Shown piece by piece: positions 1 to 64,000 of a stretch of 64,000 nucleotides of DNA. Origin of the DNA: Polaribacter porphyrae (lineage in GTDB: Bacteria > Bacteroidota > Bacteroidia > Flavobacteriales > Flavobacteriaceae); the NCBI RefSeq assembly GCF_002954685.1, contig NZ_MSCN01000001.1, forward strand, positions 334,256-398,255, read 5' to 3'. Within the stretch, counting starts at the first letter, position 1; each line of letters starts with the position of its first letter. A model generated the notes under the pieces. The model was not told the DNA's origin and made no database searches. It saw only the letters and a list, made by a program, of their open reading frames with translations. The position numbers were made by a program, and so were the translations under genes.

Positions 1-1940
1 GAATTTAGTTGACCTTCAATAGTTTTTGCAATAGGTGCAATGGCTTTCAGCATTTCTAATGACGAAAAAGATTCTGTAATATTCAACTCATTCAGGTTTA
101 AATCCATAGAAAAAGTTGCTTTTTTACCTTTTGTTGAAACAGTACCATCAAAACCTATATTACCCCCAAAAACATTAGTTTGTAAATTTTTAAGATTTAC
201 AGTTTCATCTTTTAAAGTTACAGTACCTTTTACCTCTTTTAAATTGATGTTATCATAAACTACATTATTAGCTTTCGCATTAAGAATAATGTCTAAAAAA
301 GCGGGCACTTTTAAAGATGATTTTGCCTCTTTTTTTTTAGTAGAAGTAGTGTCTTTAGTTAAAAAATCAGCAACGGTTAGGTTGTTAGAGTTTAAATTAA
401 AATTTCCTTTAAGTTTTTGATTATCAAATAAAAATCCATAGAAATTGTCTAAATTCCCAGTAATGTTTAAATCTGAATTTCCAGTTTTTGCATCAAATTC
501 TTTTAGCTGAATTTTTGAGGTATCAAAATCAATAGCCGTTTTAGAAATATAAAAAGGATTTGCAACATCTTTATCATCATATTTAAAATTACTCACAGTA
601 ATATTACCACTGTTTTTAATATTTTGATAGCTACGTTTTTCAATCGAATTCATATCAAAACTAGTGGAGATATCAGCATTCAAAACTCCAGCTAATTTTT
701 TTTCTAACGAAATAGGATATACTTTATCAATGTTATTTAAATTGATTGTTCCTTTAGCAGATAAATTAATTTTAGGGTTTTGAGTGATATTGCTCAAACT
801 ACCACTAGCATTAAAAATATCTTTATCAATCTTAAAAGAAACAGTTTTAAAAGAGAGATAGGTATCTTTAGTATTCCCGGTTTTGTTGATAATTTTAGTA
901 TCCAAATTAATATTAGTCACAGCTTTTTGCAGTGTATTATATTTAAACATTGCATTTTTTGATTGAAGAGAAATGTCTAATTTAGGGATTGAATTTTCTG
1001 AATAATACCCATTTATTGTTCCACTTAAATCAAAATTACCTTCAGTTTTTATGTCTTTTAAATTACCTGAATATTGTTTTGGTAATAAAGCTAAAGCATT
1101 TTTAAAGGACGATGTTGGTGTTTTAAACGTAATGTCATAGAGCTGTTTATCATCGACTAACTGAATAAAACCATCAAATTTTAATGGCAATTGATTTATA
1201 AAACCTTCATTTTCTTTAAACGTATATTTTAATTCTTTTAGGTTGATAGCCAATAAGGCATCTAAACTCACATCTACATTACTGATATAATTTACACCTT
1301 CCATATCTAAATGCAATTTGGCAGTGGTTTTGGTATCCAAATCAAGAATTTCTTTGGCAAAGTTTCCTTTTCCTGTATGATTAATTTGGCTAATATTTAA
1401 ATGTGTTTTAGTGGATTCATCAGTATATAAAAAATCTATATTTTCTAAAGTATATTCTTTTATGTTGAGTGATAAATTACTTTCTTGACTATTTTTTTCT
1501 GTTGATGTATCCTCTTTTTTTGCAATATCATAATTACCAATATTATCTTTATTTATTTTGATGTTTATAAAACCATCAGAAGTAGAAATACTAGACAGTT
1601 CTAATGTTTCGCCAGTATTTTTAAAAAGCTCTGTAATCTTCATACTTAAGTTTAGTTTTTTTGCTGTAAAAAGTGTATCACCTAAAAAAGGCTCTTTATT
1701 AACAACTGCAATGTCTTCAATAGAAACACTTGCCAATGGAAAATTGGTAAACAAACTTAAATCAGAATCTTTAAAAGTGATGGTTGCATTAACGTCATTG
1801 TTAGCTGTATTTACAACCATTTGCACAATTTTATCTTTAAATAAAAAGGGAATAGAAACCAAACCAATAATCAATATTAAAAAAATACCAATTACCCATT
1901 TTAAAATTTTCTTTCCTTTTGACTTTTTCTTCTTATTCAT
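1..1940 (-). CDS. AsmA-like outer-membrane biogenesis protein, 3' end cut off by the window
   Basis: The reverse strand is open from an ATG at 1940 to the left edge, about 646 codons, so the C-terminus is missing. The product starts with a Lys-rich stretch and one membrane helix (about residues 10-32), followed by a long region of beta-rich, Ser/Thr/Asn-rich sequence with recurring 'DxxxxNIxG' and 'LKNLxTNVFGG' type strands. This is the architecture of the large AsmA/TamB-like proteins of Bacteroidota: an inner-membrane anchor and a long periplasmic beta-taco domain thought to act in outer-membrane lipid transport or biogenesis. The family call comes from overall pattern and the C-terminal AsmA-type motifs; specific function is inference. 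It is transcribed away from the ybaB operon, with a TAATTTTG promoter element just upstream. Confidence 0.75.
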   Translation of the reverse strand, partial: MNKKKKSKGKKILKWVIGIFLILIIGLVSIPFLFKDKIVQMVVNTANNDVNATITFKDSDLSLFTNFPLASVSIEDIAVVNKEPFLGDTLFTAKKLNLSMKITELFKNTGETLELSSISTSDGFINIKINKDNIGNYDIAKKEDTSTEKNSQESNLSLNIKEYTLENIDFLYTDESTKTHLNISQINHTGKGNFAKEILDLDTKTTAKLHLDMEGVNYISNVDVSLDALLAINLKELKYTFKENEGFINQLPLKFDGFIQLVDDKQLYDITFKTPTSSFKNALALLPKQYSGNLKDIKTEGNFDLSGTINGYYSENSIPKLDISLQSKNAMFKYNTLQKAVTNINLDTKIINKTGNTKDTYLSFKTVSFKIDKDIFNASGSLSNITQNPKINLSAKGTINLNNIDKVYPISLEKKLAGVLNADISTSFDMNSIEKRSYQNIKNSGNITVSNFKYDDKDVANPFYISKTAIDFDTSKIQLKEFDAKTGNSDLNITGNLDNFYGFLFDNQKLKGNFNLNSNNLTVADFLTKDTTSTKKKEAKSSLKVPAFLDIILNAKANNVVYDNINLKEVKGTVTLKDETVNLKNLQTNVFGGNIGFDGTVSTKGKKATFSMDLNLNELNITESFSSLEMLKAIAPIAKTIEGQLN

Positions 1941-1963
1941 AAAATACTATATTATTTACTAGA

Positions 1964-1971
1964 CAAAATTA
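1964..1971 (-). promoter_or_regulatory. Bacteroidota -7 element for the AsmA-like gene
   Basis: The reverse strand reads TAATTTTG, a full match to TAnnTTTG, 23 bp before the start codon at 1940. No clear TTG -33 element is present at the usual 19-21 bp spacing, so this is a moderate call. Confidence 0.45.
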
Positions 1972-2029
1972 AAGCATTCCTTATTTTATTTTTGCTTAAA
2001 TAGTGTTAATAATAACGCAAAAGAAAAGC

Positions 2030-2067
2030 AAAAAAAATATCCAACTAGTTTTTGCTAGTTGGATATT
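2030..2067 (-). terminator. Rho-independent terminator of the ybaB operon
   Basis: A 13-bp perfect stem (AATATCCAACTAG at 2036-2048 with its complement at 2055-2067) closes a 6-nt loop. On the reverse strand it is followed by a run of seven to eight T. It lies 22 bp beyond the stop of the CCC-motif gene. Confidence 0.85.
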
Positions 2068-2088
2068 ATAACTTTAAAAATAAGACTA

Positions 2089-2406
2089 TTATTGTTGATA
2101 CTTATCCATAGCCTCTTGAATTTGTTGTTCAATTTCACTCCAATCTGTTGTTGCAAAATAATAAGCATTATAAGCAAAGTATAAACCATTAATTACTAAA
2201 GTAACTAAAGCAAAGGTTTTAGCATTACCCATAGCAGTAATTTCTTCTGGATCATAATCTTCTGGGTTTGCTTCTACTTCTTTCATTTTTTTATTTGCAA
2301 TTAAAAATGATGGAAGTGCCAAAATAATTCCTAAACCAGCAAAACAGCAGCATAAAATACTTAAAGAAGATAGCACATAGATAAGTGTAGTGTTTAATTT
2401 TTTCAT
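2089..2406 (-). CDS. CCC-motif small membrane protein
   Basis: This is a 105-residue protein with two membrane helices (about 8-35 and 66-88). The first contains three consecutive cysteines (CCC at about 18-20) followed by a Gly-rich segment. The loop between helices is acidic and Lys-rich, and the C-terminus is a short amphipathic helix. It matches the small CCC-motif membrane proteins common in Flavobacteriia, often found beside DUF2752 proteins; no biochemical role is known to me. It is the last gene of a three-gene operon, 12 bp after the DUF2752 gene, and ends at a strong terminator. Confidence 0.7.
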   Translation of the reverse strand: MKKLNTTLIYVLSSLSILCCCFAGLGIILALPSFLIANKKMKEVEANPEDYDPEEITAMGNAKTFALVTLVINGLYFAYNAYYFATTDWSEIEQQIQEAMDKYQQ

Positions 2407-2418
2407 TTTTGATTTTTT

Positions 2419-2706
2419 CTAAAGATTAATTTTAATTAGATAGTTGATAATTATTATTGATAAATTAAAGTAAGCTAATCTAGTAATTATTTTGTTGGAT
2501 TGCTTAAACTTTTTAAAAAAATTGATTAGAATAAATACAGCTAAAATCAGCATTGTAAAAATCGCAGGATACATTTTAAAGGCACTCCAAAACTCACCAT
2601 GAATTAAAAAAACAAAAGAACGCTGCAAACCACAACCCAAACAGTCAAAACCGAAAAAAGTTTTGCTAAAACAAGGTAGCATATAGTCTTCTATAGATAA
2701 AAACAT
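2419..2706 (-). CDS. DUF2752 family membrane protein
   Basis: A 95-residue protein with the DUF2752 signature C22-x2-C25-G-x2-R29 near its N-terminus, then two membrane helices (about 44-63 and 75-93) with a Phe/Trp-rich loop between them. The family is widespread in Bacteroidota and Actinobacteria; its function is unknown, although the CxxCGxxR signature suggests a metal or redox role. It sits between ybaB and the CCC-motif gene with spacers of 4 and 12 bp, so the three are almost certainly co-transcribed. Confidence 0.75.
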   Translation of the reverse strand: MFLSIEDYMLPCFSKTFFGFDCLGCGLQRSFVFLIHGEFWSAFKMYPAIFTMLILAVFILINFFKKFKQSNKIITRLAYFNLSIIIINYLIKINL

Positions 2707-2710
2707 CAGT

Positions 2711-3034
2711 TTATTTAAACATATTCATTCCTGGAATATTAGGCATTCCACTTTTTGCAGCAACAGCCAACTCATTTTCATTAATGGCAGTAGCTTTTTC
2801 AATAGCTTTATTTAAAGTGATAATTAAATAATCTTCTAACTCTTCAGCATCATTTAATAAAGTCTCATCTATAGTAATGGCTTTAATTTTTCTATTAGCA
2901 GTTAAAGTTACTTTTACTTTATTATCAGAAGAAGCCTCATCAATCAAAACTGTATCTAATCTTTTTTTAGTTTCTTCAACTTTTTCTTGAGCCTCTTTCA
3001 GCTTTCCCATCATTCCAGATAAATCTCCAAACAT
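2711..3034 (-). CDS. ybaB: YbaB/EbfC family nucleoid-associated protein
   Basis: A 107-residue protein with the YbaB layout. It opens with [18 protein letters not shown] and a long amphipathic helix, then a beta region with '[17 protein letters not shown]', and a C-terminal helix ending in a Met/Gly-rich tail. YbaB/EbfC dimers bind DNA with little specificity and help to shape the nucleoid. The length matches the family (about 100-110). It leads a three-gene operon with DUF2752 and CCC-motif membrane proteins, a pairing without an obvious functional link. A TAATTTTG promoter element lies 23 bp upstream. Confidence 0.9.
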
Positions 3035-3056
3035 AATTTTTGTATTAAATTTTTAA

Positions 3057-3064
3057 CAAAATTA
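3057..3064 (-). promoter_or_regulatory. -7 promoter element of the ybaB operon
   Basis: The reverse strand reads TAATTTTG (TAnnTTTG), 22 bp before the ATG at 3034. It is the same octamer as in front of the AsmA-like gene. Confidence 0.5.
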
Positions 3065-3134
3065 CTAATTTAACATGAATTTTGCAGGACTAATAAATGA
3101 GAAAACTTTTTCGTTACACATTCGTATTATATCT

Positions 3135-3142
3135 TATTTTTG
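3135..3142 (+). promoter_or_regulatory. -7 promoter element of the oligopeptidase B gene
   Basis: TATTTTTG matches TAnnTTTG, 28 bp before the start codon, and is followed by CAACCGCTT. The promoter of the next gene (5315-5322) has nearly the same downstream sequence, CAATCGCTT. Confidence 0.5.
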
Positions 3143-3170
3143 CAACCGCTTGTAAAATGATAACTAGTAT

Positions 3171-5276
3171 ATGAAAATTTCTAATATTGAAATTCCAATA
3201 GCAAAAAAGAAACTTACTCATCTAGAAAAACATGGAGATGTTAGGGTTGATAATTATTTTTGGATGCGTTTATCTGATGACCAAAAATTAGCACCTGTTA
3301 AAGATGAACAAACACAAGAGGTAATTGATTATTTAAATTCTGAAAACACTTATTTTGATAGGGTTACTGCAGATACCAAAGATTTTCAAGAAGCATTATT
3401 TTTAGAAATGAAGGGTAGAATTAAAGAAGATGATGCTTCTGTACCTTACAAAAGCAATGGTTATTTTTATATAACTCGCTATGAAAAAGGAAAACAATAC
3501 CCAATTTATAGTCGCAAAAAAGAGACGTTAAAGACAGATGAGCAAATCCTCTTTGATGTTAATAAAATGGCAAAAGGTTTTGAATATTATCAATTAGGAG
3601 GTTTAAATGTATCACCCAATAATAAACTAGCTGTTTTTGCGACTGATACAGTAAGTAGAAGGCAGTATTTTTTGAGAGTAAAAAATCTAGAAACAGGAAA
3701 AATTTACAAGGATATTATTGATAATACAACTGGAGGTTCAGTTTGGGCAAATGATAACAAAACCATTTTTTACACCAAGAAAAACCCTGTAACATTAAGA
3801 AGCGAAAAGATATTTAAACATGTTTTAGGTACACCAATTTCTGAAGATGTAGAAGTGTATCATGAAAAAGATGAAACCTTTGGATGTTATGTAACTAAAT
3901 CAAAATCAAAGAAATATATTATTATTAGCTCGTTTGCAACACAAACTACAGAATCTCGTTTTTTAGATGCTGATACTCCAAATGGTGAATTTAAAATATT
4001 ACAAGAAAGGATTACAGATTTAGAATATAACGTTTCCCATTATAAAGATCATTTTTATTTTTTAACAAATAAAGACAAAGCTACCAATTTTAAATTGATG
4101 AAAACATCTGTTAATAAAACATCAAAAGAAAATTGGGTTGATGTAATCTCACATAGAGAAGATACCTTGTTAGAAGACTTTTCAATATTTAAAGACTATT
4201 TGGTTTTAGAAGAACGTAATAATGGATTGAATAAAATTCGAATTAAAAGATGGGACAATCAAGAGGATTATTACTTACCTTTTGATGAAGAAACCTATAC
4301 AGCAAATGTATATGGAAATCCAGAATTTGACACAGAAATCATAAGATACTCGTACAACTCATTTACAACACCAAGTTCTGTTATTGATTTTAATATGAAT
4401 AATAAATCAAAGGAAATTAAAAAAGAACAAGAGGTTTTAGGAGGTAAATTTAAAAAGGAAAATTATAAGAGTGAACGTATTTGGGCATCAGCCAGAGATG
4501 GAAAAAGAGTAGCCATTTCTTTAGTATATCATAAAAATACAGCACTAAATAAAGATACACCTTTGTTGCAATATGCTTATGGTTCATATGGCTATACCCT
4601 TCCAGATAGTTTTTCAACAACACGTTTAAGTCTGTTAGATAGAGGTTTTGTTTATGCAATTGCTCACATAAGAGGAAGCGAATATTTAGGTAGAAATTGG
4701 TATGATGATGGTAAAATGCTCAACAAGAAAAATACATTTACAGACTTTATAGATTGTTCTAAATTCTTAATCGAAAAGAAGTATACATCAGCAAAGCATT
4801 TATATGCAATGGGTGGTTCTGCTGGCGGATTATTAATGGGAGCTATCATAAACATGAACCCTGAATTATACAATGGCATTATTGCAGCTGTACCTTTTGT
4901 AGATGTAATTTCTACAATGTTAGATGACTCAATTCCGTTAACAACTGGCGAATATAATGAATGGGGAAACCCTAATAATAAAGAATACTATGATTATATA
5001 AAATCTTACTCACCTTATGATAATGTTATCGCTAAAGAATATCCAAATATGTTAGTTACAACAGGTTTTCATGATAGTCAAGTTCAATATTGGGAACCTG
5101 CAAAATGGGTAGCAAAACTCCGTGAGTTAAAAACTGATAACAATATTCTTTTGTTGCATACTAATATGGATTCAGGTCATGGAGGAGCTTCTGGGCGTTT
5201 TGAAGCCTTAAAAGAAACTGCAAAAGATTATACTTTCTTATTGGCTTTAGAGGATAAAATATCCATTGAAAAGTAG
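3171..5276 (+). CDS. ptrB: Oligopeptidase B (S9 family serine peptidase)
   Basis: A 701-residue enzyme with an N-terminal seven-bladed beta-propeller (about 1-430) and a C-terminal alpha/beta hydrolase domain. The catalytic triad is visible: Ser550 in GGSAGG, Asp635 in GFHDSQV and His670 in SGHGG. The spacing (85 and 35 residues) is the same as in E. coli PtrB as I recall it. Oligopeptidase B cleaves short peptides after Lys or Arg in the cytoplasm; there is no signal peptide here, although many flavobacterial S9 relatives are exported. It is monocistronic, with its own promoter, 66 bp before the next gene, which also has its own promoter. Confidence 0.92.
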   Translation: MKISNIEIPIAKKKLTHLEKHGDVRVDNYFWMRLSDDQKLAPVKDEQTQEVIDYLNSENTYFDRVTADTKDFQEALFLEMKGRIKEDDASVPYKSNGYFYITRYEKGKQYPIYSRKKETLKTDEQILFDVNKMAKGFEYYQLGGLNVSPNNKLAVFATDTVSRRQYFLRVKNLETGKIYKDIIDNTTGGSVWANDNKTIFYTKKNPVTLRSEKIFKHVLGTPISEDVEVYHEKDETFGCYVTKSKSKKYIIISSFATQTTESRFLDADTPNGEFKILQERITDLEYNVSHYKDHFYFLTNKDKATNFKLMKTSVNKTSKENWVDVISHREDTLLEDFSIFKDYLVLEERNNGLNKIRIKRWDNQEDYYLPFDEETYTANVYGNPEFDTEIIRYSYNSFTTPSSVIDFNMNNKSKEIKKEQEVLGGKFKKENYKSERIWASARDGKRVAISLVYHKNTALNKDTPLLQYAYGSYGYTLPDSFSTTRLSLLDRGFVYAIAHIRGSEYLGRNWYDDGKMLNKKNTFTDFIDCSKFLIEKKYTSAKHLYAMGGSAGGLLMGAIINMNPELYNGIIAAVPFVDVISTMLDDSIPLTTGEYNEWGNPNNKEYYDYIKSYSPYDNVIAKEYPNMLVTTGFHDSQVQYWEPAKWVAKLRELKTDNNILLLHTNMDSGHGGASGRFEALKETAKDYTFLLALEDKISIEK

Positions 5277-5314
5277 ATAATTGTAAATGAATTTTATTAT
5301 TCAATAATGATGAT

Positions 5315-5322
5315 TACTTTTG
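5315..5322 (+). promoter_or_regulatory. -7 promoter element of the cysteine-synthase-fold gene
   Basis: TACTTTTG matches TAnnTTTG, 20 bp before the ATG at 5343, followed by CAATCGCTT as in the promoter at 3135-3142. Confidence 0.5.
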
Positions 5323-5342
5323 CAATCGCTTAAAGTTTTATA

Positions 5343-6338
5343 ATGACAAGAAATCAAGGAATAACTGATAATATTTTACAATTAGTAGGAGAAACTCCAC
5401 TTGTAAGATTACACAGTATTACTAAAGATTTTAAAGGTAAATATTTTGCAAAACTCGAAGCTTTTAATCCAGGTCATTCTGCAAAAGATAGAATCGCATT
5501 ACATATTATAGAAAATGCAGAAAAGAAAGGCATAATTAAAAAGGGGTCAACTATTGTAGAAACTACATCAGGTAATACTGGTTTTAGTTTGGCTATGATT
5601 AGCATTGTAAAAGGATACAAGTGCATTTTAGCAGTTAGTGATAAATCTTCGCAAGATAAAATTGATATGCTAAAATCTATGGGAGCAGAAGTGCATATTT
5701 GTCCTGCAAACGTAGCAGCAGATGACCCAAGATCTTATTATGAAGTTGCCAAAAGAATTCATAAAGAAACAAAAAAATCAGTATACATTAATCAATATTT
5801 TAATGAGTTAAATATTGATGCACATTACAGAACTACAGGCCCAGAAATTTGGAAACAAACAGAAGGCAAAATTACACATTTGGTTGTTGCAAGTGGAACT
5901 GGAGGCACAATTTCTGGAACTGGAAAATACCTGAAAGAACAAAATCCGAACATTAAAATACTAGCTGTAGACGCTTTTGGTTCTGTATTAAAAAAATATC
6001 ATGAAACTGGTAAGTTAGACATGAATGAGGTTTCACCATATAAAATTGAAGGTTTAGGGAAAAATTTAATTCCTACTGCCACAGATTTTGATGTGATAGA
6101 TATTTACGAAAAAGTAACAGATAAAGAGTCAGCCTTTGCTTCTAGAGAAATTGTAAAAAAAGAAGGAATCTTTTGTGGCTATACTTCAGGAGCTGTTTTA
6201 CAAGCTACTAAACAATACAATAATCAAGGATATTTTACAAAAAATAGTTTTGTGGTTTTAATCTTTCCAGATCACGGATCACGTTACATGAATAAAATCT
6301 ACAACGATTCTTGGATGAAAGCACAAGGCTTCTTGTAG
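5343..6338 (+). CDS. PLP-dependent cysteine synthase / CBS-like enzyme, candidate cysteate synthase
   Basis: A 331-residue fold-type II PLP enzyme. The Schiff-base lysine is K48 in NPGHSAKDR, the substrate loop is TTSGNTG (about 94-100), and the phosphate-binding loop is [10 protein letters not shown] (about 195-204). The tail [11 protein letters not shown] is typical of the cystathionine beta-synthase core, but there is no haem domain and no C-terminal CBS pair. These enzymes replace the beta-substituent of serine or O-acyl/phospho-serine with a sulfur nucleophile. The next gene, 80 bp away, encodes an alpha-oxoamine-synthase-like acyltransferase, so I infer that this one makes L-cysteate (phosphoserine plus sulfite) for sulfonolipids rather than cysteine. 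Ordinary cysteine or cystathionine synthesis cannot be excluded from sequence alone. Confidence 0.85.
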
Positions 6339-6358
6339 AAAGATTACTACCTTAACAA

Positions 6359-6390
6359 TTTGATTAACTGCGAAAAAAGCGGTTTCTTTG
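6359..6390 (+). promoter_or_regulatory. -33/-7 promoter of the acyltransferase gene
   Basis: TTTG at 6359-6362, then a 20-bp spacer and TTTCTTTG at 6383-6390 (one mismatch to TAnnTTTG). It ends 28 bp before the start codon at 6419, so this gene can be transcribed apart from its upstream partner. Confidence 0.5.
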
Positions 6391-6418
6391 CAAATCGAAA
6401 AAAATCAAAAATTATAAG

Positions 6419-7666
6419 ATGGCGTCAGATTTATTTGAAAGAATAAAAGCAGATAAAGGCCCTTTAGGAAAGTGGGCTGATAAAGCAGAAGGATACTATG
6501 TTTTTCCAAAATTAGAAGGACCAATTTCTAATAGAATGTCATTTAATGGCAAAAAAGTAGTGACTTGGAGTATTAATGATTATTTAGGATTAGCAAATCA
6601 TCCAGAAATTTTAAAGGTTGATGGTGAAGCTGCTAACGAGCATGGAATGGCTTATCCAATGGGTGCTAGAATGATGTCTGGTCATACACCTTTGCACGAA
6701 CAATTAGAACGTGAATGTGCTGAATTTGTTGATAAAGAAAAGTCATATTTATTAAATTTTGGTTACCAAGGAATCATGTCTGCAATAGATGCATTAGTAA
6801 CAAAAAATGACATTATTGTGTATGATATGGATACTCATGCTTGTATTATAGATGGTGTGCGTTTACATGCAGGTAAACGTTTTGTTTACAAGCATAATGA
6901 TATGGAAAGTTTCGAAAAAAATATCAAACGTGCAAAAAAAATGGCAGATAAAACTGGTGGAGGAATTCTTGTGATTTCTGAAGGAGTTTTTGGAATGCGA
7001 GGTGAACAAGGTCGTTTAAAAGAAATTGTTTCTTTTAAAGAAGAATATGGTTTTAGATTATTAGTAGATGATGCTCATGGTTTTGGAACACTTGGAGAAG
7101 GAGGTAGAGGTACAGGTTTTGAGCAAGGTGTACAAGATGAAATTGATGTTTATTTTGCAACTTTTGCAAAATCTATGGCAGGTATAGGAGCATTTTTGGC
7201 AGGTGATGCAGATGTAATTCAGTTTTTACAATATAATTTGCGTTCTCAAATGTTTGCAAAATCTTTGCCAATGGCAATGGTTAAAGGAGCATTAAAACGT
7301 TTAGATATGATACGTACAATGCCAGAATTAAAAGAGAAGCTATGGAGAAATACCAATGCTTTACAATCTGGTTTACGAAATGCTGGTTTTGATTTAGGAA
7401 CTACACAAACTTGTATAACACCAGTATTTTTAAAAGGAGATATACCAGAAGCAATGGCAATGGTTAATGACTTAAGAGAAAATCATGGAATTTTCTGTTC
7501 TATAGTTGTATATCCAGTAATACCAAAAGGATTAATTATTTTAAGGTTAATCCCTACAGCTACACATACTCAAGAAGATATAGATGATACTATAACAGCT
7601 TTTTCTGCGATAAGAGAAAAGTTAGAAAATGGTACCTACAAAAAGATAGCAGCTTCAATAGTTTGA
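6419..7666 (+). CDS. Alpha-oxoamine synthase family acyltransferase, probable cysteate fatty acyltransferase (capnine synthesis)
   Basis: A 415-residue fold-type I PLP enzyme of the KBL/SPT family. It has the PLP-binding VDDAHGFGTLGEGGRG segment and the catalytic lysine K251 in FATFAKSMAG. Family members condense an amino acid with an acyl thioester by decarboxylation: glycine in KBL, serine in serine palmitoyltransferase, cysteate in the sulfonolipid enzyme of gliding Flavobacteriia. The cysteine-synthase-like partner immediately upstream and the flavobacterial background favour cysteate fatty acyltransferase, which forms 3-ketocapnine. Automatic tools would probably call it serine palmitoyltransferase or 2-amino-3-ketobutyrate CoA ligase. 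The family is certain; the substrate is inferred. It ends at a strong bidirectional terminator. Confidence 0.85.
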   Translation: MASDLFERIKADKGPLGKWADKAEGYYVFPKLEGPISNRMSFNGKKVVTWSINDYLGLANHPEILKVDGEAANEHGMAYPMGARMMSGHTPLHEQLERECAEFVDKEKSYLLNFGYQGIMSAIDALVTKNDIIVYDMDTHACIIDGVRLHAGKRFVYKHNDMESFEKNIKRAKKMADKTGGGILVISEGVFGMRGEQGRLKEIVSFKEEYGFRLLVDDAHGFGTLGEGGRGTGFEQGVQDEIDVYFATFAKSMAGIGAFLAGDADVIQFLQYNLRSQMFAKSLPMAMVKGALKRLDMIRTMPELKEKLWRNTNALQSGLRNAGFDLGTTQTCITPVFLKGDIPEAMAMVNDLRENHGIFCSIVVYPVIPKGLIILRLIPTATHTQEDIDDTITAFSAIREKLENGTYKKIAASIV

Positions 7667-7691
7667 TTTTTTTTAACCCTTATAAATTAAT

Positions 7692-7720
7692 AAAAAAACC
7701 GAGCAAAGCTCGGTTTTTTT
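7692..7720. terminator. Bidirectional rho-independent terminator
   Basis: ACCGAGC (7698-7704), a 3-nt loop and GCTCGGT (7708-7714), flanked by seven A on the left and seven T on the right, so it works on either strand. It lies between the convergent acyltransferase and T9SS type B genes. Confidence 0.92.
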
Positions 7721-7764
7721 GATTCATAAAATCTACTATGTTTATACTTATATAAAAAATAATA

Positions 7765-10700
7765 TTATCTTCTTAATAGAGAGAAATGTCCTTTTTTATT
7801 TATGACTGGTTTTGTATTATCAGCAGGTACTAAAGTAATATTATACCAGTAATCATCTGAAGGTAAAACTTTACCTTTAAATGTTCCATTCCAACCTTGT
7901 CCATCAATGGGGACTTGTCCTACAAGCTTTCCAAACCTGTTGAATATATTAATACTGCTATCTGGATAAAAGGTTTTATTAGCACCTTTAATTACCCAAG
8001 TTTCATTTTCGTTATCACCATTTGGTGTAAAGAATTTTGGAAATTGGATTACAGAAACTAATAAGGTTGTGTCTGGTAAACATCCATTTTTATCATTCAC
8101 TATAATTTGATATATACCACCTTCTAAATTTTCAAAAAGCGGTTCATCTTGAAAACCTGCAAAAGGTGTTCTTGTATTGTCATCAGTATTTAATATTGCA
8201 AATTGATAATCTCCAGGGCCTAAATCGTTATTAATAGTATCTATAGAAATTGATAAATTTCGTTCATTATTAATGATGTTAGATTCATCTACAATAGTGA
8301 TAAAGCTTGAATTTAACGTTGCAATATTAGATGGTCTTACCTCTATGGTTTCTTCTCTAGAACACATAGAACCATCTCTTGTTGTAGCAGTAACTTTATA
8401 ATTACCAGGAGTAGATATGTCAATATTATCGGTTGAAGTAGTGTTTAAAGGTGTTCCATTTTCATCTGTCCAAACATAAGAATATACATCGTTTGGATTT
8501 TCTACAGAAATATTTAATGGTAAATCATTTAAACATAATATTTGTGGTGTTGTTACTGTAAAACTTGGTAAAGGATGGATAATAAGATCAAATTCTGCAT
8601 CATCATTTACACAAAGTGTCTTCTTATTCTGAATACGTACATATATCCTTTCTGTTGGGTTAGTGTTTTCGTAAGGTGATAAAATAGGAGAATCTCCAGA
8701 AGATGCATCAGCTTTAGTTTTGTGAAATGTAACATTAAAATCATTAGAGTTTTGAGTAGAACCTAAAATTTCAGTTATTTTACTGTCAAAATCTATATCT
8801 TGAATTACTTGATTAGTATCATCTCCATCATCATTATTATCACAATAAGGTAAATTTGTAGGAGGTATAAATGTAGGTTCTGGATTTACAACAATAGTAA
8901 GCGTAGATTGGTCAAATACACAACCAGTATTCTTGTCAAGAATTCGAATAAATAAAACTTCTTCACTAATATTTGTTGTAGCATCAATCGTAACTCTAGT
9001 ATCATCAGAATCATAACTAATTTTATCAATACCTGTAGAATTTAAATCCATTAAATCTGCCTGTGTTTTATGATATGTAATTGTAAAATCAGCAGCATTT
9101 CTTGCACCTAAAATATCTGCATCTCTTTGGCTCACATCAATATTTTGGGCAAGTCCGTTTCTAACATCACCATCTTTAGTTCCTACATCACATACTTCTA
9201 AAGAGGGTATTGCAGTTGTAATTATTGGTAAAGGATTGATAATTACATTAAAACTTGTGTGAGGATTTACACAACTTGTGGTTTTATTTTCTACTCTTAC
9301 AAAAATTTCTTGAGTAACTGTATCTCCTTGAGTAAATGTTGGAGGTACATCATTTGTAAACTGTGTAGGTGTATCTATGTAGTCTGCATTTGAAGTATCA
9401 CCAGAAATTGCAGTTGCCTCTGATTTAAAAAAGTAGAAATTAAAATCATTTCTATTTTGATTTGTACCTGCAAGTAATTCATCAATTCTTTGTGTTAAAT
9501 CTATATTTCTATTGCTACCATTCGAAAAATTTCCATCAATTGCACCAGTATCACATTCGGAAATTGGAGAAAGCGTTTCACTACTCACTTTAGGTACACT
9601 ATTAATTTGCAGTATAAATTCTCCCAACCCTTGGCAGTTATTATTTACTGTACTTAAAATTTTATAGTAAATTGGAAATTGAACACCACCATTGATTTGG
9701 GTGATATTAATTTTATTGATATCATTTCTATAGTTAGTGATATCAATTTCGTTTAACGTGTTTGCTCTATCTTGTATATTTTCAAAATATAAAACTCTTG
9801 TATTTGCTGGTGGGTTAATATTTGCTTCTATATTAGCTTTATCTAATGAAAAATTAGTAATATTATCAGTATCGTTATTCATACCAGTAGTATCATTTCC
9901 ATTAGCATCTAAAAAATCGTCACATACAGGAGGCTGTAGAGCATTATATGGGTTATCTGGTGTTTGACCGACATTTATTTTTAACTCAATTAAATCTCTA
10001 GAACAATTTTGATTCGTAGTAACTCTTACAAAAACAGACTGTGTAGTATTTACTTGAACAGGATAAGATGTTGGGTCAGTTATTAAATTTGTGCCAGATG
10101 CATCTACAAAGTAAGTAAATGTTGCATTTGGTGTTTCAGAAATATTAAATTCAGCATTTTTTAAGTTTACAGTAGGATTGTTATTATTTGCAGCTATACA
10201 TTGATCTAACTCTGGATTAGATTTTAGTACTGGTAAAGGATCTACTATTAACTCTAAATTAGTTGATGCATCATAACAGTTTACATTGTCTTTATTTTCT
10301 ACTCTAATAAAAACTATTTGAGAAATTGTTACTGAATGATTTGCATTTTTAGGAATTACAGTTGTTGGGTCATTATTTTCAGCACCAATTTGAGTAGTAT
10401 GATAAGTGATATTATATTGAGTTGGATCTAAACCATCTAAAGTTTCAGTATCTTTTGTATTTAATAAAAACGTTTGTACTTCACCATTTATATCATTTCC
10501 ATCATCATCATTATCGCAAATTCTGTAAGGTGTTGGTTGTTTGGGTACAGGCAAATCTGTAACTGATAAAACAAAATCGGTAACTGCAAAACAAGCATTT
10601 GGTGCTAACTTATTTTGTACGCGAGCATAAATATTTTGAGAGCTAAAAGCAGTTGGATTTGTATAAGGATTCAAAATTTCGGTACCTACTGTATTAGCGT

Positions 10701-12435
10701 TAGCTTTATCCATTGTATCAAAATATTTCACTTCAAAAGTATTTGAATCCAATCCGTCTAAAATTTCAGTGTCTTTTAAAGTATTTAAATCAAATGAATT
10801 AAAACCATCTCTATCAGTATCACAAAAAACGATATCATCTGGTTTTTTGGCACTGGCTTGTTCATAAACTTCTATTTTAAAGGTTGCATTAAACTCAACA
10901 GGGTTATTACAACCATCAATAGCAGTAATTTTTAGACTATAAGTTCCAGCTTCACTAGCGGTAATATTTGTAAGTTCTAAATTTTTTATAGTAGCCGAAT
11001 TAGATATTTCAGTGATATTTACTCCATCAGTGTATGTCCAAATATAGTTTTCATTTGATGTGCCAACATCAAGATCATCAGGTTTAATAGTTTTATTTTG
11101 ATTAACACATAACTGTAAAGCTTGATTGCTTACTATAGGAAGGTTTGTATCTGAATCTGTTAGATTTATGGGTAATAAAAGAGATGAAATAAAAGGAGGT
11201 AGACCTTGGGTAGCAAATTTTGTACCTAAATAAATTGCATTTTTTGTAAAAATAACTTTAGAAGCTACTTCATAAGGGTTTTCAATTACATCTAAATATG
11301 GAGCATCTCCATTGGGGTTTGCTGCATTATTAGGATCTTGATAGGCTAAAGGTATTGTTGCATATATTTTTCCATCTGGGCCTAGTTGCAAAGCTCCTCT
11401 AAAACCTCCTTGTGGAAAATCTGTACTTCCTGCTAATTGTTCGTGAATTATAGTTCCAGATCCAGGTATATCAGCATCAGTCAGATCAAATTGGAATAAT
11501 TTATAATTAACAGGGGCATTGGAAAGAGTTTGTCTAAAACCAGAAACAGTTGAAACGTATAGTTTTTTTGAATCTGCTGAAAACTCGATTCCATAGGGTT
11601 GACCTCCATTAAAGCTTCCATTTATTCCATTTAATAGAATAGTTCCATTATTAGGACTAACTTTTCCATTACTATTGTCAAAATCATACAATACAGCATT
11701 AGAACTTTGATTAGCAATCGCTAATTTAGAACCATCAGGAGATAATTTTAAATACCCTCTTCCACTGACAAAATTATTTACTGGACTAGGCACTGGAGTT
11801 AAATTTACTCCAGAATCATCAATTTTAAAAGAATAAAAATTTGTATTGTCTGCAGATACAACCCAAAAAGTGTTACATTCTTTACCTCTAACAGCAGCTA
11901 CTTTTTCTGTCCAATCATTATGAAGTCCATTAGATAAATCTGTAAAAAAAACACCGTCATTATTTTCATCAATTAGCTGCCCATTACCATTATTCAAAGA
12001 CATATCTATGGTATAATAATTTAATCCTTTACCATCTTCAGTAATACCTCCATTATTATTAAAACTTGGCCCATCATCAACAGTAAAAAGATAATATATT
12101 GTTGAGGAGCCTGGTTTAGGTATTATCATTCCAGATTGTGTGCTTGAAGGGTCACCTTTTAAATCATCTGCTCTATTACCATTGGTATACGTCATTAAGT
12201 TATGATTTCTATCAAAAACTTTAATTCCATCTGAATAAAAAAGTAAATTACCATTAGAATCTGAAAAAGATGAGCATCCCTCTAGTGTATTAATCTGTCC
12301 GTTCAACAAAAATCTAGGTGGGCTTTCATTAAAGTCAATACCAGCATTTTCACCAAAATACCAGATATTAGCTTCCTTTTGAGAAAATATATTTAATGTA
12401 AAAAGTAAGAATATTATTAACGAAAAATTCTTCAT
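7765..12435 (-). CDS. Large secreted protein with T9SS type B (gliding-motility-associated) C-terminal domain
   Basis: A 1556-residue protein with a Sec signal peptide (about 1-18, ending in a Phe-Ser-Gln site). The first 400 or so residues look like a beta-propeller (recurring YSDGIKVFDRN, LSPDGSKLAIANQ, FSADSKKLYVSTV and LGPDGKIYATIP type blades). An Ig/PKD-like segment follows. Then come about seven related units of 90-100 residues, each opening with a Cys-Asp acidic loop (FCDTDRDG, ICDNDDDG, ECDTGAIDG, VCDVGTKDG, YCDNNDDGDD) and ending in a 'IFVRVENK..C' strand. The last 90 residues (FTPNGDNENETW to the terminal HFSLLRR) are the type B sorting domain that directs export by the type IX system and surface attachment. 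The acidic loops probably bind calcium. This is likely a cell-surface adhesin or propeller protein; its ligand is unknown. It is monocistronic, convergent with the sulfonolipid pair. Confidence 0.85.
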   Translation of the reverse strand: MKNFSLIIFLLFTLNIFSQKEANIWYFGENAGIDFNESPPRFLLNGQINTLEGCSSFSDSNGNLLFYSDGIKVFDRNHNLMTYTNGNRADDLKGDPSSTQSGMIIPKPGSSTIYYLFTVDDGPSFNNNGGITEDGKGLNYYTIDMSLNNGNGQLIDENNDGVFFTDLSNGLHNDWTEKVAAVRGKECNTFWVVSADNTNFYSFKIDDSGVNLTPVPSPVNNFVSGRGYLKLSPDGSKLAIANQSSNAVLYDFDNSNGKVSPNNGTILLNGINGSFNGGQPYGIEFSADSKKLYVSTVSGFRQTLSNAPVNYKLFQFDLTDADIPGSGTIIHEQLAGSTDFPQGGFRGALQLGPDGKIYATIPLAYQDPNNAANPNGDAPYLDVIENPYEVASKVIFTKNAIYLGTKFATQGLPPFISSLLLPINLTDSDTNLPIVSNQALQLCVNQNKTIKPDDLDVGTSNENYIWTYTDGVNITEISNSATIKNLELTNITASEAGTYSLKITAIDGCNNPVEFNATFKIEVYEQASAKKPDDIVFCDTDRDGFNSFDLNTLKDTEILDGLDSNTFEVKYFDTMDKANANTVGTEILNPYTNPTAFSSQNIYARVQNKLAPNACFAVTDFVLSVTDLPVPKQPTPYRICDNDDDGNDINGEVQTFLLNTKDTETLDGLDPTQYNITYHTTQIGAENNDPTTVIPKNANHSVTISQIVFIRVENKDNVNCYDASTNLELIVDPLPVLKSNPELDQCIAANNNNPTVNLKNAEFNISETPNATFTYFVDASGTNLITDPTSYPVQVNTTQSVFVRVTTNQNCSRDLIELKINVGQTPDNPYNALQPPVCDDFLDANGNDTTGMNNDTDNITNFSLDKANIEANINPPANTRVLYFENIQDRANTLNEIDITNYRNDINKINITQINGGVQFPIYYKILSTVNNNCQGLGEFILQINSVPKVSSETLSPISECDTGAIDGNFSNGSNRNIDLTQRIDELLAGTNQNRNDFNFYFFKSEATAISGDTSNADYIDTPTQFTNDVPPTFTQGDTVTQEIFVRVENKTTSCVNPHTSFNVIINPLPIITTAIPSLEVCDVGTKDGDVRNGLAQNIDVSQRDADILGARNAADFTITYHKTQADLMDLNSTGIDKISYDSDDTRVTIDATTNISEEVLFIRILDKNTGCVFDQSTLTIVVNPEPTFIPPTNLPYCDNNDDGDDTNQVIQDIDFDSKITEILGSTQNSNDFNVTFHKTKADASSGDSPILSPYENTNPTERIYVRIQNKKTLCVNDDAEFDLIIHPLPSFTVTTPQILCLNDLPLNISVENPNDVYSYVWTDENGTPLNTTSTDNIDISTPGNYKVTATTRDGSMCSREETIEVRPSNIATLNSSFITIVDESNIINNERNLSISIDTINNDLGPGDYQFAILNTDDNTRTPFAGFQDEPLFENLEGGIYQIIVNDKNGCLPDTTLLVSVIQFPKFFTPNGDNENETWVIKGANKTFYPDSSINIFNRFGKLVGQVPIDGQGWNGTFKGKVLPSDDYWYNITLVPADNTKPVINKKGHFSLLRR

Positions 12436-12460
12436 TTAATAGAGTTTATAATAGAATATT

Positions 12461-12468
12461 CAAATATA
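12461..12468 (-). promoter_or_regulatory. -7 promoter element of the T9SS type B gene
   Basis: The reverse strand reads TATATTTG, a full TAnnTTTG match, 25 bp before the ATG at 12435. A possible -33 TTG lies 22 bp further upstream. Confidence 0.5.
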
Positions 12469-12659
12469 TTTAAAAACTAGCACAATTACTCAATTTTTAA
12501 CATTGATAAAAGTGATTATTTTTAGACGTAAGGATTAAACATTTGTAACATTTTTTAAATAAAAGCTACATATATTTAAAGTTATATTTCTTATACTTAA
12601 AAAAAATAACGAAATTGCTTTTTCAAAAATTGTTCAACCTTATAAAAAACTAAAATAAT

Positions 12660-14000
12660 ATGTCTGATGATTTTGATTTATTAGAAACAAATTCTAATGA
12701 GAAAACTGAAAAAGTAGATGTAAATTGGGGTAAAGCCATAGATACAATGAAATCTAAATTAGCTCAAGAAGACGACCCACAATCTCGTCAAAAAATACTG
12801 AATGCAACTTTAGATGATGTTGTACATATGGCTGAAAAAGACAGAACCACACTTTTAGACGCTATTAAAGATTTGACAGATTATCAAGATGAAGTAGGGA
12901 TTATGTTTGAGAAATTCTCTTCTTTAAATCCTAAAGAGCAAAAAGTTATTGATGATGCTCAAAAAGAATTAGAAAGAGCCAGAATTGAATTAGAAGATGC
13001 TCAAAATAAACCAGATACTTGGTGGAATAATCTTTGGGGAAGAAAATCGAAAATAAAAAAAGAAATAGAAGAATTTGCTGAAGCAGAGAAAGTAAGAGCT
13101 GGTGCTGATAATAAGGCAAAAGCAATGTTTCAAGAACGTATTGAAAGTGCAGATGTAGAAACTTTATTAAGTGAACTTTCTTACAAATCTCAAGCTGCTG
13201 TTACCCGTTTAAAAAATAGGGAAGTTGAAATTAAAGAAGTAGAAGAAAAGTTAAAAACGGCTATTGTTGAAGCTTCCAAAAATCACACAAAATCTTTAGA
13301 AAAGAAAAAAGAGATTGAAGGTAAGCTAGAAGAACAATATGCTTTGTTAAAACAAGCACGTCAAGAATTAGATGAAATTGCAGACAAGCAATCAACAGCA
13401 TATTCTGAAGCTATTGGAAAAGTAACAACAATTGAGCAAAAAGTTGAAGAGTTAGAAGGGCTTAAAAATGCCTATACAACATTAGCAGCAAGTAAAGATA
13501 GTTTTGTACATAAACATAATTTAACGATTAAAGTATTGACTTCTCTGCGTTCTAATTTACAAACTCACAGAGCAAAATTAAAGTCAGATACTGAAGAAAG
13601 ATTAAAGTATTATGATGGTTATGTAGTGGCTTTAAAAGCGAGAACAGATCAAGAATTTGCTGGAATTTTAGAGCATTTAGGTGTAAAAACAGATGAACAT
13701 ATAGGTGAAACTTTAGCTTCTATGCATTCTGCAAGTGCTAGAGCTCGTCAAGAAATGATGGATAATATTCCTGTTCATGAAAAAGTAATGAAAGGCGTGT
13801 ATAGCACTTATGCAGAAGCACTTCACGAAATCAGAGAAAAAGACATCGACATTCAAAAGAATTTTGCAGACAGATATGGAATAGACATGAAAGAGATTTT
13901 CGAGGATTATTATAAAGCTGATAAAGAAACACCAACTTTAGAAGATATTCCTACAGAAAAACCGAAAGTTGATAATTCAAATGATGATATGTTATCTTAA
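12660..14000 (+). CDS. Long coiled-coil protein, first gene of the AAA+ block
   Basis: A 446-residue, very charged, mostly helical protein without a signal peptide or classical membrane helix. It has an acidic N-terminal tail, a helical region to about residue 90, and heptad-rich coiled coil from about 93 to 290. A Trp-rich turn at 119-127 (DTWWNNLWG) interrupts it and looks like a membrane-interface or hairpin tip. A second helical domain (about 290-420) and an acidic tail ending in DDMLS follow. I do not recognise the family; it is not a convincing TelA or PspA relative. It begins a block of ten same-strand genes with a AAA+ ATPase two genes downstream, so a substrate or adaptor of that ATPase is a reasonable guess. 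The 224 bp upstream hold no full TAnnTTTG promoter match. Confidence 0.8.
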   Translation: MSDDFDLLETNSNEKTEKVDVNWGKAIDTMKSKLAQEDDPQSRQKILNATLDDVVHMAEKDRTTLLDAIKDLTDYQDEVGIMFEKFSSLNPKEQKVIDDAQKELERARIELEDAQNKPDTWWNNLWGRKSKIKKEIEEFAEAEKVRAGADNKAKAMFQERIESADVETLLSELSYKSQAAVTRLKNREVEIKEVEEKLKTAIVEASKNHTKSLEKKKEIEGKLEEQYALLKQARQELDEIADKQSTAYSEAIGKVTTIEQKVEELEGLKNAYTTLAASKDSFVHKHNLTIKVLTSLRSNLQTHRAKLKSDTEERLKYYDGYVVALKARTDQEFAGILEHLGVKTDEHIGETLASMHSASARARQEMMDNIPVHEKVMKGVYSTYAEALHEIREKDIDIQKNFADRYGIDMKEIFEDYYKADKETPTLEDIPTEKPKVDNSNDDMLS

Positions 14001-14010
14001 ATGAGTAAGT

Positions 14011-14074
14011 AGTATTCAGTCAATAGTTCTCATTCCAATGTTGACTGTTTACTGAAAACTGCAAACTGAATACT
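14011..14074. repeat. Intergenic inverted repeat
   Basis: AGTATTCAGT at 14011-14020 is the exact reverse complement of ACTGAATACT at 14065-14074, and nested inside are AGTCAA and TTGACT. It fills the gap between two genes and resembles the dispersed 'CAGTATTCAGT' intergenic elements of Flavobacteriaceae. Confidence 0.6.
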
Positions 14075-14079
14075 AAAAA

Positions 14080-15123
14080 ATGATTCCAACTCCTTTAGAT
14101 TCTGCTGCTTTAAATTCCAAAGAACAATATGTTTTCTATCATAAAATGGTAGATTTTGTTCTAAAAGAATTGATTGTAAGCATTCAGCAAGAAGCTTTAT
14201 GTTCTCAACAAGAATTAATTTTCTTCAAACAATATTCAGATTTGTTATTGTATTCTATTGAAGCAATGCGAATTAAATATATGTACGATGAGGAAGATAA
14301 TATGAAAGTCGATTTAACAGATTCAGGATTTCCTAATTATTTAGAGTTTCGTTTTTTGTATAATGATTTAGAATTACGTGAAAATTATATTGATAAGTTA
14401 GTTGATATAGATAGTCTAAAATCACAATTTTTAGATACGCTTTTACGTAAAAAACAACCAATTAAAAAGAGAGATTTATTTAAAGCGTCATCAATAATAT
14501 ATTATACTTCTGTTAATAAAAAACTCATTTTCAATCGATTTGTACAAGGTAAAATTTTGGAAGGTCCTGAAAATGCAAACTATCAATATGTAACAAGTTG
14601 GAGTTTTTACGATGTAAGTCACAACAGACCTTTTATTTGTTTTATGTATTTTGATTATGATAAAAGAGATGCTATAAGAGACAAAGAAAAAATTTATCAA
14701 GTTTTAAAAGAAAGTGCAGATAGAGAAATGCCTTTAGATGCAATGGCTTATAATATTGATAGAAAACTAGAAGATATTCGTCCAAAACACATTAAAAGAA
14801 TCGATTTAGGGCCTTTGCACAATGTTTTTGCAAAAGATGAAAACGAAATAACGCATACTATTCTAAAAGCCATAGCTGATAAAACAATAACATTAGATTC
14901 ATATGCTTTATCATTAAAAATTGATGAAGTTTTTTCTGGAGATACTTTTACAGAAGGAGGTTTTTTTACAAAACAAACCATGCAAAAATGGAGCGAAGTT
15001 GTAAAACAACAATATCTTTTTGCATCACATAGAGTAATTCAATTACTTTACAATCAAGTGCCAAGAGCTTTAGATAAACTCGAGAAAGAACCAATTTTAA
15101 TGTCTGATCTTAAGGTTAAGTAG
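14080..15123 (+). CDS. Conserved protein of unknown function in the AAA+ block
   Basis: A 347-residue soluble-looking protein with no signal peptide or membrane helix. The N-terminal third is helical (FYHKMVDFVLKELIVSI). The middle has a beta-rich stretch around FNRFVQGKILEGPEN and WSFYDVSHNRPFICFMYFDY, with a domain-like run of aromatic residues, and the C-terminal part is again helical. I recognise no motif. It lies 79 bp after the coiled-coil gene and 77 bp before the AAA+ ATPase, both gaps being filled by dispersed palindromes, which argues for a fixed three-gene unit. Confidence 0.8.
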   Translation: MIPTPLDSAALNSKEQYVFYHKMVDFVLKELIVSIQQEALCSQQELIFFKQYSDLLLYSIEAMRIKYMYDEEDNMKVDLTDSGFPNYLEFRFLYNDLELRENYIDKLVDIDSLKSQFLDTLLRKKQPIKKRDLFKASSIIYYTSVNKKLIFNRFVQGKILEGPENANYQYVTSWSFYDVSHNRPFICFMYFDYDKRDAIRDKEKIYQVLKESADREMPLDAMAYNIDRKLEDIRPKHIKRIDLGPLHNVFAKDENEITHTILKAIADKTITLDSYALSLKIDEVFSGDTFTEGGFFTKQTMQKWSEVVKQQYLFASHRVIQLLYNQVPRALDKLEKEPILMSDLKVK

Positions 15124-15147
15124 TAAATAAAATTTAAAGCTATCAAA

Positions 15148-15178
15148 GACCTTACAGGTTTTGAAAACCTGTGAAGTC
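15148..15178. repeat. Short palindromic intergenic repeat
   Basis: The perfect inverted repeat ACAGGTTTT-G-AAAACCTGT at 15154-15172, flanked by GACCTT and GAAGTC, lies just before the AAA+ gene. Its AGGTTTT/AAAACCT core resembles the larger element at 20271-20338 (AAGGTTT/AAACCTT). Confidence 0.6.
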
Positions 15179-15200
15179 TGTAAATTGAAAACAGAAAAAA

Positions 15201-17162
15201 ATGGAACACAACTCAACATTTCCTATAAAACAAAACGAATTAGATGTACTTCGTGATGAAGCTACAGACTATATAAAATCCGTTCAGTGGGAACAAGGTA
15301 ATAAAGCAAAAAGTAGAGAAAAAAATGCCAAAGACGATTCCATTTTGCTGTATTTATCAAGAGCAAATAATGGAAGTAATGTTGAAGTTACTTCCGTTTC
15401 TAAAACTATTTTGGCGTTAAAAAAACGATTATTGCCAGATTCAATTGCAATTCCTGTTCATTTAAATCAAACATTATTTGCAGTTCAAGAAGGCTTAACT
15501 TTAGGAATTTGGATTAAAGATGCTTATTATGATGCATCAGGTTTATCAGCTTTAAATGAACGAAAAACGGCTTTAGATTCATCAGGAAAAAGAGAGTTTG
15601 AAAGCAAATTACAAACAGCAACTGCTTTTCAATTATTTGCAACATCCTATAAAATTTTACACGATTTAAAATCTTTTGCTTCTGATGATTTATCTGTAAT
15701 GAAACAAAAGTTTGCAGGCATTCCAGAAGTATCTTTTTTATCGCCCTTAAAAGGAATTGCGTGTGCTTTATTTTACTTTGATAAATATTTAGGTCATCCA
15801 GAAATCATAAAATCAGACAAAGATGTTGTCGATTTTACTGTTGTTTATTTTGAAGCTTTAATTGATGAAATTCAGTTGCGTAAAAGCAGTTTAGAATATA
15901 CAGAAACTATTGTAGACAGAACCTATAAATTAGAAAATTCAGATTTCGCAGTTTCAGGTTGGGAAAACGTTTTTCAAGGAACAGCTAAAAGTGTAGAGTT
16001 CAATAAAATTCAATTTGAGCAAATTGTAGGAAATAAAGATGCAAAACATTTTGCTCGTAGATTAACAGAAAGAATGTTGAGCTACGATTTTGAAGCACAG
16101 AAAAATCCGTTTCAAGAATTAGGTGGTTTTATGCCTGTTTTTATGGGATATGGAATTCCAGGAACAGGAAAAAGTATGTTAATTGCAGCAATTGCAACTC
16201 GTTTAAAAGAACATTGTGATCATTTAGATATTCCGTTTTTATTTCATCCAATGCCAGATACTCTAATCTCTACTTTTCAAGGAGGTTCTGCAGAAAAAAT
16301 GGTAGAATGGATGAAACCAATGCAAGATCCAACTAAAATTATTTTTGCACCAATTGATGATGCAGAAAACAATTTACAAGAAAGAACAGCACAAGGTGTT
16401 TCTGCTGGAGTTAAAGAAGTTATTGGTGTTTTCTTACGATATACAGAAGGTGCGTATGCTGTAAATTATGGAAATTCGTCTGTGGGCTTATTTACAAACC
16501 TACCTGAAATGCTAGACAAAGCAGTGATTTCTAGAGTACAAGGAAGGTTTAAAATTGATGGAGCAAGAACAGAGCACGATTTTTTAGATCAAGATTATAT
16601 TTGGTGGAAAAAGTTTGAAAAAACGATTCCAAATTTTGTGAATATGCAAAATCCACAGAATTATGATTTTTTGAAAGATCAAGGTTTGGCAAAAAATATG
16701 GGAGATATTTTAAATTCCGTAGAAAAACCATCAGAACGCAGCGTTTTAGAAGCTTATGACAAAGCAAGTCAAAAACACAAAACCAATGAGCATTTATTTT
16801 TTGCGACTTTATATAAAGAAATTCAAAAAATATTTCCATTCTTTTCATCAAGAGATGTTAGAAACATTCAATCTGCAATTTCATTGCGATTAACAGATTT
16901 TGATTTGGAGCAAGATTGGTTTGATAATCCTGAAACTTATTTCAAAAAAGATTATGCTACTAAATTGAATATGTTGCAAGAATTGATGAAAGCGAATATG
17001 AAAGGCTTGGATTTTTCTGAAATCAGAAGACAAGAAGTAGTGCGTTATTTAGATAATGTAGCAACTATAGCTGATACAGATTTTAAGCGTAAAGTTGATG
17101 CAAGAGTGAATCAGTTGAATATTGATTTGGAGGCAAGAAGAAATTTTGAAAATGGAAACTAA
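15201..17162 (+). CDS. AAA+ family ATPase
   Basis: A 653-residue protein. Residues 1-270 form a helical N-terminal region without recognised motif. The AAA+ core (about 275-480) has Walker A G318-I-P320-G-T-G-K324-S325, a Walker B strand IIFAPIDDAE with D386, D387 and E389, a sensor-1-like segment GLFTNLPEML, and an arginine-finger-like VISRVQGRF. Residues 480-653 are helical. The ATP-binding residues look intact, so an active remodelling ATPase is likely. It has no signal peptide or membrane helix and is probably cytoplasmic, working on the membrane or coiled-coil proteins encoded around it. The stop codon overlaps the NUDIX start by 11 bp, giving translational coupling. Substrate unknown. 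Confidence 0.88.
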   Translation: MEHNSTFPIKQNELDVLRDEATDYIKSVQWEQGNKAKSREKNAKDDSILLYLSRANNGSNVEVTSVSKTILALKKRLLPDSIAIPVHLNQTLFAVQEGLTLGIWIKDAYYDASGLSALNERKTALDSSGKREFESKLQTATAFQLFATSYKILHDLKSFASDDLSVMKQKFAGIPEVSFLSPLKGIACALFYFDKYLGHPEIIKSDKDVVDFTVVYFEALIDEIQLRKSSLEYTETIVDRTYKLENSDFAVSGWENVFQGTAKSVEFNKIQFEQIVGNKDAKHFARRLTERMLSYDFEAQKNPFQELGGFMPVFMGYGIPGTGKSMLIAAIATRLKEHCDHLDIPFLFHPMPDTLISTFQGGSAEKMVEWMKPMQDPTKIIFAPIDDAENNLQERTAQGVSAGVKEVIGVFLRYTEGAYAVNYGNSSVGLFTNLPEMLDKAVISRVQGRFKIDGARTEHDFLDQDYIWWKKFEKTIPNFVNMQNPQNYDFLKDQGLAKNMGDILNSVEKPSERSVLEAYDKASQKHKTNEHLFFATLYKEIQKIFPFFSSRDVRNIQSAISLRLTDFDLEQDWFDNPETYFKKDYATKLNMLQELMKANMKGLDFSEIRRQEVVRYLDNVATIADTDFKRKVDARVNQLNIDLEARRNFENGN

Positions 17163-17742
17163 AAAGAAAATTAGCAATATAACATCAAAAGTAGCATCCA
17201 ATTTTTGGGGAAAATTAGAACACGTAAACTTTGATTTTACGTTCAAAAATGGAAAATCTGTAAACTTAACACACGAAGTTTATGGTAAAAGTGATGGAGT
17301 TGCTATCTTATTATATAATCCTAAAACAAAAAAAGTAATTTTATCCAAACAATTTAGAATGCCAGTTTTTGTTGCAGGAGTTGATAACGGATTTTCTATT
17401 GAAGTTGTTGGTGGAGCTTTAGATGAAAATGAAACTGCAAAAACTTGTGTAATTAGGGAAACAGAAGAAGAAGTAGGCTATAGAATATCAGAAGTAAAAA
17501 AAGTAAGTACAGTTTTTTTATCTCCAGGAATCGTAAAAGAGAGAGTACATCTTTTTGTTGGTAAATACAAAGATTCTGATAAAACTGAAAATGGTGGAGG
17601 TTTAGAAGATGAAAATGAAGAAATTGAAGTTATAGAAACCAACTTTTCTGATGCTCTAAAAATGATTGAAACCGAAGAAATTATTGATGCAAGAACGATT
17701 TTATTATTGCAATATTTACAGATAAATAAATTGCTAAAATGA
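17152..17742 (+). CDS. NUDIX hydrolase (GDP-mannose/ADP-sugar pyrophosphatase type)
   Basis: A 196-residue protein starting at an ATG that overlaps the AAA+ stop codon; an in-frame TTG at 17122 is less likely. The Nudix box is visible as GGALDENETAKTCVIRETEEEVG (G-x5-E-x7-REx2EExG). The surrounding sequence (RMPVFVAG, FLSPGIVKERVHLF, FVGKY) is typical of the nucleoside-diphosphate-sugar branch related to NudK/YffH, which hydrolyses GDP-mannose or ADP-sugars. Its presence inside the AAA+ block, overlapping on both sides with neighbours, hints at removing or sensing a nucleotide signal, but this is speculation. Housekeeping is equally possible. Confidence 0.85.
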   Translation: METKKKISNITSKVASNFWGKLEHVNFDFTFKNGKSVNLTHEVYGKSDGVAILLYNPKTKKVILSKQFRMPVFVAGVDNGFSIEVVGGALDENETAKTCVIRETEEEVGYRISEVKKVSTVFLSPGIVKERVHLFVGKYKDSDKTENGGGLEDENEEIEVIETNFSDALKMIETEEIIDARTILLLQYLQINKLLK

Positions 17743-18191
17743 GTGGATTAGAAGAATTTGAAAATTATCAAACAAAGTTTGAAAAAGCAAGTATATTAAG
17801 AAGAATAGGTGCTTTTTTAATAGATTTTTTTATTTATTATTTGACTGGTGTTATTTTAGGATTTTTTTTTGATACACAAGATGATGGTGTTTTTAGTTAC
17901 AATTTAGAAGGATTTCCAGCTTTGGTTAGCCTAGGAATTTTCTTTTTTTTGTGGCCAATTAGTGAAGGCATTTGGGGACAAACTTTAGGAAAACGTTTTT
18001 TGGATATTAAAGTAGTTACCAAAACATATGAACCTATTGATATTGGTAAAGCTTTTATTAGATTTTTTGTTGGTTTTGTAGATTGTATACTTGTTGTTGG
18101 AATTATTGTAGCAGCTGCAAATAAGGAAAACCAAAGAATTGGAGATTTGGCTGCTGGTACTTTCGTTGTAAAAAGCAAGTATAATGATTAA
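17739..18191 (+). CDS. RDD family membrane protein
   Basis: A 150-residue protein starting with ATGA overlap on the NUDIX gene. It has an RDD domain: the N-terminal RRIGAFLIDFFIYY (Arg plus Asp of the family name), two hydrophobic segments, WGQTLGKRFLDIKVV, a third hydrophobic segment, and RIGDLAAGTFVV at the end. RDD proteins are integral membrane proteins of mostly unknown role, some linked to ion transport. In this block it is translationally coupled to NUDIX and AAA+ genes. Confidence 0.88.
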   Translation: MSGLEEFENYQTKFEKASILRRIGAFLIDFFIYYLTGVILGFFFDTQDDGVFSYNLEGFPALVSLGIFFFLWPISEGIWGQTLGKRFLDIKVVTKTYEPIDIGKAFIRFFVGFVDCILVVGIIVAAANKENQRIGDLAAGTFVVKSKYND

Positions 18192-18229
18192 AAGTGAGAT
18201 TCAAATTCAAGTAATAATTTCACTATAAA

Positions 18230-18868
18230 ATGAAAGAAATTATATTAAAATATTATTTGCCAGTATTTGGAATGACACTTATTCCTATAGTTCCCCCTTT
18301 AGTGATAAATTATAATACTCCAGAGTTAGGTGAAATGATATTATGGTTATCTATAATGTCAATTGTTCTAACATTAGTTTTGGGTACTTTTCAATATAAA
18401 TTTGGAGATAGAATCAACACCAAAAGGAAGAAAAAACAAATAAAAAAGGACTTATTTCAAAGGTTTATTTCAAATGGTTTTTCGAATAATGAAGTTTCAG
18501 TTTCTGGATACTTTAAAGATTATTTCCTAGTTATTTCACCTGAAAAAGATGAATTTCAACCAAACAAATGGTTGGAAATTGAAATTATTTTTAATCCCAA
18601 ACAACAAGGTCAATTTATTCCAGTATATGTGTTTCAGAAATTACATAAACTCAAAAGAAAAGAGTATACTTGGAATTCAAATAGTCTTGTAATTAAAAAA
18701 GTATATGGATTTAAGCTTCCAAAGTATGATAAAATTATTGCTATTTTAGACAAAGCAATTACTGATTTAAAAAATAATAATATAGAATCCATCGATTATC
18801 AAAATTGGAATCACTCAATAGGTGAAAGTTTAAATCACTATAAACAAATATCAACTTTCAAAAATTAG
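18230..18868 (+). CDS. Membrane protein of unknown function
   Basis: A 212-residue protein with two N-terminal membrane helices (about 10-27 and 36-55) and a basic stop-transfer run (TKRKKKQIKKD). A mixed alpha/beta cytoplasmic domain of about 145 residues follows (NEVSVSGYFKDYFLVISPEKD, LEIEIIFNPK). I do not recognise the family. It is 38 bp after the RDD gene and reads as part of the same transcript. Confidence 0.7.
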   Translation: MKEIILKYYLPVFGMTLIPIVPPLVINYNTPELGEMILWLSIMSIVLTLVLGTFQYKFGDRINTKRKKKQIKKDLFQRFISNGFSNNEVSVSGYFKDYFLVISPEKDEFQPNKWLEIEIIFNPKQQGQFIPVYVFQKLHKLKRKEYTWNSNSLVIKKVYGFKLPKYDKIIAILDKAITDLKNNNIESIDYQNWNHSIGESLNHYKQISTFKN

Positions 18869-18938
18869 CGTAATTCTTGAAAGACAAATGCAATTAGTCG
18901 TTTTTTTAAAATCAGTAAATAAATCAAAAGCGCAAAAG

Positions 18939-18957
18939 TCCTTTCCTTTGGAAAGGA
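18939..18957. repeat. Short intergenic stem-loop repeat
   Basis: TCCTTTCC-TTT-GGAAAGGA, an 8-bp perfect stem followed by TTTAGGATAGGA, just upstream of the gene at 18972. The motif is of the dispersed flavobacterial type; without a T-run it is a poor terminator. Confidence 0.5.
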
Positions 18958-18971
18958 TTTAGGATAGGAAA

Positions 18972-20207
18972 ATGAACAAACTAAAAAAAGCAAATCTGTA
19001 CAGAAGCGAACTAATTCCCATAAGTGGAAAATTGGTAGAACGTTATAATAAATGCTTGGTAAAACTGGGTTTTAAGCCTACAAAATTAACTTCGTTTTCC
19101 ATTGACGGAATTGGTTGGAGTCCAGAAATTGCTGAAGAAAAAAATAAGATTTTCTACCTGAATAATGGAGAAGCAAATCCGCACGCAATTTTAATAACAC
19201 CATTACAAAAGGGATTACCCATATACAATCCATATCATTCTTTTGATGTAGAATTGATGAAATTGGTTTTTAGAACTCACGAAAAAAAGATTCAAAATAT
19301 TACAAGAGACTCAGCTATTTGTATCGATTTTGATCAATATATAGATGTGTTTTACGAACCTTTAGATGTTTTAAAATACGAAGAAATTATTATCAAGTTT
19401 CATTTGATTGATAATTTACAGAAAGCCAAAAAAGAACAATTAAAACTGATTGAAACCTTTAAAAAAGATACTAATTTTATTGACGAAAATATTCATCAAC
19501 AGTTATTAGCATCAGCAAAAAAATATGGCGATTTAAGAAATAGAAACATCACTTTAGATCCAATAGTTTACACATCAGATTCTTTTTATACTAAAGCTTT
19601 TGGCGGAATTTATCTCTTAAGAAATTTTATAAAACCGATTCTTGTTTTCGAAGAAGATGAAGCGTATAGAGAAGCTATAAACGATACTACTTATGATGTT
19701 TTGATGTTTCATATTTCGCAATCAGAATTGATAGCACAGTTGAAAGATCATTTTATTATTGAGTGTAATTTATCAAAAGAAGTGAAAACAGATAGGTATG
19801 ATCGTATTAAAAAATTTATTTTCGGAGAAGTTTTAACAGATACCCAACATCCAGTAAGCGATATTTTAGAAGATAAAATGTTGTTCAAAAGTTATCTGAA
19901 TAAAATCGACATCAAATCACGTAAAAAAGTGATGAGTGTTGAGCGTTATTTAGAGAAAAAAAAGAGCAATAGTGATTTGAAAATAAAGGATATTGTAAAT
20001 CAAGAATTCTATTTTGCCCTACATAAACCTCATTCCTCTTTAAGACCACATCATCAAGATTTAATCTGGAAATTGTTGATTAATATTTCATCAAAAGACG
20101 TGTTATTTTGGTATTGGTATGATAAAGAAGACTTTTACAAAAACTTTAAAACTTGGCAGGAAACCAAAAAAGATTGGGTAATTGAAACTATTGTCGGTGG
20201 GTTTTAG
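18972..20207 (+). CDS. Conserved protein of unknown function in the AAA+ block
   Basis: A 411-residue soluble-looking protein with no signal peptide or membrane helix. It starts with a helical segment, then a beta-rich region (FSIDGIGWSPEIAEE, HAILITPLQKGLPIYNPYHSF), a long central helical part, and an aromatic-rich C-terminus (DVLFWYWYDKEDFYKNF). I recognise no catalytic motif. Spacing and orientation place it in the block that begins at 12660. Confidence 0.75.
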   Translation: MNKLKKANLYRSELIPISGKLVERYNKCLVKLGFKPTKLTSFSIDGIGWSPEIAEEKNKIFYLNNGEANPHAILITPLQKGLPIYNPYHSFDVELMKLVFRTHEKKIQNITRDSAICIDFDQYIDVFYEPLDVLKYEEIIIKFHLIDNLQKAKKEQLKLIETFKKDTNFIDENIHQQLLASAKKYGDLRNRNITLDPIVYTSDSFYTKAFGGIYLLRNFIKPILVFEEDEAYREAINDTTYDVLMFHISQSELIAQLKDHFIIECNLSKEVKTDRYDRIKKFIFGEVLTDTQHPVSDILEDKMLFKSYLNKIDIKSRKKVMSVERYLEKKKSNSDLKIKDIVNQEFYFALHKPHSSLRPHHQDLIWKLLINISSKDVLFWYWYDKEDFYKNFKTWQETKKDWVIETIVGGF

Positions 20208-20270
20208 GAAGGGGTTCAAATTAAGAATTTTGTATATTTAGAGTAAGAAAACAACAAGTTTTGCATCCTG

Positions 20271-20338
20271 CAAGGTTTCAAAAACCTTGTAGGTATCAAA
20301 TTAAATAAAATAATACCTACAAGGTTTTTGAAACCTTA
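20271..20338. repeat. Compound palindromic repeat with two 25-bp arms
   Basis: Two arms (20271-20295 and 20314-20338) are reverse complements at 24 of 25 positions, with an 18-bp AT-rich spacer. Each arm is itself a hairpin (AAGGTTT...AAACCTT core). It ends just upstream of the gene starting at 20361, where it supplies the spurious in-frame TTG start at 20328. Confidence 0.75.
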
Positions 20339-20360
20339 CAGGAAAAAAAATAAAAAAAAT

Positions 20361-20885
20361 ATGACAATAGAACTCATCACCTTCATAGCATCCATTTTAT
20401 TTGGAGCCGTTATTTTCTGGAGAGAATCTCAAGGAAATGGAGTATATCGTTTTTTTAATAAAATGATGAATTCCAAAGAATTGCAAATGAAAACAACAGA
20501 CAAAAAAGGCTTTGTATATCAACAATCCTTCTTCTTAAGATTGGTGTTTATTGTTTCACTTTTTTTAATCGGAATTATAATAACACGTATTTTAATTCCA
20601 ATAGATTTGGCAACCATATCTTTATTTGCTTCTATGATTTTCGGGACTTTAATAGGAATGTATCTAGCAGGATTTATCTTTAGATCATCAGCAGTTATTG
20701 AAGAACAATCAGAATCTTTAGAAGATAAATTTCAAGATGTCATTGAAAAAGGAAAAGATTTTATCGAAGATTTAAAAAACGAAGAACCTGTTGCTATAGA
20801 AAAAGCACAAGAGGAAATTAAAAAAACACCTAAAGAAAACGAAAAAAGTGCTAGAGAACGTTTAAAGGATAAAGGACTTTTGTAA
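20361..20885 (+). CDS. Small membrane protein with charged C-terminal tail
   Basis: The ATG at 20361 is preferred to a TTG at 20328 because the latter lies within a palindromic repeat. The 174-residue product has three predicted membrane helices (about 3-20, 58-79 and 82-107). A cytoplasmic-looking tail with many Glu and Lys ends in KSARERLKDKGLL. I do not recognise a family. It sits 77 bp before the 561-residue membrane protein and probably works with it. Confidence 0.75.
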   Translation: MTIELITFIASILFGAVIFWRESQGNGVYRFFNKMMNSKELQMKTTDKKGFVYQQSFFLRLVFIVSLFLIGIIITRILIPIDLATISLFASMIFGTLIGMYLAGFIFRSSAVIEEQSESLEDKFQDVIEKGKDFIEDLKNEEPVAIEKAQEEIKKTPKENEKSARERLKDKGLL

Positions 20886-20891
20886 ATCTGT

Positions 20892-20914
20892 GTCATTCCT
20901 GCGTAGGCAGGAAT
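20892..20914. repeat. Short REP-like stem-loop
   Basis: GTCATTCCTGC-GTAG-GCAGGAAT forms an 8-bp stem (20895-20902 with 20907-20914). It begins with the GTCATT that opens several other dispersed elements in this window. Confidence 0.55.
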
Positions 20915-20961
20915 TTCATTAAAAAGAACAGTAAGTGTATTCGTAGTAAAATATTTAAGAA

Positions 20962-22647
20962 ATGATAAAATCATATTGGAATAAAGGAGCAAAACAAAAA
21001 AGAAACATCATTCTATTAACATTATTGCTAATAGGATTGTTATTCTTTTTAAGAGACGATTATCAACCAGCATTATTGTTTTTTAGAAAATTCATTTTCA
21101 TCATTTTATTGTGCTTTATGGTTCTGTTTTTCGGATTACGAAAATTTAGAAAATCTGCAAGTACAGGAAAACGTTTAGGTATTTTAGGAATGCTAGTAAT
21201 ATTTTTTGGGTTGCTATATTACGTAGGTTTCCATTCTAAAATGTACAATTATATGCAAACCTACAATGTTTTTAACGACTTAAATCGCATTGAAATTGTA
21301 GAACTCCCATTAACACAGAATGAAAGAATTCAACCATTAAGAAATATCTTTTCAATGGCTAATGAATCTGTAGGCGAAACCAAAGATGTTTCCTTGCCAC
21401 ATTTGGTAAGAGTAGATGATAGTAATCAATGGACAATGGCTATACAGCCCACAGAAAAATACTATTGGCAAGGTATTAAAGACAATACAGAAGAAGTCTT
21501 TTCAGTATCTAGTACCACACCATTTCCAAGGTTTTCTAGCGAAAATAGAATACCTGTAACCTTTTCAATTGGCGAATCTTTAAAGTTTAGTAGAAACACC
21601 TACAATGCAGTTGTACAACGTTTAAATCCTTGGATGCTGTTCAATTACGAGCCAAGTGATACCTATTATATGAAAAACGATAAAGGAGCTTGGGTACAGG
21701 TAGTGAGTTTAATAAAGTGGAAAGGTTTCTTTTTTCCTTATCCAACTTTTGGTGGAGTGATGATTGTAGAAAATGGCGAGCATTCTTGGAAAGATTATCT
21801 AGAGAGAATCACCATAGGAAAAGGAACCTATGTTGCTCCTTCAGCAATGAAAAACTATGTCTTTTTAACACGCCAAAATACGGTTGCAGAAAAAGTGTCG
21901 CGTTTACAAGCAGAAAGTTTAAAGTTTTTGGCAGGTTTTTCAGACCCTTTACCTTGGAATATGAAAACCGCAGTTAAAATTCCAGATTTAGAAGACGATC
22001 AAAATCAGCAACCTTTTGTAACCGATTTCGATTTTTCGGACACCAAAACTGGTGCTTATAGTGGCTTATATCATTGGTTTGGTTTAGAGCCTGTGGGTGC
22101 AGAAAGAACCAGTTTAACGTTTAGTGTTTTTATTCCTGCAGATGGTACAGACGCATTGTATTTTTACGATCACGCTTCTAAAAAAGAAGGTTATGCAGGC
22201 GTTTCTGCAATGCCTTTAAAGGTGATAGAATCTCGAAAAGAATACGATTGGTCTGTAAACAAACCTGTAGAGTTTAGACCTTATATTAAGGAAATTGCAG
22301 GAAGAAAACGGATGTTTTTTTTAAGTACCATTTCTGCCATTAAAAAAGAAAATGCACAGTTTGATGGTTCTGCAACTCCAGATTTGGCATTAATTGATGC
22401 TGAATACAGAGATGTAATTTGGATTGATGCCAAACACCCAAGCAAATGGAATGAAGAAGTATATTTGCAACTGAATGAAGCATGGAGAAGTAGCGAAAAC
22501 CAGAATATTTATTTTGAAAAAGAGAAAACTATTTTAGAACAAAACCGACAAATATTAGATTCCATTCAGTTGTTATCTAACCAACAAGCAAAGCAAAAAG
22601 AAATAGAACGTTTGCAAAAACGTATTGATTCTATTAAGATGAACTAG
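20962..22647 (+). CDS. Large membrane-anchored protein, last gene of the AAA+ block
   Basis: A 561-residue protein with three N-terminal membrane helices (about 16-32, 40-57 and 70-88). Given three helices, the following 400 residues are probably extracytoplasmic; they are rich in aromatic residues and beta-strand patterns (WMLFNYEPSDTYYMKND, FPYPTFGGVMIVENGEHSW). The last 45 residues are a coiled coil. No family is recognised. It closes the block; after it the sequence changes to dispersed repeats. Confidence 0.78.
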   Translation: MIKSYWNKGAKQKRNIILLTLLLIGLLFFLRDDYQPALLFFRKFIFIILLCFMVLFFGLRKFRKSASTGKRLGILGMLVIFFGLLYYVGFHSKMYNYMQTYNVFNDLNRIEIVELPLTQNERIQPLRNIFSMANESVGETKDVSLPHLVRVDDSNQWTMAIQPTEKYYWQGIKDNTEEVFSVSSTTPFPRFSSENRIPVTFSIGESLKFSRNTYNAVVQRLNPWMLFNYEPSDTYYMKNDKGAWVQVVSLIKWKGFFFPYPTFGGVMIVENGEHSWKDYLERITIGKGTYVAPSAMKNYVFLTRQNTVAEKVSRLQAESLKFLAGFSDPLPWNMKTAVKIPDLEDDQNQQPFVTDFDFSDTKTGAYSGLYHWFGLEPVGAERTSLTFSVFIPADGTDALYFYDHASKKEGYAGVSAMPLKVIESRKEYDWSVNKPVEFRPYIKEIAGRKRMFFLSTISAIKKENAQFDGSATPDLALIDAEYRDVIWIDAKHPSKWNEEVYLQLNEAWRSSENQNIYFEKEKTILEQNRQILDSIQLLSNQQAKQKEIERLQKRIDSIKMN

Positions 22648-22648
22648 C

Positions 22649-22680
22649 GTCATTGCGAGTTTACGAAGCAATCTCTTAAT
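22649..22680 (+). repeat. GTCATTGCGAG-type repeat, copy upstream of the GIY-YIG gene
   Basis: It begins GTCATTGCGAGTTTACGAAG and continues CAATCTCTTAAT, the same first 32 bases that open each unit of the tandem array at 23048-23586. It lies 2 bp after the end of the AAA+ block and 66 bp before the GIY-YIG start codon. Confidence 0.8.
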
Positions 22681-22746
22681 AGAGAAACAAATTATTTCAG
22701 TCGTAGACTTGGTTAAGTCAAAGTTTTTTATCTTTAAAAGAAAAAG

Positions 22747-23043
22747 ATGAAAAAGTACCACGTTTATTTCTTAACGAACAAAAATAATACTGTTTTATAT
22801 ATTGGTGTAACTAGTAATCTACTTAAAAGGATTTACCAACATAAAACAAAAGAATTTAAGGGTTTTACTGCGAAATATAATTGCAATAAGTTAATATATT
22901 TTGAAGAATTTGATGATATTAACTCTGCTATCGTAAGAGAAAAACAATTAAAAGCTGGAAATAGAAAACGTAAAAACGACTTGGTAAATTTAGAAAATCC
23001 TAATTGGAATGATTTATCTGATAACTGGTTGTTTCAGTTTTAA
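22747..23043 (+). CDS. Small GIY-YIG nuclease (URI-type endonuclease)
   Basis: A 98-residue single-domain protein. The signature is YHVYFLTNK...VLYIGVTSN (Y...YIG), with the conserved Arg28 in LLKRIYQH and the metal-binding Glu in VREKQLK, ending NPNWNDLSD. Such one-domain GIY-YIG proteins are common in Bacteroidota; their cellular role is unclear, although the fold cleaves DNA with one metal. Here the gene is framed by copies of the same GTCATTGCGAG repeat at 22649 and 23048, 3 bp after its stop, suggesting that gene and repeat may travel together. Confidence 0.88.
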   Translation: MKKYHVYFLTNKNNTVLYIGVTSNLLKRIYQHKTKEFKGFTAKYNCNKLIYFEEFDDINSAIVREKQLKAGNRKRKNDLVNLENPNWNDLSDNWLFQF

Positions 23044-23047
23044 GTTT

Positions 23048-23586
23048 GTCATTGCGAGTTTACAAAGCAATCTCTTAATCGAAAGAGAGATTACTTCATT
23101 CGTTCCTCATTCGTAATGACGTCTATTTAATCAGTTTAGAAAAAAGGATGCCATTTCAAATGCAAGTGGAATTCAACGATTCAATAAAATGTAAAAGTAG
23201 AGTTAACCTAAAGCTAGACTTGTTAGCTAACATTTTTAATTTTAGATAATGTCATTGCGAGTTTACGAAGCAATCTTCTAATTAAAAACAGATTACTTCA
23301 TTCGTTCCTGACTCGTAATGACTTCTATTTAATCAGTTTAGAAAAAGGATGTCATTTTTAATGTAGCACATTCAACCATTCAATAAAATGTAAAAGTAGA
23401 GTTAATCAGGGCTAGACTTGTTAGCAAACATTTTTATTTTTAGATAATGTCATTGCGAGTTTACGAAGCAATCTCTTAATCGAAAGAGAGATTACTTCAT
23501 TCGTTTCTCATTCGTAATGACGTCTATTTAATCAGTTTATAAAAAGGATGCCATTGCAATATGGGCTAGACTTGTTTGCTAGCATA
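23048..23586 (+). repeat. Tandem array of an approximately 200-bp unit (2.7 copies)
   Basis: Units begin at 23048, 23251 and 23449, each with GTCATTGCGAGTTTAC; spacing is 203 and 198 bp and the third unit is cut at about 138 bp. Within each unit the first 75 bp fold back (GTCATTGCGAG... with ...TCGTAATGAC). Shared blocks then follow: TCTATTTAATCAGTTTA, GGATG, AATAAAATGTAAAAGTAGAG (missing from the third copy) and CTAGACTTGTT. Differences between copies are scattered, so the duplication is not very recent. This fills most of the 561-bp gap; no gene is seen in it. Confidence 0.85.
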
Positions 23587-23604
23587 TGGATTTTAAATTG
23601 AATT

Positions 23605-25473
23605 TTAACTGAAAAGTTTATCAAAAAATGCACTATGTCTATTTTGAGCTATATCCAATAACTTTCTAAAACTCATAACTTCAATATGCATATTTAATTC
23701 AGGTTGAATTTTATAATAAGTTCCAAATGGTGTTTTCTTCCAACCTTTACCTTCATTGAATTTTGCTAAAAGAGGTGGTATAATATCCATAATTATAAAT
23801 CCAAACTTTGGTGTATTATCTGTTATAATGATATGATTTCCTTTATAATTTTTTTTATCTTGTTTATAAAGAAATTCATCAAAATACAGTTCTACTAAAT
23901 CAGAAAACTGCCATCTATAATTTTTTTTATTTTTTTGATGAGCAATATCACCAGGTCTTTTGAATTCAAAAATTACCATTGAGTTAACTTCTCCAGCACT
24001 CCTGTTTCCAAAACTAATTGGATTATTAAACATATCTGGACTATCTGTTAAGAGTAAGTCAGGTTCTTTACTACTTTTCTTTTGCGAAAATGAAGTAATT
24101 GACTTGTCAGAAGCAATAAATTTATAGTTAATAAATCTTTCATCTAATAACCAAAGATTATGATTTTCGTATGAAGTTTCATTGCTAGTTAAACCCATTG
24201 GAAAAATTATGTTATGTACATCTTCTTCTAATTTATATTTTCCTTCTTCATCAGCGTCTAAAAACTTTTCAAATAATTGAATTATAGCTCTTCTTCTTGT
24301 CATATAATCCGCTAAACTATCAACATCATAAGCAGTTTTTTCTCTTATGTCATCTTTAATTTGTTCAATTGATTCTTCATTAATCTGTTTGTCAGATATA
24401 AATTTATCTATATGATTCTCAACTTTTTTTCTTGCAGAATATGAAATTTTATATAAATGTTCTTCAAGTTTGTCCTCTGATAAATTGGGAGGAATTGAAT
24501 CTAAAATTGAAGTGTTTTTTAAAAAACTTCTATACCTAGGTGCATTTTGTATTATATAATTTTCTATTTGTTTTTGACTTTTAATTTTGGACTCTTTTCA
24601 AATTCATCGTATTCGTTTTCTAAAATTAATGTTAGTTTTTCTTCAATATCTTGAAATGTTATTAGTTTTGCATCGTTGAAAAGTAAATTTTCGTTTTCTT
24701 TAGGAATATTAAATCCGTTTCTTGTGCTAAAAGCTTTTTGATTTAAATACTCTGATACAACATAAACATCTAGAAAATATAATTTTCCATTTTTTGTAAT
24801 TGGATAATTGAATAAACTATTAAAATTTTTAATGTTTTTTGGTGTCCCAACTACTCTTGAATTTGCACAATAATAAGCATAGTTGTTTTTCCTATTGCCT
24901 TCTTTAGGAGTTTTGGTTATATAAATCTTAAATGATTTTTCTTTTAAATCAAAAGTTCTTTCTTTCTCTTTAGAAACTTTTTGGAATAAATCATTTATGT
25001 ATTCAACTTCATTATTCTCTTCATCATAAATAACAATATTTGGTAAAGTATCATTGAGGTAATAAATTAGACAATGTTCCATTACCTTTTCTGAAATCAT
25101 TATTTTCAAAGTAATTACTTCTAGTTTTTAGATTTTCAAAAGCGGCAAGTACAGTAAATCTTCCAATTCCTTTGCATCCAAATTCTCTATTTATCTTTGA
25201 GAAAGGTGTTTCAAAAGATTTATAGTTTTTTTGATTAAAACCAATCCCATTATCTGTTATTATTATACTTTCAATCGTATTAACCTTTTCAAGGTTAATT
25301 TGTCTTGGTGCTTTACCTCGAATGATTTTAACTTGTATATATTTATCTTCAGCTTGGGTATCTGATTGCTGTAAGCTTATCACTGAATTGACTATACACT
25401 CCATTAAGGGTAATAAAACGTCATCAGCTGTTAAATCAACCGTCTCAACAATGTTTTCTACAGGTACAATCAT
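23605..25473 (-). pseudogene. Broken GHKL-ATPase plus PD-(D/E)xK-like nuclease gene
   Basis: Three reading frames on the reverse strand belong together. The first (from 25473) is a Hsp90/MutL-type GHKL ATPase N-terminus with the N-box ECIVNSV, the DNGIGF motif and GCKGIGRFTVLAAF. It runs out of frame near 25050. The second (about 25109-24564) continues with EKVMEHCLIYYLNDTLPNI and ends ...EFEKSPKLKVKNK. The third is open from about 24600, frame-linked by an A-run (CCAAAATTAAAAG, where one more A would restore the frame), through a helical part to 23605. It carries PDLLLTD and MVIFEFKRPG, resembling the D and ExK of a nuclease fold. The first break also appears to lack about 50 codons. GHKL-nuclease fusions of this kind are often defence genes (MORC-like). 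Two independent lesions argue for a real pseudogene rather than one sequencing error. Confidence 0.75.
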
Positions 25474-25637
25474 TCTTTAATAGTTCAGGTTTAGTAATAA
25501 ATATAAATTTTCATGAATAATCCTTGTCTTATAATTCTTTTTATCTACTGTTTCAAAGTTAGTTTTTTTATTTAGAAAATCAACAGTAAAAATTCCTATA
25601 AATATTTAAAATTAGTATAAAATACTTCCAAGGATAT

Positions 25638-25675
25638 ATTTTCCTTGGTAAATAAAATTATTTGTTGTAACTTTG
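25638..25675 (+). promoter_or_regulatory. Promoter of the doxX-osmC unit with embedded MarR-type operator
   Basis: TTG at 25645-25647, a 20-bp spacer and TAACTTTG at 25668-25675 form a full Bacteroidota promoter, 24 bp before the ATG. The -33 lies inside ATTTTCCTTGGTAAAT (25638-25653), which is 15/16 identical to the reverse complement of the site at 27965-27980. A further half-like CTTCCAAGGA lies just upstream (25625-25634). Binding there would block the polymerase. Confidence 0.65.
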
Positions 25676-25699
25676 TTATGAAATTATAAATTAACCATT

Positions 25700-26056
25700 A
25701 TGAAAACAACAAAAATTATTTATTATATCTCAACTGGTTTATTAACCTTATTAATGCTTTTTTCAGTAAGTCAGTATTTTTTCAATTATGAAGTTATAGA
25801 AAGTGCATTTCAAAGTTTTGGGTATCCAACGTATTTAATTTATCCTTATGGTACTATTAAGTTATTAGGTTTAGTGGCTTTATGGTTTATACCCAATACT
25901 TCATTAAAAGAATGGGCATATTCAGGTTTCTTTTTTGCGTTTATATTGGCATTTTTTGCTCATTATATGATAGGTGATGGAGAGCAAATGGGGGCTTTAG
26001 TAGCTACAGTTTTATTATTAACGTCTTATTTTACTTGGAAAAAGATACAAGCCTAA
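25700..26056 (+). CDS. DoxX family membrane protein
   Basis: A 118-residue protein with four membrane helices (about 7-25, 45-62, 68-88 and 95-115). The family pattern is present in the FGYPTYLIYPYGTIKLLGLVAL region and the HYMIGDG loop. DoxX-like proteins are linked to thiosulfate:quinone oxidoreductase or to redox stress complexes (with SodA and SseA in actinobacteria). Its stop codon overlaps the OsmC start (TAATG), so the two are co-translated. It is under the operator-bearing promoter at 25638-25675. Confidence 0.82.
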   Translation: MKTTKIIYYISTGLLTLLMLFSVSQYFFNYEVIESAFQSFGYPTYLIYPYGTIKLLGLVALWFIPNTSLKEWAYSGFFFAFILAFFAHYMIGDGEQMGALVATVLLLTSYFTWKKIQA

Positions 26057-26457
26057 TGAGAAAATCATCTGAAGTAGTTTTATCAGAAAAAAAATATTTT
26101 GCGGAGGCAAAAATCAGAAATCACTTTGTAGTAATAGACGAACCTGTTGCTTCTGGAGGTGGAGATACAGGCCCAACACCAGTAGAATATTTGTTAACAG
26201 CAATTGGTAGTTGTGTATCTATCACTTTAAGAATGTATGCAGAAAGAAAAAGTTGGGATGTTGGTAAAATAAAAGTAATTGTTTCTCAAAAAGAAGAATT
26301 AACATCACAGGGAATTAAAAAATCGTTAGTTGAAGAAATCTCTTTCGAAAAAGAAATAACAGATGAACAAAGAGCCAAATTATTAGAAATTGCTGGGAAA
26401 TGTCCTGTTGCCAAGATGGTAAAAGGAGAAACAGAAATAGTAAGTAGTATTGAGTAA
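26056..26457 (+). CDS. OsmC/Ohr family peroxiredoxin
   Basis: A 133-residue protein starting at the ATG in the TAATG overlap; an upstream TTG at 26035 is inside doxX. It shows the OsmC fold motifs SGGGDTGPTPVEYLLTAIGSC and GKCPVAKM, with the two redox cysteines C53 and C116. OsmC/Ohr enzymes reduce organic hydroperoxides with dihydrolipoyl or thiol donors. The pairing with DoxX and a downstream flavin reductase and MarR regulator fits an organic-peroxide or electrophile response. Confidence 0.88.
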   Translation: MRKSSEVVLSEKKYFAEAKIRNHFVVIDEPVASGGGDTGPTPVEYLLTAIGSCVSITLRMYAERKSWDVGKIKVIVSQKEELTSQGIKKSLVEEISFEKEITDEQRAKLLEIAGKCPVAKMVKGETEIVSSIE

Positions 26458-26514
26458 AACTAGTTTGAAGTTTGAAGTTGGAAGGGAAATTATCAGTTCA
26501 CAGTTTTCAACCTT

Positions 26515-26559
26515 GTCGGTTCAAGTGATTTTTCTTTTTTGAAAAATTGTATCGAGAAC
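26515..26559 (+). repeat. Dispersed stem-loop repeat (GTCGGTTCAAGTG type)
   Basis: The sequence GTCGGTTCAAGTGATTTTTC, a T-rich loop, then GAAAAATTGTATCGAGAAC, is a near copy of 28070-28115. The inner stem (ATTTTTC/GAAAAAT) differs from the other copy (ATTTCGAT/ATCGAAAT) by paired changes. Confidence 0.6.
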
Positions 26560-26593
26560 AATTAAACAAATACACAAATAACATACAAAAAAC

Positions 26594-27127
26594 ATGAAAA
26601 AAATAGTAGCATTTGCAGGGAGCACAAGCTCAACATCAATAAACAAAAAATTGGCAACTTTTGCAGCAGAAAGTTTAGAAAACACAGCTTTTGATGTTAT
26701 AGATTTAAGAGATTTTACTCTGCCAATCTATAGCATAGATGAAGAACAAAAAGGTTTACCAGAAGACGCAAAAAAGTTTAGTGCACTTTTAGACAACTAT
26801 GATGGATTTATCTTGTCTTTAGCAGAACATAATGGTTCTTATGCAGCAGCCTTTAAAAATATTTTTGATTGGAGTACAAGAGTAGAAAAAAACTTTTTTA
26901 GAGACAAACCATTATTATTAATGGCAACTTCTCCAGGAGGCAGAGGAGGAGCAACTGTTTTAAATGCAGCAGCAACCTCTTTTCCACATATGGGTGCAAA
27001 AACAATTACAACTTTTTCTTTACCCAATTTTTATGATAATTTTAAAGAAGGTAAAATTGTAAATGATGAGTTTGCATCAACATTACAAGAAAAAGTAATC
27101 GAATTTGAAAACACAGTAAATCAATAA
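26594..27127 (+). CDS. NADPH-dependent FMN reductase (flavodoxin-like)
   Basis: A 177-residue flavodoxin-fold protein. The FMN phosphate loop is at the N-terminus (AGSTSSTSINKKLA); the central part has PIYSID and DGFILSLAEHNGSYAAAFKN, and a second flavin loop is SPGGRGG. This is the NADPH-dependent FMN/quinone reductase (ArsH/azoreductase-like) family, usually detoxifying quinones or supplying reduced flavin. It begins a close pair with the glutaredoxin-fold gene 3 bp later and is part of the stress block under the MarR gene. Confidence 0.88.
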   Translation: MKKIVAFAGSTSSTSINKKLATFAAESLENTAFDVIDLRDFTLPIYSIDEEQKGLPEDAKKFSALLDNYDGFILSLAEHNGSYAAAFKNIFDWSTRVEKNFFRDKPLLLMATSPGGRGGATVLNAAATSFPHMGAKTITTFSLPNFYDNFKEGKIVNDEFASTLQEKVIEFENTVNQ

Positions 27128-27130
27128 AAT

Positions 27131-27379
27131 ATGAAAATAACTTTATATGGTAAACAAGGTCATGCTTATACAGTAGCCTTTAAGAATTTTTTAAACTCAA
27201 CTGATGTTCCATATATTTATAAGGATATTTCAAAGGATGTTGATGCAAGAGAACACAGCAAAGAATTGTATGGAGGAGTTGCAAAATACCCAACGTTATT
27301 TGTAGATGATAAAGTGTTTCTAACCCCAACTACAGAAGAATTTAATAAGATAATGCAAGATTTAAAGTTGAGAGCATGA
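27131..27379 (+). CDS. Glutaredoxin-fold protein lacking the active-site cysteines
   Basis: An 82-residue protein with the glutaredoxin outline: MKITLYGKQGHAYTVAFKNFL at the N-terminus and the cis-proline strand KYPTLFVDD. Where glutaredoxins have CPYC this protein has QGHAY, and there is no cysteine anywhere in it. It cannot be a thiol oxidoreductase; a binding or regulatory role is more likely. It lies 3 bp after the FMN reductase gene and is certainly co-transcribed, so it may bind or regulate that enzyme. Confidence 0.7.
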   Translation: MKITLYGKQGHAYTVAFKNFLNSTDVPYIYKDISKDVDAREHSKELYGGVAKYPTLFVDDKVFLTPTTEEFNKIMQDLKLRA

Positions 27380-27468
27380 AAATAGTGTGAAGCTGGAAGC
27401 AGGACGTTTTAAGTACACAACTAACAATAAGCATCTAGTACCAAACATCACACACCAAACATAAAAAC

Positions 27469-27906
27469 ATGGGAGATATTTCTAAAGATATAAAATCGAA
27501 GTTTAAGAGTAATAAAGTTAAGGCATTAATCAATATAAAGTATACTTCAAATTGGTTAAGTAGTAAAGAAAACGAGTTTTTTAAACCTTATGGAATTTCG
27601 CCTCAACAGTTTAATATTTTACGAATTTTAAGAGGAGCAAAAGAAAGAACAAAGGTGCAAATTGTAAAAGATAGAATGATAGAAAGGGCACCAAATGCAA
27701 CGCGTTTAATGGATAAGTTGTGTGATAAAAAATTAATTAAAAGAGAACGTTGTGAACACGATAGAAGAGTGGTGTATGTAAAAATTACTAATCAAGGTTT
27801 AGAATTATTATCTACAATTGATGAAAATAAAAATTTATCATTTTTAGAGAAATTAACAGAAAAAGAGGCAGCACAATTAAGTGATTTATTAGATAAAATT
27901 CGTTAA
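27469..27906 (+). CDS. MarR family transcriptional regulator
   Basis: A 145-residue winged-helix protein: QQFNILRILRGAKERTKVQI, then MIERAPNATRLMDKLCDKKLIKRERCEHDRRVVYVKITNQG, the classic MarR recognition helix and wing (DRR). MarR dimers repress redox or antibiotic-stress genes and are released by oxidants or small phenols. It sits between the DoxX/OsmC/FMN reductase genes and the pirins. The two matching 16-bp palindromes at 25638 and 27965 lie on either side of its gene and are its best candidate operators. Confidence 0.9.
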   Translation: MGDISKDIKSKFKSNKVKALINIKYTSNWLSSKENEFFKPYGISPQQFNILRILRGAKERTKVQIVKDRMIERAPNATRLMDKLCDKKLIKRERCEHDRRVVYVKITNQGLELLSTIDENKNLSFLEKLTEKEAAQLSDLLDKIR

Positions 27907-27964
27907 AAATTGTAATCCTGAACTTGTTTCAGCATCTCAAATAAAGGTGTTTTTTTATCAAAAT

Positions 27965-27980
27965 ATTTTCCAAGGAAAAT
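27965..27980. promoter_or_regulatory. Candidate MarR operator downstream of the marR gene
   Basis: ATTTTCC-AA-GGAAAAT, a perfect 7-bp inverted repeat with 2-bp centre, matches the site over the doxX promoter (25638-25653) at 15 of 16 positions in reverse orientation. It lies 265 bp before the first pirin gene. Confidence 0.55.
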
Positions 27981-28038
27981 AAATTAAAAGCAAATAATTA
28001 TGAATTTTAGATATAAAAGACAAAAAGTACCTAGCATT

Positions 28039-28054
28039 ATAATCAATTGATTAT
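28039..28054. repeat. Perfect 16-bp palindrome with flanking arms
   Basis: ATAATCAATTGATTAT is fully self-complementary; outer arms AGCATT (28033-28038) and AATGCT (28061-28066) extend the fold. Function unknown; it may be part of the neighbouring dispersed element. Confidence 0.55.
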
Positions 28055-28069
28055 AAAATGAATGCTAAT

Positions 28070-28165
28070 GTCAGTTCGAGTGATTTCGATTTTTCATCGA
28101 AATTGTATCGAGAATATTTTAAAGTTGATATTCTTATTCTCGATACAAATTTTATTCATTCAAAT
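28070..28165. repeat. Dispersed stem-loop repeat with inverted partner
   Basis: The left part (28070-28115) is a second copy of the 26515-26559 element. The right part holds ATTCTCGATACAAATTT (28136-28152), the reverse complement of the end of the left copy, so the whole is a long inverted repeat. Confidence 0.6.
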
Positions 28166-28244
28166 CATAAAATAAAGTCGAATTAATAGAATCTAAATAA
28201 ATATAAGATCTTGAGTCAAGTTAAAGGTTATAAACAAGTTTACA

Positions 28245-29114
28245 ATGAAAACATATAAAACAATACAACATAAAGTAACAAGTCCATTAGTAAATATGGG
28301 ACCAATTAGATTACGACAACCATTACCAACTCAAGGTATAGAAAATGTTGATCCTTTTTTATTATTACATCATTATGGACCTTATGCAATATCAGAATTC
28401 AACAATCCTTTTGATTTAGGCCCACATCCACACAGAGGTTTTGAGCCAATTACTTTGTTATTTATAGGAGAACAATTGCACAGAGATTCTTTAGGAAATG
28501 AAATGGTGGTAAAAGCAGGTGGAGTTCAGTGGACAACTGCTGGACGTGGAATTATTCACGCAGAAGCACCAACCAAAGAATTTGTTAAAAAAGGAGGAGA
28601 TTTAGAGGGGATTCAATTGTGGTTGAACCTTCCTGCAAAAGATAAAATGATACCACCTAATTATCAACATTTGGAAGATGAACAAATTCCAAAAGTTTTT
28701 TCTGATGACAAAAAAGTGCAGTTAAATATTATTGCAGGAAATCAACACGAAGAAAACGGATTGATAAAAACACAAACAGAAGTAAATGTTTTTACAGTTA
28801 ATGCCAAAGAAAATGGAATGATGGAAATTGAAATTCCTGAAAATCATCAATCGTTAGTTTACCTTTTGGATGGTGAGGTTTTGGTAAACAATTCTGATGT
28901 TCTAAAAAAAGGAGAAAATCAAATGATAATTTTCAATCAAGATGGAAATACCATTCAATTTGAAGTAAAAGAAAACAGTACATTACTGATTTTGTCTGGA
29001 GCTCCAATTAAAGAAAAGGTGACTCAATATGGACCTTATGTAATGAACACGCAAACTGAAATTTTAGAAGCAATGCGTGATTATCAACAAGGTAAAATGG
29101 GATATTTATATTAA
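28245..29114 (+). CDS. Pirin family protein (bicupin)
   Basis: A 289-residue bicupin. The metal site of the N-terminal cupin is visible (GPHPHRGFEPITLLF, then GGVQWTTAGRGIIHAE). The C-terminal cupin follows, ending IKEKVTQYGPYVMNTQTEI. Pirins bind Fe or Ni and either act as quercetinases or as redox-dependent co-regulators. It is followed 92 bp later by a second pirin of the shorter YhhW type, an arrangement common under MarR control in Flavobacteriia. Confidence 0.9.
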   Translation: MKTYKTIQHKVTSPLVNMGPIRLRQPLPTQGIENVDPFLLLHHYGPYAISEFNNPFDLGPHPHRGFEPITLLFIGEQLHRDSLGNEMVVKAGGVQWTTAGRGIIHAEAPTKEFVKKGGDLEGIQLWLNLPAKDKMIPPNYQHLEDEQIPKVFSDDKKVQLNIIAGNQHEENGLIKTQTEVNVFTVNAKENGMMEIEIPENHQSLVYLLDGEVLVNNSDVLKKGENQMIIFNQDGNTIQFEVKENSTLLILSGAPIKEKVTQYGPYVMNTQTEILEAMRDYQQGKMGYLY

Positions 29115-29206
29115 TCAGATTTTTAGACTTCTAGATTTTAGATGATTAGAACACGATTAAAATCTAATAATCTAGTAGTTTAACAATCCAATAATCTTAA
29201 AAAAAA

Positions 29207-29914
29207 ATGAAAAAAACAATTCACAAAGCAAGTACAAGAGGATATGCAAACCATGGTTGGTTAAAATCGCACCATACATTTAGTTTTGCAAGTTATCAAA
29301 ATCCTGAAAGAATGAATTTTGGTATGTTAAGAGTCTTAAATGATGATGTTGTACAACCCAAAATGGGGTTTGGCACACATCCCCATAGAAATATGGAAAT
29401 CATTTCAATTCCAATTTCAGGAGCATTATCTCACAAAGATTCTATAGATAACAAACGTTCTATAGAAGTAGGAGAGGTCCAAGTAATGAGTGCAGGAACT
29501 GGTTTAACACATTCAGAATTTAACGATTCTAAAACAGAAGAAACCAACTTTTTACAACTTTGGGTAGTTCCAGAGAAAAATGAAGTTGAACCTTATTACA
29601 ATCAGAAATTTTTTGAGGAAATAGGACGAAAAAATAAATTTCAAACGTTGGTTTCTCCAAAAGATAAGCAAGTAGAAGGTTCTTTACCAATAAATCAACA
29701 AAGTTATATTTCTATGATTGATTTAGACGAAGGTTTCGAAACTGAATATGAATTGAAAAATGGTGCCTATTTTTTCTTAATTGATGGAAAAGTTGAAGTC
29801 GCTGATGAAACTCTAGAGAATAGAGATGCAGCTGGTATTTCAGATACGGAAAAGGTAACTATAAAAGCATCAAAAAAGAGTAAATTATTGGTTATTGATG
29901 TTCCTATGAATTAA
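29207..29914 (+). CDS. Pirin family protein, YhhW (quercetin dioxygenase-like) type
   Basis: A 235-residue bicupin beginning with the family hallmark KASTRGYANHGWLKSHHTFSF. Its metal ligands are in GFGTHPHRNMEIISIP and MSAGTGLTHSEFN. E. coli YhhW of the same length has quercetinase activity in vitro. It is separated from the longer pirin by a 92-bp spacer containing a dispersed repeat of TCTAGATTTTAGA type. Confidence 0.9.
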   Translation: MKKTIHKASTRGYANHGWLKSHHTFSFASYQNPERMNFGMLRVLNDDVVQPKMGFGTHPHRNMEIISIPISGALSHKDSIDNKRSIEVGEVQVMSAGTGLTHSEFNDSKTEETNFLQLWVVPEKNEVEPYYNQKFFEEIGRKNKFQTLVSPKDKQVEGSLPINQQSYISMIDLDEGFETEYELKNGAYFFLIDGKVEVADETLENRDAAGISDTEKVTIKASKKSKLLVIDVPMN

Positions 29915-29934
29915 AATTTTAATTCGAATTTTCT

Positions 29935-29970
29935 AAAAGTCAAAGAATACATTTCTTTGGCTTTTTCTTT
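29935..29970 (+). terminator. Rho-independent terminator after the second pirin gene
   Basis: AAAAGTCAAAGAA (29935-29947), a 5-nt loop and TTCTTTGGCTTTT (29953-29965) pair with one G-T wobble and run into further T-rich sequence, 20 bp after the stop codon. Confidence 0.75.
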
Positions 29971-29996
29971 TCAAAAAATAAGTATATCTTGCAAAG

Positions 29997-30014
29997 TATT
30001 ATGCATGCATAATA
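29997..30014. promoter_or_regulatory. Perfect 18-bp palindrome upstream of the FadH-like gene
   Basis: TATTATGCATGCATAATA is fully self-complementary and ends 84 bp before the start codon at 30099. It looks like a dimeric regulator's operator; the regulator is unknown. Confidence 0.5.
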
Positions 30015-30077
30015 AATTAAAAAAACTTTCTTGTGATGTTAACATAAGATTTCAATTAAAATTGTCATTCCTAATAA

Positions 30078-32500
<2,423 letters not shown>

Positions 32501-32505
32501 AATTA

Positions 32506-32537
32506 CAAATCTAATGCAGTTTAGTTGCAATAACAAA
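32506..32537 (-). promoter_or_regulatory. Promoter of the Fur-family gene, giving a leaderless or nearly leaderless mRNA
   Basis: On the reverse strand TTTG (32537-32534), a 20-bp spacer and TAGATTTG (32513-32506) form a full promoter. The -7 ends only 5 bp before the ATG at 32500, so transcription should start at or next to the start codon. The palindrome 32515-32529 lies between its elements. Confidence 0.6.
32515..32529. promoter_or_regulatory. Candidate Fur/Zur operator 1
   Basis: TGCAGTTTAGTTGCA: TGCA arms with the pattern TGCrryTTAryyGCA shared with operator 2, roughly 38 bp centre to centre. It covers the -33 of the exporter promoter and the spacer of the regulator promoter. Confidence 0.55.
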
Positions 32538-32554
32538 TTTATGTTTTATATTTG
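32525..32554 (+). promoter_or_regulatory. Promoter of the ABC exporter operon
   Basis: TTG at 32525-32527, a 19-bp spacer and TATATTTG at 32547-32554, a full Bacteroidota promoter with the start codon 26 bp further on at 32581. Confidence 0.65.
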
Positions 32555-32567
32555 CGACTTAATCGCA
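32553..32567. promoter_or_regulatory. Candidate Fur/Zur operator 2
   Basis: TGCGA-CTTAA-TCGCA, a perfect 5-bp inverted repeat of the same form as operator 1. It overlaps the -7 and the transcription start of the exporter, the classical place for a metal-dependent repressor. Confidence 0.6.
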
Positions 32568-32580
32568 TTAATATTTGTTT

Positions 32581-33282
32581 ATGATACATTTACAGGACGT
32601 TAACAAATCTTTTAAAGGCATTGTTGCTGTTAAAAATTTAAATTTAAAAGTTGAAAAAGGAGAGATTTTAGGTTTATTAGGCGCAAATGGTGCAGGTAAA
32701 TCTACCACAATAAATATGCTTTTAGGCTTTTTAAAACCAGATAGTGGTAATGCAAAAATAGCTGATGTAAATGTTGCTGAAAATGAAAATGAAGCTAGAA
32801 AAATGATAGGATACATTCCTGAAAATGTAAATTTATATCCTTATCTATCAGGTTTAGAAAATTTAGATTATTTCTGCAAATTGGCAGGCTTAAAATATTC
32901 TAAAGCAGTTTTAGAAAATTATTTAACTAGATGTGGGTTACAAGAAGACGCGCATCAGAAAAAAGTAGATACGTATTCAAAAGGAATGCGTCAAAAAGTA
33001 GGTATTGCAATTGCTTATGCTAAAAACGCAAAAGTGTATTTGCTAGATGAACCTGCAAGTGGTTTAGACCCAGTTGCAAGTAACGAACTTTCTGAATTAT
33101 TAAAAAAGTTAGCATTAGAAGGAGCTACAATTTTAATGGCTTCTCACGATATTTTTAGAGTGAAAGAGGTTTGTCATAAAATAGGAATATTAAAAAATGG
33201 AGTTCTAGTTAAAGAATTATTAACCAAAGATGTTTCTGCAAATAAGTTACAAGATTTGTATTTAAAATTTATGCAAAACTAA
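32581..33282 (+). CDS. ABC transporter ATP-binding protein
   Basis: A 233-residue ATPase starting at the ATG after an in-frame TTG at 32575. Walker A is GANGAGKST, the signature YSKGMRQKVG and Walker B VYLLDEPASGLD. It belongs to the ABC-2/NosF-type exporters. It is followed by two permease genes at spacings of 6 bp and a 4-bp overlap. Operator-like palindromes over the promoter tie it to the divergent Fur-family gene, so it probably responds to a metal, although the substrate cannot be named. Confidence 0.92.
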   Translation: MIHLQDVNKSFKGIVAVKNLNLKVEKGEILGLLGANGAGKSTTINMLLGFLKPDSGNAKIADVNVAENENEARKMIGYIPENVNLYPYLSGLENLDYFCKLAGLKYSKAVLENYLTRCGLQEDAHQKKVDTYSKGMRQKVGIAIAYAKNAKVYLLDEPASGLDPVASNELSELLKKLALEGATILMASHDIFRVKEVCHKIGILKNGVLVKELLTKDVSANKLQDLYLKFMQN

Positions 33283-33288
33283 AAAGTT

Positions 33289-34698
33289 ATGTTACAAATT
33301 ATAAAAAATGAGTGGCAGTTTTTAACACGAAGCAAAATTTTTCTGGGAATCGCAATTGGATTTTTTAGTATACTTATAGTATCTGTTTACTTTGGGAATT
33401 TAGAAAATGAAAAGTTACAAAGTAAAGGTAATGACGCAAAAAAACATTTAAGAGAAAAATGGGTAAGCATTGAAGAAATGAACCCACATAGTGCTGCACA
33501 CTATGGAACATATATATTTAAACCTACTAATTTATTGAGTAGTTTAGATGATGGTGTAACTAGTGTTACAGGTAATGTTATTAAAGTAGAAGGTCATGTA
33601 CAAAATGAAATTGTGCATTCTGCAGCTTCCCAATCGCAAGTAATTTCAAGATTTGGAAAACTCAAGAGTTCTTTATTATTGCAATATATTGTACCTCTTT
33701 TATTAATCTTTTTGGCTTTTAATTCTATAAGTAGCGAAAAGCAAAGTGGTCGTTTAAAATTACTTATTTTACAAGGAGCAAAACCAACAAAATTAATTTT
33801 AGCTAAAACACTATCAGTTTGGTTATATGGATTAGTATTATTATTAATAGTAGTAGTTACGTATGCTTTTTTGAATGTTGATAATATCAATACTGAAATT
33901 TTAAGCAGAACATTGTTGTTTTTTAGTACTTACTTATTGTATTATTTTGTAGTTACTGGTCTTACAATTTTCTTTTCAATACAATTTAAAACGCCAACAT
34001 TAGGTTTAACCACAATGTTAGGAATTTGGATTTTATGGACAATTTTTTTGCCAAATATTTTGATGAGTTCTGTAGAAAATTGGTATTCATTACCTACAAG
34101 AAATGAGTTTAAAACTGCAATGAAAGAAGACAGAGCAAAAGGTTTAGATGGTCATAATCCTTCTGACGAAAGAGGAAAAGAGTTAGAGCAAAGTGTTTTG
34201 AGAGAATATAAAGTAGATAGTTTACACAAATTGCCAATCAATTTTGATGGCATTAGAATGCAAGCAGATGAAGAATATGGAAACATTGTTTGGGACAAAC
34301 ATTTTGGAAACAACAAAATGGTAATGCAACAACAAAAGAAAAGTTTCCAGTTTGCAGGCATTTTAAATCCTTTTATTTCTCTACAAAACTCAAGTATGGG
34401 ATTTGCAGCTTCAGACAACCTACATCATCAAGAATTCTTATTACAAGTTGAAAATTATCGAAGAGTTTTTATAAAAATGTTAAATGACAAACACACGTTT
34501 GGAGGTTCTAAAACCGGAGATTGGAGCTGGAAAGCTGACAATGCTTTTTTTAAATCTGTACCAGATTTTGAATACAAACCCACAAAAATTAATCAGGCAA
34601 TATCTAATTATTTAATAGATATTTTGGTATTAATTATCTGGTCAATTTTAATAATCTTCTTGCTGTTATATGCATCTAAAAAAAATAAAATTGTATGA
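33289..34698 (+). CDS. ABC-2 type permease (DUF3526-like)
   Basis: A 469-residue permease. The first helix is at 18-36; a large extracytoplasmic loop follows (about 37-135, with EEMNPHSAAHYGTYIFKPTN). Helices then lie at about 145-160, 183-200 and 210-270, and a second long loop spans about 275-440 before the last helix (450-466). This pattern, with long loops bearing conserved HP/YG segments, is typical of NosY-like permeases with a DUF3526 domain in Bacteroidota. It overlaps the next permease by 4 bp (ATGA). Both permeases likely form a heterodimer with the ATPase. Confidence 0.82.
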   Translation: MLQIIKNEWQFLTRSKIFLGIAIGFFSILIVSVYFGNLENEKLQSKGNDAKKHLREKWVSIEEMNPHSAAHYGTYIFKPTNLLSSLDDGVTSVTGNVIKVEGHVQNEIVHSAASQSQVISRFGKLKSSLLLQYIVPLLLIFLAFNSISSEKQSGRLKLLILQGAKPTKLILAKTLSVWLYGLVLLLIVVVTYAFLNVDNINTEILSRTLLFFSTYLLYYFVVTGLTIFFSIQFKTPTLGLTTMLGIWILWTIFLPNILMSSVENWYSLPTRNEFKTAMKEDRAKGLDGHNPSDERGKELEQSVLREYKVDSLHKLPINFDGIRMQADEEYGNIVWDKHFGNNKMVMQQQKKSFQFAGILNPFISLQNSSMGFAASDNLHHQEFLLQVENYRRVFIKMLNDKHTFGGSKTGDWSWKADNAFFKSVPDFEYKPTKINQAISNYLIDILVLIIWSILIIFLLLYASKKNKIV

Positions 34699-36011
34699 AA
34701 ATAATTACTATCTTTTTGTACGAATGGAGTCATTTTAAAAGAAGTCCGTTTAAGATAATTGCAGTTTTATTATTTGTTGTAGCTGGTGTTTACGGCTTAC
34801 ATAATGGGTTTCATTTGTATAAAGAACAAACAAAAGAAATTGAAAAAGTAAAGCAAAAAGCCTTAAAAGAAAAAGAAACCACTCTAGCTTATTTTAACGA
34901 AGGAAAAAAGGGACCAAAAGCAAAACCATGGGTAAATGTTTCTATGCCTTTTTGGGCAATTTGGCACACACCAACTCCAAAATTTAAAACCCCAGAACCA
35001 ACATTAGTATATTCTGTTGGTCAAGCTGAACAATATGGTTTTTATAAAAATGTTACAGTTTGGAGTAGCGTTTATGATGCAGATATGGCTGAAGAAATTG
35101 CAAACCCAGAACGTTTACAAATTGGTACTTTAGACTTTTCATTTGTTGTTTTATACTTGTTGCCATTATTGTTATTAATACTACTTTACAATATTAAAGG
35201 TTTAGAAAATGAACAAGGATTTTTATCATTAATTTATGTGCAGACAGGTTCAAAAAATTGGTGGCTTTTTACTAGAGTTTCATTTTATGCTTTATTATCT
35301 ATAGTTTTAATTTTAGGATTAATGCTCTATGGAGCAATACTTACCAATGTTTTTCAAACAGCTTCATCAGAATTTTGGTCAATCTTTACTTGGTTTTTAG
35401 AGTATTTGTTTATTTGGTTTATTATTTATTTCTTCATTCTTAAATTGAGTAAAAGTACTATTGCAACAACTTTACAGATGTTGGGTTTTTGGGTAGTATT
35501 TGCATTTATAGTTCCTGCTGCTGTACATCAATATGTATCGATAAAGAAACCTAATAATTTAATGGTTGCTTATTTGGATTTGCAAAGAGATGGTTATGCA
35601 GATATTTTAAAAGAGGAAGATAGTATTATTAAAAAGAAAATTTTCCGATTATATTCAGAATTAAATAAAATACCAGATAGTCTGCAAAATTCAATGAGTT
35701 TGTATAAAAAACGGTATTCATCAGCAGCGATTTTAAACAGTCTATTAAAAGATAATAGCGAAATTATAGAAAGGGAAAACGGCTTTAGAAATACTATCGT
35801 AGAAAACACATATTTGTTTAATCCTGTAACATATTTTCAAAATAGATTAAATAAGGCTACAAAAACTCATTATTATGATTACCAAGATTATAGGAATGAA
35901 ATTCAGCAAAAAATTGATAAAAAGTTAACTATAATGCTAACTGATATTTGGAAAGAAACCAAAGTTAACAAGCAGAAATATTTAAATTATTTAGAAGAAT
36001 TAAAAGATTAA
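34695..36011 (+). CDS. ABC-2 type permease, second subunit
   Basis: A 438-residue permease of the same type as its upstream neighbour, starting in the ATGA overlap. It has an N-terminal helix (about 18-36), then a periplasmic loop (MPFWAIWHTPTPKFKTP, VYSVGQAEQYGFYKNV). Helices follow at about 150-167, 190-222, 228-260 and 265-285, and a long charged C-terminal loop. It shares the 'SVGQxEQYGFYK' region with other NosY-like proteins. It ends the metal-regulated exporter operon. 248 bp follow before the next gene, holding nothing I can support. Confidence 0.82.
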   Translation: MKIITIFLYEWSHFKRSPFKIIAVLLFVVAGVYGLHNGFHLYKEQTKEIEKVKQKALKEKETTLAYFNEGKKGPKAKPWVNVSMPFWAIWHTPTPKFKTPEPTLVYSVGQAEQYGFYKNVTVWSSVYDADMAEEIANPERLQIGTLDFSFVVLYLLPLLLLILLYNIKGLENEQGFLSLIYVQTGSKNWWLFTRVSFYALLSIVLILGLMLYGAILTNVFQTASSEFWSIFTWFLEYLFIWFIIYFFILKLSKSTIATTLQMLGFWVVFAFIVPAAVHQYVSIKKPNNLMVAYLDLQRDGYADILKEEDSIIKKKIFRLYSELNKIPDSLQNSMSLYKKRYSSAAILNSLLKDNSEIIERENGFRNTIVENTYLFNPVTYFQNRLNKATKTHYYDYQDYRNEIQQKIDKKLTIMLTDIWKETKVNKQKYLNYLEELKD

Positions 36012-36259
36012 TTCAGTATTTCTACCTTATTAAATTTAGATATTACTTTTTTAAGATTGATAAATGTCATTTTATTAGAAGAAGTAACTGAATATTTTTG
36101 AATATTTGATTTATTTATCTCCAGCAAGTGCTCTTATCAGGCATTTATAGAATTTTTAAAAGGATAATTACTACTGATTTTTAAACAATACTACTTTAAC
36201 AACGCAAGTTTTTTAGGGTATTTACATCTAAAATTATGTAACTATGTAAAAAACAAAAG

Positions 36260-36868
36260 ATGAAAAATATATTATACCTCGCCATTTTCTTATTAAATTT
36301 TAGCGTTTATGCACAACCTCCTGGAGGTGGTGGAGGTCAAAGAGGAGAAAGACAAAATCAACAAGGGCAACAAGATAGAGAAAAACCAAGAGTTTTTAAA
36401 TCTGCAGAAGTTGCAGGATTGTTTTCTTACGATGTTGAAAAAATTATAAAAAAGCTTAAAATTAAAGATGAAACTCTTGAGACTTCTGTAGCTAAACTAT
36501 TAAAAGATTATAATTTCGAAATTAAAGAAATTACGCTTCTTAATGCTGATAAATTCAAAGATTTTGATAAGTTAGTAAATGCTGAAATGCAAGCTAGAAG
36601 AGAATCTGGTAATCAACGAACAAAAAATAATACAAAAGGCGAATTAAGAGAAAAAATACAAGAGGTTCTTCGTCCAATTCGTAAAGAAGTTAGAGAAAAA
36701 GAAGAAAAGTTAAATGAAAATTTAGAAGCTGTTTTATCAAAAAAACAAAATAAAAAATGGCTTAAATACCAAAAAAAGCTAAAGGATAAATTAAAACCCA
36801 AAAGGGCACAAAGAAATAATAATCAACAACCAGGTCAAAGAGGAAATAGACAAAGAGGAGGTTTTTAG
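36260..36868 (+). CDS. Secreted Spy/CpxP-like protein, Gly/Gln/Arg-rich
   Basis: A 202-residue protein with a signal peptide (about 1-18, FSVYAQ), then a Gly/Gln/Arg-rich linker (PPGGGGGQRGERQNQQGQQD). A helical core (about 45-170) follows, and then a basic Gln/Asn/Gly tail (QQPGQRGNRQRGGF). The helical core, with two long helices and a K-K-W-L-K-Y-Q segment, fits the periplasmic Spy/CpxP chaperone-like group, though the LTxxQ signatures are not clear. It is a single gene ending at a long terminator. Confidence 0.65.
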   Translation: MKNILYLAIFLLNFSVYAQPPGGGGGQRGERQNQQGQQDREKPRVFKSAEVAGLFSYDVEKIIKKLKIKDETLETSVAKLLKDYNFEIKEITLLNADKFKDFDKLVNAEMQARRESGNQRTKNNTKGELREKIQEVLRPIRKEVREKEEKLNENLEAVLSKKQNKKWLKYQKKLKDKLKPKRAQRNNNQQPGQRGNRQRGGF

Positions 36869-36888
36869 TAGTTTTACTTACAGATAGC

Positions 36889-36935
36889 AAAATAGGAAAT
36901 TCTAAACTTTTTTAGAATTTCCTATTTTATTTTTA
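36889..36935 (+). terminator. Rho-independent terminator with an 18-bp stem
   Basis: AAAATAGGAAATTCTAAA (36889-36906), a 4-nt loop and its exact complement (36911-36928), then ATTTTTATTT, 20 bp after the Spy-like gene. Confidence 0.85.
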
Positions 36936-37022
36936 TTTAGCTCCTTTACTAATTAATAATAAAAAAATACTTATTGGAGCAAGTTATAAAGAAACTATTT
37001 TAAATACGATTAAAAAATAGGT

Positions 37023-37826
37023 TTATAGAATATCAGATTCTGAAACAATAATTGTTCTTAATAAATTATTCCCTTTGCTTTCCCACAAACCATTGAATCC
37101 TTTTGGTAGAATAAAAAAGTCTCCTTTGTAAAAAGTTTGTAGTTTTCCATTTAATGGAGTTATTGAAACTCCCCCAGAAAGAATATGAATAAACTCCTCT
37201 TTTTTGTTATTTGATATTTTCCTAGAATTTGGCTTTTCTGAAACTGTTTTTATTTCCAGTTCAGTTCCACTATATAAAATATTACTGAAAGAAACTGAAT
37301 CTTGCTTTTTAAGATTTATTCCAGAAAGTAAATCTTTGTTTAGAAGAAAGGGAAAAATATCTTTAGAGGTAGCTATTTTTTTTGATTTTCTATTTGAAAT
37401 CACAGACAGCTCCAAATGATACGTATTTCCTCCAATATTTGTCCAATTTCCTGAAAACCCTTTAAGAACAGCTAAATAATCACCTGCATAAAAATTTGTA
37501 TTTTGTTTGTCATTTTTCACTTCTGCTTTACCATTAATATAATATACAAATTCATCAATTGGGAAACTCTTAATTTTATTTAAAGCGGTTTCACTGGATA
37601 GTACAAAAACACTTAATTCTTTTCCAGAATAAATGGTTTTTTGAAAGTACTTTCTATTTGGATGAGCTTTTAGTTTAATCTGCGGAATTTCTAATCCTGA
37701 AAGATATTTAGAATCAATTTTAAATGGTTTAATTTCATTGTCTTTTTTTGAGTTTTGGCTATAAGAAACCAATTGTAATATCATTGCAAAAATGATAGTT
37801 AGCGTAAAGTTATTTTTTGTTTTCAT
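37023..37826 (-). CDS. Secreted bicupin protein
   Basis: A 267-residue protein with a signal peptide (about 1-23, SYSQ) and two cupin halves. Each has the same strands: EFVYYINGKAEV...FYAGDYLAVLKGFSGNW in the first and EFIHILSGGVSIT...FYKGDFFILPKGFNGLWE in the second. This is the (S)-ureidoglycine aminohydrolase-like cupin_3 pattern, with the usual metal His/Glu partly lost. Function unknown. It overlaps the serine hydrolase gene by 4 bp and is the last gene of a four-gene operon with an ABC exporter. Confidence 0.75.
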   Translation of the reverse strand: MKTKNNFTLTIIFAMILQLVSYSQNSKKDNEIKPFKIDSKYLSGLEIPQIKLKAHPNRKYFQKTIYSGKELSVFVLSSETALNKIKSFPIDEFVYYINGKAEVKNDKQNTNFYAGDYLAVLKGFSGNWTNIGGNTYHLELSVISNRKSKKIATSKDIFPFLLNKDLLSGINLKKQDSVSFSNILYSGTELEIKTVSEKPNSRKISNNKKEEFIHILSGGVSITPLNGKLQTFYKGDFFILPKGFNGLWESKGNNLLRTIIVSESDIL

Positions 37827-39055
37827 AAAATGGAATTGTTTACTAATTGTTGAAATTTTTGTCTTAAGCCTAGTTGTCTGTATGGAGAAAGTTGAATCAT
37901 CATTATATAGATGAGTTCTCTTTCTGGATCGATTCTAAAGTATGTGCCAACAGCACCTCCCCAACCATAAACACCTCTTTCTTTATTTGGCGATTTTGAT
38001 GCAATAGAAAATCCTAGACCAAAACCAGTTTCTCTGGGCATTAATCGTAATCTTGGTGTAAATTTTCTAACTTCTTTTAAATGATCTTTAGTCATTAGAG
38101 CTATGGTTTCAGTTTTTAAAATTTGAGTATCGTTTAGTTTTCCTCTATTTATGAGCATTTTACAAAATTGTAAATAATCTTTTGTTGTAGAAACCAATCC
38201 TCCACCTCCATTTATAATATGTACATCATTTACAAATCTGCTTTCTTCTGGTGTTTCTGATACCAATAATTTTCCGTTTATGGTTCTATAACCTACAGTA
38301 AATCTATCTATTTTATGTTTTGGGAGCTGAAAATGTGTATCGTCCATTCTTAATGGTTTTAAAATATTAGAGTATAAAAAATCATCTAACTTTTTACCAG
38401 ATAAAACTTCTATTAAATATCCACAAACATCTGTCGAATATCCATACTCCCAATTTGTACCAGGCTCAAAACTTAAAGGCAATTTTGCAAGCTTTAAAAT
38501 CATTTCTCTTAAGTTTTTTGAGTTTCTTAAATGAGCATTTCTGTACAAATCATTAAGACTCTTATTTTGAGTTCTGCCATAACTAATTCCAGAAGTATGT
38601 CTTAATAAATCAATAATTCTAATATGCCTTTTGGCTTTTATAATTCCAGAATTTTCGTCATAAATAGATATATTTTTAAATTCAGGAATATATTTGTACA
38701 ATGGGTCATCTAATTTAAATTTTTCTTGCTCATATAACATCATCAATCCAACTGAAGTAATGGGTTTTGTCATTGAGAAAATTCTGAAAATACTGTTATT
38801 TTTTAAAGGCTTATTCTCTTCAACATTAGAAAATCCATAAGTATTAAAATGAACTAATTTATTTTTTCTGATGATTGCAGTTTGAATTCCTGCCAATTGC
38901 TTGTTGTTTACAAAACTATGTAGTTTAGTATTTAATTCCTTTAGCTTTGCACTTGATATGCCAACAGATTCAGGCTTCTGAATTTCTAAATTTTCTTGAG
39001 TTAGAATCGGATTAGAAATTATTAGTAATAAGGTTAGAAAACTATTTTTAATCAT
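37823..39055 (-). CDS. Secreted beta-lactamase-fold serine hydrolase
   Basis: A 410-residue protein with a signal peptide (about 1-20). The catalytic SxxK is S94-M-T-K97 in FRIFSMTKPITSVG and the Tyr motif is in WEYGYSTDVCGYLIE. Near the end is GVYGWGGAVGTYFRIDP, the H/KxG-like strand of class C-type esterases. This is the EstB/AmpC-like family (PF00144), acting on esters, peptides or D-amino-acid amides; the substrate is not predictable. It overlaps the bicupin gene by 4 bp and the ABC/M1 fusion by 8 bp, so the operon is tightly coupled. Confidence 0.88.
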   Translation of the reverse strand: MIKNSFLTLLLIISNPILTQENLEIQKPESVGISSAKLKELNTKLHSFVNNKQLAGIQTAIIRKNKLVHFNTYGFSNVEENKPLKNNSIFRIFSMTKPITSVGLMMLYEQEKFKLDDPLYKYIPEFKNISIYDENSGIIKAKRHIRIIDLLRHTSGISYGRTQNKSLNDLYRNAHLRNSKNLREMILKLAKLPLSFEPGTNWEYGYSTDVCGYLIEVLSGKKLDDFLYSNILKPLRMDDTHFQLPKHKIDRFTVGYRTINGKLLVSETPEESRFVNDVHIINGGGGLVSTTKDYLQFCKMLINRGKLNDTQILKTETIALMTKDHLKEVRKFTPRLRLMPRETGFGLGFSIASKSPNKERGVYGWGGAVGTYFRIDPERELIYIMMIQLSPYRQLGLRQKFQQLVNNSIL

Positions 39056-42000
39056 TATATATGGTTTTTATGTTATTATCTATATTTTTTTCTATCAATA
39101 ATAAATTAGGATCTAATATGACTTTAGCTGGTTTTTTATCCAATAAAAAAGAAATAGAATTCTCTTTTTTAGTCACTTTAATAGTTTTTTGAGTGATAAC
39201 TTTTTCATCAATATCATAAAAACCAATTTGGATAAAATCATTTAAAGATGATACATTCTTTTTGTTGTTTTTCAGGTATTTAGAGTATTCAAAATCTACT
39301 ATAATTTTATATTTATTTCCATCTTTATTCACTTTTACTTTATTTAATTTAGCATCGTAAAAAATTACATTTTCAAAATAATCTCCTACTAAATATTGTA
39401 ATGAATCTGGTATATTTTGTTTCAGTTTTTTAATCAAATCTAATGAAGTTGGATACTGATTTTTTCTGCTAGTAAATTCATCAAAAAACGTTTTTAAAGT
39501 ATTGTTTAATTTATCTTCCCCTAAATATGTAGCTAAAGTGTTTAAAGCCATGCTTCCTTTTCCATAAGATAAATACACATCTTTAGGTTGTGCTAATTGT
39601 AAAGATTTTTCATTAGAATCATTTACACTTCCTCTTAAATAACGCCTTCTTTGGTATTTTAAAAATTGTTGTTTTTTTTCTTGTCCAAATTGATGATTAA
39701 ATATTTTTAAGGTGATGTAATCTGTAATAGATTCTGATAAAAGTCCAGCACCCAAAGCATTTGCATGTATCAATTGATTTCCCCACCAATGATGTGTTAA
39801 TTCGTGAGCTTGTACCTTAAAAGAAGTATCAAATTGATTTTTTACATTCGGATTTGCTAAAAACCTTCTTTCAGAAGTTGGAATCATATTTCCCATAATT
39901 GTAGCAAAAACACCTTCTGAAATGGGAAATTCTACCACTTTTACACTCTTATGCTGATAATTATTAAAATATTTGGTATTGTAGTCAAAACTTGCTTTGA
40001 GACCATTTAGCATTTTATCAATATTTTGATGATGATTTTTGTGATGATATACTTCAAAATCAACATTTTTATAATGTTCTTTTTTAATGTCAAAATCCCC
40101 AGAAATAAACGCTAGACTGAACTTTATTTTTTTATGAGTTTTGTATTGATAGAACTTTCTATTTTCTGATTTCCATTCTTTTATCAAATTACCAGGTGAA
40201 ATTATCATTTGATTTTTAGAAGTACTAATTGTTGCTGAAAAGTCTATAAAATCTGCATCTAAACTTCCTAACTGGTTAATTTTGGCTAGAGAATCAGTAG
40301 GTTTTTTAATAGTATTATTTAAAAAATAGCCAAATCTTGGTAAAATATCTTGTTTTAAAAATGCTCCATTTTTAAGCACATTAGAATTTCTTTCAAACAA
40401 GGTGTTTTCTTTGTTTTTAACCGAAAAATTTAGTTTAATAGAATCTTTTGGTAATAATGGTTTTGATAATTTTAGTACTTTAAAATTAAAATAATCGCTT
40501 TTTTTAATTAGCTTAAAATCAATGTTTAAAGTATAATTGCTAACTTCATCAAAACCTGTTTTAATTAATAAAGTGTCTATTTTCTGATTAGATTTGTTTA
40601 CTAATAAATAACTTCCATTCGCTTTAAAATTTTGTTTTTTAGGAAAAATATCCAACTTTAAATCGACAGCGACTATTTTAGGTTGATTTGTAATTTTTGA
40701 AAACAATTTAAACTCATTTTTAAAATTTATTAATGCAGTTTCAGGTTTTATATCCTGATTTTTATATAACTTACTTTCTCCTTGATAAATAACAAATCCA
40801 AAACAGATAAATCCTATGAATCCAGTAATAGTAGTATATTTTACAGGTTTGTTTAGATTTACTTTTATTTGCTGAAACCGTTCTTTAAAAGATTCGTAAA
40901 ACCCTCTAAACCAAAGTAGATAGGAAAATATTAATAATAATAAAGTAAAGAAAATCCAATATCCTTTAACAATTAAAAATGGTATTAATTGACTTCCATA
41001 ACCATTAATATCTGAATATTGCAGAGGTTCTTCAAAGTTGAACAATAGTAATTTAGTATCAATTCCAAATTGTTGAATACCAGAAACTCCCAGCCAAATC
41101 AAAATCAAAATAAATATACCAACGTATGTGTTTTTAAATAAATTGTGAATAAATATAGATGTAGATGCCCAAATAATTAATCCTGAAAATTGAATTATGA
41201 ATAAATGAAATAGATATAAATCAATTTCAAAATTGTAATATTCATTAAAAATTTGAATACTGATTCCTGTTAATAGCAACAAAAACAGTAGTACAACTTG
41301 CATTTTTAAAATCGCAATTATTTTTGATACCAAAAACACCCAGTTACTGGTTGCAGTAACATCATTTATTTGATGCATATTTGCTTTTCTACTTTTATGT
41401 ATCAACATTCCACTATACACAAATGTAAGTAGCATAATTATGGTGGTAAAAAAGAAAGCAGGAATTGTAAGAATGATGTTAGTACTTGGTAAAACAGCTA
41501 AATCACTATCATTGGTAATTTTACCAATGGCAAATAATACAGCAAGAATTCCTAAAAAAGCGATGCAATAAAATAACCAACTTTTTACAATTGTTTTAAA
41601 ATGAAAGTTAGATAAATACCAACTACTTTTAAGCTGTTGATATGTAGAAAAACGATAATTCACTTTAGGTAAAGTAACACTTAAAACCTTATTAAAATTC
41701 TTTTTTACAATGCTTTTTCCTTTTTTTGTTTTGTTTAAAATTGATGAGATATGTTCGTGGAACTGAAATTTTTGATATACAAAGTAAAAAATAAGAAAGC
41801 TCAACATTGTCCAAAAAATTCTATTGTATAAGATAACTCCAAATGCTGGAATTAATGCAGAATTTTTATCAGCTAAAGACCAATATTGAGTTTCGTACAG
41901 GACAGCATTTTCAGCAAAAGGATCTAACAATGCAATTAAGAAAGGGTAATCACCAAAAATATTTTGAGTAATACTTTGAATAAAAAATAAGATTATAATT

Positions 42001-42557
42001 ACACCAAAACCAGTGTAAATATTTCTAAAATAGGTAATTAAAGAAAAAATAAGTAAACCATAAATAAATATATTTGGAATAGTAAACAGCAAGTAGGCTT
42101 GTAGGTATCCAAGAATATTAAAATCACCAATTTTTGATGAATGCAAATTGGGGAAGTATTCGCCTATTAAAAAAGCGAATCCGACTGAAAAAGTGATGAA
42201 GCTAACTATTAAGAAAGAACTTATAAACTTACTAAATAGATAACTTCTTTTTTTAATGGGGAAACTGTATAAAATACTGTGCACATTGTCTTTATAATCT
42301 TTATAAATTGATACTCCAATTACTGTTGGTAATAAAAATAAGAATAGTTTATTGAAAAACTTTAACATATAATTAATTTCAAAAGGAGAATTTAAAATTC
42401 TGACATTTTGTGGGTTGCTACTTTCTGCACTATCAAAAAAACCTGCTGTTCCAATAAAAAGTAAGAGTGCAATTCCAAAAAAAGTGATAAAATAAAAGTA
42501 TGTAGATGGTTTTTTTAACCAATATTTAAGTTCGTAAGTAAAAATTGAAGTAAACAT
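39048..42557 (-). CDS. ABC permease fused to an M1 family aminopeptidase domain
   Basis: A 1169-residue fusion. Residues 1-590 contain about a dozen membrane helices in two ABC-2 permease-like halves. From about 600 the protein is extracytoplasmic, with an M1-type N-terminal beta domain (LLIKTGFDEVSNYTL). A zinc metallopeptidase core follows: H918-E919-L-T-H922 in VQAHELTHHWWGN, with Glu942 in LLSESITDY as third ligand. This is the Bacteroidota ABC permease/M1 aminopeptidase family, whose substrate is unknown; export coupled to peptide trimming at the membrane surface is a reasonable idea. It is 9 bp after its ATPase gene. Confidence 0.88.
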   Translation of the reverse strand: MFTSIFTYELKYWLKKPSTYFYFITFFGIALLLFIGTAGFFDSAESSNPQNVRILNSPFEINYMLKFFNKLFLFLLPTVIGVSIYKDYKDNVHSILYSFPIKKRSYLFSKFISSFLIVSFITFSVGFAFLIGEYFPNLHSSKIGDFNILGYLQAYLLFTIPNIFIYGLLIFSLITYFRNIYTGFGVIIILFFIQSITQNIFGDYPFLIALLDPFAENAVLYETQYWSLADKNSALIPAFGVILYNRIFWTMLSFLIFYFVYQKFQFHEHISSILNKTKKGKSIVKKNFNKVLSVTLPKVNYRFSTYQQLKSSWYLSNFHFKTIVKSWLFYCIAFLGILAVLFAIGKITNDSDLAVLPSTNIILTIPAFFFTTIIMLLTFVYSGMLIHKSRKANMHQINDVTATSNWVFLVSKIIAILKMQVVLLFLLLLTGISIQIFNEYYNFEIDLYLFHLFIIQFSGLIIWASTSIFIHNLFKNTYVGIFILILIWLGVSGIQQFGIDTKLLLFNFEEPLQYSDINGYGSQLIPFLIVKGYWIFFTLLLLIFSYLLWFRGFYESFKERFQQIKVNLNKPVKYTTITGFIGFICFGFVIYQGESKLYKNQDIKPETALINFKNEFKLFSKITNQPKIVAVDLKLDIFPKKQNFKANGSYLLVNKSNQKIDTLLIKTGFDEVSNYTLNIDFKLIKKSDYFNFKVLKLSKPLLPKDSIKLNFSVKNKENTLFERNSNVLKNGAFLKQDILPRFGYFLNNTIKKPTDSLAKINQLGSLDADFIDFSATISTSKNQMIISPGNLIKEWKSENRKFYQYKTHKKIKFSLAFISGDFDIKKEHYKNVDFEVYHHKNHHQNIDKMLNGLKASFDYNTKYFNNYQHKSVKVVEFPISEGVFATIMGNMIPTSERRFLANPNVKNQFDTSFKVQAHELTHHWWGNQLIHANALGAGLLSESITDYITLKIFNHQFGQEKKQQFLKYQRRRYLRGSVNDSNEKSLQLAQPKDVYLSYGKGSMALNTLATYLGEDKLNNTLKTFFDEFTSRKNQYPTSLDLIKKLKQNIPDSLQYLVGDYFENVIFYDAKLNKVKVNKDGNKYKIIVDFEYSKYLKNNKKNVSSLNDFIQIGFYDIDEKVITQKTIKVTKKENSISFLLDKKPAKVILDPNLLLIEKNIDNNIKTIYND

Positions 42558-42566
42558 AATTTTAGA

Positions 42567-43445
42567 TTAAAGGTTAGCATTTTTTAAAGCAATAAAATAC
42601 ACGTCTTCAAGATTGGCTTTGGCAATTGTAAAAGAATCATTCGGTTTTTCTTTTGCAAAAACACGCACTGCTAAAGCATTATTTTCTGTAAAACTTGAAG
42701 ATAAAATATTGAATTTCTCTTCAAAAAAAGGCAATTTATTTTTGTCAATTATAGTTTCCCAAATCTTATCTTTAATATTATTTGTAGCTTCAAGAGGAGT
42801 TGTTTTTTGTAGAATTTCACCACCGTTCATTATTGCCATATCTGTACATAGTTCTTTAACATCATCTACAATATGTGTTGAGAAAATGACAGTATTTTCT
42901 GTACCAACTTCACGTAAAACATTTAAGAAACGATTTCTTTCTGCAGGATCTAAACCTGCTGTAGGTTCATCAACAATAATTAATTTAGGATTATTGAGTA
43001 GTAATTGTGCAATTCCAAAACGTTGTTTCATTCCTCCAGAATAACCACTAACACTTTTTTTTCTTACATCACACAAGTTGGTGAGTTCTAATACGCTTTG
43101 TGTCATTTTATTACGTTCCTTTTTAGAAGATATTCCTTTTAAAACTCCAAAATAATCTAATAATTTTTCAGCAGAAACTTTTGGGTACACTCCAAAGTAT
43201 TGAGGTAAATAACCTAGAACTTTTCTTAATTCTAATGGGCTTTTTAGAACATCAATATCATTAAAAATTACACTTCCAGAAGTTGGATTTTGTAAAGTGG
43301 CAATGGTTCTCATTAAAGAAGATTTTCCTGCTCCATTTGGTCCTAATAACCCAAACATTCCTTTTTTAATTTCGATGTCTAAATTGTTAATGGCTTTTAC
43401 ACCATTTGAATATGTTTTTGTTAATTTATTAATTTGTAAACTCAT
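42567..43445 (-). CDS. ABC transporter ATP-binding protein
   Basis: A 292-residue ATPase of the ABC-2 type: Walker A GPNGAGKSS, signature SGYSGGMKQR, Walker B LIIVDEPTAGLD and the H-loop FSTHIVDD. A C-terminal extension of about 80 residues follows. It leads the operon that also encodes the permease/M1 fusion, a serine hydrolase and a secreted bicupin. A dispersed palindromic repeat lies upstream. Confidence 0.92.
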   Translation of the reverse strand: MSLQINKLTKTYSNGVKAINNLDIEIKKGMFGLLGPNGAGKSSLMRTIATLQNPTSGSVIFNDIDVLKSPLELRKVLGYLPQYFGVYPKVSAEKLLDYFGVLKGISSKKERNKMTQSVLELTNLCDVRKKSVSGYSGGMKQRFGIAQLLLNNPKLIIVDEPTAGLDPAERNRFLNVLREVGTENTVIFSTHIVDDVKELCTDMAIMNGGEILQKTTPLEATNNIKDKIWETIIDKNKLPFFEEKFNILSSSFTENNALAVRVFAKEKPNDSFTIAKANLEDVYFIALKNANL

Positions 43446-43474
43446 AATTTAATGTATTTAATATTTGATATATC

Positions 43475-43556
43475 TGTCATTTCGACCTTTTTTAGAAATC
43501 TAAAAACTAAAATTCTTTAGATTTCTTAATTCCATTTCATTGCGTTTGAAATGACA
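43475..43556. repeat. Dispersed inverted repeat with TGTCATTTC ends
   Basis: TGTCATTTC (43475-43483) pairs with GAAATGACA (43548-43556); a second inner pair, AGAAATCTAAA with TTTAGATTTCT, lies between. It fills most of the 160-bp gap between the ABC gene and the small secreted protein. Confidence 0.65.
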
Positions 43557-43605
43557 AGCTTAATTCTAAAAAAATCATTTTTATTGCAGATAGATTTGTA
43601 GGTTA

Positions 43606-43836
43606 TCAATCACAAAATTCTACTTGTAATTCTTTTAGCTGCAACAGCTCTTCTTTTTCCTCTTTACTTAAATGATTAGTGAACTTTTTAAATTTTTCAG
43701 AGGCTAGAATGCTGTCAGTTTCTATCTCGCAAATTTTCTTTTTAGATAATTTTTGAAAAGTTGGAAATGCATCCATCATAGAATGAGACACTACAACTGT
43801 ACAACAAACAAAAACTTGTGCAATGATTTTTTTCAT
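43606..43836 (-). CDS. Small secreted protein of unknown function
   Basis: A 76-residue protein with a signal peptide (about 1-20). A short helical, charged mature part (HLSKEEKEELLQLKELQVEFCD) follows, with two cysteines beyond the signal. I recognise no family. Divergent from the LytTR gene, 163 bp away. Confidence 0.55.
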   Translation of the reverse strand: MKKIIAQVFVCCTVVVSHSMMDAFPTFQKLSKKKICEIETDSILASEKFKKFTNHLSKEEKEELLQLKELQVEFCD

Positions 43837-43999
43837 ATATAAATAAGACGAAAAGCTTTATATACTGTAACTTAAGAAGTGTTTCTTTCAATTCAAAAAG
43901 GTTAATTAAAAGTTGAATTGGGTATAAAAACTAGTTGAAATTGTTACATAAATAGTTTTCAATCGTTTACTTTGTAGTAAGTTATTAAAACCAATATCT

Positions 44000-44878
44000 A
44001 TGTCAACTTTTTTTAAATCGATGATTTTAAAATTAGAATTTTGGATTCATCTTTTATTTTGGACTTTGTTTTTTGCAAGTATTAATGTAGAATGGACTCA
44101 ATCTTGGATATCGAACGAATTTTTACCTTTATCAGTAGCACCACATATTGCATTAGCAGTTCCGATACTATTTTTTAGTAATGTATTTTGGTTAATTCCT
44201 AAATTTTTAAACAAGAAAAAATGGCACTTGTATTTAGCGATTTCCTTTTCATTATTTGTTGGTTTCGAAGTTATGAGGTCATTTATTTTTAGCATCTATC
44301 TATCAGAATCTGACTTTTCATTTGCGATTTTTCAGCAAGAATTTTTCGGAGAAAATAGTATCATTTTTGGAGTTTTGAGTATGCTTATTTACTCTACAAT
44401 TCTATATTCATTTTTATATAGGTTTGCTAAAGATTGTATAAAAAACCAGTCAGTTATTAATCAATTAAAGTTTGAAAATGCTAACTTACAGTTGAGTTTA
44501 GCAAATATTTCTGTTAATGAATTTGTAGAACATCAACCAGAAAAAAGAACTACGTTTTCTATTAAAAAGAGAGATGGATTTTTCTTGTTACGAATTGAAG
44601 ATATTCAATATTTTCAGGCAAATGGGGATTTTGTAGTTGCAGTTGATAATACAAATAGAAAACATATCATAAACGAAAGATTGAGTAAAATATATTCAGA
44701 ATTAGATAAAAAAGTTTTTTTTCAAATTAGTAGAAGTGAAATTGTAAACTTTAATTATATCAAAAAATACAGTTCTTACATTAAAAATAGAGTAGAAGTT
44801 CATTTAAATAATACTGAAGAAACTTTGTTTACTACAAATAGTAGAACACCAGAATTTCGAGTTTGGTTAGAAAGATAA
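44000..44878 (+). CDS. LytTR family transcriptional regulator with membrane domain
   Basis: A 292-residue protein. The N-terminal part has four membrane helices (about 12-30, 42-62, 72-92 and 120-142), of the LytS/YehU-like kind but without a kinase. A linker leads to a C-terminal LytTR DNA-binding domain (about 185-290; KKRDGFFLLRIEDIQYFQANGDF, VFFQISRSEIVNFNYIKKY, plus NSRTPEFRVWLER). Such membrane LytTR regulators control nearby genes by direct repeats. It is convergent with the starch-binding-fold gene (3 bp apart) and divergent from a small secreted protein and the ABC/M1 operon, which is its best candidate target. Confidence 0.88.
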   Translation: MSTFFKSMILKLEFWIHLLFWTLFFASINVEWTQSWISNEFLPLSVAPHIALAVPILFFSNVFWLIPKFLNKKKWHLYLAISFSLFVGFEVMRSFIFSIYLSESDFSFAIFQQEFFGENSIIFGVLSMLIYSTILYSFLYRFAKDCIKNQSVINQLKFENANLQLSLANISVNEFVEHQPEKRTTFSIKKRDGFFLLRIEDIQYFQANGDFVVAVDNTNRKHIINERLSKIYSELDKKVFFQISRSEIVNFNYIKKYSSYIKNRVEVHLNNTEETLFTTNSRTPEFRVWLER

Positions 44879-44881
44879 GAT

Positions 44882-45850
44882 TTACTTTACCATTTTAACA
44901 GAATTGATGTGACCATTATCATCAAATTCTTTTATCGGGTTGTGTGGGTCTAACTCCCAATTGCCATCAACTATGAATTTGTAGTGATGTTTGCCTCCAG
45001 AAAGTTTCGTGGTAAATTTCCAACCATGTTCTGTTTTTGTCATTTTATACTCTTCTTCATTCCAATTGTTAAAAGAACCAGCTAAAATTACTTCTTCAGC
45101 ATTTTTAAAATGCTCCAATAAAAAAGTAACTTTTTTTTTGATGTTAATTACAGAATTATATTCATAAAACTCATTTTCAGTTTTATTAGGGTTATCAGGA
45201 TCTTCAATCCATTTGCCATCTACAATGAACTTGTATTCATAATAATTTGGACTTAATTGCAGATTTAATTTCCAACCATTTTTAGTTTTTTGCATCTTAT
45301 ATAGATGCTCATTCCATCTATTAAAAGAGCCACTTAAAATTACTTCTTTTGCATTATCAAAGCCTTTTAAAAAGAATTTAGCATTCCCGTTTTCAGAAAT
45401 ATAAGCTGGTAAAATTCTTAAATTATATGTATTTAGATAGGCTCCAAACCAATTTTTTGCAGGAGTTGTATTAATAGGATTTTCTGTAGGTTCAGCCCAA
45501 AAATTATTGTTTACAACAAATTTAAATTCCCAATTAAAATCCTCATTAAAATCTGAAACCTTTTTTTTAAGTTGGTAAATATTTTCATCAACTTTTTTCA
45601 TTTTCCAACGTTTACGAGACCAGTTATTAAAATTACCAGCAACTACTACCTTATCAATGTCAAAATCATTAAAATCTAAACGTTCTTCAGTTTTATGATG
45701 TGTAGCTTTATTATAATCTCTTTTATCAAAAGTAAAAACAATATAATCACCTTCAATTTTATATCCCTTAATTACGTTTTCTTGTGAAAACCCTGTGAGA
45801 GAAATAAATAATAGTGCAAAAATTATGATATGTGAAATCTTTTTTCTCAA
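44882..45850 (-). CDS. Secreted protein with three glycogen/starch-binding-like domains
   Basis: A 322-residue protein with a signal peptide (about 1-22). Three related domains (about 40-150, 160-235 and 245-320) each carry the AMPK-beta/CBM48 hallmarks. These are VVVAGNFNNWSRKRWKM, VILSGSFNRWNEHLYKM and VILAGSFNNWNEEEYKM, each followed by W.F..KL and YEYKFIVDG.W..DP.NP. Such domains bind alpha-glucans or act as protein modules. It overlaps the retropepsin-like gene by 4 bp, so the two are translated together. Confidence 0.85.
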   Translation of the reverse strand: MRKKISHIIIFALLFISLTGFSQENVIKGYKIEGDYIVFTFDKRDYNKATHHKTEERLDFNDFDIDKVVVAGNFNNWSRKRWKMKKVDENIYQLKKKVSDFNEDFNWEFKFVVNNNFWAEPTENPINTTPAKNWFGAYLNTYNLRILPAYISENGNAKFFLKGFDNAKEVILSGSFNRWNEHLYKMQKTKNGWKLNLQLSPNYYEYKFIVDGKWIEDPDNPNKTENEFYEYNSVINIKKKVTFLLEHFKNAEEVILAGSFNNWNEEEYKMTKTEHGWKFTTKLSGGKHHYKFIVDGNWELDPHNPIKEFDDNGHINSVKMVK

Positions 45851-46821
45851 TCTCTGATTATTGGGTATTTGATAAAATACAATTGTTCTTTCTTATAATT
45901 AATAATAACTCTTTTTTGTGCAAAAAAGTCATGCCCTAAAATACCATCTAACTTTGTGCCAAAGGCTTTGTTCATATTATTTAAGTTGGTTAAAATAGTT
46001 TTCATTGGTCCAAAATAATTCTTATTATTAAGCTTAACTCTATGCAAAGTTCCATATAAAACTTCAATTTGTTTAGAACTTGCCCCTGTTAACTTTACTC
46101 TTTTCTTTGGATAAAAATATTTTAAAACCTTTTTATTAATTCTAGAATTTATTTGATTAAACTCTGCACCAGTATCTAAACCAAAAGTAACTTTTTCTTT
46201 ATTTACAAAAGCTTTAAGTACTATTGTGTGTTTTTTTAATTTAAAATCTACTGTATCAACAATTCTTTCTAAATAATTTTTTTCACCAAGTTTATTACCT
46301 TTATGATCTGTTTTTGTTAGCGTGATTTGATTCAGATACAAATCAACAAAAACTTCGTAATCTTTTAAAATATCATAACCAATAATACCTAGTAATTTTA
46401 TTTTTTTGCTTTTCTCTATATGAGAAAGATTTATAATATCAGATTTTTTATTTTTTAGGTTTAAATTGTCAAAAGTTAGTTTACTTATTGTTTTTTCAAT
46501 GGGGTTTACATCTTTTAGAATTCCAGATGTTTCCCCACTTTTTTGATAATTAAAACTATATATTCTAAAGTAAGTCTTATTTAAAATTAAAGTTTCAGAA
46601 CCTGTATCAATGATAAAATTCCCTTTTTTATCGTTCAATTCCCCTTCAATTACAATTAATCTATCAACTAACTTAAAAGGAATTCTAGTTGTAAATTCAT
46701 TGATTTTTTCAGCATGAGAAAAATAAATAGGAATTTCGGAAAATAATCGAATTTCTGTATTATCGGCTAATATTATCTGGCTAAACAATAGACAGAAAAA
46801 TAAAGAAAGTATTTTGGTCAT
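45847..46821 (-). CDS. Secreted retropepsin-like aspartic protease
   Basis: A 324-residue protein with a signal peptide (about 1-19). It has two aspartic-protease halves: IIDTGSETL (D72) and GLDTGAEFN (D216), and the matching hydrophobic-hydrophobic-Gly flap strands LLGIIGYDIL and LDGILGHDFF. Two intact DTG motifs in one chain give a pepsin-like pseudo-dimer rather than a retroviral homodimer. The family (PF13650-like) is common in Bacteroidota. It is coupled to the three-domain starch-binding-fold gene. Confidence 0.85.
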   Translation of the reverse strand: MTKILSLFFCLLFSQIILADNTEIRLFSEIPIYFSHAEKINEFTTRIPFKLVDRLIVIEGELNDKKGNFIIDTGSETLILNKTYFRIYSFNYQKSGETSGILKDVNPIEKTISKLTFDNLNLKNKKSDIINLSHIEKSKKIKLLGIIGYDILKDYEVFVDLYLNQITLTKTDHKGNKLGEKNYLERIVDTVDFKLKKHTIVLKAFVNKEKVTFGLDTGAEFNQINSRINKKVLKYFYPKKRVKLTGASSKQIEVLYGTLHRVKLNNKNYFGPMKTILTNLNNMNKAFGTKLDGILGHDFFAQKRVIINYKKEQLYFIKYPIIRD

Positions 46822-46926
46822 AATATATAGACGTTGAAAACTAATACATTGTTACACTCAAGGTTATAAAATGTTAAGATAAACAAAATAATTTATCGAT
46901 ATTTGCTTTTCACAAATTTACAAAAT

Positions 46927-47109
46927 ATGGCAATGAACAAAAATACCGTTTTAGGATGGGCTACTTTTTTAATGATAACAATGGGTGTAATTTTAATTTT
47001 AATGGGTGCATATAGATATGATGATGTTGCTGGTTGGGGTTTCGCAACTGTAGGCATTGGTTTCTTCTGTATTGCATGGGTATTTAATGCATTAAAAGGT
47101 AGGGTTTAG
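46927..47109 (+). CDS. CAL67264-type small membrane protein
   Basis: A 60-residue protein starting at ATG 46927 (an in-frame TTG at 46903 is less likely). It has two membrane helices (about 8-26 and 34-53) separated by a short loop (YRYDDVAGWG). Its shape and sequence fit the small flavobacterial family named CAL67264; function unknown. It lies 70 bp before ettA on the same strand and is probably its operon partner. Confidence 0.7.
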   Translation: MAMNKNTVLGWATFLMITMGVILILMGAYRYDDVAGWGFATVGIGFFCIAWVFNALKGRV

Positions 47110-47179
47110 TTTCATCTTTAACTTTTGTATAAGAGAATAGAAAACAAATTAAATTTAAACAAAAAATAAATTATATAAA

Positions 47180-48871
47180 ATGTCAGACGATAAGAAAGTC
47201 ATTTTTTCAATGAATAAGGTTTCTAAAACCTATCAATCTACAGGAAAACAGGTTTTAAAAGATATTTATTTAAGCTTTTTTTATGGAGCAAAAATTGGAA
47301 TTCTTGGTTTAAATGGATCAGGAAAATCAACATTATTAAAAATTATTGCAGGAGTTGAAAAGAATTTTCAAGGAGATGTTACTTTTTCATCAGGTTACAA
47401 CGTTGGTTATTTAGAACAAGAGCCACAATTAGATCCAGAAAAAACCGTAATGGAGGTTGTAAAAGAAGGTGTTGCAGAAACAGTTGCCATTTTAGATGAA
47501 TACAACAAAATCAACGATATGTTTGGTTTGGAAGAAGTCTATTCTGATGCAGATAAAATGGAAAAGTTAATGAATCAACAAGCAGAACTGCAAGACAAAA
47601 TTGATGCAGCAAATGCTTGGGAGTTAGACACAAAGTTAGAAATTGCGATGGATGCTTTACGTACACCAGATTCTGATAAAAAAATAGGTGTACTTTCTGG
47701 AGGAGAAAAAAGACGTGTGGCTTTGTGTAGATTGCTATTACAAGAACCAGAAATTTTATTATTAGATGAGCCAACAAACCATTTAGATGCAGAATCTGTA
47801 CATTGGTTAGAGCATCATTTAGCACAATATAAAGGAACAGTAATAGCTGTTACTCACGATAGATATTTCTTGGATAATGTTGCAGGTTGGATTTTAGAAT
47901 TAGATAGAGGAGAAGGTATACCTTGGAAAGGAAATTACTCTTCTTGGTTAGATCAAAAATCGCAAAGAATGGCGCAAGAAAGCAAAACAGCTAGTAAACG
48001 TCAGAAAACTTTAGAACGTGAGTTAGAGTGGGTTCGTCAAGGAGCAAAAGGTCGTCAAACCAAGCAGAAAGCACGTTTGAAGAATTATGACAAATTGATG
48101 AGTCAAGATCAAAAACAAGTTGATGAAAAATTAGAAATTTATATTCCTAATGGACCAAGATTAGGAACCAATGTAATTGAAGCAACTGGTGTTTCTAAAG
48201 CTTATGGAAATAAATTATTGTATGAAAATTTAGAATTCAATTTGCCTCAAGCAGGAATTGTTGGAATTATTGGGCCAAATGGAGCAGGAAAAACGACCAT
48301 TTTTAAAATGATTATGGGCGAAGAAACTGCTGATAAAGGAAGTTTTAAAGTAGGAGATACAGCAAAATTGGCTTATGTAGATCAAGCACATTCAGATATT
48401 AGTCCTGATAAATCGATTTGGGAAAATTTTTCTGATGGACAAGATTTGGTACTAATGGGAGGAAAGCAAGTAAATTCTAGAGCCTATTTAAGTCGATTTA
48501 ATTTTTCAGGAAGTGAGCAAAATAAGAAAGTTTCAACTTTATCAGGTGGAGAGAGAAACCGTTTGCATTTGGCAATGACGCTTAAGGAAGAAGGAAATGT
48601 TCTTTTATTAGATGAACCAACAAACGATTTGGATGTAAACACCTTAAGGGCTTTAGAAGAAGGTTTAGAAAATTTTGCAGGTTGTGCAGTGGTAATTAGT
48701 CACGATAGATGGTTTTTAGACAGAGTCTGTACGCACATTTTAGCTTTTGAAGGCGATAGCCAAGTATATTTCTTTGAAGGTTCTTTTTCTGATTATGAAG
48801 AAAATAAGAAAAAACGTTTGGGTGGAGATTTAATGCCAAAACGTATTAAATATAAAAAGTTGATTCGATAA
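47180..48871 (+). CDS. ettA: Energy-dependent translational throttle protein EttA (ABC-F)
   Basis: A 563-residue ABC-F protein with two ATP-binding cassettes: GLNGSGKST, LSGGEKRR and LLLDEPTNHLD in the first; GPNGAGKTT, LSGGERNR and LLLDEPTNDLD in the second. Between them is the ABC-F linker (about 250-320; KSQRMAQESKTASKRQKTLERELEWVRQG). EttA binds the ribosomal E site and restrains initiation when ATP is low. Length and motifs match E. coli EttA (555). It ends with a T-rich hairpin terminator. Confidence 0.94.
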   Translation: MSDDKKVIFSMNKVSKTYQSTGKQVLKDIYLSFFYGAKIGILGLNGSGKSTLLKIIAGVEKNFQGDVTFSSGYNVGYLEQEPQLDPEKTVMEVVKEGVAETVAILDEYNKINDMFGLEEVYSDADKMEKLMNQQAELQDKIDAANAWELDTKLEIAMDALRTPDSDKKIGVLSGGEKRRVALCRLLLQEPEILLLDEPTNHLDAESVHWLEHHLAQYKGTVIAVTHDRYFLDNVAGWILELDRGEGIPWKGNYSSWLDQKSQRMAQESKTASKRQKTLERELEWVRQGAKGRQTKQKARLKNYDKLMSQDQKQVDEKLEIYIPNGPRLGTNVIEATGVSKAYGNKLLYENLEFNLPQAGIVGIIGPNGAGKTTIFKMIMGEETADKGSFKVGDTAKLAYVDQAHSDISPDKSIWENFSDGQDLVLMGGKQVNSRAYLSRFNFSGSEQNKKVSTLSGGERNRLHLAMTLKEEGNVLLLDEPTNDLDVNTLRALEEGLENFAGCAVVISHDRWFLDRVCTHILAFEGDSQVYFFEGSFSDYEENKKKRLGGDLMPKRIKYKKLIR

Positions 48872-48892
48872 TTTTATCAATTTAAAAAAGAC

Positions 48893-48924
48893 AAAAGCAG
48901 CTAAATTTTTAGTTGCTTTTTTTT
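48893..48924 (+). terminator. Rho-independent terminator after ettA
   Basis: AAAAGCAGCTAAA (48893-48905) pairs with TTTAGTTGCTTTT (48908-48920) with one wobble, followed by more T, 22 bp after the stop codon. Confidence 0.8.
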
Positions 48925-48993
48925 CTTTTATATATTTGTTAATGTTGAAATTTTTCTGATAAATATGTCTGAAGAATTTCGTTTTTTTACTTT

Positions 48994-49028
48994 GAGATTC
49001 TTCACTTCGTGCCTCGTTCTGAATGACA
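48994..49028 (-). repeat. REP-like repeat (GTCATTCAGAACGAGGCACG type)
   Basis: Reverse strand begins GTCATTCAGAACGAGGCACG and ends AAGAATCTC, the pattern of GTCATTC...GAAGAATCTC elements dispersed in Bacteroidota. A further relative (GTCACTCTGAAAGAGTC) lies at about 49068. Apart from these, the 288-bp gap up to 49160 shows nothing. Confidence 0.6.
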
Positions 49029-49159
49029 AAATAATTATTTATTTTACTTTTATTTTCCATTCAGTTTGTCACTCTGAAAGAGTCTTTTTAACGTTTTTAG
49101 GAGGCTTACAAGGTAACAAACTGAATTACGTTTATATCCATAGTTTTTTTATAGAAAAC

Positions 49160-49927
49160 TTATTCTAAAATAGTTTTATCCTCATTGTTAGTGTAAACAT
49201 ATTTATTAATAATGCCTTCTGTGATTGGTTTTAATTCATTCAAAGTTTCTGGATGTTTACCTCTTTGTGTGAAAAACTCAATTTTTCCTTTTGGAGATTT
49301 CCCATACCAAATAATAGGGTTTCCATTTTTGAAAAAAGCAGTTTTATCATCAACCTCTATTTTTTTGAATTGCTCAATATTTATAGTATTGATTTTATTA
49401 TCTAATGAATTTTTAGTTTTACAAGAAGTAGTTTCGTAATGATTTTCTTTCCAAATGATACAATTATCATCTGTAAAATAATAATTGAGACCAAAAAGCC
49501 CAATTATAGAAATTAAAAGTATTGAAGCTATTTTTAAAACTAGAGTAGATTTATTATTAACATTTAATCCCTTTTTTTGCTCTTTAAAATTTTCTTTAAC
49601 TTCAGAAGATGTTATTGATGATGCATTGTTTCTATTTTCTAATACTTCATTATTAAAGTTGATAATAAAATGTCTATAATCTTGATAACCTAAATATTTT
49701 GATATAATTTCTTTTAGAGTTTCATCAGGATTCCCAACACTAACATTAGGTTTGTTTTCTATATATTTTTCGTAATATCTACTCGTTTTCTTTTCGCTTA
49801 TATATCTCGATTTTCCATAATTTTCTAGAATTGTGTTCACAAAAAATACTGCTATCGCATTTTTATTATTAGCACCTTCTTCACGTTTAATTTTTTCAAA
49901 TAAATCTACAAATAACTTCTCAATCAT
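49160..49927 (-). CDS. Single-helix membrane protein of unknown function
   Basis: A 255-residue protein. The N-terminal 115 residues look soluble and helical (LFEKIKREEGANNKNAIAVFF, YLGYQDYRHFIINFN). One membrane helix is at about 127-145, and an extracytoplasmic domain of about 100 residues follows, with a repeated Tyr/Lys pattern (WKENHYETTSCK). I recognise no family. It is divergent from the two-component genes, with TTAGACAA sites in its promoter region. Confidence 0.7.
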   Translation of the reverse strand: MIEKLFVDLFEKIKREEGANNKNAIAVFFVNTILENYGKSRYISEKKTSRYYEKYIENKPNVSVGNPDETLKEIISKYLGYQDYRHFIINFNNEVLENRNNASSITSSEVKENFKEQKKGLNVNNKSTLVLKIASILLISIIGLFGLNYYFTDDNCIIWKENHYETTSCKTKNSLDNKINTINIEQFKKIEVDDKTAFFKNGNPIIWYGKSPKGKIEFFTQRGKHPETLNELKPITEGIINKYVYTNNEDKTILE

Positions 49928-49947
49928 ATACTTTCCTTTAAGCTAAA

Positions 49948-49991
49948 CAAAGGTAAAATTATTTAGACAAATATTAGACAAAGTTGTCTAA
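49948..49991 (-). promoter_or_regulatory. Promoter with a TTAGACAA operator cluster
   Basis: The reverse strand has TACCTTTG (49955-49948) as -7, 20 bp before the ATG at 49927. Just upstream are TTAGACAA at 49963-49970 and the inverted repeat TTAGACAA-AG-TTGTCTAA at 49974-49991, with a fourth half-site TAGACAA at 50000-50006. The cluster spans the spacer and -33 region, so a repressor or activator dimer is likely. Confidence 0.55.
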
Positions 49992-50299
49992 TCTATTCAT
50001 AGACAAAACTTTCCAAAAGTTGTTCAATATCTGTCCACAAGAAATAAAAGATTCTATTTGATATTTGCATCAGAATTAATTCTCAAAAAAAACAAAGAGA
50101 GAATAACTTCTAAAAAACAGTATAAAATAGTGGCGTTTTTTTGAATTGGGAAAACAACTCTACAAAGCTATTTTATGCTACAACTTCCCACAAAAGAGGC
50201 GCGCGACTCTTTTAAATTTTAATGTGTTGTGAACAACAGATAAGCTGAATTACAAATTCGGATAGCAACACTATTGTTTAATTTTTAAAAGAGAATATA
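49992..50299 (+). other. Long leader or intergenic region with hairpins before the two-component operon
   Basis: This is the rest of a 372-bp gap. It holds AAAAGAG-GCGCGCGA-CTCTTTT (50192-50213), whose loop is almost pure G/C in a very AT-rich region. A second hairpin, CTGAATT-ACA-AATTCGG, lies at about 50246-50262. GATATTTG near 50062 may be the promoter (one mismatch), which would give a leader of about 230 nt. No open frame of note is present. Confidence 0.45.
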
Positions 50300-50473
50300 A
50301 TGAAAAAAATATTTTTAGTATTCGCAATTTTACTTGCAAACGGAGTGTTTACATCTTGTACAGATTTAGATGAAGATTTTGATAATAAATCTGAAAGTAT
50401 CGAAATTCAAGCAACAGATGGAGAAGAAGAGCAAGATCCAGATGAGGAAGAAGATCCAGCAAATGGAGGATAG
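50300..50473 (+). CDS. Small acidic lipoprotein-like peptide
   Basis: A 57-residue protein. A Sec signal ends in a lipobox-like VFTSC (C20), then a short mature part runs into a very acidic tail (many Glu and Asp, ending DPANGG). I recognise no family. It lies 31 bp before the TPR histidine kinase gene, whose own N-terminus also ends in a lipobox (C20), so the two probably share one transcript and may work together at the envelope. Confidence 0.6.
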   Translation: MKKIFLVFAILLANGVFTSCTDLDEDFDNKSESIEIQATDGEEEQDPDEEEDPANGG

Positions 50474-50504
50474 AGTTTTTAAATATTTATAGTAATTTAG
50501 AGGA

Positions 50505-52427
50505 ATGAAACAAATTAAAGTTACATTCCTCTTTTTTTTGATTGTTATTTTTTTTGTGTCTTGTAAAGATAAGTCATCAAATAATAATGCATCCGTTAAA
50601 GATGAAAAATTAAAAGAACTATATCAAAAATCAGTCAGTAAAAAAACTGATTTTTCTAATAGACTTAACTTTTCTAAAGAAATTCTAGGACAAAAAAATG
50701 TAAATGATACAATTAGGTATTTAGTGCTAAACAATATCAGTTATTTGTATGGGAAACTAAATAAAATTGATAGCTCAATTATTTTTGCTAAAAAAATGCT
50801 AAATCAAAATATAGTAAAAAAGAATTACGGTTATAAAGGTAAGGTTTATTACAAGTTAGGTGGTTATTTCAATAAGAAAAGTCAATCAGATAGTGCATTC
50901 TATTATTTTAATCAGTCAAAAATTTCTTTTTTAAAAGATAGTGATAGCATACAAGTTGGGAGAAGTTTATTAAATATAGCTATTATTGAATCTAATTTTG
51001 GGAGTTATTCTATTAGTGATTCTACTGCTGTAGAAGCTATAAAATTCATTAATGGAAAAAGAAATAGGACAACTTCATCTGCTTACAATTGTTTAGCTAT
51101 AAATTCTAAAAAGCGTTTTTTATTTGATGATGCTATAACCTATTATAAGAAAGCTTTTATTATTTCTGATAATGAAAATTCAAAAATTAAGTATAAAAAT
51201 AATTTAGCAATTTTATATAAAGATAAGCAACAATATCAAAAATCAATTTTACTTTTTGAAGAGTTATTAAAAAACTCAAAAATCAATAAAAAAACAAGAG
51301 CTAGAGTTTTAGATAATTTAGCCTATACTAAATGGTTACAAAACCGAAACAAAAAAGTTTTAAAAGATTTATTTTTTGCAAATTCTCTTAAATTAAAGAA
51401 TAATGATAATTATGGTTTAATAGCAAGTTACTCTCATTTAGCTGAATTTTTTGAGAAAAGAAATAAAAATAAATCTTTGCTTTATATTAAAAAAATGTAT
51501 CAAGCTGCTAAAAATGAAAAAGCTGTAAATAGTTTATTAGAATCTATTGATAAAATTGTAAAACTTCAAACTCCAGAAAAATCAATCAAATATTATAAAG
51601 AAAGTATTTGTTTAAGAGATTCTTTACAGCAAGAAAATACCAAAAGACAATATAAGTTTGCGAAGATTAAATATGATTACGAAGAGGAAGAAAAAAAGAA
51701 ATTAAAGTTTAAAACATTAGCAACCGAAAATAAATTGATTGCTGAACAAGAAAATAATCAAAAGAAAAACATTTTGATTATTGCAATTATATCTATTTCA
51801 ATTTTGTCGTTCTCACTTTATAGAAGAAAACAAATACAGAAGAAAAAAGTTTTAGAAGAGAAGTATCTTACCGAAACTAGAATAGCAAAAAAATTACACG
51901 ACGAATTAGGTAATGATATTTTTAATGTAATTACCAAAGTCCAAAACACCACTTACAGTAACACAGAAATTGTAAATGACTTGGATAAAATATACTTACA
52001 AACAAGAGCTATTTCTCACGAAAATGATGAAATAGTAACAGGTAAAGATTTTGAAAAAACTTTAAATCAGTTAATAGAAAGTTACCATTCTGAAGATTGT
52101 AAAATTATTTTGAAAGATATATCAGCTTTAGAATTGAATTTCTTAAAAAAAGAGCAACAAAGAATGTTGTACAGAGTATTTAATGAATTACTAGTAAATT
52201 TAAAAAAACATAGTAAAGCTAATTTGGTTGTTATTTCTTGTAAAAAAGAAGGCAAATTTTTAGAGATTAATTATGCTGATAATGGTGTTGGGTTTAAAAA
52301 TAATGAAGTTGTTTTAAAAAACGGACTTACAAATATGGAAACCCGTATAAAACCTTTTGGAGGAACGCTTAATTTTGAATCAGTAACTAACAAAGGATTG
52401 AAAATAAAGATTCGTTTTAAAAAATAA
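50505..52427 (+). CDS. TPR-containing sensor histidine kinase with lipoprotein-type signal
   Basis: A 640-residue protein. Signal with lipobox-like FFVSC (C20), then a periplasmic TPR array (about 25-410) and one membrane helix (about 420-440). The kinase follows: a HisKA_3-type dimerisation segment with the phosphoacceptor H465 in AKKLHDELGNDIF, and a HATPase domain (NELLVNLKKHSKA, YADNGVGF, NGLTNMETRI). This is the NarL/LytS-like kinase type common in Bacteroidota. A lipobox ahead of a membrane protein is odd but recurs in this family. Its partner response regulator begins 2 bp after its stop. Confidence 0.88.
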   Translation: MKQIKVTFLFFLIVIFFVSCKDKSSNNNASVKDEKLKELYQKSVSKKTDFSNRLNFSKEILGQKNVNDTIRYLVLNNISYLYGKLNKIDSSIIFAKKMLNQNIVKKNYGYKGKVYYKLGGYFNKKSQSDSAFYYFNQSKISFLKDSDSIQVGRSLLNIAIIESNFGSYSISDSTAVEAIKFINGKRNRTTSSAYNCLAINSKKRFLFDDAITYYKKAFIISDNENSKIKYKNNLAILYKDKQQYQKSILLFEELLKNSKINKKTRARVLDNLAYTKWLQNRNKKVLKDLFFANSLKLKNNDNYGLIASYSHLAEFFEKRNKNKSLLYIKKMYQAAKNEKAVNSLLESIDKIVKLQTPEKSIKYYKESICLRDSLQQENTKRQYKFAKIKYDYEEEEKKKLKFKTLATENKLIAEQENNQKKNILIIAIISISILSFSLYRRKQIQKKKVLEEKYLTETRIAKKLHDELGNDIFNVITKVQNTTYSNTEIVNDLDKIYLQTRAISHENDEIVTGKDFEKTLNQLIESYHSEDCKIILKDISALELNFLKKEQQRMLYRVFNELLVNLKKHSKANLVVISCKKEGKFLEINYADNGVGFKNNEVVLKNGLTNMETRIKPFGGTLNFESVTNKGLKIKIRFKK

Positions 52428-52429
52428 AA

Positions 52430-53098
52430 ATGTTTAAAAGAGTACTCATTGCAGAAGATGTAGATATTATAAATAGTGGGCTAAAAGCTACTTTAGATGA
52501 ATTAAATTTCTCTGAAATAAAACACGTTTCTTATTGTGATGAAGTACTTTTACATTTAAAAAAAGGTGTTTTAGAGCATAAACCTTTTGATTTACTAATT
52601 TCTGATTTGTCTTTTATTGAAGATCATATTCCACAAAAAATAAAATCTGGAGAAGGATTAGTAAAGCAAGTAAGAGGAGCGTTCCCAAATCTAAAAATCA
52701 TTATTTTTTCTATAGAAGATAAACCTTTTAGAATTCAAAATTTGTATAAAAACTTAAGGGTAAATGCGTATGTTTGGAAAAACAGAAATGCTCAAATAGA
52801 ACTAAAAAAAGCAATTCATACAATTTATAAAACAGACGATTTTTATATTACTCAAGATTTAAAAAGTGCTATTCATCCAAAAAAAGCAATTGAAATTACA
52901 GAATATGATGTTAATATCATCAAGCATCTTTCTAATGGTATTTTGCAAGATGATTTACCAAAATTATTTATAGAAAAGGGAATAAAACCTTCAGGAAAAA
53001 GTTCAATAGAAAAAAGATTAAAGTTTTTAAAAGAACATTTTAATGCCAATAACCCTACTCATTTGGTTGCTATTGCTAAAGATTTAGGTTTGATATAA
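52430..53098 (+). CDS. Response regulator with atypical LuxR-type DNA-binding domain
   Basis: A 222-residue protein. Receiver domain 1-130 with acid pocket E9-D10 and phosphoacceptor D59 in LLISDLSF. The C-terminus (about 155-222; EYDVNIIKHLSNGILQDDLPKLFIEKG, SSIEKRLKFLKEHF) has the helix spacing of a LuxR/GerE HTH but is divergent. It partners the histidine kinase encoded 2 bp upstream. It is followed by a terminator; the accessory genes after it are its natural candidate regulon. Confidence 0.88.
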   Translation: MFKRVLIAEDVDIINSGLKATLDELNFSEIKHVSYCDEVLLHLKKGVLEHKPFDLLISDLSFIEDHIPQKIKSGEGLVKQVRGAFPNLKIIIFSIEDKPFRIQNLYKNLRVNAYVWKNRNAQIELKKAIHTIYKTDDFYITQDLKSAIHPKKAIEITEYDVNIIKHLSNGILQDDLPKLFIEKGIKPSGKSSIEKRLKFLKEHFNANNPTHLVAIAKDLGLI

Positions 53099-53125
53099 AA
53101 CCTAATTTTTAATATTAATTATTTA

Positions 53126-53152
53126 GATTACGGAAATACGTAATCTTTTTTT
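53126..53152 (+). terminator. Rho-independent terminator after the response regulator
   Basis: GATTACG-GAAATA-CGTAATC followed by seven T and then GTTTT, 27 bp after the stop codon. Its stem core is shared with the hairpins at 53992 and 54561. Confidence 0.85.
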
Positions 53153-53196
53153 GTTTTATGGTTTTAGTTTTGAAGTATAATTTAAAATTAAAAATT

Positions 53197-53466
53197 ATGG
53201 GAACAACTGTTGGAAATATATTATTATCATATGATATAAAGAATAAACACAATGATGTTAAAGAAGGGTTACAAGAACTTGGTTATCTAGATCATTTTAA
53301 TTTCAAAGGAGAAACTAAAATTTATTATTTACCAAATACAACACTTTGGCATTCAAAAAAATCATCAAATCAAGCTATGAGTGATTTAAAGTCTGTATGT
53401 AGAAATTGTAATGTTACATTAGAAAAAGGAATAGTTGTCAAAGCAACTGAATTTGTTAGTATATAA
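53197..53466 (+). CDS. Small protein, possible Cas2/VapD-like ferredoxin fold
   Basis: An 89-residue protein read from ATG 53197; in-frame upstream codons to 53158 are less likely because they precede the poorly spaced leader. NILLSYDIKNKHNDVKEGLQ at the start, with the Asp after the first strand, then a helix, strand IYYLPNTTLW, helix SNQAMSDLKSVCRNCN and a last strand VVKATEF give a beta-alpha-beta-beta-alpha-beta outline. That is the layout of VapD and Cas2 nucleases. Sequence identity is too low for a firm family call; ribonuclease activity is only a guess. No cas1 or CRISPR array is present nearby. Confidence 0.5.
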   Translation: MGTTVGNILLSYDIKNKHNDVKEGLQELGYLDHFNFKGETKIYYLPNTTLWHSKKSSNQAMSDLKSVCRNCNVTLEKGIVVKATEFVSI

Positions 53467-53471
53467 AAATT

Positions 53472-53708
53472 ATGGAATATAAAGTAATACCATTTGTGCC
53501 ATCAATAAACAGGAATAAAGAAAATTCTACAGAAGTTGCGCAACAATTAGAAGATATGATTAAACATCACTCTAATCAAGGTTGGTTGTATGTGAGATTA
53601 GAAAGTGTAGAAACTTTTATTCAGCCAGATGCAGGATGTTTTGGTTTGGGCGCAAAACCTGGTTATATGGCTTCTAGGCAAATGATTGTTTTTAGCAAAC
53701 AAAATTGA
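53472..53708 (+). CDS. DUF4177-like small protein
   Basis: A 78-residue protein of the DUF4177 pattern: MEYKVIPFVPSINRN, a helix with VAQQLEDMIKHHSNQGW, and a last strand LYVRLESVETF, then a Gly/Cys/Met-rich tail. The 'QGWLYVRLESV' segment matches the family's 'EGWELV' strand. It is 5 bp after the Cas2/VapD-like gene and overlaps the YidD start, so the three form one unit. Confidence 0.6.
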   Translation: MEYKVIPFVPSINRNKENSTEVAQQLEDMIKHHSNQGWLYVRLESVETFIQPDAGCFGLGAKPGYMASRQMIVFSKQN

Positions 53709-53986
53709 AAATAGTTTTAATAAAGTTTATAAAGCTTTATTGGTTTTTAAAGTCTAAAAATAAATCAGCGAGTTGTATTTTTAGAAAGTCTTGTTCTCAT
53801 TATGTATATGAGAAAACATATAATGAGGGTTTTTATTCAGGTTTAAAGGCATTAAAATTTAGAATTAATAATTGCAAGCATGGATTTGAATTGTTCACAA
53901 ATCCAGTAGATAAAAGAAAATATATGATTTTACCAAATAAAGATGTAATTGATGAAAAAGAAATTGCAGAAAGATTATTAAAATAA
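53705..53986 (+). CDS. yidD: YidD-like membrane protein insertion efficiency factor
   Basis: A 93-residue protein starting with TTG, its first codon overlapping the upstream TGA (TTGA), a translationally coupled start. The YidD signature is recognisable though divergent: an amphipathic N-terminal helix (VLIKFIKLYWFLKSKN), CIFRKSCSHYVYEKTYNEGFYSGLKALKFRINNC, then HGFELFTNPVDK. YidD assists the YidC insertase. The usual yidD lies next to rnpA and yidC; this copy sits in an accessory cluster and lacks the standard RCHP, so it may be a specialised paralogue. Confidence 0.7.
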   Translation: MKIVLIKFIKLYWFLKSKNKSASCIFRKSCSHYVYEKTYNEGFYSGLKALKFRINNCKHGFELFTNPVDKRKYMILPNKDVIDEKEIAERLLK

Positions 53987-53991
53987 TCGAC

Positions 53992-54023
53992 AAACCTTAC
54001 GAATTTTCGTAAGGTTTTGTTTT
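53992..54023 (+). terminator. Rho-independent terminator after the YidD-like gene
   Basis: AAACCTTACGA (53992-54002), a 4-nt loop and TCGTAAGGTTT (54007-54017), followed by TGTTTTAT, 5 bp after the stop codon. Core TTACG/CGTAA as in the hairpins at 53126 and 54561. Confidence 0.8.
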
Positions 54024-54052
54024 ATAAATAATTTAGTAATTTATAATCGTCT

Positions 54053-54532
54053 ATGAAAAAATACATTTTAATTTTTTTTATTCTTTTTAGTTTTCAAATT
54101 AGCTCTCAAAACGTTTACAAAACACCTTCTGGTAAAAAGTATCATTTAGCTTCTTGTAGAATGGTAGAAAATGTTTCCAAGAAATTATTAGGAAAGACTG
54201 ATATTTCTAAACACCATTTAAGTCCCTGTAAAATTTGTAAACCACCAAGAGTAGAAGATTTAGTAAATACTTTTAATTTTACTAACAAAGCTGTTGGCAA
54301 ATCCAAATCAGTAAGATGTAAAGGAACTACCAAAAAAGGATCAAGATGCAAACACTTTACGAAAATTGCAAATGGCTATTGTTATCAGCATACAAGTCAA
54401 GATAAAAAAGAAAATAGTAGAAAAAGTTCTTCTTCAAAAAAGACAACTACACTTTGTGGTGCAAAAACAAAATCGGGTAAATTTTGTAGACGAAAAGTAA
54501 AAGGTGGTGGACATTGTTATCAGCATAAATAA
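54053..54532 (+). CDS. Secreted Cys/His protein with two DUF5763-like repeats
   Basis: A 159-residue protein with a signal peptide (about 1-19). First is a Cys-His module KKYHLASCR...SPCKICK (30-62), like the metal-binding YHxxxC...C motif also seen in the protein at 59782. Two DUF5763-like repeats follow, 89-113 (CKGTTKKGSRCKHFTK...GYCYQH) and 135-158 (CGAKTKSGKFCRRKVK...GHCYQH), each with a C-x9-10-C-x8-10-C-x2-H set that could bind zinc. Very basic overall. Nuclease or metal-binding role unknown. A terminator follows directly. Confidence 0.65.
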   Translation: MKKYILIFFILFSFQISSQNVYKTPSGKKYHLASCRMVENVSKKLLGKTDISKHHLSPCKICKPPRVEDLVNTFNFTNKAVGKSKSVRCKGTTKKGSRCKHFTKIANGYCYQHTSQDKKENSRKSSSSKKTTTLCGAKTKSGKFCRRKVKGGGHCYQHK

Positions 54533-54560
54533 ATTCTCGCATTTTAGGTTTAATATTTTC

Positions 54561-54592
54561 AGCTTACGGATTTCCGTAAGCTTTTGTTTTTT
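54561..54592 (+). terminator. Rho-independent terminator after the DUF5763-like gene
   Basis: AGCTTACGGA-TT-TCCGTAAGCT (54561-54582), followed by TTTGTTTTTT, 28 bp after the stop codon. Same TTACG core as the two terminators upstream. Confidence 0.85.
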
Positions 54593-54635
54593 AGAGGTTT
54601 TACATTTGAAATGAAATTAATTAAAAAGCGAAATT

Positions 54636-54773
54636 ATGGCAACAAAAACAGTTCCAGTTGAACCTCACAGAAGATCAAAGCCTTCTCCTACTCCTAGAAA
54701 AAATCCAAATACTCCAAAGCCAGGACCAAAAACAGTTCCTGTAAGAAAGCATAGGAGAACACCACCAAAATAA
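54636..54773 (+). CDS. Short Pro/Lys/Arg-rich basic peptide
   Basis: A 45-residue peptide, MATKTVPVEPHRRSKPSPTP at the start and KTVPVRKHRRTPPK at the end, with an internal near-repeat (KTVPV...HRR twice). No hydrophobic segment and likely disordered. Start supported by the short spacing (6 bp) to the next gene and the same orientation. It could bind nucleic acid or ribosomes; I recognise no family. Confidence 0.5.
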   Translation: MATKTVPVEPHRRSKPSPTPRKNPNTPKPGPKTVPVRKHRRTPPK

Positions 54774-54779
54774 TTGATT

Positions 54780-55262
54780 ATGAAAGATTTATCATTAAAA
54801 TTGTTATGTGTATTAATATTTTTTTTTAGTATTGATTTACTTTCACAAGAAACAAAAAAGAAAGAGTTAATAGCTTCTTGTTGCACAGAACTGGGTAGAT
54901 GCACAGGTTCAAGTTATTGTACAGCTTGTAAAAATTGTTCTGGGTGCAAGCATTGTTCAAAAAATGGAGGTTCTTGTGGAGTATGTAGTTCAGTAAGTAA
55001 TAAAGTTTACAGAAATAATTATTCAAAAAAGAAATCTACGAGTTTTAGCAAAATAGCTTACAAATTAAAAAAGGGAAATACTTTATATGTTTCTATAGAA
55101 ACTTTAAACTTGAGAAAAGAACCAAATAGTAAGTCTAAAATTTTAGAGCGTTTAAAAAAAGATGCAGCACTTATTTATTTAGATAAAACTAAAAATTGGA
55201 TAAAAGTTAAGGTCAAAAAAACTGGCTTAATTGGCTATGTTTATGGTAAATACCTATATTAA
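54780..55262 (+). CDS. Secreted Cys-rich protein with SH3b domain
   Basis: A 160-residue protein starting at ATG 54780 (an in-frame TTG lies just upstream). Signal peptide about 1-23, then a cluster of ten cysteines between 34 and 69 (CCTELGRCTG, CTACKNCSGCKHC, CGVC), likely a metal or disulfide knot. A basic linker leads to a bacterial SH3 domain (about 100-160; LNLRKEPNSKSKILERLKKD, IKVKVKKTGLIGYVYGKYL), a peptidoglycan- or peptide-binding module. It is 2 bp before the DUF4236 gene. Confidence 0.75.
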   Translation: MKDLSLKLLCVLIFFFSIDLLSQETKKKELIASCCTELGRCTGSSYCTACKNCSGCKHCSKNGGSCGVCSSVSNKVYRNNYSKKKSTSFSKIAYKLKKGNTLYVSIETLNLRKEPNSKSKILERLKKDAALIYLDKTKNWIKVKVKKTGLIGYVYGKYLY

Positions 55263-55264
55263 TT

Positions 55265-55519
55265 ATGGGGTTCAGATATCAAAAAAGAATAAAATTAGGA
55301 AAAGGTTTTGGGTTAAATATCAGTAAATCTGGTATTTCATCTAGCTTAAAAACCAAAAGAGGAACTATTGGTTCAAAAGGTTTTTCTGTAAGAACAGGAA
55401 TTCCAGGATTAACCTACAGAAAAACATTTTCTAAATCTTCTAGAGGTGGATGTTTAGGAATCGTCTTATTACTAATTACTTCCAGTATTTCAATATTCAT
55501 ACTAATCAAACAACTATGA
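55265..55519 (+). CDS. DUF4236 domain protein
   Basis: An 84-residue protein: MGFRYQKRIKLGKGFGLNIS and KSGISSSLKTKRGTIGSKG, then GIPGLTYRK, the typical DUF4236 pattern. A C-terminal membrane helix follows (about 63-82). DUF4236 is a small domain of unknown function found at the N-terminus of many bacterial membrane proteins and often beside TerB-like genes. Its TGA overlaps the ATG of the TerB-like gene (ATGA). Confidence 0.8.
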   Translation: MGFRYQKRIKLGKGFGLNISKSGISSSLKTKRGTIGSKGFSVRTGIPGLTYRKTFSKSSRGGCLGIVLLLITSSISIFILIKQL

Positions 55520-55908
55520 TTTCAACCGAACTAAAAAGTCATTTTTTAAGATTATATCAAATGGCATTTGCTGACGATAATTTTGATGTTTTAGAAATGC
55601 AAATGCTTTACAAATTTGCAGAAGAAAGAGAAATATCGAAAGAACAACTCAACGAAATTCTATTAAATCCTTCTCACGATTCTTCAATCCCAGCCTCTTT
55701 GGAATTAAGAATTGAATACTTGTATGATTTAGCAGTTATGATTTGGGCTGATAAAGAAGTAACTGAAGATGAATACACAACTCTTAAAAAATACTGTAAG
55801 AAATTTGAGTTTTTAGATGAAAATATCACGCAATTAGCAGATTATTTATTAGATGCCGCTAAAAAAAGTATCAGTAAAGAAGAAATTATTAAAAGCATAA
55901 ACTCATAA
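55516..55908 (+). CDS. TerB-like protein
   Basis: A 130-residue all-helical protein starting in the ATGA overlap with the DUF4236 gene; in-frame upstream codons from 55450 are inside that gene. TerB features: LYQMAFADDNFDVLEMQML and LAVMIWADKEVTEDEYTTL, the two EF-hand-like acidic loops of the family at about 16-20 and 74-78. TerB domains are thought to bind metal and recur in stress and phage-defence operons with vWA and membrane proteins, as here. Confidence 0.78.
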   Translation: MISTELKSHFLRLYQMAFADDNFDVLEMQMLYKFAEEREISKEQLNEILLNPSHDSSIPASLELRIEYLYDLAVMIWADKEVTEDEYTTLKKYCKKFEFLDENITQLADYLLDAAKKSISKEEIIKSINS

Positions 55909-55910
55909 AT

Positions 55911-57182
55911 ATGGAAGCTATTAAGAATTTATTTAAACTAAAAAATAATCCTGATATAAACCCGCAAAAAGAAATTGTTGAGGATACAGAAGAAGCAAGA
56001 GAGCAAATAAGAATCACGTATTATCAAACAGGTTATGGAGCTTCTATAAAAGCTTCTGGAAATCCTGTAACTTTTGGTGTTGGACTTCAAAATTTGTACA
56101 ATAGTTTTGAAAATCTTTGTAGAAAACAGTTAAATGAACAACAAATTTTAAAACAACCTTATTTAGAGCAACAAGAAAAAAAGAGAACTGAATTAAAGAA
56201 AAGAGAAACTGCATTATCTATTTATGAAGACCAAAAAGAAACGAGTCAAAAAAAAATAGATGATTTGAGATTTCAAATGATAGACATCAAACAAAACCCT
56301 GAAACGTATGGAATTGACGCTGACAGAAGACCAAAAGCACAGTTTTATATTGGGTTAATTTTATTATTGCCAATAACAATCTATCTTTTTGTTTTTTATG
56401 TGTCTGCATCTTATTCAGCATTTTTTAAAGATTTTGAAACCAGTAGTTTAACAGCTGCGATATTTGCTCCAAATGCTTTAAGTAATGCTATTTCAGATGG
56501 TTGGTTAGAAGCTGTTTTTGTAGGTACAATTCCTTTTGTATTTATGGGTTTAGGCTATTTGGTTCATATGTTTCAAAAAACGAAAGGTGTTTCATCTTAC
56601 CTAAAATTAGCAGGTTTATTTATTCTAACTTTTTTATTCGATGTCATTTTAGCCTATTTAATCGAAAAGAAAATTTTTGATTTTGAAAGAGTTTTAGGAG
56701 AAAGTTTTTCCCCTTCAACTGCATTACAAAGTGTGAATTTTTGGGGAATTATTTTTGCTGGATTCATCGTTTATATTATTTGGGGTTTGGTATTTGATTT
56801 TGTAATGAAAGAGCACGAAAATGTGGACAAAATAAAAGCTTTTATCAATGCCAGAAAAGAAGAAATTAAAAACACACTTCTAAACAAGGAAAAATTAATA
56901 ACTAATTTAGAAACTATCAAACACGAAATCACTTCTATTAAAGGAGATATTACTGAATTACAATCAAAAATAGATGGTTTTATCTTTCCTGTAAAAGAAT
57001 ACCTGCATTATCATTATCAATACAAAGAAGGATGGTATCAAGCCATAAATTCAGAGTTAAAATTTCCACAAAAGCAATTAGACGAAGTAAGAGATAAATG
57101 TGAAGAAGTAGCTCAAAAACATTTAAGTGAATTGAAATTAGTAGATATTGATTTTCAACAACTTGTATTCTCAAAAAGTTAA
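55911..57182 (+). CDS. Four-helix membrane protein with two coiled coils
   Basis: A 423-residue protein, 2 bp after the TerB-like gene. A soluble N-terminal part contains an amphipathic stretch (YYQTGYGASIKASGNPVTFG) and a coiled coil (about 75-125). Four membrane helices follow (about 145-167, 200-220, 231-252 and 277-298), then a long coiled coil (about 300-365) and a helical tail. No family is recognised. The position between TerB and a vWA-like lipoprotein suggests a membrane-spanning link between cytoplasmic and periplasmic partners. Confidence 0.78.
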   Translation: MEAIKNLFKLKNNPDINPQKEIVEDTEEAREQIRITYYQTGYGASIKASGNPVTFGVGLQNLYNSFENLCRKQLNEQQILKQPYLEQQEKKRTELKKRETALSIYEDQKETSQKKIDDLRFQMIDIKQNPETYGIDADRRPKAQFYIGLILLLPITIYLFVFYVSASYSAFFKDFETSSLTAAIFAPNALSNAISDGWLEAVFVGTIPFVFMGLGYLVHMFQKTKGVSSYLKLAGLFILTFLFDVILAYLIEKKIFDFERVLGESFSPSTALQSVNFWGIIFAGFIVYIIWGLVFDFVMKEHENVDKIKAFINARKEEIKNTLLNKEKLITNLETIKHEITSIKGDITELQSKIDGFIFPVKEYLHYHYQYKEGWYQAINSELKFPQKQLDEVRDKCEEVAQKHLSELKLVDIDFQQLVFSKS

Positions 57183-57183
57183 A

Positions 57184-58098
57184 ATGATGAAAAAAACAAA
57201 AACAATATTTCCTCTTTTTATTTTGATTCTATTCTTCTCATGTGCAAAAGATTCAATTAATAAAAAAGATGTAGATAATAAGAATAGCGTAATTACTTCA
57301 AAAAATACTAGCACACAAAATTTAAATATAAGTTTTCTATTAGACCTTTCTGATAGAATTAACCCGCAAAAATACCCAAATGAATCTATGGAGTTTTACC
57401 AAAGAGATATCGCATATATTAAATCTGTTTCAGAAGCTTTTGATACGCACTTAAGAAATAAAAGAGTAAGACAAATGAACGACAAAATTCAATTATTTTT
57501 TGATCCTGCTCCTCTAAATGAAAATATTAATAAAATTTCTAATCAGTTAAAATACAACGTATATAAAGATAATATAAATCTAGAATTATTAGATAACATT
57601 AAAGAAACTTATACAAAAAAACCTATTGAAATTTATGATTTAGCTATTAAAGATAATTCATATGTAGGTTCAGATACTTGGCGTTTTTTCAAAAATAAAA
57701 TTAAAGATTTTTGTATTGAAGATGATCATAGAAATATTTTAGTGATTTTAACAGATGGTTATATATTTCATAAAAACACCCAAATAAAAGAGGATAATTA
57801 TACAAGCTATTTAACGCCTCAAATTATCAGAAAATTTAGATTGAATAGTAGCAACTGGGAAGAAAAAATTGAGAAAGAAAAATATGGTTTTATTCCTGCT
57901 ACTGATCATTTAGAAAGTTTAGAAATACTGGTTTTAGGAATTAATCCAGATAAGAAAAATTCTTATGAACAAGATGTAATAGTTAAGTACTGGAGTAATT
58001 GGTTTAAGTCTATGAAAGTGATTAAATATAATATTAAAAGTGCTGGTTTGCCTTCCAACATGGATAAAATTATTAAAGATTTTATTTTGGCGAAATAA
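57184..58098 (+). CDS. Lipoprotein with vWA-like fold
   Basis: A 304-residue protein starting at ATG 57184, 1 bp after the upstream stop (a second ATG follows directly). Signal with lipobox FFSC (C20). The mature part looks like a von Willebrand A domain: NISFLLDLSDRIN at about 49-60 (a MIDAS-like DxSD), a long helical insertion, and ILVILTDGYIFH further on (the second acidic strand, TDGY). The third metal ligand is unclear. It is attached to the envelope and probably partners TerB and the membrane protein upstream. Confidence 0.75.
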   Translation: MMKKTKTIFPLFILILFFSCAKDSINKKDVDNKNSVITSKNTSTQNLNISFLLDLSDRINPQKYPNESMEFYQRDIAYIKSVSEAFDTHLRNKRVRQMNDKIQLFFDPAPLNENINKISNQLKYNVYKDNINLELLDNIKETYTKKPIEIYDLAIKDNSYVGSDTWRFFKNKIKDFCIEDDHRNILVILTDGYIFHKNTQIKEDNYTSYLTPQIIRKFRLNSSNWEEKIEKEKYGFIPATDHLESLEILVLGINPDKKNSYEQDVIVKYWSNWFKSMKVIKYNIKSAGLPSNMDKIIKDFILAK

Positions 58099-58142
58099 AT
58101 AAAATGTAAAAATGTATAAAAAGTTTTAAAAAGTTAAAATCA

Positions 58143-59201
58143 ATGGAATTTCAAAATAAATTAAAAGCAATTGCAGAAAAAATTGACTTACTTAAAGATA
58201 AAATAACCACAGAAGAATCTACAAAACATGCTTTTGTACTTCCATTTATAAATGCTTTAGGCTATGATTCTTTTAATCCTACAGAAGTTGTACCTGAATT
58301 TACTGCTGATTTGGGCTTAAAAAAAGGAGAGAAAGTAGATTATGCAATTTTTCAAAACGATTTGCCAATTTTAATCATAGAATGTAAACATTGGCAGCAA
58401 GATTTAAATCTACACAATTCGCAATTGTTTAGATATTTTCACGTAACTAAAACTCGATTTTCTTTGCTAACAAACGGAATTCAATATCGATTTTACACAG
58501 ATTTAGAACAACCAAATAAAATGGACGAAAAACCATTTTTAGAGTTTGATATCACTAAAGTAAAGGATAATACAATTCACGAAATATTAAAATTTCATAA
58601 ATCAAATTTTGATGTAGATAAAATTGTAGATAATGCAAGTTCACTAAAATATACCAAGGAAATAAAAAAATGTTTGTCAGAAGAACTTACAAAACCTTCT
58701 TTTGAATTTTCAAGATTATTTGCCAGCAAAGTGTATTCAGGTAGATTAACAGAAAAAGTTATGGACGAATTTATAGTTCTTGTTCATAAAGCATTAAACC
58801 AAATTATTAGCGAAAAAGTAAATGATAGATTAAATGCTGCATTAAATAAAGAGTCAGAAAAACAACAAGAAGAAATTGTTGAAGAAAAACCCGAAGAAAA
58901 TAAAATTATTACTACAGATGAAGAGAAAGATGGCTTTAGAATAGTAGTAGCTATTTTAAGAAGGAATTTATCAGTTGAAAGAATATCACAAAGAGATACG
59001 CAGTCTTATTTTGGAATTCTTCTAGATGATAATAATAGAAAACCACTTTGCAGATTGTATTTAAATACAAGCAACAAATATTTAGCGGTTTTTGATGAAA
59101 ATAAGAATGAAACCAAAATAGCCATTGATACAATTGATGATATTTATAAATATGAAGAACAACTTTTACAAACAATAAATTATTATGAACCAAATATTTA
59201 G
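58143..59201 (+). CDS. PD-(D/E)xK restriction-type nuclease (type I R N-domain-like)
   Basis: A 352-residue protein. The N-terminal half has the HsdR-like nuclease core: HAFVLPFINALGYDSFNPTEVVPEF, then KVDYAIF (D66) and LPILIIECKHW (E80, K82), a full PD-(D/E)xK set, followed by FRYFHVTKTRFSLLTNGIQYRFYTD. The C-terminal part (about 265-350) is a second domain (RDTQSYFGILLDDNNRKPLCRL). Such lone HSDR_N proteins are found as solitary nucleases in Bacteroidota genomes, often beside stress genes, without a methylase. No methylase or specificity subunit is present here. It overlaps the next gene by 17 bp. Confidence 0.82.
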   Translation: MEFQNKLKAIAEKIDLLKDKITTEESTKHAFVLPFINALGYDSFNPTEVVPEFTADLGLKKGEKVDYAIFQNDLPILIIECKHWQQDLNLHNSQLFRYFHVTKTRFSLLTNGIQYRFYTDLEQPNKMDEKPFLEFDITKVKDNTIHEILKFHKSNFDVDKIVDNASSLKYTKEIKKCLSEELTKPSFEFSRLFASKVYSGRLTEKVMDEFIVLVHKALNQIISEKVNDRLNAALNKESEKQQEEIVEEKPEENKIITTDEEKDGFRIVVAILRRNLSVERISQRDTQSYFGILLDDNNRKPLCRLYLNTSNKYLAVFDENKNETKIAIDTIDDIYKYEEQLLQTINYYEPNI

Positions 59202-59760
59202 AAGTACGAAAAAAGTACTACAACTATTTTTAATGCTATCAGTATTTTCCAATTTTTCCCAAAATAAGAAAAGTGAATTACAGATATTTAAAACTAAAAT
59301 GGAAACTTTTGCTTCAAAAACAGGAGTTATTACTAAATTTACTGATACTAAATTGAATAATTTAAAAACATCTTATTCTAATGCGAAAACTAGAATAAGA
59401 AAATTAAGTAGTGGGGAATTAATAGCTTATTTTTATCAAATTGAAAAGCCTGGAAAATATGGAAGCTCAACTGCTTCTATAGAATATTCAGATTTGCTAG
59501 AAGTAATCAAAGCTTTTAAAATATTAAAAGGTCAAGTAGATACTGATATTAAAAAAAATCCTGATTATTTAGAAAATAAATTTATTACAGAAGATGGTTT
59601 TCAGTTAGGTTATTTTGTGAATAAAGGAAAAGCTACTTGTTATTTAAAGCTTGAAAAATACGGTTCTGATAAAACATTGTATATAAAAGATTTTAATAAA
59701 ATTGAATCTAATTTTAATGAAGCTAAAAATAAAATTGAAGAATTAAAAAGTAAAGAATAA
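59185..59760 (+). CDS. Secreted protein of unknown function
   Basis: A 191-residue protein, starting 17 bp before the end of the nuclease gene in another frame. Signal-like hydrophobic N-terminus (about 8-24, LQLFLMLSVFSNFSQ). The mature part is helical with a beta strand pair (SSGELIAYFYQIEKPGKYGSSTASIEYSDL). No family recognised. Coupled to the nuclease gene by overlap. Confidence 0.68.
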   Translation: MNQIFRSTKKVLQLFLMLSVFSNFSQNKKSELQIFKTKMETFASKTGVITKFTDTKLNNLKTSYSNAKTRIRKLSSGELIAYFYQIEKPGKYGSSTASIEYSDLLEVIKAFKILKGQVDTDIKKNPDYLENKFITEDGFQLGYFVNKGKATCYLKLEKYGSDKTLYIKDFNKIESNFNEAKNKIEELKSKE

Positions 59761-59781
59761 ATTTATTGAAATTTATAAACT

Positions 59782-60015
59782 ATGAAAAAACTACTACCAA
59801 CATTACTTATCATTTTTCTACTAACAGCATTTCAAAAAAAAGAAAAAGAAGTCTTTATCTGTATGACCAAATCTAGTAAAACCTATCACTTAAAAAAAGA
59901 ATGTAGAGGCTTAAAAAAATGCAAATCTAAAATCAAAAAGATTACAAAAAAGAAAGCAGAAAATGTAGGTAGAACCAAATGTAAATTAGAAAAAGAAGAG
60001 AGTATAAAAAAATGA
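59782..60015 (+). CDS. Small secreted Cys/His protein
   Basis: A 77-residue, very Lys-rich protein with a short signal (about 1-18, LLPTLLIIFLLTAFQ). Its core is SSKTYHLKKECRGLKKC...VGRTKC, a YHxxxxC-type motif like the one in the protein at 54053. Similar small proteins occur singly in Flavobacteriia; function unknown. It is the last gene of the accessory run, followed by a terminator. Confidence 0.6.
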   Translation: MKKLLPTLLIIFLLTAFQKKEKEVFICMTKSSKTYHLKKECRGLKKCKSKIKKITKKKAENVGRTKCKLEKEESIKK

Positions 60016-60094
60016 AAAATTAAATAAAAATTTGGTTGGGATGCCTTAAAATAAAATAATTAGATATATAGCTAACACTCAATTCTAAATAGGA

Positions 60095-60125
60095 AAAACC
60101 TCACCCAAAGGTGAGGTTTTGTTTA
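60095..60125. terminator. Strong rho-independent terminator
   Basis: AAAACCTCACC-CAAA-GGTGAGGTTTT (60095-60120) followed by GTTTA. It can serve both the forward cluster and the convergent gene at 60157. Confidence 0.88.
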
Positions 60126-60156
60126 CCCCTAAACATAAGTTATATACACGAATAAC

Positions 60157-61011
60157 TTAATTTCTTCTAGTTCTAGAGCCTCTTTTTACATTTTTATCTT
60201 TAGATTTATTTACATCAGATTTTCTATAAGAACTTCTTGTATTTCTTTTTGTAGACACTCTTTCTTTTGTTTTAGTATCTGACTTTTTACTCACAACTTT
60301 TCTTCTAGAATTTGTATCAACATTTCTTCTAGAGTTTACACCATTACTGTTCGATTTTCTATAAGTATTTCTAGTTGTATTTCTAACATTTCTATCATTA
60401 TTTCTTACTACATTAGCCTTTCTCCTTTTTATAATTGTGCTACGTTTACCAATTCTTGCATTTGGGTTGGCTCTGTAATAATAAAAGTTTCTATCCTCTC
60501 TAAATTGAGTATAATTTCTTCTAAAATCATTTCTGAAAAAGTAAGCATCATTGTAATCGCAAACATCCCCGAAATTAATATTGAAACGCACACCATTATG
60601 ATAATAGAAATCTCTTACATTACCATAAAAAATAGGATTATCCCATCTGTCATATCGTACTCTTAAATCTCCAACATTAGTAAGTACTCCTCTACGATAT
60701 CTTATAAAAATATTCCCAATTCTAGTAACATTTCCTCTTCTATCATAGTTAATAAAAACATTACCTACACTTCTAATTCTTCCCCTAAAATCTCTATTTA
60801 TTCTTACTCCTCTATTGGTAAAACTTGTATCAAAATCAAAATCACCATTGGTAAAAACAAAGAATTCAATTCCGCGTTCAAAGAAATTTACAGCATTATT
60901 ATAAGAGTAATAATTAACCCCAAATCTGTTTAATCGTTTTTCGCCTTTTTTGGCTTCAACAGTAGAAACCATCATGAACATTCCTAATAAAATAAGTACA
61001 CCTTTTTTCAT
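60157..61011 (-). CDS. Secreted Arg/Asn-rich basic protein
   Basis: A 284-residue protein with a signal peptide (about 1-20, STVEA). The middle (about 60-125) has repeats of an 18-22-residue unit (GRIRSVGNVFINYDRRG, VTRIGNIFIRYRRG and VGDLRVRYDRWDN), reminiscent of YD-like beta repeats. The last 110 residues are strongly basic and low in complexity (Arg, Asn, Lys, Ser). No family is known to me. The basic tail may bind DNA, polysaccharide or RNA outside the cell. It converges on the accessory cluster over a strong terminator. Confidence 0.75.
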   Translation of the reverse strand: MKKGVLILLGMFMMVSTVEAKKGEKRLNRFGVNYYSYNNAVNFFERGIEFFVFTNGDFDFDTSFTNRGVRINRDFRGRIRSVGNVFINYDRRGNVTRIGNIFIRYRRGVLTNVGDLRVRYDRWDNPIFYGNVRDFYYHNGVRFNINFGDVCDYNDAYFFRNDFRRNYTQFREDRNFYYYRANPNARIGKRSTIIKRRKANVVRNNDRNVRNTTRNTYRKSNSNGVNSRRNVDTNSRRKVVSKKSDTKTKERVSTKRNTRSSYRKSDVNKSKDKNVKRGSRTRRN

Positions 61012-61245
61012 AATATATGGTTTTAAGGGTTTTTGTCTACTCTAATTGCTTTTCGACTTCCGCATTTGTTTAGGATAATTTCAAACAGCGTGCCAAAAAA
61101 TTTTTATTACTTTTTAATCCTTTTAAAAATGTTCTATTTTGTTGATTTTTAAATGATTAAAATCAAGAATAAATTTTTTTTTATTTTGTAAATCCAGCAA
61201 GTAATTTTATTTATATTTATGCGACTTTCAAATAAAATAGAATAG

Positions 61246-61740
61246 ATGATTAACGCCATTGAGAAAAATTTGCATAGAGGAATCAAGTTATTAAATACAA
61301 TCGCAGACAAAGAGTATTCAGACGTAACTATTCCTCCTTATTTTTCAAGTATAGGTTGCCATACAAGACATATTTTAGATATGTTTTCTTGTGTTTTTAA
61401 GGGGTTAGAAAATGGAAATATCGATTTTACAAATAGAGAAAGAAACGAATGTGTAGAATTAAAATGTAAAGAAGGAATTGCTTATTTTGAATCCATTCTA
61501 GATAAATTGAGAGAATTATCTTCAGATGATTTAACGTCTCAAATTTTAATTACGGACGATTTGGGTTTAGGAAAAGAAACAGCAACCACTACATTAGGAG
61601 CAATTTTAATGCAGACAAATTCTCACACAATTCATCACTATGCTAGTATTGGATATATTATTCAGCAACTAGATATTGAGCTTCCTAATGCTGATTTTGG
61701 TTTTAACCCAACAACACCCAAAAAAGTAAGTAATTACTAG
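61246..61740 (+). CDS. DinB family protein
   Basis: A 164-residue four-helix bundle protein: a His in GCHTRHILDMF and the pair in SHTIHHYASIGYI are the metal ligands of the DinB-like/YfiT fold. DinB proteins are putative metal-dependent thiol transferases (bacillithiol or other thiols). It is followed by a separate gene. The 234 bp upstream contain nothing notable. Confidence 0.82.
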   Translation: MINAIEKNLHRGIKLLNTIADKEYSDVTIPPYFSSIGCHTRHILDMFSCVFKGLENGNIDFTNRERNECVELKCKEGIAYFESILDKLRELSSDDLTSQILITDDLGLGKETATTTLGAILMQTNSHTIHHYASIGYIIQQLDIELPNADFGFNPTTPKKVSNY

Positions 61741-61829
61741 GTTTTTTTTAAATATTCTTAACAAACAAATTTTGTTTTTTGGCATTTATTTTGTATCTTA
61801 TATAGAATTACGAATTAAGACAAAAAATT

Positions 61830-62762
61830 ATGAATTTTATAAAAAACAAGAAAATATTATTAACCTTTATACTCTCGTTTGTTGCGTTATTTGTAATAGG
61901 ACAAACAAGTATTCAATATCAAAAAGATAAACTTCCATTAACTTTAGAAAGGCAAATACAGCCCATTAAAGAAATTGAAGACCCTTATTTGCAAAGTATA
62001 TTAGAAAAAGAAATAAACTCTAACAAAACTTGGAGAAGATTAATTAAAGGAAGACAAATGTCTATTGGGATTGTAGATTTAAGTGATACCACTAAATTTA
62101 GATATGCAGGGATGAATGACAATTTTATGATGTATGCTGCAAGTTTACCTAAAATAGCCATTTTATTGGCAGCAATGGATGCTATTGATAAAGGACAACT
62201 GGAATATACAGAAAAGGTTAAAAAAGATTTACGTTTAATGATTAGTAAATCCAATAACAGAGCATCAACAAGAATGATAGATAGAGTGGGTTACAAGAAA
62301 ATTGAAGAAGTTTTAAGAGCTCCTAAACATAAACTGTATGATGAAGAAGTTGGTGGTGGACTTTGGGTAGGAAAACGTTATGCAGCTGCAGGTAAAAAGT
62401 ATCCAGATCCGATTAAAGGATTAAGTCACGCAGCTACTACAAGACAGGTTTGTAGTTTTTACTATCAACTAGCTTTAGGTAACCTTATTAGTACAGAACG
62501 TTCTAAAGAAATGTTGGACATTATGAAAAAGCCAGACTTGCATCACAAATTTGTAAATACTTTAGATAAAGTTGCGCCAAAAGCAGATGTTTATAGAAAA
62601 TCTGGTTCTTGGAGAAACTATCATTCAGATTCTGCCTTGGTTTGGGGACCTGATAGGAAATATATTATTGTAGCCTTAATAGACTATGATTATGGAGAAC
62701 AAACCATTAGAGATTTGGTAAGACCACTTGAAAAGGTATTGAAAAAATCACGTTCTTTGTAG
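61830..62762 (+). CDS. Secreted class A beta-lactamase-like serine hydrolase
   Basis: A 310-residue protein with a signal-anchor (about 8-25). The catalytic S105-x2-K108 is in YAASLPKIAILL, the SDN-like loop in ISKSNNRASTRM and the KTG-like motif in YRKSGSW. Layout matches class A beta-lactamase-type (PF13354) proteins; beta-lactamase activity is not certain since SDN is SNN and KTG is KSG. It is 20 bp before the nucleotide carrier gene. Confidence 0.82.
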   Translation: MNFIKNKKILLTFILSFVALFVIGQTSIQYQKDKLPLTLERQIQPIKEIEDPYLQSILEKEINSNKTWRRLIKGRQMSIGIVDLSDTTKFRYAGMNDNFMMYAASLPKIAILLAAMDAIDKGQLEYTEKVKKDLRLMISKSNNRASTRMIDRVGYKKIEEVLRAPKHKLYDEEVGGGLWVGKRYAAAGKKYPDPIKGLSHAATTRQVCSFYYQLALGNLISTERSKEMLDIMKKPDLHHKFVNTLDKVAPKADVYRKSGSWRNYHSDSALVWGPDRKYIIVALIDYDYGEQTIRDLVRPLEKVLKKSRSL

Positions 62763-62782
62763 TCTAAAAAGGCTTATAAAAA

Positions 62783-64000
62783 TTGAGAAAGTTAATACAT
62801 AAAACTTTAGGATTAAGAGATGGAGAAATCTTCATCTCTTTTTTTATGCAGTTATATATCTTTATTATAATTACAGTTTTATTAATTGTAAAGCCGTCTG
62901 TAAATGCTTTATTTGTTTCTAAACTAGGAGCAGATAAATTACCTTATGGTTATTTATTGGTTGCCTTAATAGCTGTTATAACTTCCTATTATTACAGTAA
63001 AGCTATACGTAAATTCTCTTTAGTAAAAGTCACTGTACTTTCATTAATAGTATTTAGTGCTGTGTTTTTTGTATTAGCAATATTATTAAATTACCATATT
63101 TCAAATAAATACATTTTATATTTTTATTACGTATTTGTTTCGCTATTTGCAGTAGTAGCCACATCACAATTTTGGATTTTTGCAAACATGGTTTTCAATG
63201 CAAGAGAAGCCAAAAGAATATTTGGCTTTATAGGTGCAGGAGCTATTGCAGGTGGTATTTTTGGAGGATATTTAACCAGTATTATTGCAGGTAGTTTTGG
63301 TAAGGAATACGTCATCTTTATAGCATCATTTTTACTACTATTGTGTATCCCAATTTTAAGAAAAGTTTATAAATTAAGAATCCGTTTTTTAAATCGATTT
63401 AAAAGAAAACAAGTTATAGCCAATCAAGATAAATTAGAAAGTTCTTCTTTAAAAATGATTTTTAAATCCAAACATTTAAGTTATTTAGCTTTAATCATTG
63501 GTATTAGTGTTATTGTTGCAAAATTGGTTGATTTTCAGTTTAGTGATTTTGCTAATAAATCTATACCAGATTCAGATGACTTGGTTGCTTTTTTTGGTTT
63601 TTGGTTTTCTACCTTTAATGTAATTGCTTTAGTAATTCAACTTTTTTTAACCAACAAAATTGTTGGTAGATTAGGTGTTTCTTCCACATTATTAATTTTA
63701 CCCTTAACTATTGGTTTGGGCAGTTTACTATTTTTGACCTTCCCAGAATTATGGGTATTGATAATTATTAAAGGGATTGATGGTAGTTTTAAACAGAGTT
63801 TAAACAAATCTGCAATAGAACTTTCTATAATGCCAATTCCTGCACTTATTAAAAACCAGGCAAAATCTTATATTGATGTTGCTGTAGATAGTATAGCAAC
63901 AGGTTTGGCTGGTTTTATGTTGATATTTTTGATTAAAAAATTAAATTTAGATACTGCCTATATAACTGTAATTGTTATCTTTTTCGTATTTATTTGGATT
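62783..64000 (+). CDS. ATP/ADP translocase-like MFS transporter, 3' end cut off
   Basis: The frame is open from a TTG at 62783 to the right edge, 406 codons. GLRDGE just after the start belongs to the conserved family N-terminus, so the TTG is preferred to the ATG at 62846. Features: LLIVKPSVNALFVSKLGADKLP, the helix ending ATSQFWIFANMVFNAREAKR, and IFGFIGAGAIAGGIFGG, the hallmarks of the Npt/Tlc-like nucleotide carrier family, with at least nine membrane helices in view. Bacteroidota members often carry a C-terminal HEAT-repeat part, which would lie beyond the window. Substrate unknown. Confidence 0.78.
   Translation, partial: MRKLIHKTLGLRDGEIFISFFMQLYIFIIITVLLIVKPSVNALFVSKLGADKLPYGYLLVALIAVITSYYYSKAIRKFSLVKVTVLSLIVFSAVFFVLAILLNYHISNKYILYFYYVFVSLFAVVATSQFWIFANMVFNAREAKRIFGFIGAGAIAGGIFGGYLTSIIAGSFGKEYVIFIASFLLLLCIPILRKVYKLRIRFLNRFKRKQVIANQDKLESSSLKMIFKSKHLSYLALIIGISVIVAKLVDFQFSDFANKSIPDSDDLVAFFGFWFSTFNVIALVIQLFLTNKIVGRLGVSSTLLILPLTIGLGSLLFLTFPELWVLIIIKGIDGSFKQSLNKSAIELSIMPIPALIKNQAKSYIDVAVDSIATGLAGFMLIFLIKKLNLDTAYITVIVIFFVFIWI

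Follow-up and report, generated by a model that had tools for sequence, protein, structure and literature searches.

Conserved gene set around an AAA ATPase with an Asp-Asp Walker B motif in Polaribacter porphyrae and other Flavobacteriaceae, with a four-gene core in Pseudomonadota

Gene content of the locus

The window, i.e., the whole 64,000-nt stretch of Polaribacter porphyrae DNA under analysis, carries nine genes within positions 12660-22647, which were designated B to J. All open reading frames were present on the plus strand, as the sequence-only reading had described, with lengths of 446, 347, 653, 196, 150, 212, 411, 174-185, and 561 aa, respectively. That reading had treated ten genes as one block; the tenth, a GIY-YIG gene (22747-23043), lies directly 3' of the block, and only six of the genes recur together.

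Gene D (15201..17162) encodes a 653-aa classical AAA ATPase (PF00004) with a long N-terminal region. It is preceded, as had been claimed, by B (12660..14000), encoding a 446-residue helical, coiled-coil protein, and by C (14080..15123), encoding a 347-residue soluble protein of an unnamed family. D overlaps by 11 nt gene E (17152..17742), which encodes a 196-aa NUDIX nucleoside diphosphatase of the YffH/AdpP type (NudK-like; 141.4 bits against the TIGR00052 cut-off of 79.55), and E overlaps by 4 nt gene F (17739..18191), encoding a 150-aa RDD-family membrane protein; the NUDIX and RDD genes had been described earlier as overlapping. Genes G (18230..18868; 212 aa), H (18972..20207; 411 aa, DUF6638, PF20343), I (20361..20885; 174 aa), and J (20962..22647; 561 aa) follow. 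Hydropathy analysis yielded two transmembrane segments for G and three each for I and J, matching the earlier description of a two-helix protein, a three-helix small protein, and a membrane-anchored 561-aa protein; B, C, D, and H showed no such segment. In J, the three helices are followed by approximately 470 aa predicted to be extracytoplasmic.

For I, the ATG reading (174 aa) agrees with its relatives; a TTG start at 20328 would give 185 aa and is overlapped by an imperfect palindrome in the H-I gap (20259..20350; 45-nt arms, 84% complementary). Palindromes had been reported between the genes, and inverted repeats do occur within the block, this one being the longest and shorter ones lying, e.g., at 14010-14075. 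The four exact GTCATTGCGAG repeats, however, are all located downstream of the block, at 22649-23459 around the GIY-YIG gene. Rfam gave no match across 10000-26000, and the counts of promoter-like and terminator-like signals were not above those of shuffled sequences.

Conservation of the locus in Flavobacteriaceae

The conserved unit is the six-gene core B-C-D-H-I-J; the NUDIX, RDD, 212-aa, and GIY-YIG genes are optional insertions. The core was colinear in 50 of 54 loci (window locus included) and in 68 of the 70 long loci of a second set, which was obtained by a search of genome contigs with D and comprised the best 80 of 345 relatives; the two sets partly overlap, some genomes being common to both. 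When loci were anchored on D, each other core gene was present in 51-53 of 54, as compared with 10 to 25 of 54 for the neighboring EttA, MarR, pirin, and FMN-reductase genes. The association of the core genes thus exceeds that of the neighbors counted. The sequence-only reading had named scattered homologs with no recurrent association as the result that would count against it; what was found, clearly, was a recurring six-gene set.

Of 299 genomes of the family, 87 carried D, 86 carried H, and 89 carried J; all three occurred together in 86. In the 70 long loci (among the best 80 of 345 relatives), the NUDIX gene was a common insertion (53 loci), the RDD and 212-aa genes were uncommon (6 and 3 loci, respectively), and the GIY-YIG gene was present in 4. 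Nearly all inserted genes sit between D and H or between H and J.

In one compact locus, the gaps between successive core genes were 48, 1, -4, -4, and 12 nt, and the C-D, D-H, and H-I gaps were all at most 30 nt in 10 of the 50 loci holding all six genes. The core genes of such compact loci abut or overlap in a manner suggestive of an operon; the intergenic gaps at the window locus are wider.

Deviations from this arrangement were also observed. H, I, and J were not near D in one locus, I and J in two, and B and C in another, and H, I, and J were absent nearby in two further loci. In one genome, all six genes were retained but lay at three separate sites, as BCD, HI, and J. Two genomes, one of them 99% complete, kept J beside the NUDIX and EttA genes with D absent, and a third carried I-J without D; J can therefore exist without D.

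D was found in 5 of 395 genomes drawn evenly from the phylum and in 5 of 246 drawn evenly from the order, all five in each case belonging to the same family as the window, the share of either sample outside that family being unstated. DUF6638 occurred in the same five genomes of the phylum sample. Three weak matches of D in other families cover the AAA part only. Within its own genus, the system was present in only 14 of 36 genomes, some of which are incomplete, and is therefore dispensable.

This patchy distribution would fit an anti-phage defense system composed of an AAA ATPase, a coiled-coil sensor, and a membrane effector. PADLOC also gave weak matches, namely IetA for D (24.2 bits, spanning the AAA module and the region after it), a 2TM effector model for I (19.9 bits, E 1.2e-4), PDC-S07 for the NUDIX protein (23.5 bits), PDC-S14 for the GIY-YIG protein (21.3 bits), and JetC for B (14.6 bits). 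However, a single match per genome was found where D was full-length (genus and family scans), and evolution is slow, the average identity being 87% for both B (77 loci) and D (80 loci) among the best 80 of 345 relatives. Housekeeping neighbors (EttA, MarR, and pirin genes) stand at many loci, a search of 50,697 phage records with D returned nothing at E 1e-3, and no protease family was present among the ten proteins. A role in defense appears quite improbable.

The AAA ATPase

D scored 38.4 bits against the PF00004 gathering score of 21.2, and its Vibrio and Sinorhizobium counterparts scored 50.2 and 41.8 bits, respectively. Its motifs comprise Walker A (GIPGTGKS), Walker B (IDD), F359, N433, R445, and R449, the last four of which are the pore-loop aromatic residue, the sensor-1 asparagine, and the two arginines of the module. 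The Walker motifs had been described as intact, which applied to Walker A and not to Walker B, which ends in Asp-Asp (IDDAENN). In classical AAA proteins this motif usually ends in Asp-Glu, a feature lying outside the Pfam cut-off.

The departure from Asp-Glu was consistent: all 134 flavobacterial D sequences, 126 of them distinct, had Asp-Asp, as did all four Pseudomonadota copies aligned. It may be associated with slow hydrolysis. The same 134 flavobacterial sequences all carried the pore motif (I/V)SxF/YQG(G/K)S, and 131 of them carried the arginine pattern.

With a two-phylum profile, the AAA module of D was nearest to Cdc48, Rpt, Vps4, and Pch2 chains; with the flavobacterial profile alone, the PDB search returned no chain at 0.001. 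None of the NCBIfam AAA models reached its cut-off for D, and the long N-terminal region gave no Pfam match.

Partner proteins

For B, C, G, I, and J, no family above a curated cut-off was found in Pfam, NCBIfam, PHROGs, or PADLOC, the last two giving no printed cut-off. Alignments of B, C, and J produced only weak Pfam matches, none above the curated cut-off, and Pseudomonadota B and C matched no Pfam or NCBIfam family above cut-off. In PDB searches with flavobacterial profiles, no match was obtained for B (E 0.1), C (E 5), or J (E 5), and two-phylum profiles of B and C yielded chance-level matches only (best E 0.07 and 0.098, respectively).

The Trp-rich turn noticed earlier was located in B (WWNNLW, within WWNNLWGRK). 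Behind it come a variable linker and, at the C terminus, a conserved acidic tail, which is DDMLS in the window protein. The pattern DD(L/M/I)(L/M/I)x ended 123 of 130 B proteins, the remaining seven being close variants, e.g., EDLLS or ENLLG. Neither the Trp-rich insert nor the acidic-leucine tail is present in Pseudomonadota B, and so they are not essential to the core. In 13 of 18 B sequences, Pfam gave a CofC match (best E 9.6e-5), which was absent from the window protein and looks like a coiled-coil artefact.

B might be an ESCRT-III analog forming a membrane polymer that D would dismantle as Vps4 does. In flavobacteria, B is helical, its variable linker leads to a conserved C-terminal peptide, and it adjoins a classical AAA module with Vps4 among its relatives; moreover, the accessible part of a PSP survey (PMC11237479) places bacterial PspA/Snf7 genes beside AAA genes. 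In contrast, the Pfam models of PspA (PspA_IM30), Snf7, and TelA matched neither the window protein (searched to E 1) nor any of 18 members (to E 0.05) or two Pseudomonadota homologs (to E 0.1). In addition, the C-terminal tail is missing from Pseudomonadota B, D falls far below the cut-off of the CdvC model (17.4 vs 650 bits), and Pfam recognized no N-terminal MIT domain in D. We regard such an ESCRT- or PSP-like function as possible, if doubtful.

H scored 122 bits against the PF20343 gathering score of 27, and its Vibrio and Sinorhizobium counterparts scored 201.6 and 256 bits, respectively. Its predicted structure reached a mean pLDDT of 91.2 and a pTM of 0.86 (75 sequences). The PDB profile search gave one match (E 0.1). 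With an E limit of 10, Foldseek listed 48 PDB matches and 47 viral ones, not one of which reached 0.001, and in a second look with VIA none of 496 chains attained a Z of 5. These structure comparisons establish neither a new fold nor a difference from known folds.

I ends in a conserved tail, KSARERLKDKG, predicted to be cytoplasmic. The strict form (S/A)(A/G)R(E/D)R was found in 113 of 123 tails, and each of the remaining ten deviates at a single position (KSARQR or KNARER). The predicted structure of J was poor (mean pLDDT 42.5, 16 sequences). Of 16 J sequences, 8 matched DUF4199 (best E 1.1e-5); in the window protein, the match covers the transmembrane part and lies under the cut-off. The 7TMR-DISM model matched three J members weakly (best E 0.009), and no known-sensor match to J was above cut-off.

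The predicted extracytoplasmic domain of J and cytoplasmic tail of I are consistent with an envelope-stress module like TelA/XpaC or Psp, in which J would sense the envelope and D, B, C, and H would respond. In S. meliloti, SMc02733 is presumably the C gene, judging from gene order. A ChvI-bound DNA fragment lies inside SMc02733 according to the accessible part of PMC3687685. Such a module appears unlikely, however, as no regulator was found among the proteins scanned, J lacks a sensor match above cut-off, and J was not seen in the Pseudomonadota loci.

The four-gene core in Pseudomonadota

D and DUF6638 matched the same 10 of 72,556 plasmid records, belonging to four genera. In all six Vibrio and Rhizobiaceae loci fetched from those records, B-C-D-H were present in this order on one strand. 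The four-gene core thus crosses phyla; I and J were not seen in the Pseudomonadota loci (no phmmer match in six loci at E up to 0.1). When flavobacterial profiles were aligned with the Vibrio proteins by hhalign, the probabilities were 98.1 for C, 98.4 for H, and 92.2 for B, the last of which may partly reflect coiled-coil composition. C is homologous to the gene preceding the AAA gene in Vibrio. Since the core, whose four proteins are all predicted to be soluble, is kept together in Bacteroidota, Gammaproteobacteria, and Alphaproteobacteria, a chance neighborhood is very unlikely.

These loci also bear on a possible accessory role in type IX secretion or gliding, which is suggested by a large secreted-type protein gene just upstream of the block (7765-12435, opposite strand), with similar sequence at 8 of 13 congeneric loci. 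The gene was found in 0 of 40 loci of other genera, where EttA or unrelated genes lie upstream, and Vibrio and Rhizobiaceae, which are not known to have type IX secretion, carry the core as well. Such a role is highly improbable.

The Vibrio and Rhizobium leguminosarum loci hold the core without I, J, or DUF2333, and hydropathy revealed no clear same-strand membrane protein gene beside the core in V. vulnificus and R. leguminosarum. With no I or J match in the six Pseudomonadota loci and no clear adjoining membrane gene in those of V. vulnificus and R. leguminosarum, membrane tethering would not be universal. In three of the six loci (two Sinorhizobium, one Shinella), a DUF2333 (PF10095) protein or a relative of it follows H; J and DUF2333 were not detectably related (hhalign probability 0.6). 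In the accessible parts of the literature found, DUF2333 is mentioned only in naming a gene of a type VI secretion locus.

Proposed function

The six-gene set, kept by many related marine bacteria, looks like a real but unstudied cell machine. Single genes carry family names and the set matches no system tested, as the sequence-only reading had stated. Its theme of a remodeling ATPase holds insofar as a classical AAA gene stands beside genes for coiled-coil and membrane proteins; the ten genes do not form one unit. The literature search found no description of the gene set, no function for the DUF6638 or DUF2333 families (for DUF6638, nothing at all), nothing on the family names combined with AAA and TelA, and nothing on a microtubule-binding protein in Polaribacter.

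We favor, with a probability of about 0.5, the reading that the locus encodes a dedicated ATP-driven AAA protein-remodeling complex, in which B acts as scaffold or substrate and which, in flavobacteria, I and J attach to the inner membrane. D would form an ATP-driven ring, putatively a hexamer, and would thread or disassemble a protein partner via a pore lined with the conserved aromatic residue. The candidate scaffold or substrate is B, whose gene lies directly upstream and which is long, helical, and as slow to evolve as D. In flavobacteria, its fixed acidic-leucine peptide after a variable linker could serve as a handle or docking tail. C and H (DUF6638) may be soluble adaptors or regulators accompanying D.

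In Flavobacteriaceae, I, with its conserved basic tail predicted to be cytoplasmic, would tie the complex to the inner membrane, and J would link it to the envelope side. The job would most likely be upkeep or remodeling of an inner-membrane or envelope-linked assembly.

Only tentatively, and as a scenario on the unlikely side, we suggest a further bacterial AAA-driven membrane-remodeling system, unrelated in sequence to PspA/Vipp1, Snf7, and TelA. In it, D would dismantle a B polymer with its own adaptors C and DUF6638, and membrane parts would have been added by lineage, namely I and J to the flavobacterial version and DUF2333 to that of Sinorhizobium and Shinella. If D does remodel B at the membrane, an AAA/coiled-coil system would be added beside ESCRT and PSP. 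For three of the four core families no function was found, despite their conservation across phyla.

Comparison with known systems

IetAS defense consists of IetA with an adjacent protease gene (IetS). D is weakly similar to IetA over the AAA module, 24.2 bits being the best IetA score; in contrast to IetAS, the ten proteins include no protease family, D is longer, and its partners are different. H is a member of the DUF6638 family, and at three of the six Pseudomonadota loci it is followed by a DUF2333 protein or a relative of it.

With the classical AAA remodelers (Cdc48/p97, Vps4/CdvC, Rpt, and Pch2/TRIP13), D shares Walker A, an equivalent pore-loop aromatic residue, the sensor-1 asparagine, and the two arginines. 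It differs from them in the Asp-Asp Walker B, in a long N-terminal region without a Pfam match, in scores under the cut-offs of the NCBIfam AAA models, CdvC included, and in its partners.

As compared with ESCRT-III/Vps4 and the PspA-AAA operons, B does not belong to the PspA, Snf7, or TelA families of Pfam, and C and DUF6638 have no counterpart in the accessible part of PMC11237479. Shared with those systems are a coiled-coil gene beside a classical AAA gene and membrane-protein genes in the same set.

Gene Content and Conserved Neighbourhood

Nine genes occupy 12660–22647, all on the + strand, with a GIY-YIG gene next downstream. Database scans gave above-cut-off family names for four of the nine: the AAA module of the 653-aa ATPase (D), the NUDIX protein (YffH/AdpP), the RDD protein, and the DUF6638 protein (H). 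Among the matches listed, the nearest named relatives of D belonged to Polaribacter, and the best 80 of its 345 relatives came only from genera that we assign to Flavobacteriaceae or from records labelled Flavobacteriaceae or Flavobacteriales. On this basis, the genome containing the window is placed in Flavobacteriaceae.

Two partially overlapping sets of loci were compared. The first (n = 54) comprised the window, the 13 other congeners carrying D (out of 35 searched), and 40 genomes picked from the 86 others in the family sample that carry D, spanning the most distant to the close. By neighbour listing, 50 of the 54 loci carry the full set of the coiled-coil protein B, the soluble protein C, D, H, and the membrane proteins I and J, co-oriented and with a constant gene order. 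The exceptions were L061, with H, I, and J missing near D; L062, with B and C missing; and L065 and L084, where I and J were missing near D and present elsewhere in the genome. Flanking genes such as EttA (23), MarR (25), and pirin (22) each fell short of half the loci in this set.

The second set consisted of 80 loci from named genomes, those of the best 80 of 345 D relatives, from which the 70 exceeding 17 kb were kept; the six genes were colinear in 68. In the other two, B-C-D and NUDIX were followed by a very long gene replacing H, I, and J, encoding 1490 to 1618 aa at their usual place (L161, 12445–17301; L180, 12670–17142; uncultured Tenacibaculum). The sequence-only reading had proposed looking for a conserved neighbourhood around the AAA gene, and both sets contain one. 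Its ten-gene block did not hold as a unit: six genes recur, while the 70 long loci include NUDIX in 53, RDD in 6, GIY-YIG in 4, and the 212-aa gene in 3. In ten loci of the first set, the C–D, D–H, and H–I gaps were all at most 30 nt, several with 4-nt overlaps, a spacing that resembles an operon.

Sequences Adjacent to the Locus

A palindrome-type repeat starting GTCATTGCGAG was present in 21 copies genome-wide, four of which, within 22649–23459, flank the GIY-YIG gene (22747–23043). Two further GIY-YIG relatives (48–49% identity) lie near 1.56 Mb. REP/RAYT pairs are repeats linked with a nuclease gene; the GTCATTGCGAG repeat likewise surrounds a nuclease-type gene and, by this analogy, looks like such a family.

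At 24564–25473 (− strand), two overlapping, mutually out-of-frame ORFs read like one broken gene, presumably of the GHKL ATP-binding type, and a 232-aa gene (23605–24303) adjoins it. On the other side, 7765–12435 (− strand) encodes a 1556-aa repetitive secreted-type protein, whose end we take to resemble the gliding-motility-associated C-terminal domain. Similar sequence was found in 8 of 13 congeneric loci versus 0 of 40 others.

Co-Occurrence across Genomes

The core genes are genetically linked. In the 299 family genomes, D was found in 87, DUF6638 in 86, and J in 89, as raw counts that ignore kinship; a recount of the lists placed all three together in 86. D stood alone in G204; this assembly is 73% complete, and the contig breaks off within D. 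J occurred without D in G210, G215, and G328. In G210 and G328, J adjoins NUDIX and EttA, an arrangement suggestive of the loss of B, C, D, H, and I; the NUDIX–J pairs near EttA lie at 9158–13584 (L202) and 2883–7122 (L206), respectively. Since NUDIX and J are retained where the rest of the core is gone, the pair may have a joint role of its own. All six core genes are kept in G145, spread over three sites. In L092, the full J gene is directly followed by another J-like ORF, which is partial (203 aa, 15896–16507).

A protein search of 72,556 plasmid records yielded D relatives (27 to 28% identity) in 10, from Vibrio (4), Sinorhizobium (4), Shinella (1), and Rhizobium (1). DUF6638 was present in exactly these records, which represent few independent cases because several are near-identical. 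In each of the six plasmid loci fetched, homologues of B, C, D, and H share a strand and keep the flavobacterial order; D and H are separated in the S. meliloti record by an IS element plus a gene for a small endonuclease. Profile comparison with the Vibrio counterparts gave strong matches for C and H and a moderate one for B. A DUF2333 protein or relative followed H in three of the six (Sinorhizobium, Shinella) and was absent there from the Vibrio and R. leguminosarum loci. No match to I or J was found across the six. Because these Pseudomonadota loci hold B-C-D-H without I and J, the four-gene core is probably older, with I and J added in flavobacteria.

Protein Features and Proposed Mechanism

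The AAA class of D is already known; for its partner families and the conserved gene set, no description was found in the open-licence papers searched. In the terms of the AAA literature, D keeps Walker A, the pore-loop aromatic, the sensor-1 Asn, and two arginines across phyla. The Walker motifs had been read as intact, which is borne out for Walker A; Walker B is Asp-Asp across phyla. By a two-phylum profile, the nearest AAA modules were Cdc48, Rpt, Vps4, and Pch2.

Hydropathy indicated three TM helices each in I and J and none in B, C, D, or H. B ends in a variable linker and an acidic-leucine tail, and I in a basic tail. Under the positive-inside rule, the tail of I is predicted to be cytoplasmic and the large domain of J extracytoplasmic.

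Across loci from the best 80 of 345 D relatives, B and D were the slowest-evolving members (mean identity 87% each; 77 and 80 sequences), followed by J (77%), C (72%), H (68%), and I (61%). A role in anti-phage defence would fit the patchy distribution in the genus (14 of 36 genomes), but is less likely because the proteins evolve slowly, each genome holds a single copy, many loci have housekeeping neighbours, and the phage collection contained no match. Most likely, we infer, D forms an AAA ring that would remodel a protein partner; B would be its scaffold or substrate, C and H would act as adaptors, and in flavobacteria I and J would provide the membrane link. ESCRT-like remodelling, less probable but still a candidate, is the boldest reading; by sequence, B belongs to none of the PspA, Snf7, and TelA families.
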